DNA of 64,000 bases from Deltaproteobacteria bacterium (lineage in GTDB: Bacteria; Desulfobacterota; Deferrimicrobia; Deferrimicrobiales; Deferrimicrobiaceae), in NCBI GenBank assembly GCA_021815305.1, contig JAKAHC010000001.1:248001-312000 (forward strand), given 5' to 3'. Positions 1-64,000 of this stretch are shown here, one piece after another; positions within the stretch are counted from its first letter, which is position 1; the number at the start of each line of letters is the position of its first letter. The notes under the pieces were generated by a model that was not told the origin of the DNA, did not search any database, and saw nothing but the letters and a program-made list of their open reading frames with translations. Both the position numbers and the translations under genes were made by a program.

Positions 1-375
1 GTTCCGCGACGCGTGGGGGTCGTGGCACTTCACACAATTCCCCTCCGCCACGACCTTGTGGACGCTCTTCGCGTTCCCGGGAACGATCCCGTCGTGGCAC
101 GTCTTGCAGATCCTGTTGACGTTCGCATCGAGGAGTTTCCCGTGGTTCGAAGTGTGCGGGTTGTGGCAATCGGAGCAATCACCCTCCTTTACCGGAGTGT
201 GGATGAAAGGAAGGGCCATCTTCTCCCGGAACGCCACGTGGCACGTAAGGCAGATCTTCCCTTTCGCTCCGGGCTTCAGGCGGAACTTGTTGTCCTCGGA
301 GTGCGCCGTGGCGGAAACCAGAAGGCACACCGCAGCGAGCAGGAGCAGCGGGAACGGCCTGTATCGGGGGTTCAT
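1..375 (-). CDS. Multihaem c-type cytochrome, C-terminus cut by window edge
   Basis: The reading frame begins with ATG at 375 and runs off the left edge, so only about 125 N-terminal residues are visible. A basic and hydrophobic signal peptide (MNPRYRPFPLLLLAAVCLLV, cut near ATAHS) is followed by four CXXCH haem motifs: CLTCH, CSDCH, CKTCH and CVKCH. Spacing and the NPH/DPH dipeptides after the motifs match the doubled-CXXCH cytochromes, as in the 26-haem gene just upstream (11-bp gap), so the two are probably co-transcribed and the products periplasmic or surface electron carriers. The total haem number cannot be known from this window. Confidence 0.88.
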   Translation of the reverse strand, partial: MNPRYRPFPLLLLAAVCLLVSATAHSEDNKFRLKPGAKGKICLTCHVAFREKMALPFIHTPVKEGDCSDCHNPHTSNHGKLLDANVNRICKTCHDGIVPGNAKSVHKVVAEGNCVKCHDPHASRN

Positions 376-385
376 CTTCTCTCCT

Positions 386-2365
386 CTACTTCTTCTCTAC
401 GATGTGACAATCGCCGCAGGACCTCCCGGCGAACGGGGGGTGGACCTTTTCCTTGAAGAACTTCGGGTCCTTCGAGGCGTGCGGATCGTGGCAGGAACGG
501 CAATCCATCACCGCGGGATCGATGGAAACGTGCGCTTTGGCGAACGAGGCGCCTTTCAGGTCGTGGCATTCGCCGCACAGCTTCTGCGGAACCTGGGCCA
601 GGAGCGCCGGTTCCCCCGAGAGGTGGGGGACATGGCACCGCAGGCAGTCCCGGGACGCGGGGGAATGGACCTTTTCCTTCCGCATCCGGTCCTTCAGGTC
701 CTTGTGGCATGCCAGGCACAGGTCGGGTCCCTGCACCAGGAGAAGCTTGCCGAGTTTCGATACGTGGGGATTGTGGCATTTCGTGCATTGTCCCGCGGTG
801 ACCGGCGCATGGGCGCTCTTCGCGTTTTTCAGCCCGTCCGCAAGTTCCGAATGGCACTGTCCGCACACCTTCTCCTGTCGCGCCACGAGCATCCCCGCGA
901 CGTTGGAGCCGTGCGCGTCGTGGCAGGTCAGGCACTCCCCGTTCTGGAACGGGTCGTGGGAGAACGATCCGGAGGCCACCTTCATCAGGTCCCCGTGGCA
1001 CTTGACGCACAGGGCGGACCCTTTGGCCCGCACGAGCTTCTTCTCCTCGGCACCATGGGGGTTGTGACACGCGTTGCAGTCGCCGGCGAGGACCGGCTTG
1101 TGGGTGTTCGTTTTCAGGAAACCCACCTCGGCGTCGGTGTGGCAGGCGTAGCACACCTTGTCCAGGCGGTCTTTCGCCATGAAGTCATAGTTGGAACCGT
1201 GCGGGTTATGACAGGAGGTGCACTCCCCGGCGGAGAACGGCTCATGGCGCGTCTTCGAATTCAGCGCCGTTTTCTCCTTGGCGTGGCAGGTGAAGCAGAG
1301 GTCGCCCTCTTTGGCAAGGAGGAGCCGGCGGTTTTTCGAAGCGTGCGGCGCGTGGCACGACAGGCAACCCTTTCCTCCCGTGACCGCCTTGTGGGCCTTC
1401 GCCACCGGCTTCCCCTTTTCGCCGTGGCACTCGGTGCAAAGGCGATTCCCCTCCCTCGCGAGAAGGATAGGACTCTCCGACGCATGGGGGTCGTGGCAGG
1501 AGGTGCACTCCCCGTCCCGGAAGGGCGGGTGCGCCACATTCCCGCCTTTGGCGAGCTTTCCCTGGTCGTGGCACTGGTAGCACAAGGCGCTTCCCTTCTC
1601 CGTGGTGGCGAAAGGGACCGGCGAGGCGGGGGATGCGTGACACGAGTCGCAACCCGCCTCCGCCACGGGGGGGTGCACGCTGGTCTTCAGCAGCTTCCGC
1701 CTGGCCGAGGAATGGGGGTTATGGCATTTCGTGCACCCGGACTTCTCCACGGGGTAATTCCCGTGGCTTTTCCGGAAACCGCCCTTGGAAGGATCGTGAC
1801 AGGACACGCAAAGGGGCGTAGGCGCCTTGACGAGGAGGTTCGGCTGGTCGGAACTGTGCGCAAGGTGGCACGCTTTGCATCCTTGGGTCTTGAGGACCTG
1901 GTGAACGACCTTCTTTTCGTACTTCTCCTTCGCGTGGCACTGGTAGCAGGCTTCCGCTCCCTCGGCCTTGAGCAGGTGACTCCCCTGGGCCGCGTGGGGG
2001 TTGTGGCACACGGTGCACTTGCCCGTCTTCAGGGCGGTATGCACGCCGGGTTTGCCGAGGCCGATCTTCTCCTTCGCGTGGCAACCGTAGCAGACCTCGT
2101 TTCCCGGCTTTTTCAGCAGGAGTTTGGGGACGATCCCGTGGCGGAGGTGGCAATCCTCGCACTTTCCCTCCTTGATGCCGGGATGCGCCGCCTTCATGGA
2201 CAGGTATTTTTCGGCGAACTTCTTGTGGCAGTCGATGCACTCCTTCTTCTTGAAGGCGCGCACCTGCGCAAAGGACGTATCCATCGTCGCGAGGAAGACC
2301 GCCCCGCACACCAACGCGAAAAAACCGGCCAGGAACAAGATCCGCCTTGATGAAACCGTCCGCAT
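386..2365 (-). CDS. 26-haem c-type cytochrome with signal peptide
   Basis: The 659-residue product has a signal peptide (residues 1-33, ending TSFAQ) and 26 CXXCH motifs spread evenly from CIDCH near residue 43 to CGDCH just before the C-terminus. Most motifs are followed by NPH, DPH or AKEK, the arrangement of the doubled-CXXCH superfamily, in which haems stack into a wire. There is no other domain. The start ATG has AGGGAG upstream. It lies between a PPIase gene (27 bp upstream) and a second cytochrome (downstream), in a locus that also holds OmcS-like cytochromes and an outer-membrane barrel. Likely role: periplasmic or outer-membrane electron conduit. The closest named family is not certain from sequence reading alone. 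Confidence 0.93.
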   Translation of the reverse strand: MRTVSSRRILFLAGFFALVCGAVFLATMDTSFAQVRAFKKKECIDCHKKFAEKYLSMKAAHPGIKEGKCEDCHLRHGIVPKLLLKKPGNEVCYGCHAKEKIGLGKPGVHTALKTGKCTVCHNPHAAQGSHLLKAEGAEACYQCHAKEKYEKKVVHQVLKTQGCKACHLAHSSDQPNLLVKAPTPLCVSCHDPSKGGFRKSHGNYPVEKSGCTKCHNPHSSARRKLLKTSVHPPVAEAGCDSCHASPASPVPFATTEKGSALCYQCHDQGKLAKGGNVAHPPFRDGECTSCHDPHASESPILLAREGNRLCTECHGEKGKPVAKAHKAVTGGKGCLSCHAPHASKNRRLLLAKEGDLCFTCHAKEKTALNSKTRHEPFSAGECTSCHNPHGSNYDFMAKDRLDKVCYACHTDAEVGFLKTNTHKPVLAGDCNACHNPHGAEEKKLVRAKGSALCVKCHGDLMKVASGSFSHDPFQNGECLTCHDAHGSNVAGMLVARQEKVCGQCHSELADGLKNAKSAHAPVTAGQCTKCHNPHVSKLGKLLLVQGPDLCLACHKDLKDRMRKEKVHSPASRDCLRCHVPHLSGEPALLAQVPQKLCGECHDLKGASFAKAHVSIDPAVMDCRSCHDPHASKDPKFFKEKVHPPFAGRSCGDCHIVEKK

Positions 2366-2392
2366 AATCGCTCCCTGTGGCGTTGTGAAAGG

Positions 2393-4084
2393 TTACCGCG
2401 CGGGCCCGGAGACGAACGCCTCCAGCTGCTTCCCGTTGGCGAACACCTTGACGTCGGAGGCCTTCCGGAGCTTCCGGGAATACTCCTCCACGGCTTTCCT
2501 CTGTTTCTCTTCGAAGAGCTTTTTCCCGATGGCCTCCCGCACCGTCTCGAACGGCTGAGGCCCGGAGGGAATCCGTTCCTTGAGGTAGAGGACGTACGCG
2601 GGGCCTTGCGGAGAGGCGTAGAGCCGGTACTCCCCCGTGCGGGCCCCCGCCAACGCCTTTTGCACGTCTTCCGGCAACGTCTCCGTCAGGATCACGTTCC
2701 CGTCGAAAGCAAGGAGGTTCGCCGCGTTGTCTTTCCCCATTCGCCCGGGAGCGTTCTCCCGGATCCATTGGAAGTCCGCACCCTTCATCAGCTTGTCCGC
2801 CGCGTCCGAGGCGTCCTCCCGTTTCGCGAAGGCGATGCCTTCGATCCGCACGGTTTCCGGGTTCGTGTATTCCGAGACGTGCTCCTCCAGGTACGAGCGG
2901 ATCTCCGCATCCTCCACCTTGATGTCGGGGTCGATCACCCTTTGCAGGAAGGCGCCGAAAAGGAGGTTCCTCCGGAACTGCTCCACACGGTCCTTGTACA
3001 TGGGGGTCCGGTCGATCCTGAGCCGCCTCGCCTCCATGTCGAAAACCTTCTTCATGACGACCTCGTCGAAGGCTTCCGCTTTCCTTCCGTTGACTTTGCC
3101 CGCTCCCGCCTGCCCGGTGCCGTGATAGAACTTCTTCGCCAGCGCATCCGCCAGTTCGGAAACCGTCACCGGGGGGAGCCCTTTCACCGTTGCGAGAATC
3201 CTGCGGTCCTCCTTCATCTTCTCGATCCCCGGCTCTTTCGCCTCGAAATCGAGCCGGTCCAGCAGCTTCGTGTCGATCTTCACGTACCTTTTCTTCAGGG
3301 TCCCCGCGTAATCGTGGAGGGAGGCGGTTTTCCTCGCCTTGAGCGCCTCCTCCTCCGCCCGCTTCCTGGCGGCGGCGCTCTTCCGGAAGCGGACATCCTC
3401 CAGCCGGAACACCGAATACCCGTTCCCGATCTTGATGACGGGGCTCACGGCTCCCACCTTCATGCCGGAGAGCGCCTTCGTCACCTCCGGCAGGAGGTCG
3501 TTCACCTTGATGTAGGCGCTTTCCTTCCCCGCCGTGGCTTTCTTCTCCGAAACCATTTTTTCCGCGAGGAGGTGAAAATCGCCGGCGCCCTGCGATGCTT
3601 CCAACAACTGTCGCGCATCCTCCTCCTTGTCCGCCAGCACGGAAAACACCTTCACTTCCTTGGTGGCGTCCCGATACCTTTTCTCCACGTCCTTCTTTTC
3701 CGCTTTCCGGAGATTCCGCACATGGTAGGAGTACAGAAGTTGCCGGAGAGTGGTCTTCCCGTACTCCTCCAGGGCCGCTTTCGATTCCGGCAGGCCGTCC
3801 AGCCCGATGGTCTTCGCCTCCTGCAGGATCAACTCCGCGTTGATCATCCTGTCGAGGAGTTCCGACGGGTTTTTCCTCGTCCGGGTCGCCTCTTCCTTCA
3901 CCCCCTGGTGCAGGGTGAAAAGGACCTGTTCGAACTGGTCCCTGGTTACCGGCGTCCCGTTCACGGTGGCCAGGACCTGCCTGCCGCCGATGACGGGGAG
4001 ACCGGCGGGGGCGGCAAATCCCGGCCCGCAAAGGCAGGCGAGGACGAGCGGAGCGATCGCAAGACTACGGTGAATTCGGGTCAT
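2393..4084 (-). CDS. Periplasmic parvulin-type peptidyl-prolyl isomerase (SurA/PrsA-like)
   Basis: The 563-residue exported protein starts with a signal peptide (cleavage near GFAAPA; a lipobox VLAC is also possible). It has the SurA_N pattern twice: VLATVNGTPVTRDQF near residue 37 and a second chaperone module from about residue 290 (ATVKGLPPVTVSELADAL). Parvulin-like segments follow each, ending in LYLKERIPSGPQPFETVREAI. It probably helps fold or deliver the cytochromes encoded directly downstream; PPIase genes are, as I recall, commonly found beside nanowire-forming cytochrome genes in Geobacter. The start ATG is preceded by GAAGGGACGT. A second PPIase of PpiD type lies at 60.7 kb. Confidence 0.82.
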   Translation of the reverse strand: MTRIHRSLAIAPLVLACLCGPGFAAPAGLPVIGGRQVLATVNGTPVTRDQFEQVLFTLHQGVKEEATRTRKNPSELLDRMINAELILQEAKTIGLDGLPESKAALEEYGKTTLRQLLYSYHVRNLRKAEKKDVEKRYRDATKEVKVFSVLADKEEDARQLLEASQGAGDFHLLAEKMVSEKKATAGKESAYIKVNDLLPEVTKALSGMKVGAVSPVIKIGNGYSVFRLEDVRFRKSAAARKRAEEEALKARKTASLHDYAGTLKKRYVKIDTKLLDRLDFEAKEPGIEKMKEDRRILATVKGLPPVTVSELADALAKKFYHGTGQAGAGKVNGRKAEAFDEVVMKKVFDMEARRLRIDRTPMYKDRVEQFRRNLLFGAFLQRVIDPDIKVEDAEIRSYLEEHVSEYTNPETVRIEGIAFAKREDASDAADKLMKGADFQWIRENAPGRMGKDNAANLLAFDGNVILTETLPEDVQKALAGARTGEYRLYASPQGPAYVLYLKERIPSGPQPFETVREAIGKKLFEEKQRKAVEEYSRKLRKASDVKVFANGKQLEAFVSGPAR

Positions 4085-4201
4085 ACGTCCCTTCCGGAGA
4101 AAACGTATTTTTCTTCCTGGTTCAGCCCGTATCGCTATCAGGAACCCCTACCGAACGAGACAAGGTATACTGTCGACACTGAAAATGCAAGCGCGAACGG
4201 C

Positions 4202-7200
4202 TCATCTTCCCGAAAGGGTCGTCGGCCCGCCGGGAAGGGTCTCCTGTTTCCCCGGCGTGCGGAACAGATTCCCGATCACCTTTCGGCACATCTCGGAAGC
4301 CAACGCATGGGCGGTATGGAGCCGGCCCCAGTCGAAGAAGAAGACCCCGTCGTTCCCGCGGTTGTAACTGATCGAGGACCAGACCAGTTTCCGCTCGTGC
4401 GCGTCCACGGCAAGCCCGGAAAAATTGACCACCGGCGTGCCGGTAGGCCCCGTCGCGTCCTGGTAATCCTTCACGCTCCCGGAAAAAAGGAGGTCCGTTT
4501 CCAGCATTTCCCGCAGCAGATCCGCCTGCGGCAGGGAAACTCCTCCCGGCATGATGGTGCGTGACGTAAGGATCGCAATTCGGACCTCCCCGGGGTCGAT
4601 TACGACGAGGTTCTCCTCCGCCGCCAGCCAGCGAAGGAAATGAAGCCGCACGATCTCCCCGGCGTGTTTCCGGGTGCTGTCGTTGTAGAAAGGCAGTACC
4701 GAAACCCTGAGGGTCCTCCCGGGGACCTCCTGGAACCGGCGGGAAAGGAAGTACCCTCTCGGCAGGAAGCGGCCGCTCCGGCTGACCTCCGTTCCCTTCC
4801 CTTGGCCTGATCTTCCGGAGAGATACCCGGAAAGGGATTCCGTGATGCGGCGCACCGCCCGATCCCGGAGGATGCCGGGGGAATGGACCAGCCCAATCCC
4901 GAGGATTCCCGGGGAATCGTTCCCTGCCATGTCTACGCTGTCCATCCATCGTATCGCGGGGGTGGGCCCGGTGGAGACGAGGCGTGCGGTACACGCGATC
5001 TTGGGAGGATCCGGCTCGGCGTACAGGTCGAGGGACGAGACGAGAACCGCCGACGTTCCGGTTTCCCTGCGCAATGTGCTGCCCAGTTCCCGGGACAACC
5101 CGCCGGTGTAACGGACCCGGTGCCGCTCCATGAACCGTTCGAATTCCTCTTCCGGAAGGATCCGCAGCCCCGTCGCCCGGAGACGCTCGGTGAAATCCTT
5201 CCGGATCCGCCGCATCGGCGCGGCCGCACCGCTCAGGTTCTCCATCGGGAATACGGCGATCAGCGAGTCCGTTCCGAGTTCCTTCTCGATGCCGTACTCC
5301 GGGGACCAACCGCTGTCGGACGCGTTCCCGAGGGAGTCCCGGATGATGACCTTGACGGCATACGCCCCGGGTTCCTGCGGTTGCCAAACCCAGGCGGCGG
5401 AAGGCCCTTTCTGCCGGACGGTTTCCTCGGCCCCCTTTTTCGTCCGGAATTCGTAGGAAAGCGCGCCGATCCCCCCGGCCGCCGAAGCCTTCCAGAGGAT
5501 CGTCGCAGAAACCGCCCTCTGCGGCGCTTCCCTGTCCGGGAGGAGGGACAAGACAACCGGCGGGGCGGTCATCTCGAAGTCCCGGGACCATCCGCTGTCC
5601 GCCGCGTTCCCCCGGATGTCCCGCACGATGACTTTTACCCGGTATCTGCCTGGGGCTTCGGGCGTCCAGTCCCAGGCGGGCGAAGGACCGGTCTGTGCCG
5701 CCCTTTCCCCGCCCGGTCCGGAGACCCGGAACTCGTACGATCTCTCCCCGACGCCCCCGGTAGCCGTCGCAGTCCACCGGACAGGTGTCGTACCCGCCGC
5801 TTGGGGGGGAGACTTGTCCGCACGCAAGGATGCGATGCGAAGCGGCGGGGTCACCTCGTAGACTCCGGACCACCCGCCGTCGGCCCGGTTGCCGAGGGCA
5901 TCCCGCACGACGACCCGCACCCTGTACTTCCCGGATTCCTCGGGATTCCAGGCCCAGGTGTTCGAGAGTCCCTTCTGTTCGCCGGTCTCCTTCTCCCCGT
6001 CGGTTCGCCAGAATTCGTACGTGCGCTCTCCCACGCCGCCCGCCGCGCGAACCGTCCACCGGATGGTTCCGGTCATCGCGGCCTGCGGGGAAGGCCGATC
6101 CGGGGAGAGAGACGCAAGCGAAAGAGGCGGAGCGATCTCGTATTCGGGGGACCGCCCGCTGTCGGCAGTATTTCCGCGTGCGTCCTGCACGGTGACGCGG
6201 ATGACGTATCTCCCCGCTTCGGAGGGGGTCCACTCCCATTCGGGGGAGGGGCCTATCTGCACGACCGCATCCCCGGTCCCCTTCACGAGGTGGAACGCGT
6301 ATGTGCGAGGACCGATCCCTCCGCTCGCGGACACACTCCAGCGGATCGCAACCGTACCCGCCGCCTGGGGGGCAGGCATGGAAGGCGCGGGGGGCGTGAG
6401 CCGCAGGGCCGGGGCGATCTCATATTCGGGGGACCAGCCCCCGTCCGCCATGTTGCAAAGCCCGTCAATGGCCACGACCTTCACCCGGTAGACTCCCGGC
6501 TCCACGGGTCTCCACTCCCATACCGGGGATGTCTCTTCCTGTTCCACGCGTTCCTTCCCCGCCTTTTCCGTCAGGAACCGGTACCGGAGCGGGCCGACCC
6601 CACCCTTTGCCGCCGCGGTCCAACGGATCGGGGCCGATTCCGCCGCCTGTGGCGGGGGAGTGTCGGGCCGCAGCGCCGCCATCACGGGGGGGGGGACCAC
6701 CGGGTAGTCGCGGGGCCATTCTGCCGCCACGACGGCGCCGCTCTCATCCCGCACGAAAACCTTGACCCGGTATACATCCGCGGTCGAGGGCGTCCAGACC
6801 CACTCCGGTGAGGGGCCCATCTGTTCCAAAGTATCGACAGTATCGGCACCGCGGCGGACCGTTCGAAACTCGAAAGTCCTGCCCCCTACACCGCCCGATA
6901 CGGACACCGTCCACCGGATCGGCGTTCCCGCCGCCTGCGGCCCCGTCCGGTCGGGTCGGAGCGATTCCAGGGACAGCGGCGCGGAGATCTCGTATCCCTG
7001 CGACCAGCCGCTGTCTGCCGCATTCCCCCGCGCATCGGTCACCACCGCTTTTACGCGATACTTGCCGGCGGCGGCCGGTTTCCATTCCAGGACCGGGGAG
7101 GGGCCTTTCGGGAAGGGCTCCTCCTTCCCTTCCGAAAGAATGCGGAATTCATAGGAGAGGGGGGCGATCCCCCCGGTCGCCGAGACCGTCCACCGGATCG

Positions 7201-7654
7201 CCGTACGCGCCGCACGAGGAGCCGGCTTGTCCGGTCCCAGCCATGCGACGGCGAGGGGCGGGACCACCGGAACCTCCGGAGACCAGCCGCTTTCCGCCGT
7301 GTGACCGAGGGGGTCCCGGACGGAGACGCGGACGCTGTACGTACCGGCGCGGGGAGGGGTCCAGTCCCACGTCGGGGAAGGGCCTTTCTGTTCCACCGTT
7401 TCTTCGGACCCCTTCCGGGCGCGGAACTCGTACGCGGCGCCTCCGGCGACGCCCGTGGTCACCGCCGTCCATCGGGCGATGCCGCGCCCCGCGACCAGCG
7501 GCGACGCCTTCTCTTCCGGACCCGCCAGCCGCACGGACAGCTCCGCGCGAGGATGATGAGGAGGCGCCTCCGCGACCCGTGTCGACGCACAGCCGGCGAG
7601 GAGCAATGCGGCAACAGCGGCCCTGAGAAGATTATTGTCCGAAGAGCTTGTCAA
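4202..7654 (-). CDS. Giant lipoprotein: eight Ig-like repeats plus two CsgG/GNA1162-like modules
   Basis: The 1150-residue product begins at TTG inside the 3' end of the upstream lipoprotein gene (23-bp overlap). Residues 10-22 form a lipoprotein signal with lipobox LLAGC (Cys22). Residues about 37-790 hold eight tandem repeats of about 94 residues, each with the landmarks PQAA, IRWT, GG(I/V)G, YEF, GPSP.W.W.P, YRVKV.VRD..GN and SGWS.EY; these read as beta-sandwich (Ig/PKD-like) domains. The last 360 residues contain two alpha/beta modules (FPMENLSGAAAP..., then VLPFYNDSTRKHAGE...) of the CsgG/FlgO/GNA1162 kind, similar in layout to the neighbouring small lipoprotein. Probably an outer-membrane-anchored periplasmic or surface scaffold. 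No exact family is recognised. Confidence 0.8.
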   Translation of the reverse strand: MTSSSDNNLLRAAVAALLLAGCASTRVAEAPPHHPRAELSVRLAGPEEKASPLVAGRGIARWTAVTTGVAGGAAYEFRARKGSEETVEQKGPSPTWDWTPPRAGTYSVRVSVRDPLGHTAESGWSPEVPVVPPLAVAWLGPDKPAPRAARTAIRWTVSATGGIAPLSYEFRILSEGKEEPFPKGPSPVLEWKPAAAGKYRVKAVVTDARGNAADSGWSQGYEISAPLSLESLRPDRTGPQAAGTPIRWTVSVSGGVGGRTFEFRTVRRGADTVDTLEQMGPSPEWVWTPSTADVYRVKVFVRDESGAVVAAEWPRDYPVVPPPVMAALRPDTPPPQAAESAPIRWTAAAKGGVGPLRYRFLTEKAGKERVEQEETSPVWEWRPVEPGVYRVKVVAIDGLCNMADGGWSPEYEIAPALRLTPPAPSMPAPQAAGTVAIRWSVSASGGIGPRTYAFHLVKGTGDAVVQIGPSPEWEWTPSEAGRYVIRVTVQDARGNTADSGRSPEYEIAPPLSLASLSPDRPSPQAAMTGTIRWTVRAAGGVGERTYEFWRTDGEKETGEQKGLSNTWAWNPEESGKYRVRVVVRDALGNRADGGWSGVYEVTPPLRIASLRADKSPPQAAGTTPVRWTATATGGVGERSYEFRVSGPGGERAAQTGPSPAWDWTPEAPGRYRVKVIVRDIRGNAADSGWSRDFEMTAPPVVLSLLPDREAPQRAVSATILWKASAAGGIGALSYEFRTKKGAEETVRQKGPSAAWVWQPQEPGAYAVKVIIRDSLGNASDSGWSPEYGIEKELGTDSLIAVFPMENLSGAAAPMRRIRKDFTERLRATGLRILPEEEFERFMERHRVRYTGGLSRELGSTLRRETGTSAVLVSSLDLYAEPDPPKIACTARLVSTGPTPAIRWMDSVDMAGNDSPGILGIGLVHSPGILRDRAVRRITESLSGYLSGRSGQGKGTEVSRSGRFLPRGYFLSRRFQEVPGRTLRVSVLPFYNDSTRKHAGEIVRLHFLRWLAAEENLVVIDPGEVRIAILTSRTIMPGGVSLPQADLLREMLETDLLFSGSVKDYQDATGPTGTPVVNFSGLAVDAHERKLVWSSISYNRGNDGVFFFDWGRLHTAHALASEMCRKVIGNLFRTPGKQETLPGGPTTLSGR

Positions 7655-8207
7655 GAAGGTCGTTCACCGCTTTCTCTGTAACGATATTCATCGGTTCCCC
7701 GCCCCCTCCGAAGAGGCGATCCGACGAGGTGACCCCGCCTTGCGTGGAGGAAGCCGACCAGACGACCCGTCCCGTCTGCCCTTCGATCATCTGGAGACTT
7801 ACGGAAACGAGGTTCGAGGCCGTCGTCCCGGACCGCACTTCCCCGTATTCCCGGACCGTTCCGGTGATGACCGCGTCCACTTTCACGATGTCCGCGAACT
7901 TCTTGATCTCCTCGGTGGTCGGCGCCGTCGGGTTCGCGATCCCCACGCGGGAGATGCCCCTCGCCACTTCCCCCGGAGGGACCGCATAGACGCCGTGCGT
8001 GGCGAGAAGGAGCGTCATGAAGACGTCCCGGACCCGGTCGGCCGCGTTCGTGTCCCGCGAAAGGTTGACGAAAGGCATCACCGCAACGTTCTGGAGCTGC
8101 CCGAAATCCATGTTCGGGTCGCGGAACGTGCCCTGCACGCTGTTGCGCATGGTGCCGCACCCTGCCGCCGCAAGGAAAAGCAAAAGGACGATCCCGAGTT
8201 TTCTCAT
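7632..8207 (-). CDS. CsgG/LpoB-like outer-membrane lipoprotein
   Basis: About 191 residues from ATG at 8207; an upstream in-frame TTG at 8225 would add six residues. The N-terminus MRKLGIVLLLFLAAAGC is a lipoprotein signal with lipobox AAGC. The mature part has the FVNLSRD...DRVRDVFMTLL start, an INxVxGTVxEYG-like segment (VDAVITGTVREYGEV) and a GRVVWSASSTQGG strand, which are features of the CsgG/LpoB/GNA1162 fold. CsgG is the curli export pore; others of this fold are periplasmic regulators. Here it sits between an outer-membrane barrel and the giant repeat lipoprotein, whose start lies inside this gene, so the two are translationally linked. Pore formation is not evident from this short protein. 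Confidence 0.75.
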   Translation of the reverse strand: MRKLGIVLLLFLAAAGCGTMRNSVQGTFRDPNMDFGQLQNVAVMPFVNLSRDTNAADRVRDVFMTLLLATHGVYAVPPGEVARGISRVGIANPTAPTTEEIKKFADIVKVDAVITGTVREYGEVRSGTTASNLVSVSLQMIEGQTGRVVWSASSTQGGVTSSDRLFGGGGEPMNIVTEKAVNDLLDKLFGQ

Positions 8208-8264
8208 CGAATTCCCCGTCCGCAACGGAATGTTCCCATGGTTTCCCCTCCCGCCCGAGGCGAA

Positions 8265-10490
8265 TCAGAACGCGATCCGAAGGTTCGCGCTCGCGACCTC
8301 GTTCCTCGTGTTTCCCGCCAGGGAGTCCGCCTTGAGATCCTGGTACGTCAGGTCCAGGTACGATCCTCTGGCGATGTTCCACCGCGCGCTCGGCGTGATC
8401 GTCCGCGTCCTTTCGTTGTCCTCCGTCCGGATGGTCTCATTGTAGTTGAAATTGAAATGGAGTGTCCCGTCCGGGAAAGGGGACCAGTTGAGCGCATAGT
8501 TGAAGCTGTCGACGTTCGGCTGCCCCGTCTTCCTCTCGATGTGGTATGCGCCGAACAGATACACCGACGGAAGCGGGTTTACGGTGACGGATATGTCCCC
8601 GGTGCGGGTGGTGTCGGTAGTCTCCCCGGGCTGGTCGCCCCCGGAGATCCGGCTGGTCACCCCCGAATAGGAAACATTGATCGTGGTCGTCGTGTGGGGG
8701 ACCAGCGTGAGGCCCGCGCTGATCTGGGTCCCGTCCGTTTTCCTTCCCGATTCCGCCTTCTGGTAGCTCTTTCCCACTCCCAAATTCACGTCCACGCCCT
8801 GGTACAGCTGGGCGGTGTTGAACAGCAGCGCGGAGTAAGTGTCGTTCGTGGCGTCCTCGATCCGCTCGTTCCTCCCGCTGAAAACCAGCGAGCTGCGAAG
8901 GGTGTCCAGGGGGGTCGCCGCGAGCGAGGCGGTGTAAACGTACGCAACGCGCCGCCCCTGCGGCTGGCGGCCATCCTCCCGGGCGACCCGGGCGGAAGCG
9001 GAAAAGATCCTGCCGAAGTTCGAGGCGGCGGAGACGCCGTTGGACAGGTCGTACCGGACCGGCGAGGTCCCGCTCTTCGCCAGGAAGTAGGACAGTTCGT
9101 AATACACGGGGTATGCTTCGAGGAGCTTCACGCGGGTTCCAAGGGTGTACCTGTGGCTGGTGGCCGAGGTCTTCCCGGCAACGTCGGCCGCGGGACGCCT
9201 CAGGAGGGCCTGGAGCTCCGTCACCCGGATGTCGGAGGGATCCGGGAAATCCGGAGGGACCGGCACGGTGCGGGGAAGGGGCCTTGTGACCGCCTTGACG
9301 TACCGGGCCGTCACGTCGTTGAACCGGATTTCGAACCGCTGCTGGAACGGGCCGAACGCCGCGGCGGGAACCGTCTGCCTCAGGGTCCAGGTCCGGTTGT
9401 CCGTGCTTGTGTAGATTTCCCAGGAGTAGGCGGCGGCGATGCCGGAAGGAAGGTCCCGGTTCACCCACACGAGCAGCGCGTTCACCGTGGTGTCGATCCC
9501 GAAATCCAGTCCCATGTTCCGGGTGGAGGTGTCGAAGGGGGATGCCGGGATCCCGATGTTGATCTGGTCGATCGGGGTGAACAGCCCGTCGATCAACCGG
9601 GGGGCGGGGGCAAGCGTCACGTCGGCCGGCGTGTCGGTGACTCCCGAGAGGGCCGCCAGGGGGGAGACGGGAAAACCGATCTCGCCGGCTCCGGAAGCGG
9701 TGATATCCACCAACTGGTAGACCACGGTGTAATCCGAGGAAAAATCCATCCGGTTCCGGAAGAACCGGTCTCCGTAGTTCACCCTGCCTTCATGGGTGTA
9801 CGTCTGCGTTTCGTTGCGCTCCAGCCGGTTTCTCTGGTCCTCGTACGTCCCGGTGTATTTCAGGAACAGGGGCTGCGCGGGACGGTACTCGGAGACAAGT
9901 TGATACCGGTCGTCCGTGGCGTCCCGGAACCGCCGGGCCTTGTCATAGGTTTCCGTGCGAAAGTACCGGAACATCGTCCGGGGAAAGCCGTCCGGATACC
10001 ACCCCAGCGTTCCGAAATAGTTCTCCTGGACGTCGGTGACCGGAGGGGCGCCCGTGGAGGCGACCTTCTGTTCGTTCCGGTCGTACCCCCCTTCCGCCTG
10101 GTAGAGGGGACTCTTCAGTCGCAGGTTGAGGAACGGCCGGATCCGGTTGGTCGCGGTGCCGATGTCCTGTGTCGCGGTTTCCAGTTTCGCGAGGTCCCTC
10201 TCGAACAACCCTCCCGTGGAAACCGAGAGGTTCGGGTAGAGGCGCCTGTCGAGGTTCAGGCTGTACCGCTGCGTAAAGGAATCGGTTGCCGTTTTCGTGG
10301 ACACGCCCCCGACGGGATCCTCCGTGTAGGAACGCAACCGTCCGTAAGTATATTCCACATACCCGGAGATCCCTTCGGCGCGAGCTGTCCCCCCGGAAAA
10401 AGAGGACAGGGTCGTCATCGCGAAAAACCCCAGCGCGGCCAGCGCGAAGAGGCGCCATGCGGCATGTCGTATGGCATTCCCCTTTCCCAC
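8265..10490 (-). CDS. Outer-membrane beta-barrel protein of the cytochrome locus
   Basis: The 741-residue protein starts at GTG (MGKGNAIRHAAWRLF), has a signal peptide cut near GTARAEG and shows alternating hydrophobic/polar strands with many aromatic girdle residues. It ends NEVASANLRIAF with the terminal Phe typical of BAM substrates. A central insertion (about residues 300-420) contains a discoidin/F5-8-like stretch (MGLDFGIDTTVNALLVWVN ... EIRFNDVTARYVKAV). Size and setting resemble porin-like barrels that accompany multihaem cytochromes in outer-membrane conduits, but there is no haem motif and I cannot assign it to the MtrB/OmbB families. An alternative role is export of the cytochromes. 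It follows the YVTN gene by 8 bp. Confidence 0.78.
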   Translation of the reverse strand: MGKGNAIRHAAWRLFALAALGFFAMTTLSSFSGGTARAEGISGYVEYTYGRLRSYTEDPVGGVSTKTATDSFTQRYSLNLDRRLYPNLSVSTGGLFERDLAKLETATQDIGTATNRIRPFLNLRLKSPLYQAEGGYDRNEQKVASTGAPPVTDVQENYFGTLGWYPDGFPRTMFRYFRTETYDKARRFRDATDDRYQLVSEYRPAQPLFLKYTGTYEDQRNRLERNETQTYTHEGRVNYGDRFFRNRMDFSSDYTVVYQLVDITASGAGEIGFPVSPLAALSGVTDTPADVTLAPAPRLIDGLFTPIDQINIGIPASPFDTSTRNMGLDFGIDTTVNALLVWVNRDLPSGIAAAYSWEIYTSTDNRTWTLRQTVPAAAFGPFQQRFEIRFNDVTARYVKAVTRPLPRTVPVPPDFPDPSDIRVTELQALLRRPAADVAGKTSATSHRYTLGTRVKLLEAYPVYYELSYFLAKSGTSPVRYDLSNGVSAASNFGRIFSASARVAREDGRQPQGRRVAYVYTASLAATPLDTLRSSLVFSGRNERIEDATNDTYSALLFNTAQLYQGVDVNLGVGKSYQKAESGRKTDGTQISAGLTLVPHTTTTINVSYSGVTSRISGGDQPGETTDTTRTGDISVTVNPLPSVYLFGAYHIERKTGQPNVDSFNYALNWSPFPDGTLHFNFNYNETIRTEDNERTRTITPSARWNIARGSYLDLTYQDLKADSLAGNTRNEVASANLRIAF

Positions 10491-10498
10491 TCCACCGG

Positions 10499-11878
10499 TT
10501 ACCTCTCTCCCATCAGGGTCACGCCGTACGGATCGTCCCCCACGTCCACCCGAGCCTCCGTTCTCCTGCTGACGATCCCGACCACGCGGATCTCTCCCGG
10601 AGCCGGCTGGACCAGCAGGAGGTTGTTCCCCTCCCCGTCGATCGCGATGTAGGAAACATCGTCACCCGTGGCGAGAAAATCGACGGGCATCGCGGCGATC
10701 GGGTCGAAGACCTCGACCTGGCCGGTTCGCCTGCGGGCGAGATAGATCCGGCCGGTCCGCGAATCCACCTTCAGCGCGATCGTCCCGGTCCCCACGTAGA
10801 TCCGCCGCACCACGCGCAAGGTGACCGTGTCGAGGACGGAAAGGTACGGGGAAGACCGGTGGGCGACATACAACAAGCCGCCGTCCCGGCTGAAATCGCC
10901 CCGGAAAGGCTCCGCCTCGGTGGGCACCGTCGCTGCGACCCGCCTGCCGGGGAGATCGAGGACGGATACGGTGTCGGATGACGCATTGAATACGTACGCC
11001 CTCCTCCCGGTACGGTCGACGAGGATCGACTGCGGGCCGTTCCCCACGGGGATGCGCGCATCCTCGACCAGCAATTCGGGGTCGATCACGCTCACGGTGT
11101 TCGATCCCGAGTTGACCGACAGGAGGGTCCTCCCGTCCGGGGTGAGCGCCAGTTCCACCGGGGCGTCCCCCGGGGCCAGGCGAAGGCGGTCGGTGACCTC
11201 TCCCGAGAGGATGTCGATGCGCTCCACGCCATCGCCGCCCTGCAGGGCCACGTATACCTTTCGCCGCAACGATGCGAGGGCCATCCCCGACGGCGCCGCC
11301 CCCGTGGGGACCACCCCCGCCACGCGGCCCGTGAGCTTGTCGAAGACCGTCACCGTGTTCCCCGTCCGGCTGGTCGCGAAGGCATTCAGGCCGACCGCAA
11401 GTTTCCCGGGAAACGCGGCGTGGAACGACGGGAGAAAGCGCACTCCTCCCGGCAGCGATTCCCGGTACAGGAGGGAGAGGGACAGGACGGTCCCGCTGCG
11501 ACGGCTCACGTGGAACGGGAATTCGAGCCAGGAAGGCTCCTCCGGCAGGAGGAGCGCCGATTCCCCGTCTTCTCCCTTGAGGAAGGCGTCACGTACCCGG
11601 AACGAGAGGCCCGAATACCGGCCCGGAGGGAGCGCTCCGAACGCAAGGAACCGTTCCCTGCCCGCCTCCCGGAGGTTCACTTTCCGGAGTCGGACCGCGA
11701 GGGGGAACAGGGCGCCGTCTTCCCGGCGAGCGGACAAGGATTCGATCCGGTACGACAGGCGCGCCGCTTCCTGGGGCAGGGGGGCGAGATAGACGTAAAG
11801 CCCCCCTTCGGATTCGAGGACGGGACGGAGCATTCCCTGCCGCGCCTGGCATCCGGCAAGCAGCAGGAACATTCCCAA
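10499..11878 (-). CDS. YVTN/lactonase-type beta-propeller lipoprotein
   Basis: The C-terminal two thirds contain repeated propeller blades with YVTN-like hallmarks (VYVALQGGDGVERIDI, TLLSVNSGSNTVSVIDP, AYVFNASSDTVSVLDL, LYVAHRSSPYLSVLD, IYLARRRTGQVEVFDP). The N-terminal part has an unassigned beta-rich domain after a lipobox (LLLAGC). The start is unclear: the frame is open up to a GTG at 12010, but an intrinsic-terminator hairpin for the upstream cytochrome lies at 11937-11965. Between it and the lipobox only TTG (11878) and ATG (11872) are available, which leaves an unusually short signal sequence. Likely a surface or periplasmic lipoprotein in the electron-transfer locus. Confidence 0.75.
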   Translation of the reverse strand: MGMFLLLAGCQARQGMLRPVLESEGGLYVYLAPLPQEAARLSYRIESLSARREDGALFPLAVRLRKVNLREAGRERFLAFGALPPGRYSGLSFRVRDAFLKGEDGESALLLPEEPSWLEFPFHVSRRSGTVLSLSLLYRESLPGGVRFLPSFHAAFPGKLAVGLNAFATSRTGNTVTVFDKLTGRVAGVVPTGAAPSGMALASLRRKVYVALQGGDGVERIDILSGEVTDRLRLAPGDAPVELALTPDGRTLLSVNSGSNTVSVIDPELLVEDARIPVGNGPQSILVDRTGRRAYVFNASSDTVSVLDLPGRRVAATVPTEAEPFRGDFSRDGGLLYVAHRSSPYLSVLDTVTLRVVRRIYVGTGTIALKVDSRTGRIYLARRRTGQVEVFDPIAAMPVDFLATGDDVSYIAIDGEGNNLLLVQPAPGEIRVVGIVSRRTEARVDVGDDPYGVTLMGER

Positions 11879-11936
11879 AACAGGCGCGAGGCTATGCCAC
11901 CGGGGCGACCTGGGGGTGTACCCTCCGCTTCGAAAG

Positions 11937-11965
11937 AAAGGGGCCGGCGGAAAGCCGGCCCCTTT
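11937..11965 (-). terminator. Intrinsic terminator after the OmcS-like gene
   Basis: A perfect 12-bp stem (AAAGGGGCCGGC paired with GCCGGCCCCTTT) with a 5-nt loop is followed on the minus strand by CTTTCG. It lies 53 nt after the stop codon of the OmcS-like cytochrome and before the lipobox of the YVTN gene, so it probably ends or attenuates the cytochrome transcript. Confidence 0.7.
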
Positions 11966-12017
11966 CCGTGCTGTATGCCGCCGGGGGATCACACTGCCCC
12001 CGGCACGCACGCCACGA

Positions 12018-13298
12018 TCAATCCTGGGCGTGGCACTTGTTGCAGAGCACTCTCTGGTACGCGCCGAACACGGAAACCGGGCGGTCGTAATATGCCGCCT
12101 GGTTCTCCGCCGCGAGGCGGCCGCGGGCGAACTGCGGGGAACCCGGAGTCGTGTCCGTTCCCGGCCAAGCGGCGGCGCCGGTGTTGTCCACGTAGGAGAT
12201 GAACTCGCCTTCCATCTGCCAGCGCAGCATCTCCGGGAACCCGGAAGCGTGCGCCCGGTGGCAGGAGAGGCACATCACCTGGTCGCTCGTTCCCGGACCG
12301 GCAAGAGCGGTCCCGTTGTTCTTGGCGTGGGACTTGAGGACCGTGTAATCCCCGGTATTCTCCGCGAACGGCACCAGGGAGAGGAACGGGCCCTGGCCGG
12401 CGGCGAACGTGCCGGTCATGATGCCCGAACTGACGTACTGGCTGTACCGCGTCGAGATACTGGAGCCGAGGCCCTGATCGACCGGGTGGACGTAGTTCCC
12501 CGTGCTGTGCATCGACCCGTGGCAGGTGCCGCACCACTGCCCCCACGGTTCCTGGCCGCCGGTGGTGGATACGCCGTAGGCGACCCGGGTCTGCTGGAGC
12601 GACTCGGAACGGTTATATGTGCTTGGCGCGACCGCCACGGGGACGCCGCCGAAGGTCACGCCGCCCTTGGCGTAGCCGGCGCCCGCCAGGAGGCGATATA
12701 CGCCGACCGCCTGGCCGACGGCGGGGGTGGCGCTGGTGTCGTACGAGCCGGAGCCGACGATGGGGGCGCCGGACGTCGCGACCGACCCGGTGCTCAAGCG
12801 GCGGTATTTGCCGTGGGGATCGTGGCAGGAGTTGCACGCCAGCTGCGAGGACGGGAAGGTCCCGCCGGGGGACGAGGCGAAGTCGGGGTCCACGCCGTAG
12901 CCGTAGTCGGCGGAGATGATGTTGTGGCCGTGGGAAGAACCGGTCTCGGTGTTTACGGTGCCGCGCACCGTGAACGTGTAGGTCTTCTTCAGCCAGCCGA
13001 AGTCGCCGCCCGGGGTCCGTTGCAGCGGCGCCGTGCCCGCGGGCATGTTGGCGTCCGCCGTCGCGATGTGGTAGCTGGTCGGCCCGGTGTCTCCGGGGTG
13101 CAGGTGGCAGTTGAGACACGTGGAGCTCTGGTCCGTGCCCAGGAGCAGGAAGCTGCCGCCTGCTTTCGGTGTGTGCATGCTGTGGCAGCCGCCGCACTCG
13201 GCGACGCCGCCCGAATGGAACGCGAACGCCGTGGTCCCCAGCCCGGCGGCGAGCAGGGCGGCGACCAGGATGACGAACGAAACCTTTACCGCTTTCAT
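12018..13298 (-). CDS. omcS: OmcS-family hexahaem nanowire cytochrome (copy 1)
   Basis: The 426-residue product starts at ATG 13298 behind AAGGAGGAGAA, with a signal peptide ending TAFAF. The mature protein begins FHSGGVAECGGCHSMHT and has six CXXCH motifs (CGGCH, CLNCH, CNSCH, CGTCH, CLSCH, CNKCH). Landmarks shared with Geobacter sulfurreducens OmcS, from memory, include YHIATADANMPAGTAPLQ, TPGGDFGWLKK, GHNI, SCHDPHGKYRR, AVAPSTYNR, TRVAYG, YTVLKSHAK, CLSCHRAHASGF and the terminal CNKCHAQD; length also matches (OmcS about 432). OmcS polymerises into extracellular filaments that carry electrons to minerals. Eleven further histidines are available as distal haem ligands. It is followed by a strong terminator and preceded by an NHL-repeat gene. 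Confidence 0.92.
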   Translation of the reverse strand: MKAVKVSFVILVAALLAAGLGTTAFAFHSGGVAECGGCHSMHTPKAGGSFLLLGTDQSSTCLNCHLHPGDTGPTSYHIATADANMPAGTAPLQRTPGGDFGWLKKTYTFTVRGTVNTETGSSHGHNIISADYGYGVDPDFASSPGGTFPSSQLACNSCHDPHGKYRRLSTGSVATSGAPIVGSGSYDTSATPAVGQAVGVYRLLAGAGYAKGGVTFGGVPVAVAPSTYNRSESLQQTRVAYGVSTTGGQEPWGQWCGTCHGSMHSTGNYVHPVDQGLGSSISTRYSQYVSSGIMTGTFAAGQGPFLSLVPFAENTGDYTVLKSHAKNNGTALAGPGTSDQVMCLSCHRAHASGFPEMLRWQMEGEFISYVDNTGAAAWPGTDTTPGSPQFARGRLAAENQAAYYDRPVSVFGAYQRVLCNKCHAQD

Positions 13299-13525
13299 TT
13301 CTCCTCCTTGTTTTCTCCGGCGGCCCGGCCATCCCCGGCTTCCCGTGGACCCGTCGGCTTTGTGCCCCCGCCTCGCGACGGGTTTACCCTTGTCGGAGGA
13401 GCCTGATGGGTTGAACGCCTGCAATCGCCAGACAGCTTTCCGTATCCTCCATCGATCCGTCGATTCCCGAACCCGTCCTACCACCTCCTCTCCCGAAGGA
13501 ATTTCCCGCCGCCGATCGCATGCCG

Positions 13526-14488
13526 TCAGTTGGAGGTCAGGGAAAACACGCTGATCCCCCGCCTCTGGAGCTGGGTCACGTAGAGACGCCCGACGTTCCC
13601 CAACGCAAGGTCCGTCGGACCCGCGAGACTCCCGGGTTTGCCGTCCCGGAACCCGAACTGGGTAAGGAAAGTAAAATCCTTGTCGAACACCATCACGACG
13701 CTCTTCAACTTGTCGGACACGAGGATGTTGCCGGCCGAATCGACCGCGATGCCGGACACCACGCCGAAAAATCCGGGCGCGCCGCCCGGTTTCCCGAAAG
13801 ACGCCACTTTTCCGTTTGGCGAGATCCTGTACACCTTGAAGAAGGCGGGGACCGTGAGGAAGATATCCCCCGCTTCGTCCAGGGTGATCCCGAACAACTC
13901 GGTGGAAGGGCGGTCCTTCTCGGGGATGCCGACGATGTCGGCGAAATCGTAAGCGCGGACGAACGCCCCTCGCTTGTCGGTCACAACCGCCTTCATCCGG
14001 GTCGTGCTGACGAGGAAAAAGCGATCGTTCCGGTAGATCAGGGTATTGGGCTCGAAATCCGCATACCCCTCGGGGAGGTTCGAGACCGCGATCTTTTCCC
14101 TGGGTTCCCCGCGATAGTTGCACCGGCAGAGGTAGTAGGACAAGATCCCCGGCACCCTGAGGTCGTACGAGAGCGTGTAGATGTCTCCCGCTTCGTCGAC
14201 CGCCATCCCGTAGATCGATCCGATCTCCTGGTCGTCGCCGAACCGGTAGACCTCCATGCCCGTCCGGTTGAAGATCCGGACGGAGTCCCCGTCGGCGACG
14301 TACACCTCGTCGTGCAGCCTGTCGGCATAGAGACGCACCTGCCCGTAACGGACCGTCCCGGCGAAATCCGAGAGGTTGTACAGGTAGTTCGCCCCGAATT
14401 CCGCGAATGCGGGCTGCCCCCCCATGACAGGGGGAAGGATGCCTCCCAGGAAAAGGAGGAAAAGATATCTATTGCGAAGCCCTTCCAT
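13526..14488 (-). CDS. Exported NHL-repeat six-bladed beta-propeller protein
   Basis: The 320-residue protein has a signal peptide (residues 1-29, ending QPAFA) followed by propeller blades of NHL/6-bladed type: LYADRLHDEVYVADGDSVRIFN, YGMAVDEAGDIYTLSYD, FGITLDEAGDIFLTVPA, SGIAVDSAGNILVSDKL, TDLALGNVGRLYVTQL. No catalytic residue set is evident. It lies immediately upstream (227-bp gap) of the OmcS-like gene on the same strand; NHL genes also occur beside omcS in Geobacter, as far as I recall, so a role in nanowire assembly or anchoring is plausible. A near-perfect sigma54 promoter motif ends about 12 nt before the start codon, which would give an almost leaderless mRNA; no good Shine-Dalgarno is seen. 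Confidence 0.82.
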   Translation of the reverse strand: MEGLRNRYLFLLFLGGILPPVMGGQPAFAEFGANYLYNLSDFAGTVRYGQVRLYADRLHDEVYVADGDSVRIFNRTGMEVYRFGDDQEIGSIYGMAVDEAGDIYTLSYDLRVPGILSYYLCRCNYRGEPREKIAVSNLPEGYADFEPNTLIYRNDRFFLVSTTRMKAVVTDKRGAFVRAYDFADIVGIPEKDRPSTELFGITLDEAGDIFLTVPAFFKVYRISPNGKVASFGKPGGAPGFFGVVSGIAVDSAGNILVSDKLKSVVMVFDKDFTFLTQFGFRDGKPGSLAGPTDLALGNVGRLYVTQLQRRGISVFSLTSN

Positions 14489-14797
14489 GTACCGGAGAGC
14501 AGCAATTCCGGTGCCACGGCGGCTCTATGCAACTTTACTAAGTAAAAACAATATATTACAGTTTTAACTCTCCTTCACCACACAATCACTACGGTGGAAT
14601 CCCCACCCTGTTCCGTGATATCCCCAGATCCTGCAAAACACCTGGGGACGTGGCGGGAATGTGGGGAAATTGCCGGAGAGGTGGGGAATAGCCCAAGTTT
14701 CCCAATGTAAGAATCGTATTTCCCTCTCCGTTCCTTATCCACAACGTGCCGATATGTGGAATAAAATCCGGTAAACGGAAATTATTTCTCGTAAGGC
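14489..14797. other. Divergent intergenic control region, 309 bp
   Basis: No gene is seen here. The region is clearly lower in GC than its surroundings and contains an AT-rich run near 14525-14570, several copies of a TGGGGAA-like word (around 14658, 14670-14690) with an inverted TTTCCCA near 14697-14703, and candidate sigma54 motifs at both ends. It separates the minus-strand NHL/OmcS genes from the plus-strand REC-PilZ/OmcS genes and so is the likely shared control region of the two cytochrome units. Confidence 0.6.
14501..14516 (-). promoter_or_regulatory. Sigma54 (-24/-12) promoter motif upstream of the NHL gene
   Basis: On the minus strand the sequence reads TGGCAC-CGGAA-TTGCT. The GG and GC dinucleotides are separated by exactly 10 nt, matching the sigma54 consensus TGGCAC-N5-TTGCW. 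The predicted start is near 14490, only about 2 nt before the NHL start codon, which is a reason for caution. An NtrC-family activator is encoded nearby at 16.9 kb. Confidence 0.45.
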
Positions 14798-14809
14798 ATG
14801 AGAATTGCT
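14794..14809 (+). promoter_or_regulatory. Weaker sigma54-like motif at the REC-PilZ gene
   Basis: The plus strand reads AGGCAT-GAGAA-TTGCT, with correct GG-N10-GC spacing and two mismatches to the sigma54 consensus. It overlaps the first possible ATG (14798) of the response regulator; use of this promoter would imply translation from the second ATG at 14822. Confidence 0.25.
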
Positions 14810-14821
14810 TACATTTTGGAC

Positions 14822-15508
14822 ATGCCGGACATCGTCGCAAAACGGGTCCTGGTCGTCGATGACGATCCCCTGGTCTGCTGGGCGATCCACAGGGAACTCA
14901 CTGCAACCTTCGTGGAAACCCATTTCATGGGATCGGGAGGGGAGTGTCTCGACGCGGTGAGGGAGAACCGGTACGACCTGGTTTTTCTCGACATCCATCT
15001 TCCGGACGCCAACGGCATCGACCTTCTCCGGAAGATCCGCGCCCAGTCCCCGGGGACTCGGGTCGTCATCTCCAGCGCCGACGGGAGCGATGCGAACAAG
15101 GAACTCGCCCTCTCCGCCGGTGCGGTGCAGTTCATCGAAAAACCGTTCGAAATCTCCTTGATCCAACGGGTCGTCACCGGTGCGCTCTGGGATTCCCCCG
15201 GAGGCCGCGCGCATCCCCGGTACCTCTGCAACCTTCCCCTCCGCATCTCCGTTCTTTCTCACCCGCCGGAGGCGGCTCCGGCCGATCTGGACAATCTTGG
15301 GGGAACGGCGGAAGACGTGGGGAAAGAGGGCGTGCGCGTCAACACAGGATACCCTCTTCGGAAGGGACAGAGTGTCCGGTTGCGGGTTACGGACCCGCGG
15401 GATCCCTTTTCCAAATTCTTCCCCGGCGAACCGGTCGCCGAAGTTGTCTGGGTCGTCCCCGGATCGGAGTCGTCCCGGGCAGGTTTGAGGTTCCTCCCGG
15501 CAACGTGA
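14822..15508 (+). CDS. Response regulator with REC and PilZ domains
   Basis: About 228 residues from ATG 14822 (MPDIVAKRVLVVDDDP); an upstream ATG at 14798 would add eight residues. The receiver domain has the acidic pair DDD, a phospho-acceptor in LVFLDIHLP and the conserved Lys in FIEKPFE. After about residue 125 comes a PilZ-like domain: RAHPR matches the RxxxR part of the cyclic-di-GMP motif, and DVGKEG is a degenerate form of the (D/N)xSxxG part. It lacks a DNA-binding domain. It is 64 bp upstream of the second OmcS-like gene on the same strand, so it may link phosphorylation and cyclic-di-GMP to nanowire output. The partner kinase is not obvious; the nearby haem kinase is a candidate. 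Confidence 0.8.
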   Translation: MPDIVAKRVLVVDDDPLVCWAIHRELTATFVETHFMGSGGECLDAVRENRYDLVFLDIHLPDANGIDLLRKIRAQSPGTRVVISSADGSDANKELALSAGAVQFIEKPFEISLIQRVVTGALWDSPGGRAHPRYLCNLPLRISVLSHPPEAAPADLDNLGGTAEDVGKEGVRVNTGYPLRKGQSVRLRVTDPRDPFSKFFPGEPVAEVVWVVPGSESSRAGLRFLPAT

Positions 15509-15572
15509 AGTTTTCGGCTTTCCCGACCGATACCTTCCTTCAGCGAGCATTGCGGCGAGAGGGAGGGTCCTC

Positions 15573-16871
15573 TTGGAAAGCGTCCTGCGGCTTCGAACCG
15601 TTCCCTTCCTCATCGTTTCCCTCCTTTTCCTCGGTGAACCTTTCATCGTCCCGGCGACGGCGTTCCACTCGGGCGGCGTGGGCGATTGTCTCGGGTGCCA
15701 CTCCATGCACGCTCCGGCCGCAGGGACGGAGAAGCCGGCGGGCGCCCATCCCGCATCGCTCGTCGGATCGGATCCCGGTTCCACTTGCCTGTCCTGCCAC
15801 CTGAAAGCAGGGGAAACGCGTCCCTCCTCCCACCGGATCGCAACCGCCGATGCGGACATGCCCGCCGGATTGCCTCCGGCCCAGATCACGCCCGGCGGAG
15901 ATTTCGGCTGGCTGAAGAAGAGTTACCGCTGGGGGGGCGATCCGGGCGAGGCCGGAGGGAGCAGCCCCGGGGAACGGCACGGGCACAACATCGTCGCGGC
16001 GGACTACCGTTACACGGCGGACACGAAGAATTTCGCCGCCCCCGGCGGAACGTATCCCGCCGACAGGCTCAGTTGCATCAGTTGCCACGACCCCCATGGG
16101 AAGTACAGGCGTCTCGCGGGGGGAATCATCGGGACCGGTGGAGCCCCCATCCTGGGGTCGGGCTCCTACGAGGTGAGCCCCCTCCCGACCGGAACCGCCG
16201 CGGTAGGCGTATACCGGCTCCTGGGAGGGAAGGGTTACGTGACTTCCCTGTACGGCGGAGCCCCCTTTTCCGCGGATCCTCCCGCCGCCGTCTCCCCCTC
16301 GGACTTCAACCGCCCGGAGAGCGACAGCGACACGAGGGTGGCGTATGGCGCGGGAATGTCCGAGTGGTGCGCAAATTGCCACGCCGCGCTGATGGGTGAA
16401 TCAGCCGGGCGGAAAGTCCATCCCGCCGGGGCAAGCGTCAAGTTCGGCGCGGACACCGCCTCCACCTACAATGCCTACGCAGGTTCGGGGGACATGTCCG
16501 GAGGCCCGGCGACAGCGTACACCTCGCTGGTCCCCTTCGAAATCGGGACGAACGACTACTCCGTGCTGAAATCGATGGCGCGGAGCGACGGCGCGGCATC
16601 CACGGGGCCGGATGCGAACGCCAACGTGATGTGCCTGTCCTGCCATCGCGCGCACGCATCCGCATGGGACCACGCGGCGCGCTGGAACATGGAATCGGCG
16701 TTTCTCGTCTACGGCGGGAATTTCCCCGGGATCGAGGACCCTGCCGCGCCGCCCGGCATTTCCCAGGGGCGCACACGGGCGGAGACCCGCAGGGCGTTCT
16801 ATGAAAGGCCGCCGGGCCGCTTCGCGGCCTACCAGAGATCCCTCTGCAACAAGTGCCACGCCAAGGATTGA
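15573..16871 (+). CDS. omcS: OmcS-family hexahaem nanowire cytochrome (copy 2)
   Basis: The 432-residue product starts at TTG behind AGGGAGG, with a signal peptide ending PATAF. It has six CXXCH motifs (CLGCH, CLSCH, CISCH, CANCH, CLSCH, CNKCH) and the OmcS landmarks FHSGGV, ADMPAGLPPAQITPGGDFGW, GHNIVAADY, CHDPHGKYRR, AVSPSDFNRPE, TRVAYGAGMSEWCANCH, YSVLKS, CLSCHRAHAS and terminal CNKCHAKD. In the middle and C-terminal parts it resembles Geobacter OmcS more than copy 1 does. Two histidines present in copy 1 are replaced: VLKSHAK becomes VLKSMAR, and CHLHPGD becomes CHLKAGE. It lies downstream of the REC-PilZ gene and converges on the NtrC-type regulator. It could be a paralogue in the sense of OmcT. 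Confidence 0.9.
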   Translation: MESVLRLRTVPFLIVSLLFLGEPFIVPATAFHSGGVGDCLGCHSMHAPAAGTEKPAGAHPASLVGSDPGSTCLSCHLKAGETRPSSHRIATADADMPAGLPPAQITPGGDFGWLKKSYRWGGDPGEAGGSSPGERHGHNIVAADYRYTADTKNFAAPGGTYPADRLSCISCHDPHGKYRRLAGGIIGTGGAPILGSGSYEVSPLPTGTAAVGVYRLLGGKGYVTSLYGGAPFSADPPAAVSPSDFNRPESDSDTRVAYGAGMSEWCANCHAALMGESAGRKVHPAGASVKFGADTASTYNAYAGSGDMSGGPATAYTSLVPFEIGTNDYSVLKSMARSDGAASTGPDANANVMCLSCHRAHASAWDHAARWNMESAFLVYGGNFPGIEDPAAPPGISQGRTRAETRRAFYERPPGRFAAYQRSLCNKCHAKD

Positions 16872-16901
16872 GGGGAGGGACATGGGCGCGCCCGTTCGCG
16901 C

Positions 16902-18290
16902 CTACTCCAGCCCGAACTTCTTCACCTGGTACCGCAGGGAGTCGTAGGTGATCCCCAGCAGCCTGGCCGCGGCCGTCTTGTTGTTTCCGGCCTTCTCGAG
17001 CGCCTGCCGGATCAGGTTTTTCTCGATTTCCTCCAGCGAAAGCCCGACGTCGGGGATGGTAATACCAGGCGCGGCCTGCCCTGCCGGCCTGCCCCGTCCC
17101 GAGAGGATCTCCGCCGGAAGATGTTCCGGCAGAACGATCCGGTCGTTTTCCAGGACGACGATCCGCTCGACGACGTTGCGCAGTTCCCGGCAATTCCCCG
17201 GCCACCGGTAGGCGACCAGGTACTCCAGCGCCTCGGCGGAGAAATCCGTGATGCCCGGCTTGGCGTATTTCTTCGAATACTCCTCCAGAAAGTGCCTGGC
17301 CATCAGGGGAATGTCCTCTTTCCGCTCCCTCAGGGGGGGGAGGTGGACGGAAAAGGCGTTCAACCGATAGAACAGGTCCACGCGGAACTCCCCCTTCTCC
17401 ACCGCCGCCTCCAGGTCCCGGTTCGTCGTGGCGAACACCGTCGCGTCGAACGGGATGTCCTCCTTCCCGCCGATCCGCCGCACCTTTCTCTCCTCGAGCA
17501 CCCGCAGAAGCTTGGACTGCAGGTCCTGGCGCATCTCTCCGATCTCGTCGAGCAGGAGCGAGCCGCCGTACGCCTGCTCGAAGACTCCCTTCTTGTCGGT
17601 TTTCGCGTCCGTGAACGCACCCTTGTCGTGCCCGAACAGTTCGCTTTCGATGAGCTGCTCCGGCAGGGCGGCGCAGTTGATCCCGACGAACGGGGCGAAA
17701 ACGGACGGATCCTTCCGGTGCATCCGGTCGTGCATGCACCGGGCGAAGATCTCCTTTCCCGTGCCGCTCTCCCCGGTGATCAAAACGATCGGCACCTCGG
17801 CGTCCGAGAGCTTCTCGCATCGGGCCCGAAGCTTGTGTATCACGTTCGTGTTCCCGATGATCTCCCGCTGGTCCTGGGCGGGGGAAACCTTCCGCAGGTA
17901 CTCCACCTCCTCGCGCAGGTTCCGCCTTTCGACGATCTGCCCCAGGACGATTTTCACCTCGTCCAGGTTGAACGGCTTGGTCAGGTAGTCCACGGCCCCG
18001 ACCTTCATGGCCTTGACGGCGGTCTCCGCCGTGTCGTCGGAGGTAAGCATCACAACCTGTACGGATATGCCCTGCGCGACGATCTCTCCGAGGATGTCGA
18101 TGCCGCTGCGCCCGGGGAGCTTGATGTCCAGCATCACCACGTCGGGGGAGAACGAGCGGATCTTGTCGATCACGTTTTCAGGATCGGACTCGGCGCGAAC
18201 GTCGTACCCGTCCCCCCGCAACGCCCTCTCCAGCATGGAGACGATCAGTTCGTCGTCGTCGAGCAGGAAAACCTTCCCCCGGGACTTCAT
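16902..18290 (-). CDS. NtrC-family sigma54-dependent response regulator
   Basis: The 462-residue protein has the full NtrC layout. The receiver (residues 5-120) has DDD at 11-13 and phospho-acceptor Asp55 in VVMLDIKLPG. The AAA+ domain (about 140-380) has Walker A GESGTGKE, the sigma54-contacting GAFTDA loop and Walker B SLLLDEIGEM. The C-terminal Fis-type helix-turn-helix reads GNNKTAAARLLGITYDSLRYQVKKFGL. It overlaps the histidine-kinase stop codon by ATGA, so the pair is co-translated. Likely targets are sigma54 promoters in this locus, such as the motif at 14501-14516; that link is inference. Confidence 0.95.
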   Translation of the reverse strand: MKSRGKVFLLDDDELIVSMLERALRGDGYDVRAESDPENVIDKIRSFSPDVVMLDIKLPGRSGIDILGEIVAQGISVQVVMLTSDDTAETAVKAMKVGAVDYLTKPFNLDEVKIVLGQIVERRNLREEVEYLRKVSPAQDQREIIGNTNVIHKLRARCEKLSDAEVPIVLITGESGTGKEIFARCMHDRMHRKDPSVFAPFVGINCAALPEQLIESELFGHDKGAFTDAKTDKKGVFEQAYGGSLLLDEIGEMRQDLQSKLLRVLEERKVRRIGGKEDIPFDATVFATTNRDLEAAVEKGEFRVDLFYRLNAFSVHLPPLRERKEDIPLMARHFLEEYSKKYAKPGITDFSAEALEYLVAYRWPGNCRELRNVVERIVVLENDRIVLPEHLPAEILSGRGRPAGQAAPGITIPDVGLSLEEIEKNLIRQALEKAGNNKTAAARLLGITYDSLRYQVKKFGLE

Positions 18291-19735
18291 GCCGCGGGCC
18301 CGCTTTCCTCTTTCACGGGAAGCCGGATGGTGAACAGCGCGCCGCCCCCGGACCGGTTGGCGACGTGAATGGCTCCTTCGTGATGTTCGATCAACTGGCG
18401 GGAGATCGCCAGGCCCAGGCCCGTCCCCTTGGCCTTGGTCGTGAAGAACGGCTGGAACACCTTGCCGATGAGGTCCTCGCGGATGCCGCTCCCGGTGTCG
18501 GAGATCTCGATCCGGATCATCCCTTCGTCATCCAGCAAGGTCCGGATGCCCAGCTCGCCCCCCCGGGGCATCGCGTGGAGGGCATTCAGGAACAGGTTCA
18601 GGAAGACCTGCTGCAGCTGCGTGGGGTCCGCGAGGGTCGGCGGAAGGGTCTGGAAATCTTTCCGGATCACGACCTTCTCCGTCCCCCCGGGACCGATGGA
18701 GTGGTGCTTCAGGTGGAAACTGAGGGTCGTGTTCAGCAGCTGGTTCATGTTGATCGGCTCCAGCCGGGGCTTCTGGGGCCTCGCGAAATTCAGGAAGCTC
18801 TTCATCAGCCCTTCCAGGCGGGTGATTTCGTCCACCACTTTCCGCAACACCGCCTTGTCCTCGACGGTGATGTACGATTCCTCGGCCAGGACGCTCGTGG
18901 CGACCTTGATTCCCGCCATCGGATTCTTCACCTCGTGGGCAAGTCCCGCCGCCAGCTCCCCCACGGCGGCAAGCTGCTCCGCGCGCTGCATCTTGTGCAT
19001 CTGCTCCTTGAGGGACCCCGCCATCTCGTTGAAGGCGGTGCCGAGCTCGCCGAATTCATCTTTCAGCGGCGCTACGCGGTGGTCCAGATCCCCGCGCTTG
19101 AGCTTTCGGGTGGATTCCACGAGGACCTTGACGGGGCGGGTCAGCCCCATGATGAAGACGAACCCCAGCAACGCCGACAACAGGGGGCCGAGCGCCACAA
19201 GGCCGTAGAGAAAATATTTGGTGCGGGCGATTTCGTTGATCGCCTTTTGCGTGTTCACCCCGAGCCGGGAGCTCGTGATGGCGATCATGTCCTGGACCTT
19301 CGCGCTCAGCTCCTCGCCGATCCGGAAGGCGGTGTCCTCCTCGGCGGCGAGCCTCGCGGCGTTCGCCCGGAGGGTCAACACCCTGCTCAGGGCGTCCTTG
19401 TACCGCTCCGTTTCCCTCTTCAGGTCGTTCAACCGATCCGTCCCGCGCGGAGAGTGGTGGCAGTCGAAACAGGTGTCGATGATCCTCCCCATGCCCATGA
19501 CGTTCGAAACGACCGTATCGTAACTCTTCGAATATTGCGTGCCCATGAGCGTGAGGTCCGACTGCACTTTCTTGATTTGCAGCAGGTAGTGCTCCCTCAG
19601 GATCTCCACCTGGTGGAGCGTGATCAGGCGGTCGAGGTTTGCCGTGGCGGTGCGGATGGTGCGGATGACGTAGGCGCCGGCCAGGAGGAAGACGACGGAA
19701 TATGAGGTTAACGCGATGGCGATCTTGCGTTTCAT
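18287..19735 (-). CDS. Sensor histidine kinase with periplasmic c-haem motif
   Basis: The 482-residue kinase has TM1 (about residues 7-26), a periplasmic domain with a single haem-attachment motif CFDCH (89-93) followed by a second His, TM2 (about 176-197), a HAMP domain, a HisKA box LAAGLAHEVKNPMAG with phospho-acceptor His267, and a HATPase domain with DTGSGI and GTGLGLAI boxes. The CXXCH in a four-helix-like periplasmic domain suggests a covalently bound haem sensing redox state, oxygen or NO, as in other Geobacter c-type haem sensors. The start overlaps the stop of the upstream binding-protein gene, and the stop overlaps the regulator start. Confidence 0.9.
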   Translation of the reverse strand: MKRKIAIALTSYSVVFLLAGAYVIRTIRTATANLDRLITLHQVEILREHYLLQIKKVQSDLTLMGTQYSKSYDTVVSNVMGMGRIIDTCFDCHHSPRGTDRLNDLKRETERYKDALSRVLTLRANAARLAAEEDTAFRIGEELSAKVQDMIAITSSRLGVNTQKAINEIARTKYFLYGLVALGPLLSALLGFVFIMGLTRPVKVLVESTRKLKRGDLDHRVAPLKDEFGELGTAFNEMAGSLKEQMHKMQRAEQLAAVGELAAGLAHEVKNPMAGIKVATSVLAEESYITVEDKAVLRKVVDEITRLEGLMKSFLNFARPQKPRLEPINMNQLLNTTLSFHLKHHSIGPGGTEKVVIRKDFQTLPPTLADPTQLQQVFLNLFLNALHAMPRGGELGIRTLLDDEGMIRIEISDTGSGIREDLIGKVFQPFFTTKAKGTGLGLAISRQLIEHHEGAIHVANRSGGGALFTIRLPVKEESGPAA

Positions 19736-20643
19736 CAGTTGTTCATGTAATCGTAGGCGGCCAGGTCCAGGTGGATGTCTTTCGCGTACTCCACGACGGC
19801 GGCGTAATCCTTGTCCGTCGTCCCGATGAACTTCAGCGCCCCGAACCCTTTCAGCACCTTCACCCCTTCCGGGTCCAGGTGCATGTTGAGGAGCGCTTCC
19901 TTCATGCGGTCCCGCATCGACGGGTCGATGTCCCCCCGCAGGGCGAGACCGTTTTCCGGAACGTCGGGGGACCTCGTAAGGACCACCAGATCTCTCAGGA
20001 TCCGGGGGTCCTCTTTCGCAATGCGGTAATAGACCGTGTTCTTCGCCGCCCCGATGTCGGCCTTCCGGTCGAGAACGTCCCGGATCGCGCCCTCGTGCGT
20101 CCCGGTGAAATAAGTTTCCTTCAGGTATTTCCTGTAATTCGAGATCCCGTGTTTTTGGAAGTATTCCAGCGGGAGAAGGTAGCCTGCCGTCGTCGCCTTG
20201 TCCACGAAGGCGAACCGCTTCCCCCTCATGTCGCGGGCGGCCCGGATGCGGCTGTCTTTCCGGACGAAGATCATACCGTAATAGGTGGAAGTGTTATCGA
20301 GAGCCACCGGCCGCGCAAGGACCTCCACCCCCACCTTCGCATGCGCCAGGGGGTAGGTGAAGCTGCCGAAGAAGGCGCCGTCCATCCCCGATGACCGGAA
20401 ATTGTCGATGATGTTTCCGTACCGGGGAAGGACTTTCAACACGATCTTCGCGCCGGTCTTCCGGGAAAGATAATCCGCCAGGGGCTGGTACCGCTCCAGT
20501 TGCCTGAAAATGTTCCGCTCGGGGATCAGCCCGATCAGGAGCTTCTTCGCCGGCGCCGCTTTCGGGGCGGGTGGCGGCTCTTTCCGGGAACAGCCGAGAA
20601 GGAGCAGGAGACACGCAATGCCGCAGAGGATACGTTTTGCCAT
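19735..20643 (-). CDS. PhnD-family periplasmic binding lipoprotein
   Basis: 302 residues from ATG 20643. The N-terminus MAKRILCGIACLLLLLGCS is a lipoprotein signal (lipobox LLGC). The mature protein has the phosphate/phosphite/phosphonate-binding (PhnD/PtxB) pattern: IGLIPERNIFRQLERYQPLADYLSRKTG, DGAFFGSFTY, GMIFVRKDSRI, AFVDKATTAGYLLP, and EGAIRDVLDRKADIGAAKN. No transporter permease or ATPase is adjacent. Instead its stop codon overlaps the start of the haem-containing kinase, so it probably acts as the ligand-binding accessory of a three-component sensory system. Confidence 0.87.
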   Translation of the reverse strand: MAKRILCGIACLLLLLGCSRKEPPPAPKAAPAKKLLIGLIPERNIFRQLERYQPLADYLSRKTGAKIVLKVLPRYGNIIDNFRSSGMDGAFFGSFTYPLAHAKVGVEVLARPVALDNTSTYYGMIFVRKDSRIRAARDMRGKRFAFVDKATTAGYLLPLEYFQKHGISNYRKYLKETYFTGTHEGAIRDVLDRKADIGAAKNTVYYRIAKEDPRILRDLVVLTRSPDVPENGLALRGDIDPSMRDRMKEALLNMHLDPEGVKVLKGFGALKFIGTTDKDYAAVVEYAKDIHLDLAAYDYMNN

Positions 20644-20702
20644 CCGCCGGATGATACTATAAAGCCCCTGCCCGGCGAAAGGGGATTGATGCCCGGCCGC
20701 GG

Positions 20703-22547
20703 CTACCCCCGGGGGGGCTCCCCGAACTGCAGGGAATGGAGTCTCCGGTAGATCCCCGCCTCCGCCATAAGCTCGGCGTGGGTCCCCGATTCCCGCACCT
20801 TCCCGCGGTGCATCACGAAGATCCGGTCCGCGGAGAGCACCGTCGACAGGCGGTGGGCGACCACCAGGGCCGTCCTTCCGGACAGGATCCCCGGCAGCGC
20901 CTCCCGGATCCGGGCTTCCGTCACCGGATCGACGCTGGAGGTGGCCTCGTCCAGCAGCAGGACCTTCGGCTCGCGCGCCAGCGCGCGCGCGAAGGACACC
21001 ATCTGGCGCTGCCCCATCGACAGCATCCCCCCCCGCTCCCCCACCGGGGTCGAAAGCCCCGCGTCCCACTCCGCGGCGAACCGGTCGACGCCCGCGGCCG
21101 CCAGCGCCGGCCCGACCGCCGGCCCCCCCGCGGTTACGTTTTCCAGCACCGTCCCGGAAAAGAGGAACGGGTCCTGGAGGACGAGGGAAAGCATGCCGCG
21201 CAGTTCCCGCCGGGGAATCTCCCGGATGTCCGTGCCGAAGAGCAGGATCTGCCCCCGCCGGATCTCGTAGAACCGGCACAGGAGGGAAAGCACCGTGGTC
21301 TTTCCCGCGCCCGTCGCCCCGACGATCGCCCCCGTCCGCCCTTCCTCGAGGGCGAAGGAGACGCCCCGCAGGACCGGGGAACCTTCCGCCGGGCGGTCCG
21401 CGCTTCCGCCCTCCGCGCGGGGGTAGGAGAACCAGACGTCGCGGAATTCGATCGCCGCGGAGGCGGGTTTCCTCGCCGCGGCCCGTTCCACGCGCATCCG
21501 TTGCCCGCCGGGTGGAGGCTCCGGGTACTCGGGGGAAACCTCCGCGTCCAGCACCAGGAAGATCCGCTCGGAGGAGGCCAGGGCGGACTGCAGGATGTTG
21601 TATTTATCGCTCATGTCCTTGATGGGGTTGTAGAACTTCTGGGCGTATTCGAGAAACGCCACGAGGGTTCCGAACGTGACGGCTCCGGCGATCAGCGCGA
21701 CGCCGCCCCTCCACAGCAGCAGCGCCACGGCGACGGAGGCGAACATCTCCACGCCGGGGAAGTAGAGGGAGTAGAAGTTCGTCAGCCGGACGTTCTCCGC
21801 GGTGTACTCCTCGCTCAGCCGGTCGAAACGCCGCTCCGACTTCCCCTCCTGGACGAACGCCTTCACCACGGACACGCCCGTCACGTGCTCCTGCAGGAAG
21901 GCGTTGAGCCTGGCCAGCTTGCGCCGCGCCTCCCGGTTCGCCTCCCGGATGTGCTTTTTCAGCAGCTCGACGAACAGCAAGAGGACCGGCAGGACCGAGA
22001 AGACGACCAGCGCGAGGCGAAGGTGCATCCCCAGGAGAATCGCCGCCGTCCCGGCGAGGACCGCAGCATCGCCGATCGTCGATACGAGGCCCGAGGAGAT
22101 GAGCTCCTGGAGCGCTTCGACGTCGGAGGTCAGCCGGGTCATCAGGCGCCCCGTCGGTGTCCGGTCGAAGCAGGATACCGGGAGCCGCTCCATCCGGGAG
22201 AACATCTCCCGCCGGATCGAAAGGATCACGCGCTGCCCCAGGACCGACACCGCGTACATCTGCAGGTAGAGAAACCCCATGGCCCCCGCGAGGGCCGCAA
22301 GGTACAGGAGGATCCACCTCCCCATCCCGGGAAGCACCCCGGGCGTGATGTGCCGGTCGATGATGATCTTGATGATGTAGGGGCCCGCCAGCTGGCACGC
22401 GGTGCCGCAGGCAAGGGCCGCCAGCGCTCCCGCGAGGATTCCCCGATGGGGGACGACGTACCGCAGGAGGCGGCGCAGGAGTTTCCAGTCGACCCCCTTC
22501 GTTTCCGCCCGGTCCTCGAGGAAGAACGCATCCGGCGGGGAATTCAC
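20703..22547 (-). CDS. ABC exporter half-transporter, catalytic-site subunit
   Basis: 614 residues from GTG 22547, which overlaps the upstream ABC gene stop (GTGA). Six predicted membrane helices (about 30-320) precede one ATPase domain with Walker A GATGAGKTT, Q-loop LVLQDPFLF, signature LSMGQRQ (non-canonical) and Walker B LLLDEATSSVD with the catalytic Glu. Together with the adjacent gene it forms a heterodimeric exporter of the MdlAB/TM287-288 type. Substrate unknown; lipids, peptides and drugs are all possible. Confidence 0.9.
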   Translation of the reverse strand: MNSPPDAFFLEDRAETKGVDWKLLRRLLRYVVPHRGILAGALAALACGTACQLAGPYIIKIIIDRHITPGVLPGMGRWILLYLAALAGAMGFLYLQMYAVSVLGQRVILSIRREMFSRMERLPVSCFDRTPTGRLMTRLTSDVEALQELISSGLVSTIGDAAVLAGTAAILLGMHLRLALVVFSVLPVLLLFVELLKKHIREANREARRKLARLNAFLQEHVTGVSVVKAFVQEGKSERRFDRLSEEYTAENVRLTNFYSLYFPGVEMFASVAVALLLWRGGVALIAGAVTFGTLVAFLEYAQKFYNPIKDMSDKYNILQSALASSERIFLVLDAEVSPEYPEPPPGGQRMRVERAAARKPASAAIEFRDVWFSYPRAEGGSADRPAEGSPVLRGVSFALEEGRTGAIVGATGAGKTTVLSLLCRFYEIRRGQILLFGTDIREIPRRELRGMLSLVLQDPFLFSGTVLENVTAGGPAVGPALAAAGVDRFAAEWDAGLSTPVGERGGMLSMGQRQMVSFARALAREPKVLLLDEATSSVDPVTEARIREALPGILSGRTALVVAHRLSTVLSADRIFVMHRGKVRESGTHAELMAEAGIYRRLHSLQFGEPPRG

Positions 22548-24316
22548 GACGAATCCTCCAGCTCCCTTGCCAGCATCTGGCGCGAATACAGGTCGTAATA
22601 GGTTCCCCTCGCGGAGAGCAGCTCGTCGTGCGTCCCCTCCTCGACGATCCGCCCCGCGTCGAGGACGAGGATCCGGTCGCACCGCGAGAGGGACGCCATC
22701 CGGTGCGTGCTGAAGAGCACCGTCCGCTCTCCCTTCGCCGAAAGGATTCCCTCGAAGATCTCCCGCTCGGTCTCCGCGTCGACGGCCGAGAGGGCATCGT
22801 CCAGGAGGAGGAAGTCGCTCCCGGCGCACACCGCGCGGGCGATGGTCGCCCGCTGCTTCTGGCCCCCCGACAACGAGATCCCACGCTCGCCGACGACCGT
22901 GGAAAAGCCCCGCGGCAACTCCTCCACCTCGTCGAGGAACCGGGCCAGCGTCGCCGCATCCCTGGCGGCCGCCGGGTCGGGCGTCTCCCTGCCGAAACAG
23001 ATGTTCTCCAGGACGGAGTCGGAGAAGAGGAACGGGTCCTGGGGCACCAGGGCCACGCGGCGGCGCAGCACCGGAAGGGGAATTTCCGCCGCGTCCCTTC
23101 CGTCCCACAAGATCGTTCCCGGAGGGGTGGGATAGAACCCCAGCAACAGGGAGAACAGGGTGCTCTTCCCTCCCCCCGTGGTTCCCACCAGCCCCAGCAC
23201 CTCTCCCTTCCGCACCGTGAAGCGGACGTCGCGGAGGGTTTCTCCCCTGCCGCCCCCTTCATGGGAGAAGGAGAGGCCGCGCACCTCCAGGAGGTAGGGC
23301 GGGGCGCCCTCCCCCCGCGGTACCGCTCGCCCCGCCGCACACGCAGGGGCGGGAACGCCAGCCTCGCGGGCCGCCCTTCCGCCGCTTTCGGAGGACTCCA
23401 CCGGCAGCCGGAGGAACTCGTTGATCCGTCCCATCGCGGCGTTTCCCCGCTGGAACAGGTTGATCACCCACCCCATCGCCATCGTCGGGAACGCCAGCAT
23501 CGCGAGATACGCGTTGAAGGCGACGAATCCGCCGAGGCTGAGCGTGCCCGAGACGACCGACCGCCCCCCCACGTACAGGACGAACGCGACGCCCACGCCC
23601 GCGAGGAACCCGATCGCGCCGTGGAACGCCGCGGAGGTCCGGGCGACGTCGAGGTTGCGCCGGTAATATTCGCGGCAATCCACGGCGAACCGCTCCTCCT
23701 CCCTCTCCTCGAGGGTGAACGCCTTCACGAGGCGGATGCCCGACACGTTCTCCTGCAGCGTCGCGTTCATCGAAGCGAGCGACTCCTGGACTTTCCGGTG
23801 CTGCCGATGGAAGGCGCGGCCGTACTCGCGGGACAGGAGCACCACGAGAGGGGCCACCAGCAGCGACATGCCCGTGAGCATCGGGCTGATCCGCAGCATG
23901 AAGGCGATCGCGAGCACCCAGGTGATGGAGGTGCCTGCCAGGGTGAGCAGGCCGGGCCCGAGGAGGAGCCACACCGCGCCCAGATCGTTCGTCATGCGGG
24001 ACATCACGTCCCCCGTCGGGGTGGCGTGGAAGAACGGCATGGGCAGGCGGATCACGTGGGAGAACAGCTGCCTCCGCATCTCCCTCTCCACCTCGCGCGC
24101 CGCGACGAGCAGGGAGCGCCTAGAGAAGTACCGGAACAGGGCGTGCAGGACCGCGAAGAGCGCCAGCAGCTCCACGGCCCGGAGGAGCCGGCCCGGCCCG
24201 GAAGCGCTTCCTTCGCGCGCGGCGGACACGGCGTTGATCGCGTCCCGGGTCATCCACGGCACGAGGAGGCCCAGCACACTCGAGATCACGAGGCCGAGCG
24301 CGCACAGGGCATACAC
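22544..24316 (-). CDS. ABC exporter half-transporter, degenerate-site subunit
   Basis: 590 residues from GTG 24316. The frame is open upstream, and residues encoded there (RDLLTLLPHLSRHRR) look like a normal exporter N-terminus, but no standard start codon is available, so the true start may be non-canonical or further upstream. Membrane helices occupy about 1-290; a loop of low-complexity residues precedes the ATPase domain. Walker A is GTTGGGKST, the signature is canonical LSGGQKQR, and Walker B is LLLDDALSAVD with Asp where the catalytic Glu is expected. It pairs with the next gene, whose signature is altered, giving one degenerate and one active ATP site. Confidence 0.88.
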   Translation of the reverse strand: MYALCALGLVISSVLGLLVPWMTRDAINAVSAAREGSASGPGRLLRAVELLALFAVLHALFRYFSRRSLLVAAREVEREMRRQLFSHVIRLPMPFFHATPTGDVMSRMTNDLGAVWLLLGPGLLTLAGTSITWVLAIAFMLRISPMLTGMSLLVAPLVVLLSREYGRAFHRQHRKVQESLASMNATLQENVSGIRLVKAFTLEEREEERFAVDCREYYRRNLDVARTSAAFHGAIGFLAGVGVAFVLYVGGRSVVSGTLSLGGFVAFNAYLAMLAFPTMAMGWVINLFQRGNAAMGRINEFLRLPVESSESGGRAAREAGVPAPACAAGRAVPRGEGAPPYLLEVRGLSFSHEGGGRGETLRDVRFTVRKGEVLGLVGTTGGGKSTLFSLLLGFYPTPPGTILWDGRDAAEIPLPVLRRRVALVPQDPFLFSDSVLENICFGRETPDPAAARDAATLARFLDEVEELPRGFSTVVGERGISLSGGQKQRATIARAVCAGSDFLLLDDALSAVDAETEREIFEGILSAKGERTVLFSTHRMASLSRCDRILVLDAGRIVEEGTHDELLSARGTYYDLYSRQMLARELEDSS

Positions 24317-24374
24317 CCGCCGATGGCGGGACAGGTGCGGAAGGAGGGTCAGGAGGTCGCGGATCGCCCTGTCC

Positions 24375-25196
24375 TCATCCCATCGGAAACGGGTCCGGAG
24401 TGAAGCACAGGAGGAACAGGAGCGCGGCGATCAGTCCCACCGCGCGGCGCAAGGGGGAAAGAGGGACGCTTTCGAACACGGGCCGCGGATGCCCCGTGCC
24501 GAGGAAGAACAGGAGCGCCGCCCAGACGAACCATCCGTTGCCCATGAGCCCCATCAGGAGCAGGCCGTAGGGGATGAGCCGGGCCACCCGCGAATACCGG
24601 TCCCCGAAGAGGGAGTAGGCGATGTGCCCGCCGTCCAGCTGGCCCGCGGGGATCAGGTTCAGCATTGTGATGTAGAGGCCCAGCCACCCGGCGTAGGCCA
24701 CGGGGTGGAGGACCACGTCGTACCCCGCGGGGATCTTTCCCAGAACGGCCCGCGAGAGAAGCTGGAACAGGAGCGACTCCCCCAGCATCGCGCCGAGGCC
24801 CCCCGCGGAGCGACGGATCTCGGAGAGGGCCAGCCCCGCGATGAGCACCGGGATGGCGATCGCCGCGCCGGCCAGGGGCCCCGCGGCGCCGATGTCCATC
24901 AGCGCGTTGCGGTCGGGAAAGGGGGACTTGAGCTTGATCACGGCCCCCATGGTCCCGGGAAGGGGCGGGATCGGGAGGAACGGGATGAAGTAGGGAGGGG
25001 TCGTCACGACATGATGCAGCCGTGCGGCCGTGTAATGCCCCATCTCGTGGACCCCGAGGATCGAAAGGAGGGGGACGTTGAACATCAGCCCCAGCGGAAG
25101 ATCCGAAAGCCGGGCGAGAGGATTCCCCCCCCCGAGAAACGACCCCGCGAAGAGCGTGGTCACGAAGGTGACCAGGAAAAGGAGCAACGGGACCAA
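24375..25196 (-). CDS. Site-2 protease family (M50) membrane metalloprotease
   Basis: 273 residues from TTG 25196. Several membrane segments carry the zinc motif HEMGH (near residue 50) and the third ligand region NLIPAGQLDGGHIAYS, the hallmarks of S2P-type intramembrane proteases; no PDZ domain is seen. It matches the short bacterial/plant EGY-like S2P homologues. The stop lies about 60 bp before the ABC exporter genes. Substrate unknown. Confidence 0.88.
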   Translation of the reverse strand: MVPLLLFLVTFVTTLFAGSFLGGGNPLARLSDLPLGLMFNVPLLSILGVHEMGHYTAARLHHVVTTPPYFIPFLPIPPLPGTMGAVIKLKSPFPDRNALMDIGAAGPLAGAAIAIPVLIAGLALSEIRRSAGGLGAMLGESLLFQLLSRAVLGKIPAGYDVVLHPVAYAGWLGLYITMLNLIPAGQLDGGHIAYSLFGDRYSRVARLIPYGLLLMGLMGNGWFVWAALLFFLGTGHPRPVFESVPLSPLRRAVGLIAALLFLLCFTPDPFPMG

Positions 25197-25281
25197 TGGA
25201 GAACACCCTCTTTTCTTTTCGGAGGATCCCTGTTACCTGTAAGAAAGTAAGATCATCGCAAGGGGGCCTAGGGTTCCCGCC

Positions 25282-25839
25282 GTGAAACTCCTGTCCGACA
25301 TCCCCCCGGGGACGAAGGTCCTCCTCCACGTCTGCTGCGCTCCGGACGCCTCCTACGGCGTGCGGGCGATGCGGGAGCGGTTCGACGTCACCGGCTTCTT
25401 TTATAACCCAAACATCCATCCCGGGGAAGAATTCCGGAGAAGGGCGCAGGCCGTCCTCGACCTGCAGGAGAAGGCCCCCTTCCCGCTCGTAATGGGGAGC
25501 GGAGGGGAGTGCGAGTGGGAGGAAGCGATCCTGGGGCTCGAGGGGGAACCCGAACGCGGCCGCCGCTGCGAAGCGTGCATCCGGCTCCGGTTGCGGGAGA
25601 CGGCGGGAAAGGCCGTCGCGTTGGGGATGCCGGCCTTCGGAACGGTCCTGACCGTGAGCCCGAGGAAGGACGCCGCGATGGTGAACCGCGTCGGGCGAGA
25701 GGAGGGGGAGCGCTCCGGGATCCGCTTCGTCGAGGCGGATATGAAAAAGGGGAACGGGTACCTGGAAAGCGTACGCGCCAGCAGGGCGTTGGGGCTGTAC
25801 CGCCAGCGGTACTGCGGGTGCAGGTACTCCTTCCGGTGA
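25282..25839 (+). CDS. queH: Epoxyqueuosine reductase QueH
   Basis: 185 residues from GTG 25282. It converts epoxyqueuosine to queuosine in tRNA. Family marks are visible: paired cysteines HVCCAPD near residues 18-19, FFYNPNIHPGEEFRRR, GRRCEACIRLRLRETA, LTVSPRKD and the C-terminal RYCGCRYS, giving the cysteine set that binds the iron-sulfur cluster and extra iron. It is unlinked in function to its neighbours (protease upstream, tRNA-Sec downstream on the other strand). Confidence 0.9.
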   Translation: MKLLSDIPPGTKVLLHVCCAPDASYGVRAMRERFDVTGFFYNPNIHPGEEFRRRAQAVLDLQEKAPFPLVMGSGGECEWEEAILGLEGEPERGRRCEACIRLRLRETAGKAVALGMPAFGTVLTVSPRKDAAMVNRVGREEGERSGIRFVEADMKKGNGYLESVRASRALGLYRQRYCGCRYSFR

Positions 25840-25910
25840 TCCCCCCGCCGGGGGGTCCCCAATGACTAAAGATCTCGCAACGCCGGGCCGATAAGGAAAT
25901 CAGGAAGGAT

Positions 25911-26006
25911 TGGCGGAAGCGTGAGGGAATCGAACCCACCGGAGACGTTTCCGCCTCCCGACCGGATTTGAAGTCCGGGGGGGCCACCAGCGCCCCATCC
26001 GCTTCC
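25911..26006 (-). tRNA. selC: tRNA-Sec (anticodon UCA)
   Basis: On the minus strand a 96-nt tRNA starts GGAAGCG and ends CGCTTCC-G-CCA (CCA encoded). The anticodon stem-loop CCGGACTTCAAATCCGG gives anticodon TCA, and there is an extended variable arm before the T-arm GGGTTCGATTCCC. These are the features of SelC. No selenoprotein gene or other sel gene is recognised in the window. Confidence 0.95.
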
Positions 26007-26028
26007 GTGCGACCCGACGGCGGGTGAC

Positions 26029-26037
26029 ATTATACCA
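26029..26037 (-). promoter_or_regulatory. Extended -10 promoter of tRNA-Sec
   Basis: The minus strand reads TGGTATAAT, an extended -10 element (TGnTATAAT). The expected start is near 26022, 16 nt before the tRNA 5' end. No clear -35 hexamer is seen at normal spacing. Confidence 0.5.
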
Positions 26038-26055
26038 GATGGAAAAGGAGGCACG

Positions 26056-26823
26056 ATGCGACGGGTTCTGGCGACGATTGCGGTCCTGACGGTCCTTGCT
26101 CTCGGGGCGTCGAGCGCGCTCGCGGTCGAGTTCGGCGTCCGCGGCGAATACTGGTTCCCCAGGCTTTCCGGAACGGTGCAGACCACGACCGGCGGGATAC
26201 CGGACACCGTCCTCGACGTCCGAAACACCCTGGGAGTCAAGGACAAGAACCTGCCCTTCGGAGAGGCGTTCCTGCGCATCGGCAGCGTGACGCTGCGCGT
26301 CGGGTACACCCAGGTCAGGCTGGACGGCGACAAGGAGCTGTTGCAGACCATCACCTTCGACGGCGCGACATACACCGTTTCCGACAACGTCCTGTCGAAG
26401 CTCGACCTGAAAACGGCGGATGCCGATTTGCAGTACGACTTCCTCCGGCCAGGCGTGGGAGCGGCGAATCTCAACCTCGGGCTGATCCTGAAGGTGAAGT
26501 ATGTGGACGGGAAGGTGGAGCTGCGCAGCGTCTCCACCGGCGTGGCGACCACGAAGGACTTCAAGGCGCCCATCCCGATGGTCGGCGCGGCGGTGGGTTT
26601 GGGGCTGCTGAAAAACAGGGTGCGTGCCGACGCGCGGGTGACGGGAATCGTGTACTCGGGGAACCACCTCTACGAGGCGGATGCCTTCGCGACGCTCGCC
26701 CCCCTGCCGTACGTGCAGATCCACGGCGGATACCGCTACGTCGACCTGAAGATCGACGAGTCGGACACCCTGGCCAGCCTCAAGCTTTCAGGGCCCTACG
26801 TCGGGGCGCAGATCTCGTTCTGA
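26056..26823 (+). CDS. Small outer-membrane beta-barrel protein
   Basis: 255 residues from ATG behind AAAGGAGG. A signal peptide ends SSALAVE; the mature protein alternates amphipathic strands (FGVRGEYWFPRLSG, LRVGYTQVRLDG, ADLQYDFLRPG, LNLGLILKVKYVDGKVELRS, VQIHGGYRYVDLKI) and ends PYVGAQISF with terminal Phe, as BAM-assembled barrels do. Function is unknown; it resembles small OmpA/OprF-like or MipA-like barrels only in architecture. It stands alone between the two tRNA genes. Confidence 0.75.
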   Translation: MRRVLATIAVLTVLALGASSALAVEFGVRGEYWFPRLSGTVQTTTGGIPDTVLDVRNTLGVKDKNLPFGEAFLRIGSVTLRVGYTQVRLDGDKELLQTITFDGATYTVSDNVLSKLDLKTADADLQYDFLRPGVGAANLNLGLILKVKYVDGKVELRSVSTGVATTKDFKAPIPMVGAAVGLGLLKNRVRADARVTGIVYSGNHLYEADAFATLAPLPYVQIHGGYRYVDLKIDESDTLASLKLSGPYVGAQISF

Positions 26824-26842
26824 ACGGAGCCGGAAAAAACCG

Positions 26843-26870
26843 TTGAACCGGCGGCCGGGGAAGGTACAAT
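26843..26870 (+). promoter_or_regulatory. Sigma70-type promoter of tRNA-Val
   Basis: A -35 element TTGAAC (26843-26848) and a -10 element TACAAT (26865-26870) are separated by 16 bp. The predicted start is near 26877, 6 nt before the tRNA. Confidence 0.65.
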
Positions 26871-26882
26871 AGGGATTCCCTG

Positions 26883-26957
26883 GGGCGCTTAACTCAGCGG
26901 TAGAGTGCCACCTTCACACGGTGGAAGTCACAGGTTCAAGTCCTGTAGCGCCCACCA
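26883..26957 (+). tRNA. tRNA-Val (anticodon CAC)
   Basis: A complete cloverleaf: acceptor GGGCGCT/AGCGCCC, D-arm ACTC-AGCGGTA-GAGT, anticodon arm CCACC-TTCACAC-GGTGG with anticodon CAC, T-arm ACAGG-TTCAAGT-CCTGT and encoded CCA. Its 3' 49 bp are repeated at 30164-30212, marking it as the integration site of the island that follows. Confidence 0.95.
26909..26957 (+). repeat. Left att repeat within tRNA-Val
   Basis: The 49 bp from CACCTTCACACGG to the encoded CCA match 30164-30212 with two differences in the T-loop (TTCAAGT here, TTCGAAT there). This is the usual structure left by tRNA-directed integration: the intact gene at one end and a 3' fragment at the other. Confidence 0.88.
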
Positions 26958-26965
26958 AAGAAAAC

Positions 26966-27002
26966 AAGGGGTTGCGGGTGATTCCGCCGCCCCTTTTTCT
27001 TT
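26966..27002 (+). terminator. Terminator after tRNA-Val
   Basis: A two-part stem (AAGGGG with CCCCTT, GCGG with CCGC) is followed by TTTCTTTT. It begins 9 nt after the tRNA CCA and is part of the island side of the junction. Confidence 0.65.
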
Positions 27003-27184
27003 TCCTGCGGACCGCTTCCACCGCTGCTTCCACCAAAGCTGCCCGATTTCCCCATCGCCCCACGGAAACCGCTTCTGATGTTTTCGTCGAGTCTCCGGAT
27101 GAGTGGACTGCATTTTGGCGAGTAATGGCCGGAATACCGTCGAGTCAAGATTCGACTCTGAAAAATCTGCGCGGAGAAATCTCC

Positions 27185-28774
27185 CTATCTTGAGCGCCTG
27201 CCTTCCTCGCATATGCCGAACAACTCGGCCTGCTTGGTCGGGCGTTCGTCATGCGGTAGGAGTTCGGCAAGCTTCGGTACAGGGACGTTGGCGAGTTCCT
27301 TCGGCTCAAGTTTGTGGAGGCCACCGCCATACACACGTCCTTCACCGAGAAGACGCTCGGGTGTTATCTCATTCAATACTTGCCAGACACGGCGTATGAG
27401 TCGGGGGTCGCGCGCAATCGCACGTGCAAGAACGGATGTCGGGTACATAGCCAAGTAGACATTCGCCACTGTGGCTCGCGAGTTATTAAGGATAAACCGG
27501 AATGGACGACCGCTCCTGGTATCCCCACGTCCAAGGTACGTGCAGACAATTGGCGCGGGAGGGCGGTTCTCTTGGCTATACCAAAGTGAACGATGTTGGC
27601 AGAGGTATCGTTCATGGAGCCCGCGGGCCTTTCCCCCCTGAATATAGGCATACAAGGCTGGGAACCGAAACCTGATCTCATTTTCGGGGAGTTTGGTGTC
27701 AAGCAAGTAGAGGCGACGATCGATCTTCGGAACACCGTAATTGTCGGCCGTCACCTCGTCCTCGGCGAGATAGCGTGGGCTGGGAAGAATAGGGCGGAAA
27801 GCCTCCATCGGCAAACCGCGCGCCCGGATTTCATCTTCCGAGAGGATGAAATACGCATTGCCGCCGGTCGCTATTCCACGCTTGATCCGAAAGAAATCCG
27901 CAAGAATCGGGGTGGCTGTTCTTGTGCGTGTACCTGAAGCGGGGAAACGCGTCCACTTCGGCTCATGGGCAAGTACGCTGGCCGCCACTGCGCGCGACAG
28001 TTTCGGCTCAAAAATCGTGCCGCCGAAATCAAAGGTTACTTCGTGATTTCGCGGAGGCGGCGATTTGCGAAACCAGACAATGGCTGACGACACAAGAGCG
28101 TCCGCAAATTGCACATCGTTCGGGTCAAATCGATAGATTCGCAAGAGCGTGACGCGGTCGAGAAGATACTGTTTGACGGCGCGACCATAGTTCACGTCCA
28201 TAAATTCACTCGGAACAAGCCATCCGGCGACGCCACCGTCAGTCATCCATGCGTCGGCCATCCCGATGAAATGGCAGTACAGCCCTGCGAGGCCGCTGAT
28301 TTTCATTCCGCTTGTCTGCTGGGTCTGACTCTGCAGGCGGCATTTTTCGCCATTCTCGAGATGATGGTGCCGCACGTATGGAGGATTACAGATTACGAGG
28401 TTGTAGCGCGGAGATGGGATCGCGTGCGTGAAATCGGCGACCTTTACGGCAAGACCGGCATCCTTCCAGAGGTCGGCGGCAGGAATGCCATAGTACGGAT
28501 CAATCTCGAAGCCGAGGGCCTCGGCAACATATGCCTTATCAAAGACCCTGCGGAGCGCGGAATAGAAGGAGCCGGTGCCGACGGCGGGGTCGAGGAAATG
28601 GATTTTCCGGACGTTCCGCAGAAAGTTCGCCGCATACCTTACGATATCCTCGGCCAAGTCCGGGGGCGTCGCAAACTGGCCGAGGCGGTTTCTTTCGGCC
28701 TGCGTCTTCTTGCGATCCAAGTCCGCCTGGAGCATAAGGCGTTGCTGTTCGAGAATGTGAATCGGTTCACGCAT
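27185..28774 (-). CDS. Type II DNA N6-adenine methyltransferase (Eco57I/XamI family)
   Basis: 529 residues. The SAM-binding motif I DPAVGTGSF (62-70) and the catalytic motif NPPY (130-133) are intact, with the GQFATPP leader (32-38) typical of gamma-class N6-adenine methylases of TaqI/Eco57I type. The C-terminal 250 residues form the target-recognition part. It begins 2 bp after the stop of the endonuclease gene, the usual linked R-M order. Lower GC than chromosomal neighbours indicates transfer. The methylase reads as functional while its endonuclease partner is interrupted. Confidence 0.9.
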   Translation of the reverse strand: MREPIHILEQQRLMLQADLDRKKTQAERNRLGQFATPPDLAEDIVRYAANFLRNVRKIHFLDPAVGTGSFYSALRRVFDKAYVAEALGFEIDPYYGIPAADLWKDAGLAVKVADFTHAIPSPRYNLVICNPPYVRHHHLENGEKCRLQSQTQQTSGMKISGLAGLYCHFIGMADAWMTDGGVAGWLVPSEFMDVNYGRAVKQYLLDRVTLLRIYRFDPNDVQFADALVSSAIVWFRKSPPPRNHEVTFDFGGTIFEPKLSRAVAASVLAHEPKWTRFPASGTRTRTATPILADFFRIKRGIATGGNAYFILSEDEIRARGLPMEAFRPILPSPRYLAEDEVTADNYGVPKIDRRLYLLDTKLPENEIRFRFPALYAYIQGGKARGLHERYLCQHRSLWYSQENRPPAPIVCTYLGRGDTRSGRPFRFILNNSRATVANVYLAMYPTSVLARAIARDPRLIRRVWQVLNEITPERLLGEGRVYGGGLHKLEPKELANVPVPKLAELLPHDERPTKQAELFGICEEGRRSR

Positions 28775-28776
28775 GG

Positions 28777-29739
28777 TCAGATTCCAAAAAGGGCCAAATC
28801 GTCAATGCGATGCTCCCAAACCCAGTCTATCCCCTCCGACGCTTCGTAGCCGAGATATCCGCTGTCGAAGTAGCCGCATAAGAAAAGGTTGAATCGGACC
28901 TTGTCCCCGTACGTACCGCGTAATTGCGCCATTTTCATCGCTTCTTCCTTGCGGCGTTTGTTGGTGTTGGTGAAATCGCCTGCCGATTTCGCTTCAAAGA
29001 ATACGGGGAGCTCTCTGCCCTCCGGTTTCATCTGCATGATGACAGCATCTATCGGAATATTAACGCTCCGGACGCCGCCCTCAAGCTTGCCGGGCACGTT
29101 CATCCGGAAGCTGAAGGTTCCAGCCGGCATCGCGTCGAAGCGCGTACCCTCGCCGCCAGGAAGTTGCCGATAACGACGGGCTTCCAGCCAAACCTTGATG
29201 GCTGCGAGTTGGCGCTTTTCCTGAGCATTGCGAATTATCGGATTGGCGACCGCGCCGCAAAGGCGGTCAGCAACAATGGTGGCTGCCCTATGAGTTTCTG
29301 CCTTTGTTGGTGGCTCTGTTCTTCCGAGCCACACGAAGATGTCCGGATCGGCCATCTTCTCGATCGTCGCAGCGATGTTGGCGAGTTGGACGTCAATCTC
29401 GGCCGCATCTGCGCGGACCGGGAGCTTCTTCTCGGTTTCCATGCATTTGACGAGGTGCGGAGATACTCCGGCGAGGCCAATCAACCGGTCAACCGCGAGA
29501 GGCGGACACGTGGACATTCAAAGCGTGGGAAGTATCTCCGGATGCTCGCGCATAATTGCAGGTTGGACGTCTGTGATGTTCGACGTCCAGTGAAGTGCCG
29601 CTTCCACGTCCTTGGTCGTCTGGATGCGCGTTTCCCGAAACGCACGCGGTGCGAAATTCATAAACCAATCGTTGTACATATCGACCGACTTGACAATGTC
29701 GCTCTTCCATCGGTCCGGCTTGTCCAGGTTGACGGCCAT
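28777..29739 (-). pseudogene. XamI-type restriction endonuclease interrupted by an in-frame TGA
   Basis: Residues 1-73 (MAVNLDKPDRWKSDIVKSVD ... EILPTL) and the following 246 residues (MSTCPPLAVDRLIGLAG ... DDLALFGI) are in the same frame, separated by one TGA codon at 29520-29518. Both parts match what I recall of XamI family endonucleases, where an Arg-like position is expected at the junction, so a single CGA to TGA change would explain it. The downstream part retains a likely nuclease core (PVFFEAKSAGDFTN, with the E-x-K pair). An ATG directly follows the stop, so re-initiation of a truncated protein is possible. Readthrough as selenocysteine is unlikely. Confidence 0.8.
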
Positions 29740-30163
29740 CCTCGCTCCCCCAATTCTATTATCCAGCCATGGCGGTCACGTGTTTCAGTATGTCGGCTTG
29801 TCCACATTGGGTCAACACGGGAAAGACACAGGAAGGATCAATCGGATAGTATCGCTCCTCAGCAACGGCGAAAGTTGCTGCATATTCCGGTGATCCCCAG
29901 TGTATTCGGGTAATGGGACGGCGCCGTAGAGCCGCCCCCGTCCGTCTCGGAAGTCGCCATCCTTGGCCTCGGACGGCCACCAGTGCGACATCAGGTCTCC
30001 CCTGTCGCCGCGCGGAACGCGGTCGGTTTCCGCACGCCGACGTCGGCCATCGCCATCGTGCAGATTTCGGTCGTCAGCCGGGGGCGCAGCTCCATACGCC
30101 GCACGTCTCAGAACCTTTGACCGTACGGATTCGACAGGGCTCCTTGACGGTGCCCGGCCTATA
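29740..30163. other. Right arm of the island, no gene recognised
   Basis: About 424 bp between the endonuclease start and the right att repeat. Short open frames exist (for example 29759-29980 on the minus strand, 73 codons) but show no recognisable domain, signal or good ribosome site. The part after about 29920 is GC-rich again. It could hold remains of a lost mobility gene, but I see nothing that proves it. Confidence 0.5.
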
Positions 30164-30212
30164 CACCTTCACACGGTGGAAGTCACAGGTTCGAATCCTG
30201 TAGCGCCCACCA
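30164..30212 (+). repeat. Right att repeat: displaced 3' half of tRNA-Val
   Basis: A 49-bp copy of the tRNA-Val 3' half including anticodon loop, T-arm, acceptor strand and CCA, lacking any D-arm or 5' acceptor strand. It is preceded by unrelated sequence, so it is not a functional tRNA. Confidence 0.88.
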
Positions 30213-30226
30213 CCGGAAAGTCGTCG

Positions 30227-30258
30227 AACCGGGGCATCCCTCCGCGGGGGCCCCGGTT
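30227..30258 (+). terminator. Hairpin after the displaced tRNA half
   Basis: Stem AACCGGGGC paired with GCCCCGGTT, beginning 15 nt after the CCA. It has few Ts after it. Its position suggests it was the terminator of tRNA-Val before the island inserted. Confidence 0.45.
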
Positions 30259-30291
30259 CCTGCTTCATGTGCTATAAGGGAACCAGGCGAA

Positions 30292-30822
30292 ATGAGCCAG
30301 ACTCCTTCCATCCTGAACGTCGGCTGCGGCCAGGTGCGGATCCCCGGCGCGATCGGCATCGACTTCGACCCGCAAAGCTGCGCCGATGTCATCCATGATC
30401 TGGATCGGTACCCCTGGCCGTTCGAGGACCGGTCGTTCGACCGCATCCTCTGTTCCCATGTCCTCGAGCACCTGCGCGATCCCCGGCGCGCCATGCAGGA
30501 GATCCAACGCATCGTTCGGCCGAACGGGACGGTGGAAATCGCGACGCCCCACTACTCTTCCCCGGAATCCTGGGGGGATCTGACCCACTACATGCATTTC
30601 AGCCTCAAATCCTTCGAGCCCTTCTACCAGCGCGGCAACCGCCAAGAGGCCTTCGATCTGGTTTCCTGCCGGCTCGGGTTCGGCAAGGGGATCCCGTCGT
30701 TATTGGGCCGCCTCCTCGCCGCCGCGCTGGGCCTGTCATTCTACGAGAAATACTGCTGTTTCCTCTTCCCCGGGAGGAACATGGAGTTTCTCCTTCGAAG
30801 AAAGCCGGATGCCCCGCGATGA
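30292..30822 (+). CDS. Class I SAM-dependent methyltransferase
   Basis: 176 residues. A Rossmann-type methyltransferase core is visible: LNVGCGQVRIPGAIGIDFDP (motif I and the acidic ribose-binding residue), DRSFDRILCSHVLEHLRDPRRAMQEIQRIVRPNGTVEI (motifs II-III). The C-terminal third is short. The family (methyltransferase type 11) acts on many substrates, so none is proposed. It is the first gene right of the island. Confidence 0.85.
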   Translation: MSQTPSILNVGCGQVRIPGAIGIDFDPQSCADVIHDLDRYPWPFEDRSFDRILCSHVLEHLRDPRRAMQEIQRIVRPNGTVEIATPHYSSPESWGDLTHYMHFSLKSFEPFYQRGNRQEAFDLVSCRLGFGKGIPSLLGRLLAAALGLSFYEKYCCFLFPGRNMEFLLRRKPDAPR

Positions 30823-30915
30823 CGGGAACCGGATTCCGGAAGTCGCCGCCGCGTCGGCTCCCGGTACCTGAAGGACCGGACGGGTGCGAGGGTAACGCGA
30901 CAAGGCGTTTCCCCT

Positions 30916-31899
30916 CTACCGGACCCCCCTGACGATCCCCACACCCCGCGGGTCGGGAGAGCCGGAGACGACTCTCCGGAACCCCGACGCCTTCATCATC
31001 CCGGCGATCTCCCGCGCCGTGTACGCCCGGCCCCCTTCCGTCACGGCCACCATGTGGACGGCGAAGAAGACCGGCCCGGGGGGGGAGGTCTTCCCCTCCG
31101 CCAGCACGAATTCCTGCACCGCGGCCCGGCCCCCGACGGCGAGGGCGGAGCGCACCTTGCGGAGGATCCGCACGCAATCGGCCTCGGAGTAGGCATGGAG
31201 GATCTGGGAGATCCAGACGAAGTCGTACGGGCCGCCGAGCGGGTCCACAAGAAAATCGCCTTCCACGAGGGACACCCGGTGCGACGCGCCCTTTTCCCGC
31301 AGGATCTTCCGCGTGACGCGCAGGGTCCCCGGCGTGTCGAAGAGGGTGACCCGCGCATCCGGCGACGCTTCCGCCCAGGCGACGGCGTACGTCCCCGGCC
31401 CGCCCCCGAGATCCAGGACGCGCTCCCCCGGGCGGACGCGGATCCTGCGGGCGACGACAGCCGCCCTCTCCCTCGCGTTTTCCTCCATCCCGCGGATGAA
31501 GTTCTCCTGGTAGCTCCCCTCCACACCGCCTTTCGCCGCGCTGCCCGCGCGGATCGTCGCGGGAAGACGCCCCCAGTCGGACCAGCCGTCGAGGTGGTGC
31601 AGAAGGATGGATTCCATCGAGTTTTTCCCCGGCAGGAGAAATTCCCGGGCCGCGGCCGCGTTCCGGTACCGTCTCCCGCTCTTTGCGACCAGCCCCAGCG
31701 GCGCCAGGGCGTCGAGGAGCACGGAGAGTTTCCCGGAATCGGCCCCGATCCGTTTCGCCAGGGCGGGCGCATCGCACGCCCCGGCCGCGAGAGCGCGGAA
31801 CACACCCAGTTTCAGGGCGGCCAGAAGGACCATCGACCGCTGGTACCCGTGTCCTGTCGCCATCAGGTCGTCGACGTTTCGCACCGGTCCCGTCACCAC
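30916..31899 (-). CDS. O-methyltransferase with winged-helix dimerisation domain
   Basis: 327 residues. An N-terminal winged-helix region (LLAALKLGVFRALAAG ... LAKRIGADSGKLSVLLDALAPLGLVAKSGRRY) precedes a SAM-binding core (RVLDLGGGPGTYAVAWAEASPDARVTLFDTP, GPYDFVWISQILHAYS, GGRAAVQEFVL). This layout is that of the plant-type/hydroxyneurosporene O-methyltransferases (family 2). The proton-acceptor His of the family aligns with LHAYS. Substrate unknown. It lies 18 bp after cysS on the same strand. Confidence 0.85.
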   Translation of the reverse strand: MVTGPVRNVDDLMATGHGYQRSMVLLAALKLGVFRALAAGACDAPALAKRIGADSGKLSVLLDALAPLGLVAKSGRRYRNAAAAREFLLPGKNSMESILLHHLDGWSDWGRLPATIRAGSAAKGGVEGSYQENFIRGMEENARERAAVVARRIRVRPGERVLDLGGGPGTYAVAWAEASPDARVTLFDTPGTLRVTRKILREKGASHRVSLVEGDFLVDPLGGPYDFVWISQILHAYSEADCVRILRKVRSALAVGGRAAVQEFVLAEGKTSPPGPVFFAVHMVAVTEGGRAYTAREIAGMMKASGFRRVVSGSPDPRGVGIVRGVR

Positions 31900-31917
31900 G
31901 CACCTCCTGAACGCCGG

Positions 31918-33351
31918 TTACAGCTTCCTCAGCCTCCCGGCCCCTGTTCCCGTGTCGTCGATCCCGTACCCGGCGGCGCGGATCCTCTTCCGGAGGACGT
32001 CCGCAACCGCGTAGTCGCCCGCCCTGCGCCGTGCGGCCCGCTCCCGCGCCAACTCCCCGACCTCCCCGGGCACCCCTTCCATCCCGCAGGCGGTTGCACC
32101 CTCGGCTCCGGCTTCGGGGAGCAGGCCGACCGCGAGGATCCCGTCCCATGCTCCGGCGAGGGAGCGAACGGTTTCTCCCCCGATGCCCGATCGCGCCGCA
32201 TCGTGGACCACGGCGAGCGCCCGCGGGAGGTTCAGGTCGTCCTCGAGGGCCGCGCGGAACTTCTCCCGCAGCGTCGTCGCCGCTTCTTCCCCCGCGGTCC
32301 CCGCCGACGCCAGCTTGCGGTAGGCGTCCCGCAAACGGGAGAGGGCCCGGGCGGCCCCGGCCTGCCCCGCCCAGGTGAAATTCATCGGCGAGGCGTAGTG
32401 GAGGATGAGGCAATAATACCGGAATTCCTCCGGGGAGAAACCCCTCCCTCCGCCCGGCGGACCGTTCTCGAGGTCGTCCAGGGTGTACTCGTTCCCCGCC
32501 GATTTCGACATCTTCTTCCCCTCGACCAGCAGGTGGGCGGCGTGCATCCAAAGCGCGGCGAACCGCTTCCCCGTGGCGGCCATGGCCATGGCGCGGGAGT
32601 TCTCGTGGTGCGGGAACCGCAGGTCCGCGCCGCCGACGTGGATGTCGAACTCCGGACCGAGATGCCGGATCGCCATCGCGGCGCACTCGATGTGCCAGCC
32701 GGGCCACCCCCTCCCCCACGGGCTGTCCCACTGGTATTCCCGCCCCGGCTCCGCGGGCATCCAGAGCACGAAATCCTCCGGGCGCTTCTTGTGCCGGTGG
32801 GCGCCGGCCTCCGTCCGGCGGGCGGGGGTTCCCCCTCCCAGGGATGCGCCCGACAGGTCCCCGTACCCGGGGGCTTTCTCCACGTCGAAGTAGAGGTAAC
32901 CGCCCTCGCCGTATGTGACCCCCCGCTCCTCGAGGGATCGCACCAGGGAGATCATCTCGGGGACATGCTCCGAGGCGCGAGGGTAGACGTCCGCCGGCAG
33001 GAAAGCCATCCGGCGGCAATCCCTGAAGAACGCCTCGGTGAAGAACTCCGCGATTTCCCGCGCCGACTTCTTGGCCGCGCGCGCGGCGGCGATCACCTTG
33101 TCCTCCCCGCGCTCCAGCCGTTCCTGGTGCATGTGTCCCACGTCCGTGATGTTCTGCACGGAGCGGGTGCCGTATCCCAGGAAGCGGAGGGAGCGGACGA
33201 GCAGGTCGGTGAGCAGATAGGTCCGGAGGTTGCCGATGTGGGCGTACCGGTAGACGGTGGGACCGCAGGTGTAGATCCCCACCCGCAGCGGGTTCCCGGG
33301 GACGAAGGGGACTTTCCTTCGGACCGCGCTGTCGTGCAGGGAAAGCCCCAC
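31918..33351 (-). CDS. cysS: Cysteinyl-tRNA synthetase
   Basis: 477 residues from GTG 33351 behind GGGAGG. Class I synthetase marks are complete: CGPTVYRYAHIGNLRTY (HIGH-type motif with the first zinc Cys), WHIECAAMA, GGADLRFPHHENSRA (further zinc ligands) and KKMSKSAGN (KMSKS loop), with the anticodon-binding helical domain at the C-terminus. Length is close to the family norm of about 460-480. It is followed by the O-methyltransferase gene. Confidence 0.96.
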   Translation of the reverse strand: MGLSLHDSAVRRKVPFVPGNPLRVGIYTCGPTVYRYAHIGNLRTYLLTDLLVRSLRFLGYGTRSVQNITDVGHMHQERLERGEDKVIAAARAAKKSAREIAEFFTEAFFRDCRRMAFLPADVYPRASEHVPEMISLVRSLEERGVTYGEGGYLYFDVEKAPGYGDLSGASLGGGTPARRTEAGAHRHKKRPEDFVLWMPAEPGREYQWDSPWGRGWPGWHIECAAMAIRHLGPEFDIHVGGADLRFPHHENSRAMAMAATGKRFAALWMHAAHLLVEGKKMSKSAGNEYTLDDLENGPPGGGRGFSPEEFRYYCLILHYASPMNFTWAGQAGAARALSRLRDAYRKLASAGTAGEEAATTLREKFRAALEDDLNLPRALAVVHDAARSGIGGETVRSLAGAWDGILAVGLLPEAGAEGATACGMEGVPGEVGELARERAARRRAGDYAVADVLRKRIRAAGYGIDDTGTGAGRLRKL

Positions 33352-33386
33352 GTTTCGCCTCCCGCCGGGAACGAACGCGCCGGGAG

Positions 33387-33584
33387 CTACATCTCCTGGT
33401 GCGTTTCCTTCTCGATCTCGTCGGAGAGGAGCTTCACGTGCTTCTTCTCCTCCTCCGCGAGATACAGGAACAGGTCCCGGATCTCCGGTTCCGTGGCCAG
33501 CCGCGAGTACTCCGTGTAGTTCCGGTACGCCGTCTTCTCGCGGTCCAGGGCCATCCGGATCACGTCCATGGGATTGCCGTCCAT
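33387..33584 (-). CDS. 65-residue ferritin-like (half-rubrerythrin) protein
   Basis: Two helices only: DVIRMALDREKTAYRNYTEYSRLA and EIRDLFLYLAEEEKKHVKLLSDEIEKE, with the E...Y and ExxH metal-binding pattern of the ferritin-like superfamily. At 65 residues it is half of a four-helix bundle and would need to dimerise to make a di-iron site. A paralogue of the same length lies at 35251-35448, on the other side of iscU and iscS, so both probably belong to the iron-sulfur gene set. Confidence 0.7.
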   Translation of the reverse strand: MDGNPMDVIRMALDREKTAYRNYTEYSRLATEPEIRDLFLYLAEEEKKHVKLLSDEIEKETHQEM

Positions 33585-33629
33585 CTTCGGGTTCCCTCCG
33601 TGCGGCGAGTAGCCGGTTGCGGGCGGATC

Positions 33630-34013
33630 TCAGCCCGGGTGCTTTTTCGCGTAGTCGTCGAGCGCGGATTTCACCGCCTGCTCCGCCATCACCGAGCAGT
33701 GGATTTTCACCGCCGGGAGGCCGTCGAGCGCCTCGGCCACCTGCAGGTTGGTGACCGCACGGGCCTCCTCGACGGTCTTCCCCTTGATCATCTCCGTGAG
33801 CATCGAGCTCGACGCGATCGCCGCGCCGCAACCGAAGGTCCGGAACTTCGCGTCCTTGACGCGGCCCTCCTCGATCCTGAGGTAGAGGCGCATCATGTCC
33901 CCGCACGCGGGGTTTCCCACCTCGCCGACGCCGTCGGCGCCGTCGATCTCCCCCACGTTCCGTGGGTTCATGAAATGTTCCATCACCTTCGCGCTGTACG
34001 GTCCTGCCGTCAT
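33630..34013 (-). CDS. iscU: IscU/NifU-type iron-sulfur scaffold
   Basis: 127 residues. The three cluster-binding cysteines are present (GNPACGD, FGCGAAIASSS, IHCSVMAEQAV), with the conserved Asp in ACGD and the N-terminal YSAKVMEHFMNPRNVGEI. It lacks the C-terminal Nfu domain; a separate Nfu-type protein is at 36.5 kb. The gene lies 7 bp downstream of the IscS homologue. The chaperone-binding LPPVK motif is only partly kept (GLPAVKIHC). Confidence 0.92.
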   Translation of the reverse strand: MTAGPYSAKVMEHFMNPRNVGEIDGADGVGEVGNPACGDMMRLYLRIEEGRVKDAKFRTFGCGAAIASSSMLTEMIKGKTVEEARAVTNLQVAEALDGLPAVKIHCSVMAEQAVKSALDDYAKKHPG

Positions 34014-34019
34014 CCCTTT

Positions 34020-35228
34020 CTATCCTCCTTGGGACATCCTCTTCTGGTAGTCCAGGTACGTCGGGGACATCTCGCGCAGCCGTTCCACGATGCGCGGCAG
34101 CGCATCGAGGGCCAGGCGAACCTCCTCTTCGGTGTTCCCCTTCCCCAGGCTGAAGGTGATCGACCCGGTGCAGATGTCGCTCGGCACGCCGATCGCGCGC
34201 AGGACCGGGGACGCGACGAGATCCTCCTCGTCCTGCCCCCTGAGGTTGGAGCTGCAGGCGGAGCCGGATGCGGCCATGATCCCCTTTACGTTCAGAAACA
34301 GCAGGAGAGATTCCCCTTCGGCGTGCTCCACCCAGAAGGATACGTGCCCGGGAAGCCGCTTCGTCGGGTGCCCGGTGAAATGGAGCAAGGGAATGCCGGA
34401 GAGCCCGTCCCACAACATCTTCCCGAGGCGGCCGAGGTGGTCCGCCCAATGCCCCATCTCCTTCGAAGCGATGGCGGCGGCGGCCGCCATGGCGACGATC
34501 CCCGGGACGTTCTCGGTCCCCGCCCGGTACCCCATTTCCTGGAACCCTCCGAAAACCCGGGGGGCCACCTTCGTCCCCTCGCGGACAAAGAGCGCTCCGG
34601 TCCCTTTCGGGCCGTAGAAATTGTGCGACGACAGCGTGACCAGGTCGGCCGGCACCTCCCGCACGTCCAGGGGGATGTGCCCGGCGGACGCGGTGGCGTC
34701 CACGTGGAAGGGAACGCCGGCCTCCCGGGCGATCCTCCCGATCTCGGCCACCGGCTCGATCGTCCCGATCTCGGAGTTGGCGTGCATCACCGAAAGGAGC
34801 GCCGTGTCGCCGCGGAGGGCCGATCGGACCGCGTCGGGATCCACCAGGCCGTCCCGGTCCACGGGCAGGACCGTCACCTCGTACCCCGCGTTTCGCAGAG
34901 GGATCAGCGCGTTCATCACGGAGAAGTGCTCGATCCCGGAAACGACCGCGTGCCGCTTCCCGTTCCCCGCTTCCTCCGCCGTCCCGAGGACGGCGAGATT
35001 GTTCGATTCGGTCGCCCCCGAGGTGAAGACGATTTCGCCGGGTTTCGCCCCGATCAGCGCGGCCACCTCCGAACGCGCCTTGTCCACGGCGCGAAGCGCC
35101 GCCTGCCCCTGGTCGTGAATGTGGGAGGACGGATTGCCGTACCACTCCAGGAGGTACGGTTTCATCGCCTCGAACACCCTCGAATCGAGGGGGGTGGTGG
35201 AGATGTGATCGAAAAAAACCTTGGCCAT
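34020..35228 (-). CDS. iscS: IscS-family cysteine desulfurase homologue lacking the PLP lysine
   Basis: 402 residues from ATG 35228. The fold and most active-site residues are kept: GNPSSHIHDQG, TSGATESNNLA, the PLP-stacking His101 (IEHFSV), Asp178 in HVDATASAG, and the mobile-loop Cys325 in SGSACSS. At the Schiff-base position, where IscS has SGHK, this protein has SSHN (Asn203; codon AAT is clear). Asn203 is followed by an intact FYGPKG. From memory, Archaeoglobus IscS similarly lacks this lysine (Asp) and shares HIDATASVG and an RLRSMSPLY end; here the end is RLREMSPTY. It may act as a scaffold or sulfur relay partner for IscU, or use another lysine. A classical IscS is not seen in the window. 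Confidence 0.88.
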   Translation of the reverse strand: MAKVFFDHISTTPLDSRVFEAMKPYLLEWYGNPSSHIHDQGQAALRAVDKARSEVAALIGAKPGEIVFTSGATESNNLAVLGTAEEAGNGKRHAVVSGIEHFSVMNALIPLRNAGYEVTVLPVDRDGLVDPDAVRSALRGDTALLSVMHANSEIGTIEPVAEIGRIAREAGVPFHVDATASAGHIPLDVREVPADLVTLSSHNFYGPKGTGALFVREGTKVAPRVFGGFQEMGYRAGTENVPGIVAMAAAAAIASKEMGHWADHLGRLGKMLWDGLSGIPLLHFTGHPTKRLPGHVSFWVEHAEGESLLLFLNVKGIMAASGSACSSNLRGQDEEDLVASPVLRAIGVPSDICTGSITFSLGKGNTEEEVRLALDALPRIVERLREMSPTYLDYQKRMSQGG

Positions 35229-35250
35229 AGAGGGTATTGTACGCCCCAAG

Positions 35251-35448
35251 TCACGGTTTGACGTGGAACTGCTCCATCTTCTCCCGGATGAGCCGGATGT
35301 GCTTGCGCTCCTCGTCCGCCAGGAAGCGGAACATCGCCTTGACGCCGGGGACCGTCGCCTCGGCGGCGTTCTTCTCGTAGTCCCCGAAGTTCTCCTCTTC
35401 GAGCCGCAGCGCCATCCGCAGCGCCTCTTCCATGGACCAGTTCGCCAT
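35251..35448 (-). CDS. 65-residue ferritin-like (half-rubrerythrin) protein, paralogue
   Basis: 65 residues from ATG 35448 with GGAGGAG upstream. Helices MANWSMEEALRMALRLEEEN and VKAMFRFLADEERKHIRLIREKME carry the E...Y and ExxH pattern. Length and layout equal those of the protein at 33387-33584. The stop is 22 bp before the IscS homologue start, so it heads the iscS-iscU unit. Possible iron handling or peroxide detoxification near iron-sulfur assembly; a function is not proven. Confidence 0.7.
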   Translation of the reverse strand: MANWSMEEALRMALRLEEENFGDYEKNAAEATVPGVKAMFRFLADEERKHIRLIREKMEQFHVKP

Positions 35449-35571
35449 CGCGCTCTCCTCCGGGCGGTCGGCCGGGGCGCGGGGTGCGACGCATCGCCCC
35501 GCCCGTTCGGTATGTTTTGGATTTCCGCCGGGCCGGTTCCGTTTCAATCCTTCGGCGGTCCCGTTTCAGTT

Positions 35572-35577
35572 TATAAT
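35572..35577 (+). promoter_or_regulatory. -10 element (TATAAT) upstream of the TlpA-like gene
   Basis: A perfect TATAAT preceded by a poor -35 (TTCGGC at 16-bp spacing). The predicted start gives a leader of about 85 nt before the ATG at 35669. Confidence 0.35.
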
Positions 35578-35668
35578 CTGAAAAAGCGCGTCGCACAACC
35601 CGTTATTGTCCGACGGAAGCCATCGGTCGAGCGCAAATCACCCCCTGAGGATCAAGGGAGGATCGTGG

Positions 35669-36238
35669 ATGAACCAGGTTGCCAAGTCGAAAAACGGAAT
35701 GGGGGCGCTGCCGCTCTTCCTCATCCTGGTCGTCGTGTTCCTGGGCGCCTATCTTCTCTACAGGAACTGGCAAAGCGGGACGGCGCCGAACGAAGCCGCG
35801 ACTTCCCGCGGCCCCGTCGCGGAGGGATCCCGGACGGTGCCGGCGTTTTCCCTCAAGGACACGAACGGAAACCTGTACTCTTCCTCCCGGTTCGCGGGAA
35901 AACCCACCGTCATCAATTTCTTCGCAACCTGGTGTCCCCCGTGCCGCGCCGAGATCCCCGGTTTCGTGGAGGTCTACAACGAGCACAAGGCCCAGGGGCT
36001 CGAGATGATCGGCATCTCCCTGGACACCGACACGAAAGGGGACCTCGCGGGATTCATCATGAGCAACAGGATCAGCTACAGGATCCTGTTCGGTGACCTG
36101 GCCACCGCGCGGGAGTACGGGGGGGTCTCCTCCCTTCCCACGACGTTCTTCGTGGACAAGGACGGGCAGATCCGGAACGTCCACATCGGCTACATGGAGA
36201 AGGAAGAATTCGAGCGGGAAGTGCGGAAACTGCTGTGA
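35669..36238 (+). CDS. Membrane-anchored TlpA/ResA-like thioredoxin
   Basis: 189 residues from ATG 35669, chosen because AGGGAGGAT precedes it. One membrane anchor (about residues 13-32) is followed by a periplasmic thioredoxin-fold AhpC-TSA/TlpA domain: VPAFSLKDTNGN, FFATWCPPCRAEIPGF with the redox CPPC, the LPTTFFVDKDGQI cis-Pro region and GYMEKEEFEREV. Such proteins reduce apocytochrome cysteines before haem attachment or act as general thiol reductants; either suits a cytochrome-rich organism. No ccm gene is nearby. Confidence 0.88.
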   Translation: MNQVAKSKNGMGALPLFLILVVVFLGAYLLYRNWQSGTAPNEAATSRGPVAEGSRTVPAFSLKDTNGNLYSSSRFAGKPTVINFFATWCPPCRAEIPGFVEVYNEHKAQGLEMIGISLDTDTKGDLAGFIMSNRISYRILFGDLATAREYGGVSSLPTTFFVDKDGQIRNVHIGYMEKEEFEREVRKLL

Positions 36239-36269
36239 GGGACGGGAGACGCGGCACATCCGGGAAACG

Positions 36270-36305
36270 GCCAGGGGGCGAAAAGGTGTCCTTTCGCCCC
36301 CTGGC
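36270..36305. terminator. Bidirectional hairpin terminator
   Basis: A stem of GCCAGGGGGCG(AAA) with (TTT)CGCCCCCTGGC sits between the convergent TlpA-like gene and the ferredoxin gene, so it can end both transcripts. Confidence 0.6.
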
Positions 36306-36350
36306 GCCGGCCCATGAGGACCGGCGGATTCCCGGCGCGGATCGACTCCC

Positions 36351-36521
36351 TTACGCCGGAACGGCGGCTCCGGTAGGGCACACGCCTGCGCACGCCGCGC
36401 AATCCGTGCACTTGCTCGCGTCGATCGTGTAAATCGGGTCCCCTTCCGCGATGCACTGGGCGGGGCACTCCGGCGCGCAGGCGCCGCAGGCAATGCACTC
36501 CTCCGTGATCTTGTACGCCAT
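36351..36521 (-). CDS. 2[4Fe-4S] ferredoxin
   Basis: 56 residues from ATG 36521 behind GGAGGT. Two cluster motifs, CIACGACAPECP (near residue 9) and CTDCAACAGVCP (near residue 38), fit the clostridial-type low-potential ferredoxin. It is a soluble electron carrier. It lies just downstream of the Nfu-type gene. Confidence 0.93.
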   Translation of the reverse strand: MAYKITEECIACGACAPECPAQCIAEGDPIYTIDASKCTDCAACAGVCPTGAAVPA

Positions 36522-36547
36522 GCTACCTCCCTGTGATGTGTTGGTTG

Positions 36548-36766
36548 TTATACGGACTCCACCCGCTCCACGGCGGGGATCCGTTCCTTGAGCGCCGCCT
36601 CGATTCCACCCTTCAACGTCATCGTGGCCATCGGGCAGCCTCCGCATGCGCCGACAAGGCGCACCTTCACCACGCCCCCCTCGATGTCGACAAGTTCCAC
36701 GTCTCCCCCGTCGGCCTGGAGGGCGGGGCGAATGCTGTCCAATACCTTCTCTACTTCGGGTCTCAC
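36548..36766 (-). CDS. Nfu-type iron-sulfur carrier (NifU C-terminal domain)
   Basis: 72 residues from GTG 36766 with AGGAGG 10 nt upstream. It is a stand-alone NifU C-terminal domain: VEKVLDSIRPALQADGGDVELVDI and the cluster-binding CGGCPMA with the CXXC motif. It probably receives or delivers [4Fe-4S] clusters, fitting the adjacent ferredoxin and the nearby IscU scaffold. Confidence 0.92.
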   Translation of the reverse strand: MRPEVEKVLDSIRPALQADGGDVELVDIEGGVVKVRLVGACGGCPMATMTLKGGIEAALKERIPAVERVESV

Positions 36767-36844
36767 GTGAAATACCTCCTGGAACCTATTTTACGCCGAT
36801 ATTCGTACGATGCCGCTACCGTTCCCCACGTTCCTTGACGCGGG

Positions 36845-37483
36845 TCAATCGGCGGAAACCAGATCGAATCCCGCCTTCTTGATCGCGGCCTTCAGCACCT
36901 TGTAGCTCCTGGTCTCGAACCGGATGATGTTGTTGATTTTCGCCGGGTCCTCGTGGGGCGCCGTCGCCACCGACACGATGTTCGCATCGAAGTCCTTGAA
37001 CAGCTTGAGCAGCTCGAGGAGTTTCCCCGGCCGGTTCGGCAGCGCAAGCTCGATGCGGTACCCCGGGCCGTTCACGCCCATCCCCGCGATGAACGCATCG
37101 ATGATGTCCGTCTCCGTCAGGATCCCCACGAGACGGCCGTTGTCCACCACCGGAAGGCATCCGATCTTCTTCTCCCGGATGATCAGGGCCGCCTCCTCGA
37201 TGGGGGCCGTGGAAGAGACGGTGTAGGGGCGCCGGGTCATGATCTGCTTCACCTTGACCTTGTCGAGCAGGTAGTAGATCTCGCGGATCTCGAGCGCCGT
37301 CGCCGGGGAAGGGGAGGCCTGCTTGATGTCCCGCTCGGAGAGGATGCCGACGAGTTTCTCCCCGTCCTTCATGACCGGCAAATGCCGTATCTCGTGCTCC
37401 TTCAGCAGGTCCATCGCCTTCTTCATCGAGTCGCCTTCATCCACGAACACCGGGTTCCTCTTCATCCGTTTGGCGACGATCAT
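36845..37483 (-). CDS. AcuB-like CBS-CBS-ACT protein
   Basis: 212 residues. Two CBS motifs (about 1-60 and 75-135: EIRHLPVMKDGEKLVGILSERDI, IGCLPVVDNGRLVGILTETDIIDAF) are followed by an ACT-like domain (LALPNRPGKLLELLKLFKDFDANIVSV). This order is that of AcuB family proteins, thought to sense adenylates or amino acids and to influence acetate/acetoin use. A second copy is at 47551-48210 beside an AcuC-like gene. Confidence 0.85.
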   Translation of the reverse strand: MIVAKRMKRNPVFVDEGDSMKKAMDLLKEHEIRHLPVMKDGEKLVGILSERDIKQASPSPATALEIREIYYLLDKVKVKQIMTRRPYTVSSTAPIEEAALIIREKKIGCLPVVDNGRLVGILTETDIIDAFIAGMGVNGPGYRIELALPNRPGKLLELLKLFKDFDANIVSVATAPHEDPAKINNIIRFETRSYKVLKAAIKKAGFDLVSAD

Positions 37484-37526
37484 CAGGTTTCCCTCCTTCT
37501 TGCCGGATTCTGTGATGTGATCCTGA

Positions 37527-38120
37527 TCATGTGAAAAAGCGGCGAACTAGGTCGAAGTTCCTCGCCACGTCGACGGCGGACACGACGATGAAGGACGCCC
37601 CCTTGCGCTCCCAGAACACGAACGACTTCCCCTCCCGCTCCCCGGACAGGAACGATGCCTCGGGGAAGGCCGACGACGGTTCATTCCCGAGGATCCGGTC
37701 CCGGCGGGAGACCATCAGGAGGTACCGGTCCCCTTCGTACCGGAACCGGAGCACCGCGCCGGCGTGGTGGTCGAACGCCTCCGGCCGGACTCCCTCCACG
37801 GTGAACCCCTCCTCGTTCCGGGGAAGTTCCACCCGGACGCCCGAAAGCGCGCGGATTCTCCTCTCGGCCTCCTCCGGGGAAAGCCCTGCCGCGGCCGCAC
37901 CCGCTGCGGGCTCCTCCGCGTACAGTCCCATGGCCGCTCGGGCAAGGGTATCGACCCGATGCCCTCCGGCGTCGCGTGCGATCCGCCATCCGACCACGGA
38001 GACCGTGAGGGTGAGGAAGATGAGGACGATCGTCAGCCGGGGGCGGAATTCCACCAGCCCCAGCAGGGACGACGTCTCGCCGACGCGGCGCGCCGGGTTG
38101 CGGTTCGTAGCGCTTGCCAT
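37527..38120 (-). CDS. Membrane-anchored protein of unknown function
   Basis: 197 residues with one membrane segment (about residues 29-46, LTIVLIFLTLTVSVVGW) and a soluble periplasmic part of mixed alpha/beta character (LSPEEAERRIRALSGVRVELPR, DRYLLMVSRRD, KSFVFWERKGASFIVVSAVD). No motif is recognised. It ends 43 bp upstream of the CBS-ACT gene start on the same strand. Confidence 0.65.
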   Translation of the reverse strand: MASATNRNPARRVGETSSLLGLVEFRPRLTIVLIFLTLTVSVVGWRIARDAGGHRVDTLARAAMGLYAEEPAAGAAAAGLSPEEAERRIRALSGVRVELPRNEEGFTVEGVRPEAFDHHAGAVLRFRYEGDRYLLMVSRRDRILGNEPSSAFPEASFLSGEREGKSFVFWERKGASFIVVSAVDVARNFDLVRRFFT

Positions 38121-38171
38121 GGGAAGTCGCCCCCCGGAGCGGACCGGTGATTCTTACAAGCCATTCTACGA

Positions 38172-40130
38172 CTACCACTCCGCGATTTCCACACCCAGAT
38201 CTCTCAGGAGCGCACGGGCCGCCGAGTGGATTTTCCCATTCAGGAAAACGACCCTGCGCGCCGCCCCGGCGGAAGTCGGGGGGAGGGAGATGCAGGTACC
38301 GGTCACGCGGACCACGTACCCTTCCTTCCCTCCCCCTGCGATGGGAGCCGCACGCCACGTTTCCCCTGCCACCCCGGCCGCCTTCATCAGGCGCGCCAGC
38401 ACGTCGCGGCCCGTTCCCCCCGTTTCCGCCGGGAAAACCGCATAGCCTCCATCCCGGAGGAGAGCGCGAAGGGCGGGGGAAAATTTCCCCGTGTCCACAA
38501 CGTACTTTTTCCCTCCGGCCTCGAAGGTTCTCTCGGCCTGGACCGAAAGCCGGAACCCATCCCCCTTCTCCCCGAAGCGAAGCAGTTCCCCTTCCTTCGA
38601 GGGAATCCCGAGGAGGGAAAGGCCGAAATCGACGGCCCGAAGCCCCCCGCCCTTCGGGACGGCAAGCGCCACGGGCGTTCCGGCCGCCTCTTCTTCCCCC
38701 AGCCCCACGAGGAACCCTTCCATCGCCTTCGGGTCGTCCGCGTACGGAAGCACACGGATCCCGACGCGCCGGGCGTATCGAAGGACGGCGAGCAGGTCCC
38801 TGCCGGGTTTTTCCGGAACCTTCTTCACCAGGACGAGGTCGCCGGAAAGGAGACTGTCGCGGGTGCGTTGGATGACCCATCGGGCGGGGAGAGCAACGGA
38901 GACCGACTCCCCGATGACCAGGGGGCGCTCCAGCCCTTCCTTCACCGAGTAGTACCCCGACACGCTCAGGATGCGGTCGATCATCTCGTCCACCCCCTGC
39001 GCCCCCGCAAGGGACACAACCCGCATGGATCCCCAATTGCCGATGATCGCGCCACGGACCGCCGGCGGGATCCCCCCGCGGAAATCGATCAGCGCTTCCG
39101 TTCCCCCGGAGAACCGGACCGCGGGGAAATCCGCCAGTCGCAGCACCACGTCCCCGCCGGAAGGCAGGGGAAGGTACAGGGTCCCCCGTTCCACCCATTT
39201 CTCCCCGAGAGCGTTGAACAGGTCCGAGAGCAGCCCCCGGTAGGGGGACCGGGACGGGGGCGTGACGGTTTCCCGCTCCGGCTCCTTCTTCCCCGTCTCC
39301 AGCAAGGACACGCCCGTCGAAGAGGCCTTCGGGGCCAGCAGTTCGGCTTCCGGTTTTCCGGCGGCCAGCGCGTCCTGTCCCGGAACCGGCGAGACATCCC
39401 GGGTCAGAGGCGCCGCATGAGGGGGCTCGGGGAGGGGCCGGGTCGCCGGAGGGGACGCGGAAAGCTCCACGGAAGGGGGGATTCCCCCGGCCGGGGCGAC
39501 GGGGGACGCCAGAGCCCCGGGAGGTCGCCCAACGCCCGCCGAAGCCGCGCCCTCAGGCGCGGTGTCCGGAACCGGCCGGGAAGCGACCTCTTTCTCTCCT
39601 CCGAAATACGCCTCGGTCGGCAACCTGAGCGTCTTCCCCGCGAGGATCCGGTTCACATCCTTTACCGACGGGTTGATCGCACGGATGGCTTCGAGGTATT
39701 TCCTGCGCTCCTTCCCCGGCACCCCGCGGGAGGCGAGGATCCCGGTGAGGGTGTCCCCCTTCCTGACTTCGTAGGCGACCGTGCGCCCGTCGTCGCGCTC
39801 CCGGGTTCCCGACGGGACGAGAATCTTCTGCCCCGGCAGGAGAAGGGAGGGATCCGCCACCGAGGGATTGGTCCGCCGGAACTCCCGGAGCCGCTCGGCG
39901 TACGTCTCGGGGGTGAGGGGGGCGCTGCGGCCCATGATCTCCCAGAGATTCTCCCCCTTCTCCACCGTGTACGCCTCGTAGAAACGCCGTTTCCCTCCCG
40001 CCGCATCGGAATAGACCTTCTTTTCGAGGAAAATCTGCGGGCGCTCCTCCTCCGGCGGCTCCGTCGCCCGAACCGCAGGCGGCAGCGACGCGAGGAGCAG
40101 GACCGCGGCGACGGCGATTCCCGGCCTCAA
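38172..40130 (-). CDS. Exported LysM-domain protein with large C-terminal region
   Basis: 652 residues from TTG 40130, which overlaps the stop of the upstream gene (TTGA) and has GGGAGGGG before it. A signal peptide ends PAVRA. Two LysM domains follow (about residues 45-100: YTVEKGENLWEIMGR...LLPGQKILVP; about 110-165: YEVRKGDTLTGILASRG...ILAGKTLRLP), then a Pro/Ala-rich linker. The last 400 residues are unassigned alpha/beta (VSGYYSVKEGLERPLVIGESV, VGIRVLPYADDPKA). LysM indicates peptidoglycan binding, so it probably acts in the cell envelope. Confidence 0.78.
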   Translation of the reverse strand: MRPGIAVAAVLLLASLPPAVRATEPPEEERPQIFLEKKVYSDAAGGKRRFYEAYTVEKGENLWEIMGRSAPLTPETYAERLREFRRTNPSVADPSLLLPGQKILVPSGTRERDDGRTVAYEVRKGDTLTGILASRGVPGKERRKYLEAIRAINPSVKDVNRILAGKTLRLPTEAYFGGEKEVASRPVPDTAPEGAASAGVGRPPGALASPVAPAGGIPPSVELSASPPATRPLPEPPHAAPLTRDVSPVPGQDALAAGKPEAELLAPKASSTGVSLLETGKKEPERETVTPPSRSPYRGLLSDLFNALGEKWVERGTLYLPLPSGGDVVLRLADFPAVRFSGGTEALIDFRGGIPPAVRGAIIGNWGSMRVVSLAGAQGVDEMIDRILSVSGYYSVKEGLERPLVIGESVSVALPARWVIQRTRDSLLSGDLVLVKKVPEKPGRDLLAVLRYARRVGIRVLPYADDPKAMEGFLVGLGEEEAAGTPVALAVPKGGGLRAVDFGLSLLGIPSKEGELLRFGEKGDGFRLSVQAERTFEAGGKKYVVDTGKFSPALRALLRDGGYAVFPAETGGTGRDVLARLMKAAGVAGETWRAAPIAGGGKEGYVVRVTGTCISLPPTSAGAARRVVFLNGKIHSAARALLRDLGVEIAEW

Positions 40131-40912
40131 TACCCCTCCCCCGAAAATGTGCTGATCCCCGCGTTGACCCCGACGGTCTTGTACATCTTCGGGCTCTCCC
40201 ACGGTTCTCCCAGGATCCCGTCGTGGATGGCCCACGCCCGGCCCCGAACGGTGCGCGCCTGCTCCGGCCGGCGGAACGGCGAGCTCCCGTCGAGCCGCCC
40301 GAAGAGCTCTCCGCCGGGGTGGAATTCCCGGTCGATCCAGCACATCCTCTCTTTCCCCTTTACGTACTGGAACCCGCCGCGCTCGTAGAGGATCGCGCTG
40401 TTGTACGCCAGCGGTTCCAGGAAGTAGAACTTGTGTCCCACGGCCCGGAAAAAGGCATCCCACGCATCCACCATGTCGTGGATCATCCGCAATCCCCGGC
40501 GGACCTGGCCCGGCGCAAGCCCCGCCTCCATCGCGCGGATCTCCTCCGGGAGGTTCCGCCGCGCCGTCCCGAAGTACGTCTCGTGCTCCGCCTCGTCCCG
40601 GTCGATCCGGTACCGCTCCCCTCCGGGATCGTTCACGATGATGAAGGAAATCTCCATCTGTCCGAACGGCGTGTTCGAAACGTCGAGGAAGTACGCCGCG
40701 TCTTCGTCTCCCGGATCCCTCCGCACATCGATCTGGAAAAACGGCATGTGCTCCGGGCAGGTGAGTTTCACGCAGGCCTTCCCCGCGGGGTTCCGGAACG
40801 TCACCGGGTCGATGGAAAAAATCTCGAGGAGCCTGGGAGGAATGAGGATCGAAAGCAGCGGGGTGCGCTCCTCCTCCGGCAGTTGATTGATCTCGTATAC
40901 CGTTCCGGGCAA
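40127..40912 (-). CDS. Conserved protein of unknown function
   Basis: 261 residues, soluble, no signal peptide. Segments such as FFQIDVRRDPGDEDAAYFLDVSNTPFGQMEISFIIVNDP and HKFYFLEPLAYNSAILYERGGFQYVKGKERMCWID suggest an alpha/beta fold, the last recalling the C-terminal part of GNAT acyltransferases, but no acetyl-CoA loop is seen. It lies 9 bp after the acyl-CoA ligase gene and overlaps the LysM gene, so the three are probably co-transcribed. Confidence 0.6.
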   Translation of the reverse strand: MPGTVYEINQLPEEERTPLLSILIPPRLLEIFSIDPVTFRNPAGKACVKLTCPEHMPFFQIDVRRDPGDEDAAYFLDVSNTPFGQMEISFIIVNDPGGERYRIDRDEAEHETYFGTARRNLPEEIRAMEAGLAPGQVRRGLRMIHDMVDAWDAFFRAVGHKFYFLEPLAYNSAILYERGGFQYVKGKERMCWIDREFHPGGELFGRLDGSSPFRRPEQARTVRGRAWAIHDGILGEPWESPKMYKTVGVNAGISTFSGEGY

Positions 40913-40921
40913 GATGGCTCG

Positions 40922-42715
40922 TCATTCCTTCCCGTAGAGGGCATCGAGGAGGCGCCCGTACTTCTCCACCACGACCTTCCGGCGGACCTTGAGCGTGGGC
41001 GTCAACTCGCCGGTCTCCTGGGTGAAGTCCTTCCCCATCACGATGAACCTCTTCACCTGCTCGAACGAGGCGAGCCCCCGGTTGACCTCGTCGACCCGCT
41101 CCTGGATCAGTTTCCCGACCTCGGGGTGTCTCCCGAGCGCCTCCAGATCGCGCTCCGGGATCCCTTTCTGCGCCGCCCAGGCGAGGATCTCCTCGGGGGA
41201 AAGGGTGACGATCGCCGTGAGGTACTTCTTCCGGTCGCCGTACACGAACGCCTGGCTGATGTACCGGTCGTTCTTCAGAAGGTTCTCCACGTTCTGAGGG
41301 GCGATGTTCTTCCCGCCCGAGGTCACGATGATGTCCTTCTTCCGGTCGGTGATGCGGAGGAACCCTTCGTCGTCGAGAATCCCGATGTCCCCGGTGTGGA
41401 GCCAACCGCCTGCGTCGATCGCCTCCCGCGTGGCGACGGGGTCGTTGAAATACTCCTTGAACAGGTGCGGCCCCCCTACGAGGATCTCCCCGTCCGCGGC
41501 GATGCGGATCTCCGTGCCCGGAAGGGCCTTCCCGACGGTGCCGAACTTGTACCGATCCAGGCGGTTGACCGAGGTGACCGTGGAGGTTTCCGTGAGCCCG
41601 TACCCCTCCAGGATAAGGACCCCCATGGCGTGGAGGAACTCCGCGATCTCCCGGGAGAGGGGAGCGCCGCCGGAAATGAAGAAGCGCAGTCTGCCTCCCA
41701 TCCGCGCGCGGATCTTGCGGAAGACCAGCCGGTCCGCGATCGCGTACTTCCACCCGAGGATCCCCCCGACCTCCTCGCCGTGCTGCCGTCGCCGCGACGC
41801 CTCTCGCCCCACGGCCAGCGCCCATCGGAAGATCGCCTTGGCGACCCCCCCGTCCTCCTCCACCTTCGCCTGGACCCGCGCGTAGAACTTCTCGTAGAGT
41901 CTGGGCACGCTCACCATGATTTCCGGTCGCGCGGCGACCAGGTCCTCGGCCACCGTCTGCAGGTTTCGCGCGAAGGCGGAGACCGCCATCGCGTCGGTGG
42001 AGAGGAAGTGCTCCAGCCTTCCGAGGGAGTGCGCCAGCGGGAGGAACTCCAGGAACACGGCTCCCTTCGGGACGCGGACCGCTTCGAGTGCCGACGTGAC
42101 GATGAAGGCGTAATTGCTGTGCCTCGTGAGAACCCCCTTCGGGGGACCGGTGGTCCCCGAAGTGTAGATGATCGTCAGGTCATCCCCGGGGGAGATCTCT
42201 TCCGCGCGTGCCTCCATCGCGCCGGGGTTCGACTCCCCGTACTCCTTTCCCCGCGTGCGCAGCCCGGAGAGGGTCGTCGTCCCCTCTTTCCCCGCCGCGC
42301 TCCCGGTCATCATCACGACGACGGAAAGATGCGGCAGGCGGGCGCGGCTCCCGGCCACCTTGTTGTACTGGGGTTCATCCTCCACGAAGACCGCGCGCGC
42401 CCGGGAGTGGGCCAGGAGGTACTCCACCTGGTCGGGGAGATTGGACGGGTAGACCGGCACGGTGACGAAACCCCCGAGGATTCCTCCGAAGTCGACCAGG
42501 CACCACTCCACCCGCGTCCCGGAAAGGATCGCCACGCGGTCTCCGCGGGACAGCCCCTGCGCCATCAGGCCGAGGCAGATCTCGCGGACGGCGTCGCCGA
42601 CCTGGCGGTAGGTCATGGGAACATACCCGCCCTCGGACGGGACGAGATATCTTACGGCGTCGCCGCCCTCGGCAACCCGGTTCAGGAACATCCGATGAAG
42701 CGTGGTCTCTTTCAT
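40922..42715 (-). CDS. Long-chain fatty-acid-CoA ligase (AMP-forming)
   Basis: 597 residues. The ANL superfamily motifs are clear: the P-loop TIIYTSGTTGPPKGV (near residue 180), LEGYGLTETSTVTSVN, GWLHTGDIGILDDEGFLRITDRKKDIIVTSGGKNIAP with the hinge Asp and the A8 motif. It activates fatty acids to acyl-CoA via acyl-adenylate. The C-terminal catalytic lysine lies in LTPTLKVRRKVVVEKY. It probably feeds beta-oxidation or lipid metabolism; chain length cannot be read from sequence. Confidence 0.93.
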   Translation of the reverse strand: MKETTLHRMFLNRVAEGGDAVRYLVPSEGGYVPMTYRQVGDAVREICLGLMAQGLSRGDRVAILSGTRVEWCLVDFGGILGGFVTVPVYPSNLPDQVEYLLAHSRARAVFVEDEPQYNKVAGSRARLPHLSVVVMMTGSAAGKEGTTTLSGLRTRGKEYGESNPGAMEARAEEISPGDDLTIIYTSGTTGPPKGVLTRHSNYAFIVTSALEAVRVPKGAVFLEFLPLAHSLGRLEHFLSTDAMAVSAFARNLQTVAEDLVAARPEIMVSVPRLYEKFYARVQAKVEEDGGVAKAIFRWALAVGREASRRRQHGEEVGGILGWKYAIADRLVFRKIRARMGGRLRFFISGGAPLSREIAEFLHAMGVLILEGYGLTETSTVTSVNRLDRYKFGTVGKALPGTEIRIAADGEILVGGPHLFKEYFNDPVATREAIDAGGWLHTGDIGILDDEGFLRITDRKKDIIVTSGGKNIAPQNVENLLKNDRYISQAFVYGDRKKYLTAIVTLSPEEILAWAAQKGIPERDLEALGRHPEVGKLIQERVDEVNRGLASFEQVKRFIVMGKDFTQETGELTPTLKVRRKVVVEKYGRLLDALYGKE

Positions 42716-42773
42716 GGCGTCCTTTCAGGTTCCTCCTGCGCGGATATGGATTGCCGCCGGGGGATCGCCCCGG

Positions 42774-44450
42774 TCATCGGAAGAACGGGAAGACGTCGTC
42801 GTATGTTACCATTCCGCGCCGCAGAAGATCGTGCACCGACTCGACGGCCGAGTAGAAATCCTCTTCGAGGATCCTGGTCAGCTTTTCCTCGAGCCAGGCG
42901 TCCGACGCCACGATGTTCTGCACCCCCGGGGTGAAGGGGAGCAGCTCGATCAGGGCCATCTTCCCCGAGTACCCCGTTCCGCGGCATTTCGGACATCCCG
43001 AGGGGAGGAAGAAGGATTCGTCCCGGACGATCTGTTCCAGCGCGTCGCGGTACCGCTCCCCCACCATGCGGAGGGACGGTTTCGCGGGGATGGGCCGGCG
43101 GCATTCCATGCAGAGGAGCTTCACCAGGCGCTGGTGCACCAGCAGGCGGGTCACATGCGCCAGGATGAAGGGATCCACGTCCAGGGACAGGAGCGTCCGC
43201 AGCGCGCGGTCGAAATTGAACCGGCGGATGCCGCACAGCACGATCGTCCCCCCCTGCGCCAGGTGGAGCAGGTCGGCAAGGTCGGCCGGCTCGGGAACGT
43301 ATTCGATCATCAGGATGTCGGGCTCCAGCGTTTCCGCGAGCCGGGGCCAGTTGTGGGCGTACAGGCCTTCCGCCTGCCGGCGCTCGAGCTGGATGTACCC
43401 TTCGTTCCGGAAGCGGTGGCGCTCCTCCACAGTGACCACGCGGCAGCCCGGCCGGCAGGTTTCCCTGAGCATGGCGAAGAGGGTGGTTGCGACCCCTTCG
43501 GGCCCCGGGGAAGAGACCAGGAACAGGCCTTTCCTCTTCCCGAGCACCTTCTGGGTGATGTCGAGCTGGGCCGGGTTCCAGCCGAGGGAGTCCAGCGGGA
43601 TCCCCGCCCTCTGGTCCGGGAGGATCTTCACGATCACTTCGGGCCCGGAAAGTCCTTCCACGAAACTTGCGCGAAAAGCGGTGACCCCCACGGCGGACTC
43701 GAGATGGAAGACCGCGTCGGTGACCTCGTTTGCGCCGGCCGGGACGCCCGCCAGCTCCCGGAACGCATCGTAGAGAAGCTTCCGGCAGTGGAGCGGACAG
43801 GACAGGAGAAGGACGTCCGTCTCCGCGCCGCGCCCCTCGATGGAGACGTCCTGCCCCACGGGGTACATCCGGATCCCGTACATCCCCCGGCCCGCGCCGT
43901 GGAGCAGCACCTGCTCCACCATCCGTGCGGCCCCGCCGAGGGAGAGCCACTCCTCCGCCTCTTCCCGGTCGATCGCGCCCTCCCTCATGATCGAGGGGTC
44001 CAGCATCTCCTTCCCGGGGTAGAGCCGGTCCAGGATTCCCCGGATCGTCCGCACGGGGCAGATCACCATCCGGAGCGACAGGCCCGTCATCTCCTCGATG
44101 GCGGAAAGGGCTTTGTGGCGGAAAGGGTCCACGGTGGCGACCGTCATCCTGCCCCCCTCCCGCGAGATCGGCGCGATGAGGTTTTCCCTGGCCATCGCCT
44201 GGGGGATGATGTCCGCGAGCGCAAGGGGCACGGAGCCCGGCTCCATTTCCAGAAAAGGAATCCCCAGGTTCTCCGCCAGGATCCACCCTTTGGCGTCCGG
44301 GTGCAGCCTTCCGCCGAGCAGCGCCGCCTCGAGGGGGGAGATCCCCCGCGCAGCCGCCCGCTCCTTCAGTTCCCGCAGGTCGTCCGGGCCGATATAGCCG
44401 AGTTTCAGAAGCATTTCGAGGAGATCGCCGGGGTTTTGCGGCAAGGGCAT
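42774..44450 (-). CDS. GspE/PilB-like secretion ATPase homologue with degenerate nucleotide site
   Basis: 558 residues from ATG 44450 (GAGAGG upstream; an in-frame TTG at 44474 is less likely). The N-terminal GspE_II-like domain (about 1-140) and the C-terminal ATPase fold are recognisable, including the zinc tetracysteine (CMEC 447-450, CPKC 486-489) and GTGYSGKMALIELL. The Walker A loop, expected as GPTGSGKTT, reads SSPGPEGVATT (313-323), with no Lys; the Walker B region reads EPDILMIEYVPEPAD. It therefore cannot be a normal ATPase. No pilus or secretion genes are adjacent. It may regulate a type IV pilus or type II system elsewhere. Confidence 0.8.
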   Translation of the reverse strand: MPLPQNPGDLLEMLLKLGYIGPDDLRELKERAAARGISPLEAALLGGRLHPDAKGWILAENLGIPFLEMEPGSVPLALADIIPQAMARENLIAPISREGGRMTVATVDPFRHKALSAIEEMTGLSLRMVICPVRTIRGILDRLYPGKEMLDPSIMREGAIDREEAEEWLSLGGAARMVEQVLLHGAGRGMYGIRMYPVGQDVSIEGRGAETDVLLLSCPLHCRKLLYDAFRELAGVPAGANEVTDAVFHLESAVGVTAFRASFVEGLSGPEVIVKILPDQRAGIPLDSLGWNPAQLDITQKVLGKRKGLFLVSSPGPEGVATTLFAMLRETCRPGCRVVTVEERHRFRNEGYIQLERRQAEGLYAHNWPRLAETLEPDILMIEYVPEPADLADLLHLAQGGTIVLCGIRRFNFDRALRTLLSLDVDPFILAHVTRLLVHQRLVKLLCMECRRPIPAKPSLRMVGERYRDALEQIVRDESFFLPSGCPKCRGTGYSGKMALIELLPFTPGVQNIVASDAWLEEKLTRILEEDFYSAVESVHDLLRRGMVTYDDVFPFFR

Positions 44451-44666
44451 CAATCCTCTCGGATTTATTTTCAACTTTATTAAAAAGGTGCCGGAAAGTA
44501 AAATCCTTAATGCTTCTCCCGAACGTCATCCGCGGAGCGCTGCCGTCGGCAAGGAGGAAGCACGTCCGGCAACGGGACCGGACGACGGAGTCATTCGCTG
44601 ATCGTCCCCCGAGGGACGGGGCGCACGCGCGCAACAACGCACACAATACCGGACAGGAGGCGGCGG

Positions 44667-45272
44667 ATGGACGTTTTCGAGGCGATGAAGGGCCGGCAGA
44701 GCATCCGGAAGTTCCGGAAAGACGCCGTACCGAGAGAGCAGATCCTTCGGATGGTGGAAGCCGCTTCGTGGGCTCCCACGGCGGGAAACGCCCAGAACTT
44801 CCGTTTCATCGTCGTCCACGACAAGGACATGCTCGCACGGATGAAAGGGATCATCGGCGAGATCCTGGGACGCGTGACCGGCAAGGAGGCCGCGGAGGAC
44901 AAACCCTCCCACCACAATCTCTTCGCCTATGCCCCCGCGGCGGTTTGCGTCGTCGGCTCCCCCTACGAGTCGGTGACGGACAAGGCGCTGCGGGAGAAGG
45001 ACCAAGAGCGGTACAAGATCCGCCGATTCCAGGTCAACCCGGGTCTGCAGAGCGTCTCGGCGGGGATCGCCCAATTTCTGCTTGCGGCGCACGCGCTCGG
45101 ATACGGCACCTGCTGGATGACGGGTCCCCTGATCGCCAAGGCGGAGCTGGAGTCGGCCCTCTCCATCCGGTTCCCCGAGGAACTCGTGGCGATCATCGCT
45201 CTGGGAAAGCCGGATGCCGCGCCGCCGAAGCCTCCCAGGAAACCGCCGGAGGAGATCACGACGTTCCGGTAG
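44667..45272 (+). CDS. Nitroreductase family protein
   Basis: 201 residues, ATG behind ACAGGAGG. It starts MDVFEAMKGRQSIRKFRKDAVPREQILRMVEAASWAPTAGNAQNF, the FMN-binding Arg-Ser-x-Arg signature region of NfsA/FrxA-type flavoproteins, and has GYGTCWMTGPL and ALGKPDAAPPKPPRKPPEEI near the C-terminus. It is an FMN-dependent NAD(P)H oxidoreductase of unknown substrate. It converges on the CorC-type gene with a 17-bp overlap. Confidence 0.9.
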   Translation: MDVFEAMKGRQSIRKFRKDAVPREQILRMVEAASWAPTAGNAQNFRFIVVHDKDMLARMKGIIGEILGRVTGKEAAEDKPSHHNLFAYAPAAVCVVGSPYESVTDKALREKDQERYKIRRFQVNPGLQSVSAGIAQFLLAAHALGYGTCWMTGPLIAKAELESALSIRFPEELVAIIALGKPDAAPPKPPRKPPEEITTFR

Positions 45273-46530
45273 AGGGAATTTTCTCGAACCGCAGGCGGCG
45301 GATCCGGTTGCGGTCGGTTTCGGTCACCGTGATCCGGTACCCGTCGACGCGGAAGGTTACGCGCTTTTCCGGGATGTCCTGCAGGCAGTCCATCGCGTAA
45401 CCGCCCGCCGTCTCGTACACGTGGCTCAAGGGGATGTCGATCCCGTACTCCTCGCGCAGCACCCGCACGGGAATGGCGGCGGGAACGGAGAGCGCCCCGT
45501 CCTTCTCCCAGGCCGGCGATTCCGCAGGATCGCCCCCCTCGTCCATCCTCCCGACGATCTTCTCCAACAGGTCGTGCAGGGTGATGATTCCGCACAGCAT
45601 CCCGTGCTCGTCGATCACCACGGCCAGGTGCATGCGGACCCGCTGGAACCGCCGGAAGAGGTCCGCGACGTTCATCGACTCCGGCACGTAGACCGGTTTT
45701 TCCAGGTCCCGGTCCCAGGGGGAATCCTCCCCCGCGCGAAAGAGCGCGCTTGCCGTAAGCACCCCGACGACCTCCTCCCCGTTCCCCGACAGGACGGGAT
45801 AGCGGGAAAAGCCCGTGCTCCCCACGGTCCGCGTCACTTCGGAAAGAGGCGCCCCCTGCCGGAGGAAGACGACGCGGGAGCGGGGGGTCATCTCCTCCGA
45901 TACGGTCGTATCGCCGAACCGGAGGATCCCCTCGATCATCCGCTCCTCGGTGGGATCGATCGTCCCGTGTTCCGCGCCCTCCTCGATGACCGTCAGGATC
46001 CCCTCTTCCGACCCGAAGCGGATGTCCATCAGCGCTTCCGGCGCGTAGCGGCCACGGAGCAGGAGGCGGCCGATCCCGTCGGCAAGCGCCGCGAGAGGTG
46101 CGGCCCCCCGCAGCAGGGCGAAGGTCGGCCCTCCCCCCCGCAGGACGTTCTCCGACCGGGAAAGTCCCTGCCGGGTCGCGACGTTTTCCAGGAGGAAGAC
46201 GGCAAGCAGGTATGCCGCGAGCCAGGAGGCCGCGAAGGCGGGCCCCCAAATCCCGTCCGCGGCGCGGTATCCCGCGACCGCGGCCGCTCCCGCCGCCAGC
46301 GCGGAAGCGGTCTTCAAGGTTGCGGCGGCGAGCCAGAGGGAGAACGGGTGACGTTGCGTCGGGTCGCGGACCAGGGCGAGAAACCTCGCGGCGCCGGCGT
46401 CCCCCTTCCGGGCGGCCTCCTCCAGCCCCTCCTCGCCCAGGAGGAGAAGGGATGCGCGGATCGCGGTCACCGCCATCCCGAGCGCGGAAAGGCCCAATGC
46501 CGTGGCGACCCATTCCCAGGCGGTTCCCAT
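45256..46530 (-). CDS. CNNM/CorC-family membrane protein (hemolysin-like)
   Basis: 424 residues from ATG 46530. An N-terminal membrane part (about 1-140, four hydrophobic segments) of DUF21 type, with the FGSEEGILTVIEEGAEHGTIDPTEERMIEGILRFGDTTVSEEMTPRSRVV link, is followed by two CBS motifs (about 215-335) and a C-terminal CorC/HlyC domain (YETAGGYAMDCLQDIPEKRVTFRVDGYRITV). Such proteins are tied to Mg/Co efflux. The membrane domain is less conserved than usual. Confidence 0.85.
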   Translation of the reverse strand: MGTAWEWVATALGLSALGMAVTAIRASLLLLGEEGLEEAARKGDAGAARFLALVRDPTQRHPFSLWLAAATLKTASALAAGAAAVAGYRAADGIWGPAFAASWLAAYLLAVFLLENVATRQGLSRSENVLRGGGPTFALLRGAAPLAALADGIGRLLLRGRYAPEALMDIRFGSEEGILTVIEEGAEHGTIDPTEERMIEGILRFGDTTVSEEMTPRSRVVFLRQGAPLSEVTRTVGSTGFSRYPVLSGNGEEVVGVLTASALFRAGEDSPWDRDLEKPVYVPESMNVADLFRRFQRVRMHLAVVIDEHGMLCGIITLHDLLEKIVGRMDEGGDPAESPAWEKDGALSVPAAIPVRVLREEYGIDIPLSHVYETAGGYAMDCLQDIPEKRVTFRVDGYRITVTETDRNRIRRLRFEKIPSTGTS

Positions 46531-46575
46531 GCCTTCAACTATACCCGAATCTGGTATAGTGGCGTCGGTGCGCCC

Positions 46576-47526
46576 ATGAAGCGAGTAGCCTACGTCTACC
46601 ATCCGGACTATCTCCTCCACTCTCCGCCGTTCGAGCATCCGGAGTCCCCGGAGCGGTTGCTCGCCATCGACGACCACCTCCGGTCTTCCGGGCTTCTCGA
46701 GAGGATGCTCCGGATCACCCCGGACTATGCGGACGACGAGGATGTCCTCCGCGTCCACGACAAGGCGTATCTGCACCAGGTGGAGACGGCGTGCCGCCGC
46801 GGGGACCTCACGCTCGACGCCGGAGACACGTACCTGAACCGCCACTCCTACGTCACCGCCCTGCTGTCGGCAGGGGGCGCCATCGCCGGGTCCGGCGCGG
46901 TGGCTTCCGGGGAAGCGGACCGCGCTTTCTGCGCCATCCGGCCTCCCGGACACCACGCGGGGCGGGGCGAGGGGATGGGCTTTTGCCTCATCAACAATAT
47001 CGCGGTGGCGGCGCGGCATCTCCAGCATCGCCACGGCGTCGGCAAGGTGCTCATCGTCGACTGGGACGTCCACCACGGCAACGGCACGCAGAATATCTTC
47101 TACGATGACCCCTCGGTCTTCTTCTTCAGCATCCACGAGCACCCCACCTTCCTCTATCCCGGAACCGGCCGGCGATGGGAAATCGGGACGGGGCAAGGCG
47201 AGGGGACGACGCTGAACACCCCGATGGCGCCCGGCGCGGGGGACGACGAGTACCGGGCGACCTTCGAGCAGCTTCTGCTGCCTGCGGTGGAGCGGTTCCG
47301 GCCGGAGATCGTGCTGGTGTCCGCGGGCTTCGACGCCCACCGCGACGACCCGCTGGCGGATATCCAGCTCACCGACGAGGGGTTCCGCTTCATGACCCGC
47401 ACCGTGGTCGAGCTGGCGGAACAATACTGCGGCGGCAAGGTGGTTTCCCTGCTCGAGGGAGGGTACGAGATCGCTTCGCTCACATCATGCATCGAAATCC
47501 ACATCCGGGAGCTCATCGGAGAGTGA
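46576..47526 (+). CDS. Histone-deacetylase superfamily protein (AcuC-like)
   Basis: 316 residues from ATG 46576. All catalytic landmarks of class II-type zinc deacetylases are present: FEHPESPERL, RPPGHHAGRGEGMGFCLINN (His-His pair), VLIVDWDVHHGNGTQ (zinc Asp/His), SAGFDAHRDDPLADI (zinc Asp) and LEGGYEI. Bacterial members remove acyl groups from proteins or small amides; AcuC acts on acetyl-CoA synthetase. A CBS-ACT AcuB-like gene follows 24 bp downstream, as in acu operons; no AcuA acetyltransferase is seen. Confidence 0.93.
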   Translation: MKRVAYVYHPDYLLHSPPFEHPESPERLLAIDDHLRSSGLLERMLRITPDYADDEDVLRVHDKAYLHQVETACRRGDLTLDAGDTYLNRHSYVTALLSAGGAIAGSGAVASGEADRAFCAIRPPGHHAGRGEGMGFCLINNIAVAARHLQHRHGVGKVLIVDWDVHHGNGTQNIFYDDPSVFFFSIHEHPTFLYPGTGRRWEIGTGQGEGTTLNTPMAPGAGDDEYRATFEQLLLPAVERFRPEIVLVSAGFDAHRDDPLADIQLTDEGFRFMTRTVVELAEQYCGGKVVSLLEGGYEIASLTSCIEIHIRELIGE

Positions 47527-47550
47527 TCCCGTCGCACGGAGGATGAAAGA

Positions 47551-48210
47551 ATGTTCGTTGCGAGAAGAATGCGGAAGAACACCGTCACGGTGGTACCCTC
47601 CGCATCGCTTTACGAGGCGCAGGAGTGCATGAGGAGACAGAACATCCGGCAGATCCCGGTGACGTCGGGGGACGGAAGGCTCCTGGGAATCCTCGCCGAC
47701 CGCGACATCCGGGCGGCCGTCCTTCCGGCCGGGTTGGTCCCCGGCTTCTCCCTCGAGGAAGCGGAGAGGTTCCTGAAGACCACCCCCGTGGAGAAGGTGA
47801 TGACCCGGAAGGTCATCACGGCGACGCTGACCGACAGCCTGGAGGACGCGATCGTCCTGCTGCACGATTTCCGGGTGAACGCGCTGCCGGTGGTGGACGC
47901 GGACGGAAGGGTGGCCGGGATCATCTCCCGTACGGACGTCCTGCAGGCGTTCATCGAGACCCTCGGCGTGGACGAGGTCAGTTCCCGTCTCGAAGTCGTC
48001 GTCCCCGACCGGCCGGGGGAACTCGCCCGGCTGATCTCCATCATCAGCTCCTTCCACGTGAACATCACGAGCGTCCTGACCACCGGCCACGCGGAAGGGG
48101 GAAAGCGCGCGAACTTCGTGCGCATCGCCACGCTGAACATCGTCCCGATCAAGAAGGCCATCGTGGAGGCGGGGTTCGAGATCATCGACCCCTCCAGGTT
48201 CGCTCTCTGA
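47551..48210 (+). CDS. AcuB-like CBS-CBS-ACT protein, second copy
   Basis: 219 residues. Two CBS motifs (IRQIPVTSGDGRLLGILADRDI near 30-52; VNALPVVDADGRVAGIISRTDVLQAF near 108-133) and a C-terminal ACT domain (VVVPDRPGELARLISIISSFHVNITSVLTT). The same layout as the protein at 36845-37483, though divergent. It lies between the AcuC-like deacetylase and an alcohol dehydrogenase whose ATG overlaps its stop, so the three form one operon. It probably senses nucleotide or CoA state and tunes acetylation, by analogy with acuABC. Confidence 0.87.
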   Translation: MFVARRMRKNTVTVVPSASLYEAQECMRRQNIRQIPVTSGDGRLLGILADRDIRAAVLPAGLVPGFSLEEAERFLKTTPVEKVMTRKVITATLTDSLEDAIVLLHDFRVNALPVVDADGRVAGIISRTDVLQAFIETLGVDEVSSRLEVVVPDRPGELARLISIISSFHVNITSVLTTGHAEGGKRANFVRIATLNIVPIKKAIVEAGFEIIDPSRFAL

Positions 48211-49211
48211 TGAAGGCGGCGGTTCTCGAACGGAGCGCCCCGATCGAAACCTCCCCGCTTGCCTTGCGGGACGCGCCCGTCCCCGCGCCCGCCGCCGGCG
48301 AGATCCGCGTCCGGGTTCGCGCATGCGGCATCTGCCGGACGGACCTCCACGTGATCGAGGGGGATCTCCCCCCGAAACGCCGCCCCGTGATCCCGGGGCA
48401 CCAGGCGGTGGGAACCGTGGATGCCCTCGGGGAGGGATCGTCGCGCTACCCGATCGGGGCCCGGATCGGGATCGCGTGGCTTGCGCACACCTGCGGGAGT
48501 TGCGGCTTCTGTATCTCCGGAAAGGAAAACCTCTGCGAGTCGCCCCTCTTCACCGGGTACCACCGCGACGGCGGATTCGCGGAGTTCGCCGTCGTCCCCG
48601 AGGCGTTCGCCTATCCCGTTCCCGACGTCTTTCCGGACGCCGAGGCCGCCCCTCTCCTGTGCGCCGGGATCATCGGTTATCGCGCCCTGGCCAGGGCGGA
48701 GCTTCCGCCCGGCGGAGCGCTGGCCCTCTACGGGTTCGGTTCCTCCGCCCACATCGTCCTGCAGCTTGCTCTGCGCAGGGGGGCGACGGCCTACGTCTGC
48801 ACGCGGGACGAAGCACACCGGTCGTTGGCAAGGGAGATGGGCGCGGCGTGGGCGGGAGAGGATCCGGCGGACATGCCCGTGCGCCCGGACTCGGCCATCC
48901 TGTTCGCCCCGGCGGGCGAGCTCGTGCCCCCCGCGCTGCGCGCCCTGAAAAAGGGAGGGACGCTCGCGCTCGCCGGGATCCACATGAGCGACATTCCCGG
49001 GATGCGGTACGAGGAGTGCCTGTTCCATGAAAGGAACGTGCGCAGCGTGACGGCGAACACCCGGGAGGACGGCCTCGCGCTGCTGCGGGAGGCGGCGGAG
49101 ATTCCCATCCGTCCGAAGGTGACCCTCTTCCCCCTGAAGGACGCGAACCGGGCCCTGCAGCTGCTGAAGGCGGACCGGATCTCCGGGTCGGGAGTGCTGT
49201 CGGTCGGGTGA
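48210..49211 (+). CDS. Zinc-dependent alcohol dehydrogenase
   Basis: 333 residues, ATG overlapping the upstream stop. Medium-chain dehydrogenase marks: catalytic zinc Cys in RACGICRTDLHVIEGDLP, IPGHQAVGTV, structural-zinc cysteines HTCGSCGFCISGKENLCE, and a Rossmann loop LYGFGSSAHIVLQLAL in place of the usual GxGxxG. It resembles the short AdhP-like zinc dehydrogenases. Substrate unknown. Confidence 0.9.
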   Translation: MKAAVLERSAPIETSPLALRDAPVPAPAAGEIRVRVRACGICRTDLHVIEGDLPPKRRPVIPGHQAVGTVDALGEGSSRYPIGARIGIAWLAHTCGSCGFCISGKENLCESPLFTGYHRDGGFAEFAVVPEAFAYPVPDVFPDAEAAPLLCAGIIGYRALARAELPPGGALALYGFGSSAHIVLQLALRRGATAYVCTRDEAHRSLAREMGAAWAGEDPADMPVRPDSAILFAPAGELVPPALRALKKGGTLALAGIHMSDIPGMRYEECLFHERNVRSVTANTREDGLALLREAAEIPIRPKVTLFPLKDANRALQLLKADRISGSGVLSVG

Positions 49212-49222
49212 CGCGCGGAGGA

Positions 49223-49966
49223 TCAGTCGTGCCCGCCGCGTTTCTTTAGCAACCGGATGACGGAGGAGTAGTCCAGCAACGCGGAAGGGGTATCGATCCC
49301 TTTCGCCGCTTGCTCCTTGTAGGTTTTCTGGGTCTCCTCCGCACGCGCCAACGGCGTCTTTCCATACTCGTCCCTTGCGTCGACATCGGCGCCGTGAAGG
49401 ATCAGCATCTTCACGATTCCCCGGTTGTTGTTCTCCGCCGCGATGTGCAGCGGGGTCTCCCCCGTCGTTTTCCTTGCGTTCACATCGGAACCTTTCCCCA
49501 TCAGCTTTTCCATGATTTCACGGAAATTCCTTCTCGTCGCGATGTGCAACGGCGTGGTGTCATGCATCCCCCCCTTCGCGTTGGCGTTCGCTCCTTTGGC
49601 GAGAAGCAGTTCGACGACGGGCGCATGCCTGTTTTTCACCGCTTCGCAAAGCGCCCTGTCGTTGTTCCACCTCACGCAGGCGCCCTTGGCGATCAGCAAT
49701 TCGGCCACGTCCTCGTGCCCGTTCCTCGCCGCGTATACCAGAGGGGTGTTATTCAGGAGATCGGACGCGTTGACGTTGCCGCCGTGGTCGAGGAGTTCCT
49801 TCACCCGGCTCCGATCCCCTTCGGCGGCGGCAACATGAAGAGGGGTCATCGCCAGATTCCCCTTGTAGGATGTCCTCTCCGTACAAGCTGTCGCCCGGAG
49901 AAGAATTCCTGCGGCGACGACGAAGACGAGGGCGGTGCGGGAGACATGCTTCTCGGGGGGTGCCAA
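49223..49966 (-). CDS. Exported ankyrin-repeat protein
   Basis: 247 residues from TTG 49966 with GGAGG upstream. A hydrophobic N-terminus (TALVFVVAAGILLRATAC; possible lipobox) precedes about five ankyrin repeats: MTPLHVAAAEGDRSRVKELLDHGGNVNA, NTPLVYAARNGHEDVAELLIAKGA, ALCEAVKNRHAPVVELLLAKGANANA, TTPLHIATRRNFREIMEKLMGKGSDVNA and ETPLHIAAENNNRGIVKMLILHGADVDA. Probably a periplasmic or lipid-anchored protein-interaction module; no partner is evident. Confidence 0.85.
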   Translation of the reverse strand: MAPPEKHVSRTALVFVVAAGILLRATACTERTSYKGNLAMTPLHVAAAEGDRSRVKELLDHGGNVNASDLLNNTPLVYAARNGHEDVAELLIAKGACVRWNNDRALCEAVKNRHAPVVELLLAKGANANAKGGMHDTTPLHIATRRNFREIMEKLMGKGSDVNARKTTGETPLHIAAENNNRGIVKMLILHGADVDARDEYGKTPLARAEETQKTYKEQAAKGIDTPSALLDYSSVIRLLKKRGGHD

Positions 49967-50181
49967 TCGGTACCTCCACGAATCGCAAGGGAAGAAGCGT
50001 CCGGTGGATGGGTTACGGACAACCTCCGAACATCATTCATAACAGAAGGGCGACGGAATCCTCAAGGGGAAATCCTACCCGCGACTCGCGGGGACCTTCC
50101 TTAAATTCCCCTTTGCGGAGAATTCCCCCGGCGGCAAGGCGGCCGTTGAGGGCGGCGCCCACGATTCCGCGGGGTTTCCCC

Positions 50182-51237
50182 TTACCGCTCGTCCCGTGTC
50201 CCCAGCACGCGCGCCCGACCGCAGGGGCGGAACGGGATCAGGGCCATCCCGGATTTGGCAAGGATCGTACCGACCGCGGGAAGATCGCCCGGCTCCCTGG
50301 CCAGACCGAAGAGCATCCCTCCGCCCCCGGCACCGCACAGCTTCGCGCCGGAGACGATCCGCCGGAAGCGGCGGTCGGCGAGGACGGATTCCACTTTCGG
50401 GGCCGATACCCCGGGAGCGAGATTCCTGCGGATCGACCACTCCGCCGTCACCGCCGCCCCCGTGGCGTCCGGGTCGGCGCCGTTCAGGGCACCCCACGCG
50501 TCCCGCGCCGCGGCGGCGATTCCCCGGAACTTCCGCATCGCCGCAGCGCTCCCTTCGATCGCCCCGCGGATCATCCGCCAGTTGACGTCGGACGAGTGGT
50601 GCGCTATCCCCGTGTACGCAAGGAAACCGAAGGAGCGCAGCATTCCCCCGGCCGCCCCCCCGGCCGGGAGCCTGTGAACCTCGACGCGTCCCGGCAGGAA
50701 GCGGATCCCCTGGATTCCTCCCCGGAGCGCGGCCACATGGTCCTGCCGGCCCGTAAGGTTCCTCAGGTGAGCCGCCTCGATCTCCATCGCCGCCCGCGCC
50801 GTGTCCTCCCAACGGAAGGGAGAGCCCGTCAGGCGCCCGGCGGCAAGCATCATGGCGACGAGGAGGGCGGATGACGCGCCGATCCCCGACCCGACGGGCG
50901 CCTCGTTGCGCACGAGGATCTCCACGCCGGACACCGCGGGGAAATGGCGCAGCCCCCGGGAGAGAAGCCCGAGTTTCCCGGTCGGGGAGAAACCGTGGGT
51001 CGTGGCCGCGGTGAGGGCCATCCGGAAGTTCCCCGAGTACAGGCGGACCGCGCGCGCCCGGTAGGGGCGGACCTCGACGACGCTGTGCACCGCCACAGCG
51101 GCGTTCACCGTCATCGCCCCTTCCACCAGGAGGTAGACGGGGTAGATGTCGAGGGTCCCTCCCGCGAGGTCCACCCGGTTGGGCGCCACGACGCGGAAGG
51201 GAATCCCGCACACCGGAGGGCACGCCTTCGTCATCAT
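50182..51237 (-). CDS. GHMP-family sugar kinase
   Basis: 351 residues from ATG 51237. GHMP motifs are clear: APNRVDLAGGTLDIYP (motif 1), EAPVGSGIGASSALLVAM (motif 2, phosphate loop) and GAKLCGAGGGGMLFGL (motif 3). It is closest in look to the heptose/fucose-1-phosphate kinase branch (HddA/FKP-like). With gmhA at 53 kb it may act in nucleotide-activated heptose or another surface-sugar route, but the genes are not adjacent. Confidence 0.85.
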   Translation of the reverse strand: MMTKACPPVCGIPFRVVAPNRVDLAGGTLDIYPVYLLVEGAMTVNAAVAVHSVVEVRPYRARAVRLYSGNFRMALTAATTHGFSPTGKLGLLSRGLRHFPAVSGVEILVRNEAPVGSGIGASSALLVAMMLAAGRLTGSPFRWEDTARAAMEIEAAHLRNLTGRQDHVAALRGGIQGIRFLPGRVEVHRLPAGGAAGGMLRSFGFLAYTGIAHHSSDVNWRMIRGAIEGSAAAMRKFRGIAAAARDAWGALNGADPDATGAAVTAEWSIRRNLAPGVSAPKVESVLADRRFRRIVSGAKLCGAGGGGMLFGLAREPGDLPAVGTILAKSGMALIPFRPCGRARVLGTRDER

Positions 51238-51374
51238 CCGCTCCCGACCTCCCGTCCCCTCCGTCCTTTTATCACGGCCCGCCTGCGGCGGGTAAGAGGC
51301 ACCCCCTCCATCATGGCGCATGCCCTCCCCGTGTTATAAAGGAAAGCGAAACCCCAAGGGAAAGGAGGACAACC

Positions 51375-52070
51375 ATGGCGGCGGTGCGGATTCGGTGGTT
51401 GGGACACTCCGGTTTTTCCATCAGTGACGGAAAAACGGCGCTCATCGATCCGTGGCTTGAGGGGAACCCCAGGGCGGCGGGCGGGACGGACACGATACGC
51501 GGGGCGGACCTGATGCTGATCACCCACGACCACTTCGACCACTCTGGAGACGCGGTGGCCCTGGCGGGGAAGACAGGGGCGCTCGTCGTGGGGATCTTCG
51601 AGCTCGTGGGCGACCTCAAGGCGAAAGGAATCCCCGAAGCGCAGCTGCTGAACGGGGGCATGGGGATGAACGTGGGCGGCACGGTGAACGTCCTCGGATT
51701 CGAGATCCACATGACGGAGGCGCACCACTCCTGTTCCCTGGGAGTGCCTGTCGGATACGTCGTCAAGACCCCCTCGGGGGTCACGATCTACCATTCCGGC
51801 GACACGGGGATCTTCGCCGGGATGTCGATTCTCGGGGAGCTGTATGCCATCGACGTCGCCCTGCTGCCGATCGGGTCCGTGTTCACGATGGACTACCGGC
51901 ACGCGGCGAAGGCCGCCGCCCTGTTGAAGGCGAAGGCGGTCGTCCCGATGCACTACGGAACGTTCCCGATCCTGGAGCCGACGGCGGACCGGTTCGTCGC
52001 GGAGCTCGCGAAGGTTTCCCCGGGTACGCGCCCGATCGTCCTCGCGCCGGGGGAAGAAACGACGGTTTGA
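51375..52070 (+). CDS. UPF0173 metal-dependent hydrolase (metallo-beta-lactamase fold)
   Basis: 231 residues, ATG behind AAAGGAGG. Metal ligands of the fold are visible: THDHFDHSGDA (HxHxDH), EAHHSCS, YHSGDTGIF and VPMHYGTFPI. The family (YtkL-like) is widespread in bacteria and archaea with no settled substrate. Confidence 0.92.
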   Translation: MAAVRIRWLGHSGFSISDGKTALIDPWLEGNPRAAGGTDTIRGADLMLITHDHFDHSGDAVALAGKTGALVVGIFELVGDLKAKGIPEAQLLNGGMGMNVGGTVNVLGFEIHMTEAHHSCSLGVPVGYVVKTPSGVTIYHSGDTGIFAGMSILGELYAIDVALLPIGSVFTMDYRHAAKAAALLKAKAVVPMHYGTFPILEPTADRFVAELAKVSPGTRPIVLAPGEETTV

Positions 52071-52111
52071 CATCGGGGATCCCCGCGGGGACCGCTACGG
52101 TGCGGGGAGGG

Positions 52112-53050
52112 TCACTCCTTCCGTTCGCCGATCGCCGCCATCAGCAGGGGAAAAAGGATCTCGTGCGGTCCGATGAGGTGGTACCCCTTGCCCCCGGCCT
52201 GCGTGGGCCGGCTCACGACGTTCACGTCGGGGCGATAGTGCCGCTGGAAGTCCATGTTGACGGTGGTGATGCGGGCCAGGGGGCGTCCCAGGTTGCGCGC
52301 CACCGAGACGGCCTTGAGGAAGACTTCCGGAAGGATGACCGCCGACCCGACGTTGACGTAGGCCCCCCCGTCCATCTCCGCGACCAGCCCGCAGAAGAAC
52401 CGGAAATCGCGCAGGGACCCCTCGCCGATCAGCGCCCCGTCGGCCTCGGGGTGCATGTGGACGATGTCCGCTCCCACCGCCACGTGGACCGTCACGGGTA
52501 CGCCGAGGCGGTGCGCCTGCGCCAGGAGGCTTCTCTCGCGGTAGCGGGCTCTCGAGGCGTCGATCGCCTTCCCCACCGAGGCGCCGAATCCCAGCCCCGC
52601 CGGGATGCCCGCCGCGAGCGCCGCATGGAGGAACTGCGCCGCCTCCCGGGCCATGCCGAAAGACCCGTCCGCGAGCCGCGACGCCACGTCCTCGGAGGTC
52701 TTGCCGGCAAGCGCCAGCTCGACGTCGTGGATCACCCCGGCGCCGTTCATCGCGACGGAGGTGAACACGCCGTCGCGGATCCCCTGCACGAGCAGCGGAG
52801 AGAGTCCCACCTTGATGAAATGGGCGCCGATCCCCAGAAGCACGGGGGCCCCCCGCTTCCGGGCGCGCCCGATCGCGGCGACCACGGCGCGGAAATCCTT
52901 CGCCGCGAGGTAGTCCGGCAGCCCGTCGAGGAACGCGGCGACCGACATCCCCCGCCGGGGAGGAACCCCGAAGCCCCGGAAGGAAACCTTGCTCTTCCGC
53001 GTCAGCAGGGAGGTGCGCCGCAGCCGCGTGAAGTCCAGGGGAGAGCTCAC
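52112..53050 (-). CDS. Deoxyhypusine-synthase-like protein
   Basis: 312 residues from GTG 53050, overlapping the gmhA stop (GTGA). The Rossmann-like core [47 protein letters not shown] parallels the NAD-binding region of deoxyhypusine synthase (VFLGYTSNL...TTAGGVEED). The catalytic lysine region of true DHS (WGKI) is not seen, and bacteria lack the usual eIF5A substrate. The C-terminus [40 protein letters not shown] is distinctive. Coupling to gmhA hints at a role with sedoheptulose-7-phosphate or activated heptose; that is inference. Confidence 0.6.
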
Positions 53051-53628
53051 CGCTTCCCCACATCCTTGAACAGGAGCGTGTCGGTCAGGTCGCAGAGGAT
53101 ATGGCCGACCGCGATGTGGGCCTCCTGGATGCGGGGGGTGCTCCGCGACGGGATCTGAAGCGCGATGTCCGCAAGGGAGGCGGCTTTCCCGCCCTCTCCG
53201 GTCAGGGCGATCGTCGTCATCCCCATCCTTTTCGCGGCGCGGAGGGCCTTCAGGACATTCCCGGAAGAACCGCTGGTCGTGATCCCGAGCGCCACGTCCC
53301 CCTTCTTCCCCAGGGCCTTCACCTGCTTGGCGAAGATCTCCTCGAACGCGTAGTCGTTGGCGATGCTGGTCAGGACGGAAGTGTCCGTGGTGAGGGCGAC
53401 CGCCGGCAGGGGGGGGCGCTCGATCAGGAACCGGTTCATGAACTCCGCGGCGATATGCTGGGCGTCCGCGGCGCTCCCGCCGTTGCCGAACAGGAGGATC
53501 TTCCTCCCCGCCTTGAACGCATCGGCGATCGCCACGGCGGCCTCTTCGATGTCGGCCGCCATCGTCTCCGCCATCCGCAGGCGAAGCTCCGCCCCTTCCT
53601 TCAGCGACCTCGAAATGGATTCTTTCAC
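53047..53628 (-). CDS. gmhA: Phosphoheptose isomerase
   Basis: 193 residues from GTG 53628. A SIS-fold enzyme turning sedoheptulose 7-phosphate into D-glycero-D-manno-heptose 7-phosphate, the first step to ADP-heptose or GDP-heptose. Family signatures: [85 protein letters not shown]. Length is as expected (about 190). Confidence 0.95.
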
Positions 53629-53756
53629 GGAGAGCTCCCGGTGAAAAGAGTAGGGAAACGATAATCTTTTTCCTTCCGCGCTGTCAAGAAAGCGGGCGGA
53701 TGGGCTTCTATTTGCTTTCGCGGAAAACCGAGGTAGCATGAACCGCATCTGAAGAG

Positions 53757-54170
53757 ATGACGGGGACGGCGATGGACGGCCGGATCGAAAGGATTCTCGC
53801 GGAAGCGAAGACGATCGCCGTGGTCGGGATTTCCGACAGGGCGGACCGCCCGAGTTACGCCGTGGCGAAGTACGTGCGGGAGAGGGGGTACCGGGTGTTC
53901 CCCGTGAACCCCATGATCACGGAAGTTCTCGGAGAGAAGGCGTACGGATCGCTCTCCGAGATCCCGTTTCCCGTGGACTTGGTCGACGTGTTCCGAAAGT
54001 CCGAAGCCGTGCCTCCCATCGCGGAGGAAGCGGTGCGGATCGGAGCGAGGTTCTTCTGGATGCAGGAGGGGGTCGCGAACGAGGCCGCCGCGGAGGTTCT
54101 CGCCGCCGCGGGGATCCCTTGCGTGATGGACCGCTGCATCAAGAAAGAACTCGCGAAAAGAGGGAAATAA
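53757..54170 (+). CDS. CoA-binding domain protein (YccU-like)
   Basis: 137 residues from ATG 53757 (an ATG at 53772 is also possible). A succinyl-CoA-synthetase-like CoA-binding Rossmann domain: [57 protein letters not shown] and [33 protein letters not shown]. Function of the family is not settled. Confidence 0.9.
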
Positions 54171-54234
54171 CCACGAAGGTGCCTTTGTCCGGACCGGGGT
54201 CGCGAAGCCGGGGAGAGGCACAGGGAGGGACGGT

Positions 54235-54558
54235 ATGGCCGGAAACATCCTGGAACTGAGCAGCGCAAACTTCAAATCGACGGTGGATGGCGGGACCCCC
54301 GTGCTGGTCGACTTCTGGGCGCCATGGTGCGGCCCGTGCCGCGTCATCGCACCGATCCTCGAGGAGGTGGCCAGGGAGTTCGACGGAAAGGCGCGCGTCG
54401 CCAAGGTCAACGTGGACGACAGCCCCGACATCGCCTCCCGGTTCGGAGTCCGCGGGATCCCGACGCTCATCCTCTTCAAGGACGGACAGATAAAGGGGCA
54501 GATGGTCGGCGTCAACCCCAAGTCCAACATCGTCACGCTGCTGCAGAAGAATCTTTGA
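54235..54558 (+). CDS. trxA: Thioredoxin
   Basis: 107 residues. Complete thioredoxin fold with VLVDFWAPWCGPCRVIAPILEE (redox WCGPC), the DDSPDIASRFGVRGIPTLILFKDG cis-Pro76-type region and length typical of TrxA. Its stop codon overlaps the start of the next gene (TTGA). Confidence 0.95.
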   Translation: MAGNILELSSANFKSTVDGGTPVLVDFWAPWCGPCRVIAPILEEVAREFDGKARVAKVNVDDSPDIASRFGVRGIPTLILFKDGQIKGQMVGVNPKSNIVTLLQKNL

Positions 54559-55130
54559 GAAACGCCGTACTCCCCGCGGCGCTCGCCGTGGCCCTCCTGC
54601 TTCCGGCATGCGGGCCGAAGGCGATCACCGTGGGATCCCGGCCCTTCCCTTCGGGTCGTCCCGTGTTCACCGACGCCTCGGGAAGCCCGCTCGAGGCGCT
54701 GCCGGCGGCGAAGGAACCGTGGCGGCTTGTCCTGCTGGATTTCCCCTGGTGCCCGGCGTGCGCGGACGCCTGGAAGGCCGTGGTCGAGGCTTTCCCCTCG
54801 TTCCCTCCGGGGACGGTGCACGCGTACAGGGTGCGGTTCGACCGGGAGACGCTGATCTCCCGCGCCGGCAGGCGGGAGGTGCCCCCGCTTCTGCCCGCGC
54901 CCCGCGAAGCCCCGGGCGCGGGCTCCCTGCCGGTCACGACCCTCACCGCGCTTCCGGGGGCGTTCCTCGAGGAGTACCGCCTGAGCCAGGCGCCCGTCCT
55001 CCTTCTGCTCTCTCCGGAAGGGATGGTGGCCCGTCGCTGGACCGGATACGCGGTCGGGCTCGCCGGGGAACTCTCCGCGGAGGTCAGGAAGCGATCTCCC
55101 CACCCTTCATCCCTCCCCCCTGGAAGGTGA
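54555..55130 (+). CDS. Thioredoxin-like lipoprotein
   Basis: 191 residues from TTG 54555, coupled to trxA. The N-terminus has a lipoprotein signal (AALAVALLLPAC). A thioredoxin-like core has the CXXC motif in LDFPWCPACADAW and a late YRLSQAPVLLLLSPEGMVARRW strand; the middle holds an insertion with Pro/Ala-rich sequence. It is probably a periplasmic membrane-bound thiol oxidoreductase. Its last 47 bp overlap the convergent rodA gene. Confidence 0.75.
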   Translation: MRNAVLPAALAVALLLPACGPKAITVGSRPFPSGRPVFTDASGSPLEALPAAKEPWRLVLLDFPWCPACADAWKAVVEAFPSFPPGTVHAYRVRFDRETLISRAGRREVPPLLPAPREAPGAGSLPVTTLTALPGAFLEEYRLSQAPVLLLLSPEGMVARRWTGYAVGLAGELSAEVRKRSPHPSSLPPGR

Positions 55131-56217
55131 ACCGCGAACGGGAGAGGTTGGCGATCACCCCGAGCGCGAGCATGTTGGTGAGCATCGACGAGCCGCCGTA
55201 GCTCACGAAGGGAAGCGGGATCCCCACCACGGGGAACAGGCCGCAAACCATGGCGAGATTGATGACGATGTGCGTGAGGAAATAGACCGCCAGGCCCCCG
55301 CATGCGAACGAGGAGAACCGGTCCTGGGAGCGGGCGGTGAGGTAGAAGAGGCGATAGATCAGCAGCAGGAACAGGAGGAGCAGGAGGAGCGACCCGACGA
55401 ACCCCCACTCCTCCGAGAAGACGGCGAAGGCGAAATCGGTGTGCTGTTCGGGCAGAAACCGGAGCGCCCCCTGCGTCCCGCGCAGGTATCCCTTCCCCAG
55501 GATGCCTCCCGATCCCACGGCGATCTTGGACTGGATGACATGGTAGCCGGCCCCCAGGGGGTCGCGCTCCGGATCGAGGAAGGTGAGCACCCGCTGACGC
55601 TGGTAATCCTTCATGAAGAACCAGAGACCCGGCACCACCGCGGCGCCCAGGGAGGCGAACAGGCCGATCACCCTCGCCTTCACGCAGACAAGAACCGTCA
55701 TCCCCGCGAGAATGAACAGGAACACCCCGGCGGTCCCAAGGTCCGGCTGGAGCGCCACGAGGAGAAACGGGACGAGAACCAGGCCGATCGCGGGGAGCGT
55801 GTCCGCAAGCCCGATCCCTCCGTACTGGTATTTCCCGGCGAAGTAACGGGCCAGCGCGAGGGTGAGGGCGATCTTGGCGAACTCCGACGGCTGCAGGTTG
55901 AACGCTCCCAGGGCGATCCACCGCTGCGCCCCGCCGCGGATCTTTCCTGCCAGAAGGACCACGACGAGAAGCCCCAGGACCACGAGGAAGAATCCGGGGG
56001 ACACCTCCTCGATGAAACCGTCGCTCGTGTAGTAGGCGGCGAAGAAGACTCCTGCGCCCAGGAGAATCCACACCAACTGCTTCGTGAACAGACCCGTCCC
56101 CGGCGCCCCATGCACCCGCGTGCCGCTGTAGACGTTCAGGAGCCCCAGCCCGCACAGGAGCAAGGCGTTGATCAGGAGGGGCCAGTCCATCCGGGCGAGC
56201 TTCGAGGGTTGGTTCAT
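55084..56217 (-). CDS. rodA: Rod-shape peptidoglycan glycosyltransferase RodA
   Basis: 377 residues from ATG 56217. A SEDS membrane protein with about ten hydrophobic helices and the family marks LNLQPSEFAKIALTLALARYF, LQPDLGTAGVF (catalytic Asp region), GLFPVVGIPLPFVSYGGSSMLTNMLALGVIAN. It polymerises lipid II in the elongasome with PBP2. Its start overlaps the mrdA stop by ATGA. Confidence 0.95.
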   Translation of the reverse strand: MNQPSKLARMDWPLLINALLLCGLGLLNVYSGTRVHGAPGTGLFTKQLVWILLGAGVFFAAYYTSDGFIEEVSPGFFLVVLGLLVVVLLAGKIRGGAQRWIALGAFNLQPSEFAKIALTLALARYFAGKYQYGGIGLADTLPAIGLVLVPFLLVALQPDLGTAGVFLFILAGMTVLVCVKARVIGLFASLGAAVVPGLWFFMKDYQRQRVLTFLDPERDPLGAGYHVIQSKIAVGSGGILGKGYLRGTQGALRFLPEQHTDFAFAVFSEEWGFVGSLLLLLLFLLLIYRLFYLTARSQDRFSSFACGGLAVYFLTHIVINLAMVCGLFPVVGIPLPFVSYGGSSMLTNMLALGVIANLSRSRFTFQGGGMKGGEIAS

Positions 56218-58064
56218 CCCTCCCCCTTGCGCGGCGGGCCTGTGGGCCGGGTCCGGAAATATTCCTGCATCACCGCCTTCACGACCGGCCCCGCCGCGGA
56301 GCCCCCGTGCCCTCCGTGCTCCACCATCGCGACCACGCAGATCTTCGGATCCGAGACCGGCGCGAAGCCGACGAACCACGCGTGGTCACGGATCTCGTAC
56401 GGCAGATTCTCCGACTTGATCATCTTGCCCTTAACCGAGGCGACCTGCGCGGTCCCCGTCTTCCCTCCGACCTCGATCCCCGGGAGCTTCGCCGCGCCGC
56501 CCGTCCCGTAGTCGTTCACCACCCCCGCGAGCGCCTTCCGGAGGAACTCCACGTTCTCCGGGCGCCAGGGGACCTTCCGCAGGGCCTCGGGCGGACGGAC
56601 CTGCGCCTTCCCGTCCATCGTGACCACCCTGGAAACCACCCGAGGGCGCATGACCTCCCCTCCCGTGGCAAGGGCGGAGTAGCCGAGGACCATCTCCAGG
56701 GGGGTCACGTGGATCGCCCCCTGGCCGATCCCCAGGATGACGCTCTCGTAGTCGTGCCAGCGTTCCTTCGACGCCCTTTTCTTCCACTCGGTGTCCGGGA
56801 CCAGCCCGGCGCGCTCCCCCGGAAGGTCGATTCCCGTGATCGTGCCCAACCCCGCATCCTTCTCCAGTTTCGCGACGCGGTCCGGCCCCAGCTTCAGCCC
56901 CAGGTTGTAGAAATACACGTCACACGACTGAACGATCGCCCGGTACATGTCGACGGCGCCGTGCCCCTTTTCCTTCCAGCAGCGGAACACCCGGTTCCCG
57001 AGCCGGAACGTGCCCGGACAAAGGGTGATCCGGCTCCGGTCCTGCACCCCATCCTCCAGGGCCGCAAGCGCGAGGAACGGCTTCACGGTGGACCCCGGGG
57101 CGTACGTCCCCTGCAGCCCCTTGTTCTGCATCGGATTCCTCGGGTCGGATGCCAGGGCCTGCCACTCCGCCCGGCGGATCCCCCGCGCGAAGACGTTGGG
57201 ATCGAATGCGGGGGCGGAATAGAACGCCAGGACCTCCCCCGTCGCCGGCGCGATCGCGATCACCGCCCCGGCGCGATTCCCCATCGCCTCCTGCGCCGCC
57301 GTCTGCAGGTCCGCATCCAGGGTGGTGTAGACGGTCCCTCCGGTGCGCGACGGGACCTCCTCCACGAGACGCTGGTCGCGGCCCGCCGCATCGACCTCGA
57401 CCTTGCGGCCGCCGTTTACCCCCCGCAGGACATTGTCCATGAGCCGCTCCAGCCCGTACTTGCCGACGATGTCCCCCATCGTCAGCCGTCCGTCCCCGGA
57501 ACGGTCCAGCTCTTCCTGGCTCACCTCTCCCACGTACCCGAGGACGTGCGCGAAGGCGGCGCCGAACGGATAGCTGCGCTTCGGCTCCACGAGGACGGAG
57601 AAGCCCGGCAGGTACTCCCGGTTGTACTCGACCACCGAGATCTGCTCGAACCTGAGGTCCCTCGCCACGGTGATACCGCTGTAGGGGTTCGTCAGCTTCG
57701 CCTTGCGGATCTTCTCGAGGACCTCATCCTCGTCGGTGTCGAACTCGATGATCTGCGCGAGGAAGCGGATCTCTCCCTCGATGTCGCTTACGTCCACGGG
57801 GGAGCAGACGAGATCGAACGAACCCTGCGTCTCCGCGATCGCCCTCCCCTTCCGGTCGAGGATCAGCCCCCTCGGCGCCCGCACGGTCCGCAACCTCAGC
57901 CGGTTGTTCTCGGAGAGTTCCCTGTAATGCTCGTACCGGGCCACCTGGAGCCAGTAAAGACGCCCGAGGAGAAGGAGGAACGCCCCCATGGCGACATAGA
58001 GGAGAACCCGGGCCCTGCGGACGATGTCGGGGTCCTGCTCGCGTTTGCGGATCCGGTCGATCAT
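56214..58064 (-). CDS. mrdA: Penicillin-binding protein 2
   Basis: 616 residues from ATG 58064, overlapping mreD. One membrane anchor (about 20-38), a dimerisation domain, and a transpeptidase domain with the active-site tetrad APGSTVKPF (Ser325, Lys328), SCDVYFYNLG (SxN-type SCD) and GGKTGTAQV. It crosslinks peptidoglycan in cell elongation with RodA, MreC and MreD. Confidence 0.96.
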   Translation of the reverse strand: MIDRIRKREQDPDIVRRARVLLYVAMGAFLLLLGRLYWLQVARYEHYRELSENNRLRLRTVRAPRGLILDRKGRAIAETQGSFDLVCSPVDVSDIEGEIRFLAQIIEFDTDEDEVLEKIRKAKLTNPYSGITVARDLRFEQISVVEYNREYLPGFSVLVEPKRSYPFGAAFAHVLGYVGEVSQEELDRSGDGRLTMGDIVGKYGLERLMDNVLRGVNGGRKVEVDAAGRDQRLVEEVPSRTGGTVYTTLDADLQTAAQEAMGNRAGAVIAIAPATGEVLAFYSAPAFDPNVFARGIRRAEWQALASDPRNPMQNKGLQGTYAPGSTVKPFLALAALEDGVQDRSRITLCPGTFRLGNRVFRCWKEKGHGAVDMYRAIVQSCDVYFYNLGLKLGPDRVAKLEKDAGLGTITGIDLPGERAGLVPDTEWKKRASKERWHDYESVILGIGQGAIHVTPLEMVLGYSALATGGEVMRPRVVSRVVTMDGKAQVRPPEALRKVPWRPENVEFLRKALAGVVNDYGTGGAAKLPGIEVGGKTGTAQVASVKGKMIKSENLPYEIRDHAWFVGFAPVSDPKICVVAMVEHGGHGGSAAGPVVKAVMQEYFRTRPTGPPRKGEG

Positions 58065-58546
58065 TCCTTCACCCGCCGCCACCGGTCCGCGAGGTCGAGG
58101 AAGAGAGGGACCGCGATCAGCGAGGTCCACGCGATCCGGACCGCCTCCTGCGCCCCCCACAGCAGCGAGAGGGGACTGGCGCCGGCCAGGGAGAGGAGCA
58201 GGGCGATGGACAGCGATTCGCCCGCCATCAGGGATACGACGACGGCCAGGAGGTGAGGCTCGGTGCGGATGTAGATCCGGCGGCCGATCTCCCGTGCGAC
58301 GAAGTAGACGGCCATCGAACCGAGGAACATCGACCAGGAGGGAGCGGAGGTCGTGATCTCGCGGAAGATCGCCGGAGGGATGGCGCACAGGAACCCCGTC
58401 ACCCCCTGCACGAAGAGCCCGGCGAAGAGGATCGCGAGAAGCGGGAAGTCGGGGAGAAGAAACCAGGGGACGAAACCGGAGAGCCACCATACGCAGAGGG
58501 CGGCGCCGAGGTACGAAAGGGCGAGCAGCGCCAGGAAATACCTCAA
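58061..58546 (-). CDS. mreD: Rod-shape protein MreD
   Basis: 161 residues from TTG 58546. Five or so hydrophobic helices (LALLALSYLGAALCVWWL, LLAILFAGLFVQGVTGFL, FLGSMAVYFVAREIG, LLAVVVSLMAGESLSIALLLSL) match the small MreD membrane proteins. Its position between mreC and mrdA, both overlapping or abutting, supports the name, since MreD sequence is poorly conserved. Confidence 0.88.
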   Translation of the reverse strand: MRYFLALLALSYLGAALCVWWLSGFVPWFLLPDFPLLAILFAGLFVQGVTGFLCAIPPAIFREITTSAPSWSMFLGSMAVYFVAREIGRRIYIRTEPHLLAVVVSLMAGESLSIALLLSLAGASPLSLLWGAQEAVRIAWTSLIAVPLFLDLADRWRRVKE

Positions 58547-58547
58547 A

Positions 58548-59393
58548 TCAGTCCCTGCCCGCCCGGAACGGGATGGAGGGACGCGTGAGGATCACCATCA
58601 CCTCCTCCACGTCCTGGAAGTTCACCGCGCACTGCACCTTGACCTTCTGGAACAGGCTCTCCTTCGGCCGGTCCACGCTGACCACCGTCCCCAGGAGGAC
58701 CCCCTTGGGCATGCTCCCGTCGAATCCGGAGAAGACGATGCGGTCGCCCACCGCGATGTCCTGCACGGGGGATACGTATTTCAGACGGCAGAAATTCCCC
58801 CCGATCCCCTCCGCGATCGCCCGGACGCGGCTGCGTTCCACCATCACGTCCGCGGCGAAACGGCCGTCGCTGGCCAGCAGGACCTCGGACAGCCCCGGGT
58901 GGGACTGGTGGATCCGGCCCACCGCGCCGTTGGGGGTCACCACGGACATGCCGGGCTCCACCCCGGACTCCGTGCCCGCGCCGATGAAGAGGGCCTGGAA
59001 CCAGGGGGATACCTCGTGCCCCACCACGCGGGCGCCCAGGGATCTCCGCTCGACGGTTTCGGAGTAGTGGAGAAGGTCCTTCAGGCGCCGGTTCTCGAGT
59101 ACGGCGTCGCGGGTTTCGTGGAGCCTCAGCCTGAGGTCCGCCACCTCCTTCCGCAGCCGGTCGTTCTCGCGCGATACCCCCACCAGGGCGATGTAGTGGT
59201 CCCATGCTCCCGTGATGCCCTGCCGGAGAAAATCCACGCCGAGGTAGAAGGGGCGGAAGAGGGCCGTGCCGGCGGCCCGGACCGGCTCGGCGCGCTCGAG
59301 GGCGGGAGAGGGGCGCACGAACAGCTGGATCGCCGCGACGAAGAGCGCCACGGCGGCGAGGAGGCGCCACCAATGCCGGAAAAAGGATCCCAT
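58548..59393 (-). CDS. mreC: Rod-shape protein MreC
   Basis: 281 residues. One N-terminal membrane segment (about 8-25), a coiled coil (about 70-115, ENDRLRKEVADLRLRLHETRDAVLENRRLKDLL) and the MreC beta domain with ARVVGHEVSPWFQALFIGAG, VVTPNGAVGRIHQ, LASDGRFAADVMV and VGDRIVFSGFDGSMPKGVLLGTV. It links MreB to PBP2. Confidence 0.95.
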   Translation of the reverse strand: MGSFFRHWWRLLAAVALFVAAIQLFVRPSPALERAEPVRAAGTALFRPFYLGVDFLRQGITGAWDHYIALVGVSRENDRLRKEVADLRLRLHETRDAVLENRRLKDLLHYSETVERRSLGARVVGHEVSPWFQALFIGAGTESGVEPGMSVVTPNGAVGRIHQSHPGLSEVLLASDGRFAADVMVERSRVRAIAEGIGGNFCRLKYVSPVQDIAVGDRIVFSGFDGSMPKGVLLGTVVSVDRPKESLFQKVKVQCAVNFQDVEEVMVILTRPSIPFRAGRD

Positions 59394-59456
59394 CAGGACC
59401 GGGTAACCGCCTGGGCCGCGACCGCGGGGCCGGGCCTCCCGCCGTCGGCCGACTGG

Positions 59457-60530
<1,074 letters not shown>

Positions 60531-60545
60531 TCATGATATCGGGGT

Positions 60546-60574
60546 ATCTTAGCAGCCCGTATCCGCCATTGCAA
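60546..60574 (-). promoter_or_regulatory. Sigma70-type promoter of the mre operon
   Basis: On the minus strand a -35 element TTGCAA (60574-60569) and -10 element TAAGAT (60551-60546) are exactly 17 bp apart, about 58 bp upstream of the mreB start codon. Confidence 0.5.
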
Positions 60575-60683
60575 TCCGCGGGGAGCAACACTCCGGGAAT
60601 CGGGTTGAATCCGGCGGGCCGACGCATTAGGATAGAGCGTCCGACATCACTTTCTTCCACCGAACAGGAGAACCCGACACGCC

Positions 60684-62552
60684 ATGCTAGACGTCCTCCG
60701 CAGGAACGCAGGTTCCTGGGCCATCAAGATCATCCTCACGTTCATCGCCCTCACGTTCATATGGTGGGGCGTAGGCACCTACAGCGAGCGCGGCCGGAAC
60801 GTGGCCGCCAGCGTCGGGGGTGAAACGATCACGATGAATGAACTGGCCAACACGGTTTCCGGCCTCGAGAAGACGTACCGGAACGTGTACGGCGCCGCCT
60901 TCACCCCGGAACTGGAAAAGGCGCTCAACCTGAAGAAACAGGCGATGGACACGCTGATCCGGCGCAAGCTCCTGCTGGAGGAGGCGGCGAAGATGGGGAT
61001 CACCGCGACGGACGGAGAGGTGCGCAGGGAGATCGCAGCCACTCCCGCGTTCCAGGCCGACGGCCGGTTCCGGGACGACCGGTACCGTTCGGTCCTCTCC
61101 TTCAACCGGGTGACTCCCGCCGAGTACGAGGAGTCGAAGCGCACGGAGATCACGATCCGGAAAATGGAGGGGCTGCTGGCCGCGGGGGCGCTGGTTCCGG
61201 AGACGGAAGCGAAGGAACTGTTCCGGCTGTATTTCCGCAGGATCCGGCTCCTGGTGGTGACTGCGGCCCCCGCGGACATGAAGGCGTCCCCCCCCGCCGA
61301 AGCGGAGATCGCCGCGAAGTACGCACAGTCGAAGGAGAGCTACCGCATCCCCGCGCGGGTGAAACTCGACCTCGCCGTCTTCACGCCCGAGCGCTTCGGC
61401 AGGGACACGCATCCCTCCGAGGCGGAGATCAAGGCCTTCTACGAAGGGAATCCGGACAGGTTCCGCACCGCGGAGGAGCGGCTCGTCTCCCGCATCGTCC
61501 TTCCCTTCGGGAAGAAGGACAAGGCGGAGGTGCGGCGAAAGGCGGAGAAGATCCTCCGGGAGGCAGCGAAGGGGAAGGCGCAGTTCGAGGCCGCGGCCAG
61601 GAAGTTTTCCCGCGGGAAGCCCGGGGAAGCCTGGATTACGCGCAAGGAGGCCGGACCTGCGCTTTCCGAACCCGTCTTCTCCGCTTCCGTGGACGCGGTG
61701 GTGGGGCCGGTGGAGCTTCAAGACGGTTTCGTGCTGGCCCGCGTGAACCGGATCCGGTTCCCGGAGGCGGAGCCGCTTTCGAAAGTCCGCGATCAGGTCG
61801 TCTCCCTGCTCCGCGCGGAAAAGGGGAAGGACCAGGCGGTGGTCAAGGCGTACGAGGCGCAGCGGAAAGCGTCGGAGGGGAAAGATCTGAAGAAGGTCGC
61901 GGCTTCTTTCGGCGTGCCGGTGACGGAAACGGAATGGGTGGGGGCCGACGGCGGTCCGGAGGTCCCCCCATCGGTCGCCCAGGATGCCCTCCTCTTGCCC
62001 CGCGGGGACGTGGGCCCCGTGAAGGCGGTGGGGGACGCCCAATACCTCTTCCAGGTGGCCGCCAAGGAGGAGTCGAGGGTCCCGCCTCTCTCCGATGTGC
62101 GGGACAAGGTCGCCGCCGCCGTCACCAGGGAAAAAGAGGTCGCCGCCGCCCGCGCCGAACTCATGCGGCTCCTCTCGACCGCCAGGACGGCCGCGGAGCT
62201 CGAAGCGGGCGCGAAGAAGGACGGGCTCGGGACGAGCGTCTCCGGGTGGTTCGCCCCGCTGTCCGAACCGGTTCCCGAGGCGCTTGGGAACGCAGGCGAT
62301 CTCCGGAAGGACCTTGCCACCCTCACCGCGAAGGCGCCGGTATCGCAGAAGATCTTCCAGGGGAAGGAAGGGCGGGTATCCGGCGTGGCGTTCCTGGGAG
62401 AGGAACTCCCGGGGGATGCGGAGTGGGCGAAGCAGAAAACCTCCTTCCTGCGGGGAATCGACGAACAGAAGAAGAACGCCATGATGGAAGCCTTCCTGTC
62501 GGATCGCCGCAAGCGCACCAAGGTGGAGATCAACCCCGAAGCGCTGAAGTAG
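60684..62552 (+). CDS. PpiD-like membrane-anchored peptidyl-prolyl isomerase/chaperone
   Basis: 622 residues. A single N-terminal membrane segment (about 12-31, AIKIILTFIALTFIWWGVG) and SurA_N-like chaperone region (SVGGETITMNELANTV, YRNVYGAAFTPELEKALNLKKQAMDTLIRRKLLLEEAAKMGITATDGEVRREI) precede a parvulin-like domain (about 265-360: RLVSRIVLPFGKKDKAEVRRKAEKILREA ... AVVGPVELQDGFVLARV). This is the PpiD architecture, an inner-membrane periplasmic foldase. Confidence 0.9.
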   Translation: MLDVLRRNAGSWAIKIILTFIALTFIWWGVGTYSERGRNVAASVGGETITMNELANTVSGLEKTYRNVYGAAFTPELEKALNLKKQAMDTLIRRKLLLEEAAKMGITATDGEVRREIAATPAFQADGRFRDDRYRSVLSFNRVTPAEYEESKRTEITIRKMEGLLAAGALVPETEAKELFRLYFRRIRLLVVTAAPADMKASPPAEAEIAAKYAQSKESYRIPARVKLDLAVFTPERFGRDTHPSEAEIKAFYEGNPDRFRTAEERLVSRIVLPFGKKDKAEVRRKAEKILREAAKGKAQFEAAARKFSRGKPGEAWITRKEAGPALSEPVFSASVDAVVGPVELQDGFVLARVNRIRFPEAEPLSKVRDQVVSLLRAEKGKDQAVVKAYEAQRKASEGKDLKKVAASFGVPVTETEWVGADGGPEVPPSVAQDALLLPRGDVGPVKAVGDAQYLFQVAAKEESRVPPLSDVRDKVAAAVTREKEVAAARAELMRLLSTARTAAELEAGAKKDGLGTSVSGWFAPLSEPVPEALGNAGDLRKDLATLTAKAPVSQKIFQGKEGRVSGVAFLGEELPGDAEWAKQKTSFLRGIDEQKKNAMMEAFLSDRRKRTKVEINPEALK

Positions 62553-62581
62553 CGTAGCCGGGGCCTCGAGGGGGACGCTCC

Positions 62582-63670
62582 TTGTTTCTTCGGCGGGCGA
62601 TACCGGGGGGTCCCCGGTCCGGCAGGGAGCGGCTGCTCCTTGCCGTTTTTTTCCTGCTCCTTTCCTTCATCCGCACCGCCGCGTTCGCCTCGGAAACGGG
62701 CGTCGTCCTGGAGGTCGTCGACGGGGACACGCTGCGTGTACGCCTCGATGGGAAGGCGGCGACCGTCCGCCTGATCGGCATCGATGCCCCGGAGAGGAGC
62801 CACCCGACCCTCGGGAAGCAGTTTGTCGCCGATGAAGCGGCGGCGCACCTCTCCTCCCTTTGCCTCGGGAAGACCGTCCGGATGGAAGGGGACGCCGAGG
62901 ATGCGGACAAGTACGACCGGCTCCTGCGGTACGTCTTTCTTTCTCCGCCCGACGGCCGCCTCCTGAACCTGGAAATGCTCCTCGCGGGGATGGCTCGGGC
63001 CTACACGCGGTTCCCTTTCTCCCGGCGGGAGGCGTTCCTTGCCGCGGAAAGCCTCGCCCGGCGCGAAGGAAGGGGATTGTGGAGGGAAGGGGGGAGGGGG
63101 GAGGCCCGCTGGCTCGCGTCCGGGAACGCCTCTCCCGTGATGGTGTACCCCTCCGGGGGGAGGAGTTACGTCGTCGCATACGGCGGGGTGTTCCGGTCCG
63201 GCGTGGAGCGCGCAGGGCTGACGAGGGAGATCGAGTGGCTCCTCCGCCGCCGGGCGGAGCTGTCGGACGCGGAGTTTGCAAGGAAGGCCGGGGACCGGGG
63301 GTATCGTCCCGTCGACCCCGCGAAGGACCTCCCCGCCCCGGCCGCCCGGGCGGCAGGGATCCCGGCCGCCCGGGATGGAATCGCCGTCCCCTGGGAGGAG
63401 GCGCATCGCCATGTGGGTGAGGAGATCGTCGTCGAGGGGACGATCGTCCGGTCCCACCGCGCGGCGAAGGCGCTGTACCTCAACTTCCACCCGAACTGGA
63501 AGCGGTACCTTACCATCGTCATCTTCGCCGCGGACCTTCCGCGCTTCCCGGAGGATCCGGAGAAGGCGTACAAAGGGAAGAAGGTCCGCGTCCGCGGGGA
63601 GGTCACACTCTACAAGGACCGCCCGGAGATGAATCTAAGGAACCCTTCCGACATGACCGTCGTGCCGTGA
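62582..63670 (+). CDS. Exported staphylococcal-nuclease-like protein with C-terminal OB domain
   Basis: 362 residues from TTG 62582. A signal peptide (cut near TAAFASE) is followed by an SNase domain (about 38-165) with the catalytic pattern VVDGDTLRV, VRLIGIDAPERSHP and DKYDRLLRYVF. The C-terminal 110 residues (AHRHVGEEIVVEGTIVRSHRAAKALYLNFHPNWKRYLTIVIFAADLPRFP ... KVRVRGEVTLYKDRPEMNL) look like an OB-fold nucleic-acid-binding domain. It is probably a periplasmic or secreted Ca-dependent nuclease. Confidence 0.87.
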   Translation: MFLRRAIPGGPRSGRERLLLAVFFLLLSFIRTAAFASETGVVLEVVDGDTLRVRLDGKAATVRLIGIDAPERSHPTLGKQFVADEAAAHLSSLCLGKTVRMEGDAEDADKYDRLLRYVFLSPPDGRLLNLEMLLAGMARAYTRFPFSRREAFLAAESLARREGRGLWREGGRGEARWLASGNASPVMVYPSGGRSYVVAYGGVFRSGVERAGLTREIEWLLRRRAELSDAEFARKAGDRGYRPVDPAKDLPAPAARAAGIPAARDGIAVPWEEAHRHVGEEIVVEGTIVRSHRAAKALYLNFHPNWKRYLTIVIFAADLPRFPEDPEKAYKGKKVRVRGEVTLYKDRPEMNLRNPSDMTVVP

Positions 63671-63841
63671 AGAGCGGAACCGCCTCGAAGGCGTCGCCGG
63701 CGCGCCGCTCCGTTCGCCCGCCCGGCGCGGGCGGTGCAGGCCGCCCGCGGGAGCGGGCGCTTCTCCGCGGGAGGGCTTCCCGTTCGCATCCGACCGCCCG
63801 TCTTCGCGGCGGAGCGGCCAAGGCATGGTGGAGGGAAAAAC

Positions 63842-63870
63842 CCGGGGGCCTTCGGTTTCCGGGCCCCCGG
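63842..63870 (-). terminator. Intrinsic terminator of the gene at the right edge
   Basis: Stem CCGGGGGCC/GGCCCCCGG followed on the minus strand by GTTTTTCCC, about 30 nt after the stop codon of the partial membrane-protein gene. Confidence 0.7.
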
Positions 63871-63899
63871 TGCGTCGCAGGATGTTCCCCGGGCGTTTC

Positions 63900-64000
63900 T
63901 TACTTCTCTTCGGTCTTGATCCGCATCCCGTAGAACGACCGGTAGACGAACACGATGGAGACAAGGAAAAAGACCGCCGCAAGGATGTGGCTCAAGCCCG
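63900..64000 (-). CDS. C-terminus of a membrane protein, cut by window edge
   Basis: Only the last 32 codons are visible, ending in TAA at 63902-63900. They read GLSHILAAVFFLVSIVFVYR, one membrane helix, followed by SFYGMRIKTEEK, a basic then acidic cytoplasmic tail. The family cannot be named from this piece. A terminator follows directly. Confidence 0.6.
   Translation of the reverse strand, partial: GLSHILAAVFFLVSIVFVYRSFYGMRIKTEEK

Follow-up and report, generated by a model that had tools for sequence, protein, structure and literature searches.

The window, a 64,000-nucleotide stretch of a deltaproteobacterial genome, probably encodes an osc/OmcS-type nanowire locus under layered control, together with a second candidate subunit on the opposite strand. 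Two hexahaem cytochromes of the OmcS family define it. OmcS-A (12018-13298, minus strand) begins with a signal peptide followed by FHSGGV, and OmcS-B (15573-16871, plus strand) starts at the TTG at 15573, which is preceded by GAGGGAGGG with a strong Shine-Dalgarno (SD) sequence. The 701-aa open reading frame listed for OmcS-A is over-extended; the true start is the internal ATG at 13298, preceded by AAGGAGGAG. Each protein contains six CXXCH motifs and is ∼55% identical to OmcS of Geobacter sulfurreducens. The phmmer matches to OmcS in the PDB (6EF8/6NEF; E = 1.3e-121 for OmcS-A and 4e-127 for OmcS-B) span the whole mature length of both proteins, which share the mature N-terminus FHSGGV, and together these features bear out the preliminary description of two full-length OmcS-family hexahaem proteins. 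They are the only OmcS homologues that we found in the 2.77-Mb genome. A recent duplication was rejected as the source of the pair because the two are only 48-50% identical to each other and fall in different clades. More than one OmcS-type gene per locus is known from Geobacter (omcS/omcT/oscC; PMC12977616), and pairs or more were present in many of the loci that we compared, so the pair itself is unsurprising.

The twelve haem ligands of OmcS are all histidines, and one of those on haem 505 is donated by the neighbouring subunit (Filman et al., PMC6584659). G. sulfurreducens OmcS has 11 histidines besides the six of its CXXCH motifs, and exactly six non-CXXCH histidines are common to OmcS, OmcS-A and OmcS-B: mature H2, H16, H110, H147, H257 and H335. 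Among 59 family members these are kept in 59, 56, 59, 59, 59 and 58, respectively, and the remaining five OmcS histidines are variable. The inter-subunit ligand we take to be H16, an assignment said to come from work by Wang et al. in 2019. Both window proteins retain all twelve candidate haem-ligand histidines, including the inter-subunit one that the preliminary description had singled out for checking; H16 is present in the alignments of OmcS-A and OmcS-B alike. AlphaFold (AF2) models of the single subunits, built from family alignments, reached mean pLDDT values of 70.5 and 71.0, a moderate confidence that was lowest at the N-terminus carrying H16. The sole PDB match of both models was OmcS 6EF8 (E = 6.5e-38 and 4.2e-39; TM 0.80 when normalised by query length, 0.84 when normalised by target length). 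At this moderate model confidence, OmcS-A and OmcS-B are predicted to have the OmcS fold, and their membership of the OmcS family stands on the full-length homology with six CXXCH, on the ligand set, H16 included, and on the modelled fold.

The H16 position is lost (K or A) in divergent Geobacteraceae copies at L024:3104-4345 (-), L032:2110-3345 (-) and L047:7369-8805 (+), two of which contain seven CXXCH. It is possible that these copies are non-polymerising or capping forms.

An alternative is that OmcS-A and OmcS-B act as monomeric cytochromes of the outer surface or periplasm and that the cluster builds a trans-outer-membrane conduit of the OetABI kind. In syntrophic sulfate reducers, related clusters that contain OmcS-like genes have indeed been assigned to OetABI conduits (PMC10553843), and whether cells need cytochrome filaments physiologically is under dispute (PMC11077965). 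We nevertheless consider this alternative improbable, given that retention of the inter-subunit H16 in 56 of the 59 family members is what selection for assembly would be expected to produce, and that PMC13194489 ties the osc genes to OmcS folding and secretion.

In a maximum-likelihood tree of the OmcS family (59 rows), OmcS-A belongs to a 16-row clade (support 100/98) whose other members are single-copy proteins from Acidobacteriota, Rokubacteria, and Nitrospirota-labelled and delta-labelled genomes. OmcS-B belongs to a 4-row clade (100/98) confined to the host genome's own family, and OmcS itself lies in a third, separate clade (98/88). An AU test rejects the forced grouping of OmcS-A with OmcS (p = 1.7e-18), which rules out OmcS-A as OmcS sensu stricto, that is, as the GSU2504 orthologue. 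For the whole OmcS-B clade, separate in the tree, grouping with OmcS is borderline (p = 0.044). The preliminary description had named a placement of both proteins outside the OmcS clade as grounds for giving it up and, in the strict sense, this is largely what the tree returns, firmly for OmcS-A and marginally for OmcS-B. Because the ligand set and the fold are kept, the statement that the two proteins work like OmcS appears to survive, with partial support, where the statement that they are OmcS does not.

The host lies outside Geobacterales, in line with the lineage outside classical Geobacter that had been proposed: its RpoB is ∼80% identical to that of family members and 61% identical to that of Geobacteraceae. 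The nearest relative of OmcS-A (L011) is 72% identical, and yet RpoB of the L011 genome is only 58% identical, which points to horizontal spread of the OmcS-A type; a binning error in metagenome bins would be an alternative source of this pattern. Elsewhere in the window, a tRNA-Sec gene (25915-26006, minus strand; RF01852, 74 bits) indicates that the organism probably makes selenoproteins.

OmcS-A heads a complete osc nanowire assembly operon, with equivalents of OscD through OscI, all on the minus strand. The first gene of the operon encodes an NHL beta-propeller protein (13526-14488, Pfam). The genes 3' of OmcS-A encode a YVTN/YNCE beta-propeller (OscD equivalent, 10499-12010), a 741-aa predicted outer-membrane/secretion protein (OscE equivalent, 8265-10490), a GNA1162-like lipoprotein (OscF equivalent, 7632-8225), an OscG equivalent with extra N-terminal PKD/Ig-like repeats (4202-7654), a PpiC/SurA-type prolyl isomerase (OscH equivalent, 2393-4084), and a 26-haem cytochrome with 26 CXXCH (386-2365), the equivalent of OscI (GSU2495). 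Equivalence to the named GSU/Osc genes was judged by order, domains, and haem count rather than by direct sequence comparison, with OscD to OscG assigned by position and OscH by order and domains. This succession of propeller, secretion genes, prolyl isomerase, and 26-haem cytochrome is the osc operon order, and it recurs downstream of OmcS-type genes in several groups, among them Geobacteraceae, Acidobacteriota and Rokubacteria. Of 44 loci, 28 have OscD after OmcS, and truncated contigs account for many of the others; exactly 26 CXXCH are present in every full-length OscI equivalent (12/12). We note that the OscG equivalent is 1150 aa long versus a median of ∼370 aa for the ORFs of its relatives, with many PKD/Ig-like repeats placed before the conserved part.

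In Geobacter, PMC13194489 gives OscD a role in morphology, OscE-G in secretion, and OscH in folding, and identifies OscI as GSU2495. The operon there begins with omcS, omcT and oscC and continues from OscD onward (PMC13194489, PMC12977616). An osc cluster of this kind has already been described in Geobacter and is widespread.

The Geobacter gene order raises a further reading, possible but rather unlikely in our judgment, in which only one of the two cytochromes polymerises. OmcS-A would then be an OscC-like companion, periplasmic or an adaptor, with a role in priming or anchoring the filament, and OmcS-B would be the wire, or the reverse. OmcS-A does sit directly upstream of the OscD propeller, which is the position of oscC/GSU2501 in Geobacter, and GSU2501/OscC is tabulated as periplasmic (PMC13194489) and carries no assigned function in PMC12977616. 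In addition, OmcS-B is missing several non-ligand histidines that are common to OmcS and OmcS-A. However, grouping of OmcS-A with the OscC-type clade is rejected (AU p = 5.6e-11) and that of OmcS-B is disfavoured (p = 0.011), and it is OmcS-A, not OmcS-B, whose leader contains the riboswitch characteristic of Geobacter omcS. In the Acidobacteriota loci, moreover, the OmcS-A type is the only hexahaem cytochrome beside the machinery and hence the wire, if any is made. In G. sulfurreducens only OmcS, and not its paralogues, is known as a wire, and sequence cannot separate them outside the genus (PMC12977616).

We return to the reading of OmcS-A as an osc-type wire subunit and to how its expression might be controlled. 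The preliminary description had the two cytochromes diverging from a shared 309-bp control region. The gap between the end of the NHL gene (14488) and the start of the REC-PilZ gene (14798) is exactly 309 bp, and Pfam agrees on an NHL propeller beside OmcS-A and a REC-PilZ protein beside OmcS-B. The cytochromes are, however, not directly divergent, since the NHL and REC-PilZ genes stand between them and flank the 309-bp region. Nor do they share a promoter region: a perfect sigma-54 promoter, TGGCACCGGAATTGCT (14501-14516, minus strand), faces NHL/OmcS-A only, the opposite side offers only a weak sigma-70-like site (14738-14767, plus strand), and OmcS-A is preceded, further along, by a riboswitch leader of its own. 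What is supported is the proposal of two differently controlled paralogues. Sigma-54 sites with at least 6 of the 7 variable positions occur upstream of NHL in 13 of 28 loci versus 1.1 expected, and the whole genome contains only five strict sites. The sigma-54 site lies ∼28-31 nt before the first NHL ATG (window 14488-14516, minus strand), likewise in several other loci, a spacing at which the NHL mRNA would be nearly leaderless.

Adjoining OmcS-B are the genes for a sigma-54 activator response regulator (16902-18290, minus strand; domains and a GSU2506-like position) and a sensor histidine kinase with a periplasmic CFDCHH c-haem motif (18287-19735, minus strand; domains and CXXCH). A gene for a PhnD-type periplasmic binding protein (19738-20592, minus strand) adjoins that of the kinase. 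In G. sulfurreducens a regulator and kinase, GSU2506/GSU2507, lie near omcS. All eight of the closest kinase orthologues contain CXXCH, mostly as CFDCHH, which suggests a haem-based redox sensor. From position alone, we infer that this kinase and activator act on the 14501-14516 promoter.

The intergenic leader between NHL and OmcS-A contains a GEMM-I (c-di-GMP-I class) riboswitch aptamer (13316-13398, minus strand) that scores 47.9 bits against RF01051, above the cut-off of 35. Its score for the c-di-GMP-I-GGC subtype (RF03167) is 54.0 bits, below the cut-off of 59, with relatives at 60-65. No other GEMM-I was found in the host genome. GEMM-I riboswitches also lie directly upstream of OmcS-type genes in L081, L079, L088, L011, L016, L020, L027, L021, L031 and L030, and the Acidobacteriota genomes of L021 and L031 likewise yielded a single GEMM-I, placed before the OmcS-type gene. 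In two relatives a second GEMM-I again precedes a six-CXXCH cytochrome (L114, G008:C53:59078-59158 (-), and L108, G088:C19:43315-43407 (+), the latter cytochrome with an OmcS-like N-terminus), and these cases would extend the link between riboswitch and hexahaem cytochrome.

The 5' edge of the OmcS-A aptamer, CTCCTCC (13395-13401, minus strand), overlaps the 5' strand of the riboswitch P1 helix and is the exact complement of the OmcS-A SD, GGAGGAG (13301-13307, minus strand). A compensatory change is seen in L088, L016, L020 and L027, where the SD reads GGAGGAT and its partner ATCCTCC. Over ten leaders the SD pairing totals 63 bp, compared with a mean of 36 and a maximum of 46 when the 5' strands are shuffled, and when strands are re-paired between loci, 8 of 5000 trials reach the observed helix total, a count uncorrected for the kinship of the leaders. 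The weak leaders are those of L031, which has no SD pairing, and of L011 and L021, with only 5 bp each. Among GEMM-I leaders that are not upstream of OmcS, long SD pairing occurs only for another hexahaem gene of G008 and in one G013 case, but their start codons are uncertain, and this set does not serve as a control. In the predicted unliganded fold, the OmcS-A SD is paired with the anti-SD at a probability of ∼0.97. P1 requires the anti-SD strand as well, so ligand binding is expected to release the SD, and the leader is predicted to be a translational ON switch for a cyclic dinucleotide. What appears to be new here is this anti-SD/SD complementarity with its covariation across phyla.

Terminators or anti-terminators are used by Geobacter pgcA and related GEMM-I switches (PMC6456294), which makes control through transcription termination, or an OFF switch, worth weighing for OmcS-A. 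Either seems unlikely, however: the aptamer ends ∼9 nt before the SD, which leaves no room for a terminator, a search between the aptamer and the OmcS-A SD found none, and the SD pairing covaries across loci.

As to the ligand of the predicted ON switch, cGAMP-selective GEMM-Ib riboswitches have an A at the selectivity position. The OmcS-A riboswitch has a G, which favours c-di-GMP, at this counterpart of Vc2 G20 (the position as named in PMC9262584). Hypr cGAMP synthases combine a signature Ser with GGDEF (PMC6456294). One of ∼13 GGDEF domains examined in the genome, L094 (G000:C2:112605-113075), has this signature, so cGAMP as ligand, or dual sensing, is possible. In the omcST operon of G. 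sulfurreducens, the GEMM-I riboswitch responds to cGAMP as well as to c-di-GMP (PMC6456294). By simple anchoring, the omcS riboswitch of Geobacter sp. L1geo (L027:820-905 (+)) has a C at the G20-equivalent position, where the other loci have G.

On the other side of the 309-bp region, the REC-PilZ gene (14798-15508, plus strand; Pfam) ends 64 nt upstream of OmcS-B. The two genes adjoin in 5/5 family genomes that have OmcS-B, one of them represented only by a contig-end fragment, and in G008 the REC-PilZ gene lies 3' of OmcS-B. REC-PilZ-like genes are found at the same place without OmcS-B in L016, L088 and L011, so OmcS-B probably joined a pre-existing regulatory gene. The window protein keeps the RxxxR motif of PilZ, and its D/NxSxxG motif reads DVGKEG; the motifs are canonical in L016, L088 and L011.

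Taken together, these features suggest the following sequence of events. The c-haem sensor kinase and sigma-54 activator (16902-19735) would turn on the promoter at 14501-14516, giving a transcript that encodes NHL, OmcS-A, the OscD-OscH assembly and secretion proteins, and the 26-haem cytochrome, within which the GEMM-I would gate OmcS-A translation. In the ligand-free state the 5' strand of the aptamer would pair with the SD and block the ribosome, and binding of a cyclic dinucleotide (c-di-GMP or cGAMP) would let P1 form and release the ribosome site. OmcS-A would then be exported and stacked head to tail, with its N-terminal His16 supplying the remaining ligand to a haem in the adjacent subunit. 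OmcS-B, encoded with REC-PilZ on the opposite strand, may serve as another subunit with the same fold, one that depends on the same machinery but is controlled separately. A broader generalisation, offered tentatively and unlikely to hold in full, is that, in several phyla, an SD-sequestering GEMM-I controls translation of the osc wire subunit, atop a haem-sensing sigma-54 switch, and that in the host's family a REC-PilZ-controlled second subunit leads to mixed or alternative filaments whose composition is set by the cyclic-dinucleotide level. The locus bears on what triggers the production of cytochrome filaments and on whether cells make filaments of more than one subunit. Outside Geobacter, it is a small system in which both questions could be put to the test: one subunit gene follows an RNA switch, the assembly operon is complete, and the other subunit is controlled separately. 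The covariation of the SD pairing provides a directly testable regulatory prediction spanning phyla. What the locus adds to the known osc clusters is its regulatory anatomy and the OmcS-B/REC-PilZ branch.

The window proteins resemble OmcS of G. sulfurreducens (GSU2504; PDB 6EF8, 6NEF) in their six CXXCH, six distal histidines, FHSGGV start, length, and predicted fold. They differ from it in sequence (∼55% identity), in their position firmly (OmcS-A) or marginally (OmcS-B) outside its clade, and in being known here from genes alone. The osc operon GSU2504-GSU2493 (Shen et al. 2025, via PMC13194489 and PMC12977616) shares with the window the order OmcS - OscD - E - F - G - H - 26-haem OscI, as well as an upstream sigma-54 regulator and kinase (GSU2506/GSU2507) and a GEMM-I before the OmcS gene. 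By contrast, the window has one OmcS copy in the operon, another encoded with REC-PilZ on the opposite strand, an OscG enlarged by PKD/Ig repeats, and no tandem omcT. The omcST GEMM-I of G. sulfurreducens (PMC6456294) belongs to the same RNA class and acts on the same target gene family, but it is one of 17 in that organism versus one found in the host genome, and the window switch has a predicted SD-sequestering platform and a G at the selectivity position. The OetABI/OmcS-like cassettes of syntrophic sulfate reducers (PMC10553843), set beside the window by description rather than gene by gene, share with it the placement of OmcS-like genes beside a multihaem/porin cluster.

Follow-up and report, generated by a model that had tools for sequence, protein, structure and literature searches.

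The window, by which we mean the whole 64,000-nucleotide stretch of deltaproteobacterial DNA analysed here, encodes a class I cysteine-desulfurase homologue that lacks the Schiff-base lysine and that, judging from its sequence, we take with a probability of roughly 0.55 to be a desulfurase-dead IscS, retained as an obligate partner for the single IscU of the cell and acting in the manner of Archaeoglobus IscS. The usual view is that a cysteine desulfurase starts iron–sulfur (Fe–S) cluster assembly. In the present case the sole detected scaffold has a conserved partner that has jointly lost three catalytic residues, and the scaffold, carrier, ferredoxin-like, and rubrerythrin-type neighbours are kept family-wide. 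With the catalytic residues lost from the scaffold's partner, cells of this group of uncultured bacteria probably build their clusters with sulfur supplied otherwise than by cysteine desulfuration on this protein, perhaps as sulfide. The old question of whether sulfide can feed cluster assembly in living bacteria could thereby be put to the test with few, well-defined genes. The case also cautions that some genes now labelled as cysteine desulfurases probably are not.

Joint loss of active-site residues

The gene and the positions that bear on its activity are the following.

34020..35228, minus strand: iscS, class I cysteine-desulfurase homologue without the Schiff-base Lys, 402 amino acids
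34620..34622 (plus-strand positions), minus strand: codon 203, AAT, Asn, at the E. coli IscS Lys206 position
34689..34691, minus strand: codon 180, Ala, in place of Gln183 (alignment)
34254..34256, minus strand: codon 325, catalytic-loop Cys, retained (alignment)
34227..34247, minus strand: seven inserted residues following the catalytic Cys, around NLRGQDE (alignment; loop 326-337 low-confidence in the model)
34155..34157, minus strand: codon 358, Thr, at the position of the substrate-carboxylate Arg354 (alignment; role of Arg354 from PMC9978102)

The translated open reading frame begins MAKVFFDHIS. The initial annotation had read Asn (AAT, within SSHN) in place of the Schiff-base Lys, and alignment bears this out: the region runs SSHNFYGPKG in the window, SGHKIYGPKG in E. 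coli IscS, and SSNDIYGPKG in Archaeoglobus IscS, and Asn occupies the site in every family or class orthologue recovered, save two with His. A sequencing error at codon 203, a pseudogene, or a drifting paralogue would have the missing residue itself as its sole support, and is rejected as vanishingly improbable: codon 203 is AAT or AAC in nine of ten orthologues and CAT in the other, dN/dS against ten orthologues is 0.14–0.26, which indicates purifying selection, and more than 20 genomes carry the same residue in conserved synteny. Of 395 genomes of the phylum, 14 match the pattern His-[Asn/Asp]-x-Tyr-Gly-Pro-Lys-Gly, each of them from the window's own family or class; it also occurs outside the phylum, in Zixiibacteriota and Nitrospirae records. 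The record JAENIX01 (L046/L040), titled Actinomycetota, holds an 84%-identical orthologue at the coordinates of genome G019 of the window's family, and its title looks wrong.

In E. coli IscS, His104, Asp180, Gln183, Lys206, and Cys328 are reported to be indispensable, and Arg354, whose counterpart in H. pylori NifS is bound to the substrate carboxylate in an intermediate, can be changed to Lys (R354K) with activity remaining (PMC9978102). With Lys, Arg, and Gln gone, only three of the six residues examined in that work remain in the window protein. The view that the Cys loop and the other PLP contacts remained thus stands in part: His101, Asp177, and Cys325 are retained (E. coli His104, Asp180, and Cys328), as is the class I Cys motif SGSAC, but the Gln183 that hydrogen-bonds PLP has become Ala180, Arg354 has become Thr358, and the loop has gained seven residues. 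In a survey of 97 IscS homologues (the study loci together with the E. coli and Archaeoglobus proteins and a single sequence from PDB), both Arg and Gln are present in 55 of 55 Lys-bearing proteins and both are gone in 42 of 42 Lys-less ones, counts drawn from rows related by descent and therefore not independent events; on independent branches, the co-loss of Lys and Arg comes to two to three pairs, too few to reach significance. The equivalents of His104, Asp180, and Cys328 are invariant (97/97). The residue replacing Lys is Asn in 24 of the 42, Gln in 9, Pro in 3, Asp in 2, and Ala, His, Leu, or Ser in 1 each.

The window protein matches PF00266 (the aminotransferase class V fold) at 1.3e-77, and its AlphaFold2 model, with a mean pLDDT of 90 that falls below 50 only at loop 326-337, gives TM values of 0.93 to NFS1 and 0.90 to Archaeoglobus IscS. 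Its best NCBIfam score, 415.7 bits to TIGR03402 against a cut-off of 530.75, says little, since the Lys-bearing paralogue also falls short at 497.4. L033 and the Asn group both keep the insertion after the catalytic Cys (SACSSNLRGQDEEDL), and no Lys-less group outside the Asn/Leu clade shows it; the loop is of normal length in the Nitrospirae proteins and in the Asn protein of genome G021. The latter (L032 1-1032, identical to L058) ends at a contig edge; recombination, a join made during assembly, or a form of intermediate character may account for it.

The iscS–iscU island and the rest of the genome

The gene is embedded in an island whose other members, in addition to iscS itself, are these.

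36845..37483, minus strand: CBS-ACT protein, conserved upstream island member
36557..36754, minus strand: Nfu (NifU C-domain) carrier
36354..36521, minus strand: small protein carrying a pair of CxxCxxC motifs of the ferredoxin type, conserved beside Nfu (sequence reading)
35606..36238, plus strand: TlpA/AhpC-TSA-like thiol-disulfide protein, divergent, between the ferredoxin and hFtn1
35254..35448, minus strand: half-rubrerythrin hFtn1, 65 amino acids, PF02915, immediately upstream of iscS
33630..34013, minus strand: iscU scaffold with C37, D39, C62, K103, H105, and C106, the only NifU_N match in the genome
33390..33569, minus strand: half-rubrerythrin hFtn2, 60 amino acids, PF02915, downstream of iscU
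31918..33351, minus strand: cysS-like gene, with an inferred start codon and with motifs of the HIGH and KMSKS types seen in its sequence

Throughout the family the genes keep the order Nfu, ferredoxin, half-rubrerythrin, iscS, iscU, half-rubrerythrin, cysS. Among 13 relatives with the pair (L068–L080), Nfu, the TlpA gene, and hFtn1 are found in all 13, the ferredoxin-like gene and hFtn2 in 12 each, and cysS in 11; the one locus without hFtn2 stops short of it at a contig end. An iscS–iscU pair flanked by ferritin-like proteins had been described from the outset, and the flanking proteins prove to be half-length rubrerythrin domains with conserved Glu and His positions. A longer rubrerythrin-like protein lies beside the Lys-less iscS or iscU in the Zixiibacteriota-type loci L055, L056, and L059. 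A third rubrerythrin, of about 155 amino acids, is placed between iscU and hFtn2 in relatives (L071 6363-6827, L078 4123-4569, and L021 3105-3581), and none was noticed in the window.

Lys-less IscS genes lie within 1 kb of iscU in 34 of 36 placed cases and Lys-bearing ones in 16 of 53; within the family and class alone, the corresponding counts are 20/20 and 0/24. The Cys, Asp, Lys, and His ligand residues of IscU are intact in 42/42. In the window genome, a draft of 2.77 Mb in 13 contigs that is about 97% complete, profile search found one NifU_N protein, adjoining the Lys-less iscS, and one Nfu, that of the island. SufB/D (PF01458, SUFBD) was not found there, with 14 of 14 controls positive, and with this core protein absent the genome does not qualify as carrying SUF or SMS. 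Neither an A-type carrier nor HscB was detected in the genome, the latter absence being ordinary, as E. coli alone was positive among the controls. Across 26 family and class genomes, exactly one NifU_N is present in 23 and SUFBD is absent from 23.

The initial annotation had called for a genome search for a classical desulfurase. This search was positive, and the notion of a desulfurase-free cell is rejected: C3 and C4 hold Lys-bearing paralogues, and C6 holds a SufS-like protein. A classical Lys-bearing IscS occupies a separate locus, cysE-iscR-iscS-mnmA-mtaB, adjoining a tRNA-thiolation gene, and Lys-bearing IscS is accompanied by cysE, mnmA, and mtaB in 16 of 16 relatives examined and by iscR in 15. 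At C4 (L089 6132-7905), DsrE/F-like and DnaJ-like open reading frames, neighbours that were named by eye, flank a second IscS-like gene that bears the Lys. Siroheme sulfite/nitrite reductase (NIR_SIR, PF01077) was not detected in the genome, and dissimilatory sulfate reduction as a sulfide source is rejected for want of DsrA; with neither enzyme present, the cell probably takes up reduced sulfur. The genome carries cysE (the serine acetyltransferase gene) despite the lack of a detected PF01077 match.

Phylogeny and kindred systems

The Lys-less proteins share one region of the tree, with a few Lys-bearing ones interspersed. The best tree has three changes of Lys state, and a single change appears in 0 of 200 bootstrap trees; the AU test, however, does not reject uniting the Lys-less rows in one clade (p 0.266), and a single origin with Archaeoglobus IscS, which we do not adopt, is possible. 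The Archaeoglobus protein groups with L147, a bacterial Asp protein (100/99), and the phylogenetic check proposed with the initial annotation places the window protein outside this subclade. The PDB sequence closest to the window protein, from Lys-bearing desulfurase variants (PDB 9wep to 9wfy), stands among the Lys-less rows in the tree.

Archaeoglobus fulgidus IscS (IscS 2; PDB 4eb5, 4eb7, and 4hvk, with the D199K mutant 4r5f) had been named as a natural precedent with Asp at the Lys site and shared HIDATAS and MSP-Y features, correctly so, as 4eb5 reads HIDATAS, SSND, and MSPLY. It is described in PMC7585200 as being without desulfurase activity, and its Cys is stated there to ligate the cluster on IscU. 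The window protein resembles it in the replacement of Lys (Asp in Archaeoglobus), the change of Gln183 to Ala, the loss of the carboxylate Arg (Leu in Archaeoglobus), the kept equivalents of His104, Asp180, and Cys328, the iscS–iscU pairing, and the fold (TM 0.90), and so combines the replaced Lys with the retained Cys and IscU partner that mark the Archaeoglobus kind. It differs in having Asn rather than Asp at the site, preceded by His rather than Asn, a Cys loop longer by seven residues, a bacterial host, a separate position in the tree, and a locus with half-rubrerythrins, Nfu, and ferredoxin. Methanosarcina acetivorans IscS1 (MA0808), according to PMC7585200, likewise lacks the catalytic Lys and belongs to an iscSU pair, but its genome also holds SUF genes and another two iscSU pairs, whereas in the window genome IscU is single and SUF is absent. 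Lys-less IscS is thus already known in archaea, and the window protein is a bacterial variant of that sort. Our literature search, whose coverage left out most subscription papers and which is accordingly weak evidence of novelty, returned no paper on a bacterial Lys-less IscS.

Two further systems invite comparison, both as given in PMC12192291. The minimal ISC system (MIS), described with a cysteine desulfurase and no carrier, is paralleled in the window genome by an IscS–IscU pair without A-type carrier or HscB, but the protein paired here is one from which Lys, Arg, and Gln of the active site are gone, and an Nfu lies nearby. SMS (SmsCB of Methanocaldococcus) assembles Fe–S clusters from sulfide with no desulfurase partner; the window genome would resemble it in having no desulfurase as partner and, by inference, in using sulfide, yet the SMS scaffold is of the SufBC type, whereas that of the window is IscU, with SufB/D absent.

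Sulfur supply and competing readings

If the window IscS acts as a desulfurase-dead partner, it would form an (IscS–IscU)2 complex in which Cys325, on its longer loop, is offered to the nascent cluster; by analogy with Archaeoglobus IscS, this Cys is probably a cluster ligand. Sulfur would arrive as sulfide, or as persulfide from elsewhere, ferredoxin would supply electrons, and clusters would exit through Nfu. The half-rubrerythrins may buffer iron, and their role in iron supply is a guess from proximity. Under anaerobic conditions, IscU in E. coli lacking iscS can reportedly draw its sulfur from sulfide (PMC13015791). The early suggestion of an unusual Fe–S assembly route has therefore gained strong, if circumstantial, support from the sole IscU, the lack of SUF, the conserved half-rubrerythrins, and the Nfu–ferredoxin–iscSU island. 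A wider division of labour, with the Lys-bearing IscS serving tRNA thiolation and the sole scaffold with its desulfurase-dead IscS drawing on environmental sulfide and half-rubrerythrin iron, is offered tentatively, as a possibility rather than an expectation; if true, this split sulfur economy would be the ISC-type counterpart, in bacteria, of the sulfide-fed SMS.

The dead-partner interpretation is favoured by the co-loss of Lys, Arg, and Gln, the linkage to iscU, the intact IscU ligands, and the separate Lys-bearing IscS near mnmA. Counting against it are the draft state of the genome, at about 97% completeness, the Lys-bearing desulfurases it encodes, one of them beside an IscR-like gene that hints at a role in Fe–S supply there too, and the invariance among Lys-less proteins of His101 and Asp177 in the PLP pocket, residues that a protein acting purely as a structural platform could do without; a pocket so kept possibly holds non-covalent PLP or another ligand. 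It is from these residues that a residual desulfurase could be built, with PLP held by His101, Asp177, and the phosphate site and a free PLP–cysteine aldimine, formed in the pocket, attacked slowly by Cys325. The suggestion that E. coli K206A reacts at a very low rate (PMC9978102) lends itself to this reading and also tells against a dead partner, but the loss of Gln183 and the carboxylate Arg should weaken substrate binding, and Archaeoglobus IscS is inactive according to PMC7585200, so that we consider slow turnover improbable.

A sulfur relay, in which Cys325 receives persulfide from the Lys-bearing IscS, or from some other source, for transfer to IscU in the manner of SufE or TusA, seems unlikely, if less so. 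It would make sense of a Cys325 that is invariant in all 42 Lys-less proteins, of the longer, flexible loop, and of a Lys-bearing IscS present across the family in a conserved operon; the two loci, however, are joined by no sulfur-transfer gene, the Lys-bearing gene adjoins mnmA, likely its own client, and the loop insertion is missing from Lys-less groups outside the Asn/Leu clade. That same Lys-bearing IscS might instead deliver sulfur by exchanging on the same face of IscU, with the Lys-less protein merely stabilising or gating the scaffold. Such a regulatory role, which accords with the pseudoenzyme residue signature, the near-invariable iscU linkage, and the presence of both forms in one genome, sits poorly with the retention of the cluster-proximal Cys325 and with a Lys-bearing IscS that is never beside iscU in the family or class, and we rate it the most doubtful of the three.

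Elsewhere in the window, positions 27185-29517 encode a probable N6-adenine DNA methyltransferase with an NPPY motif, and the adjacent gene may be its restriction partner.
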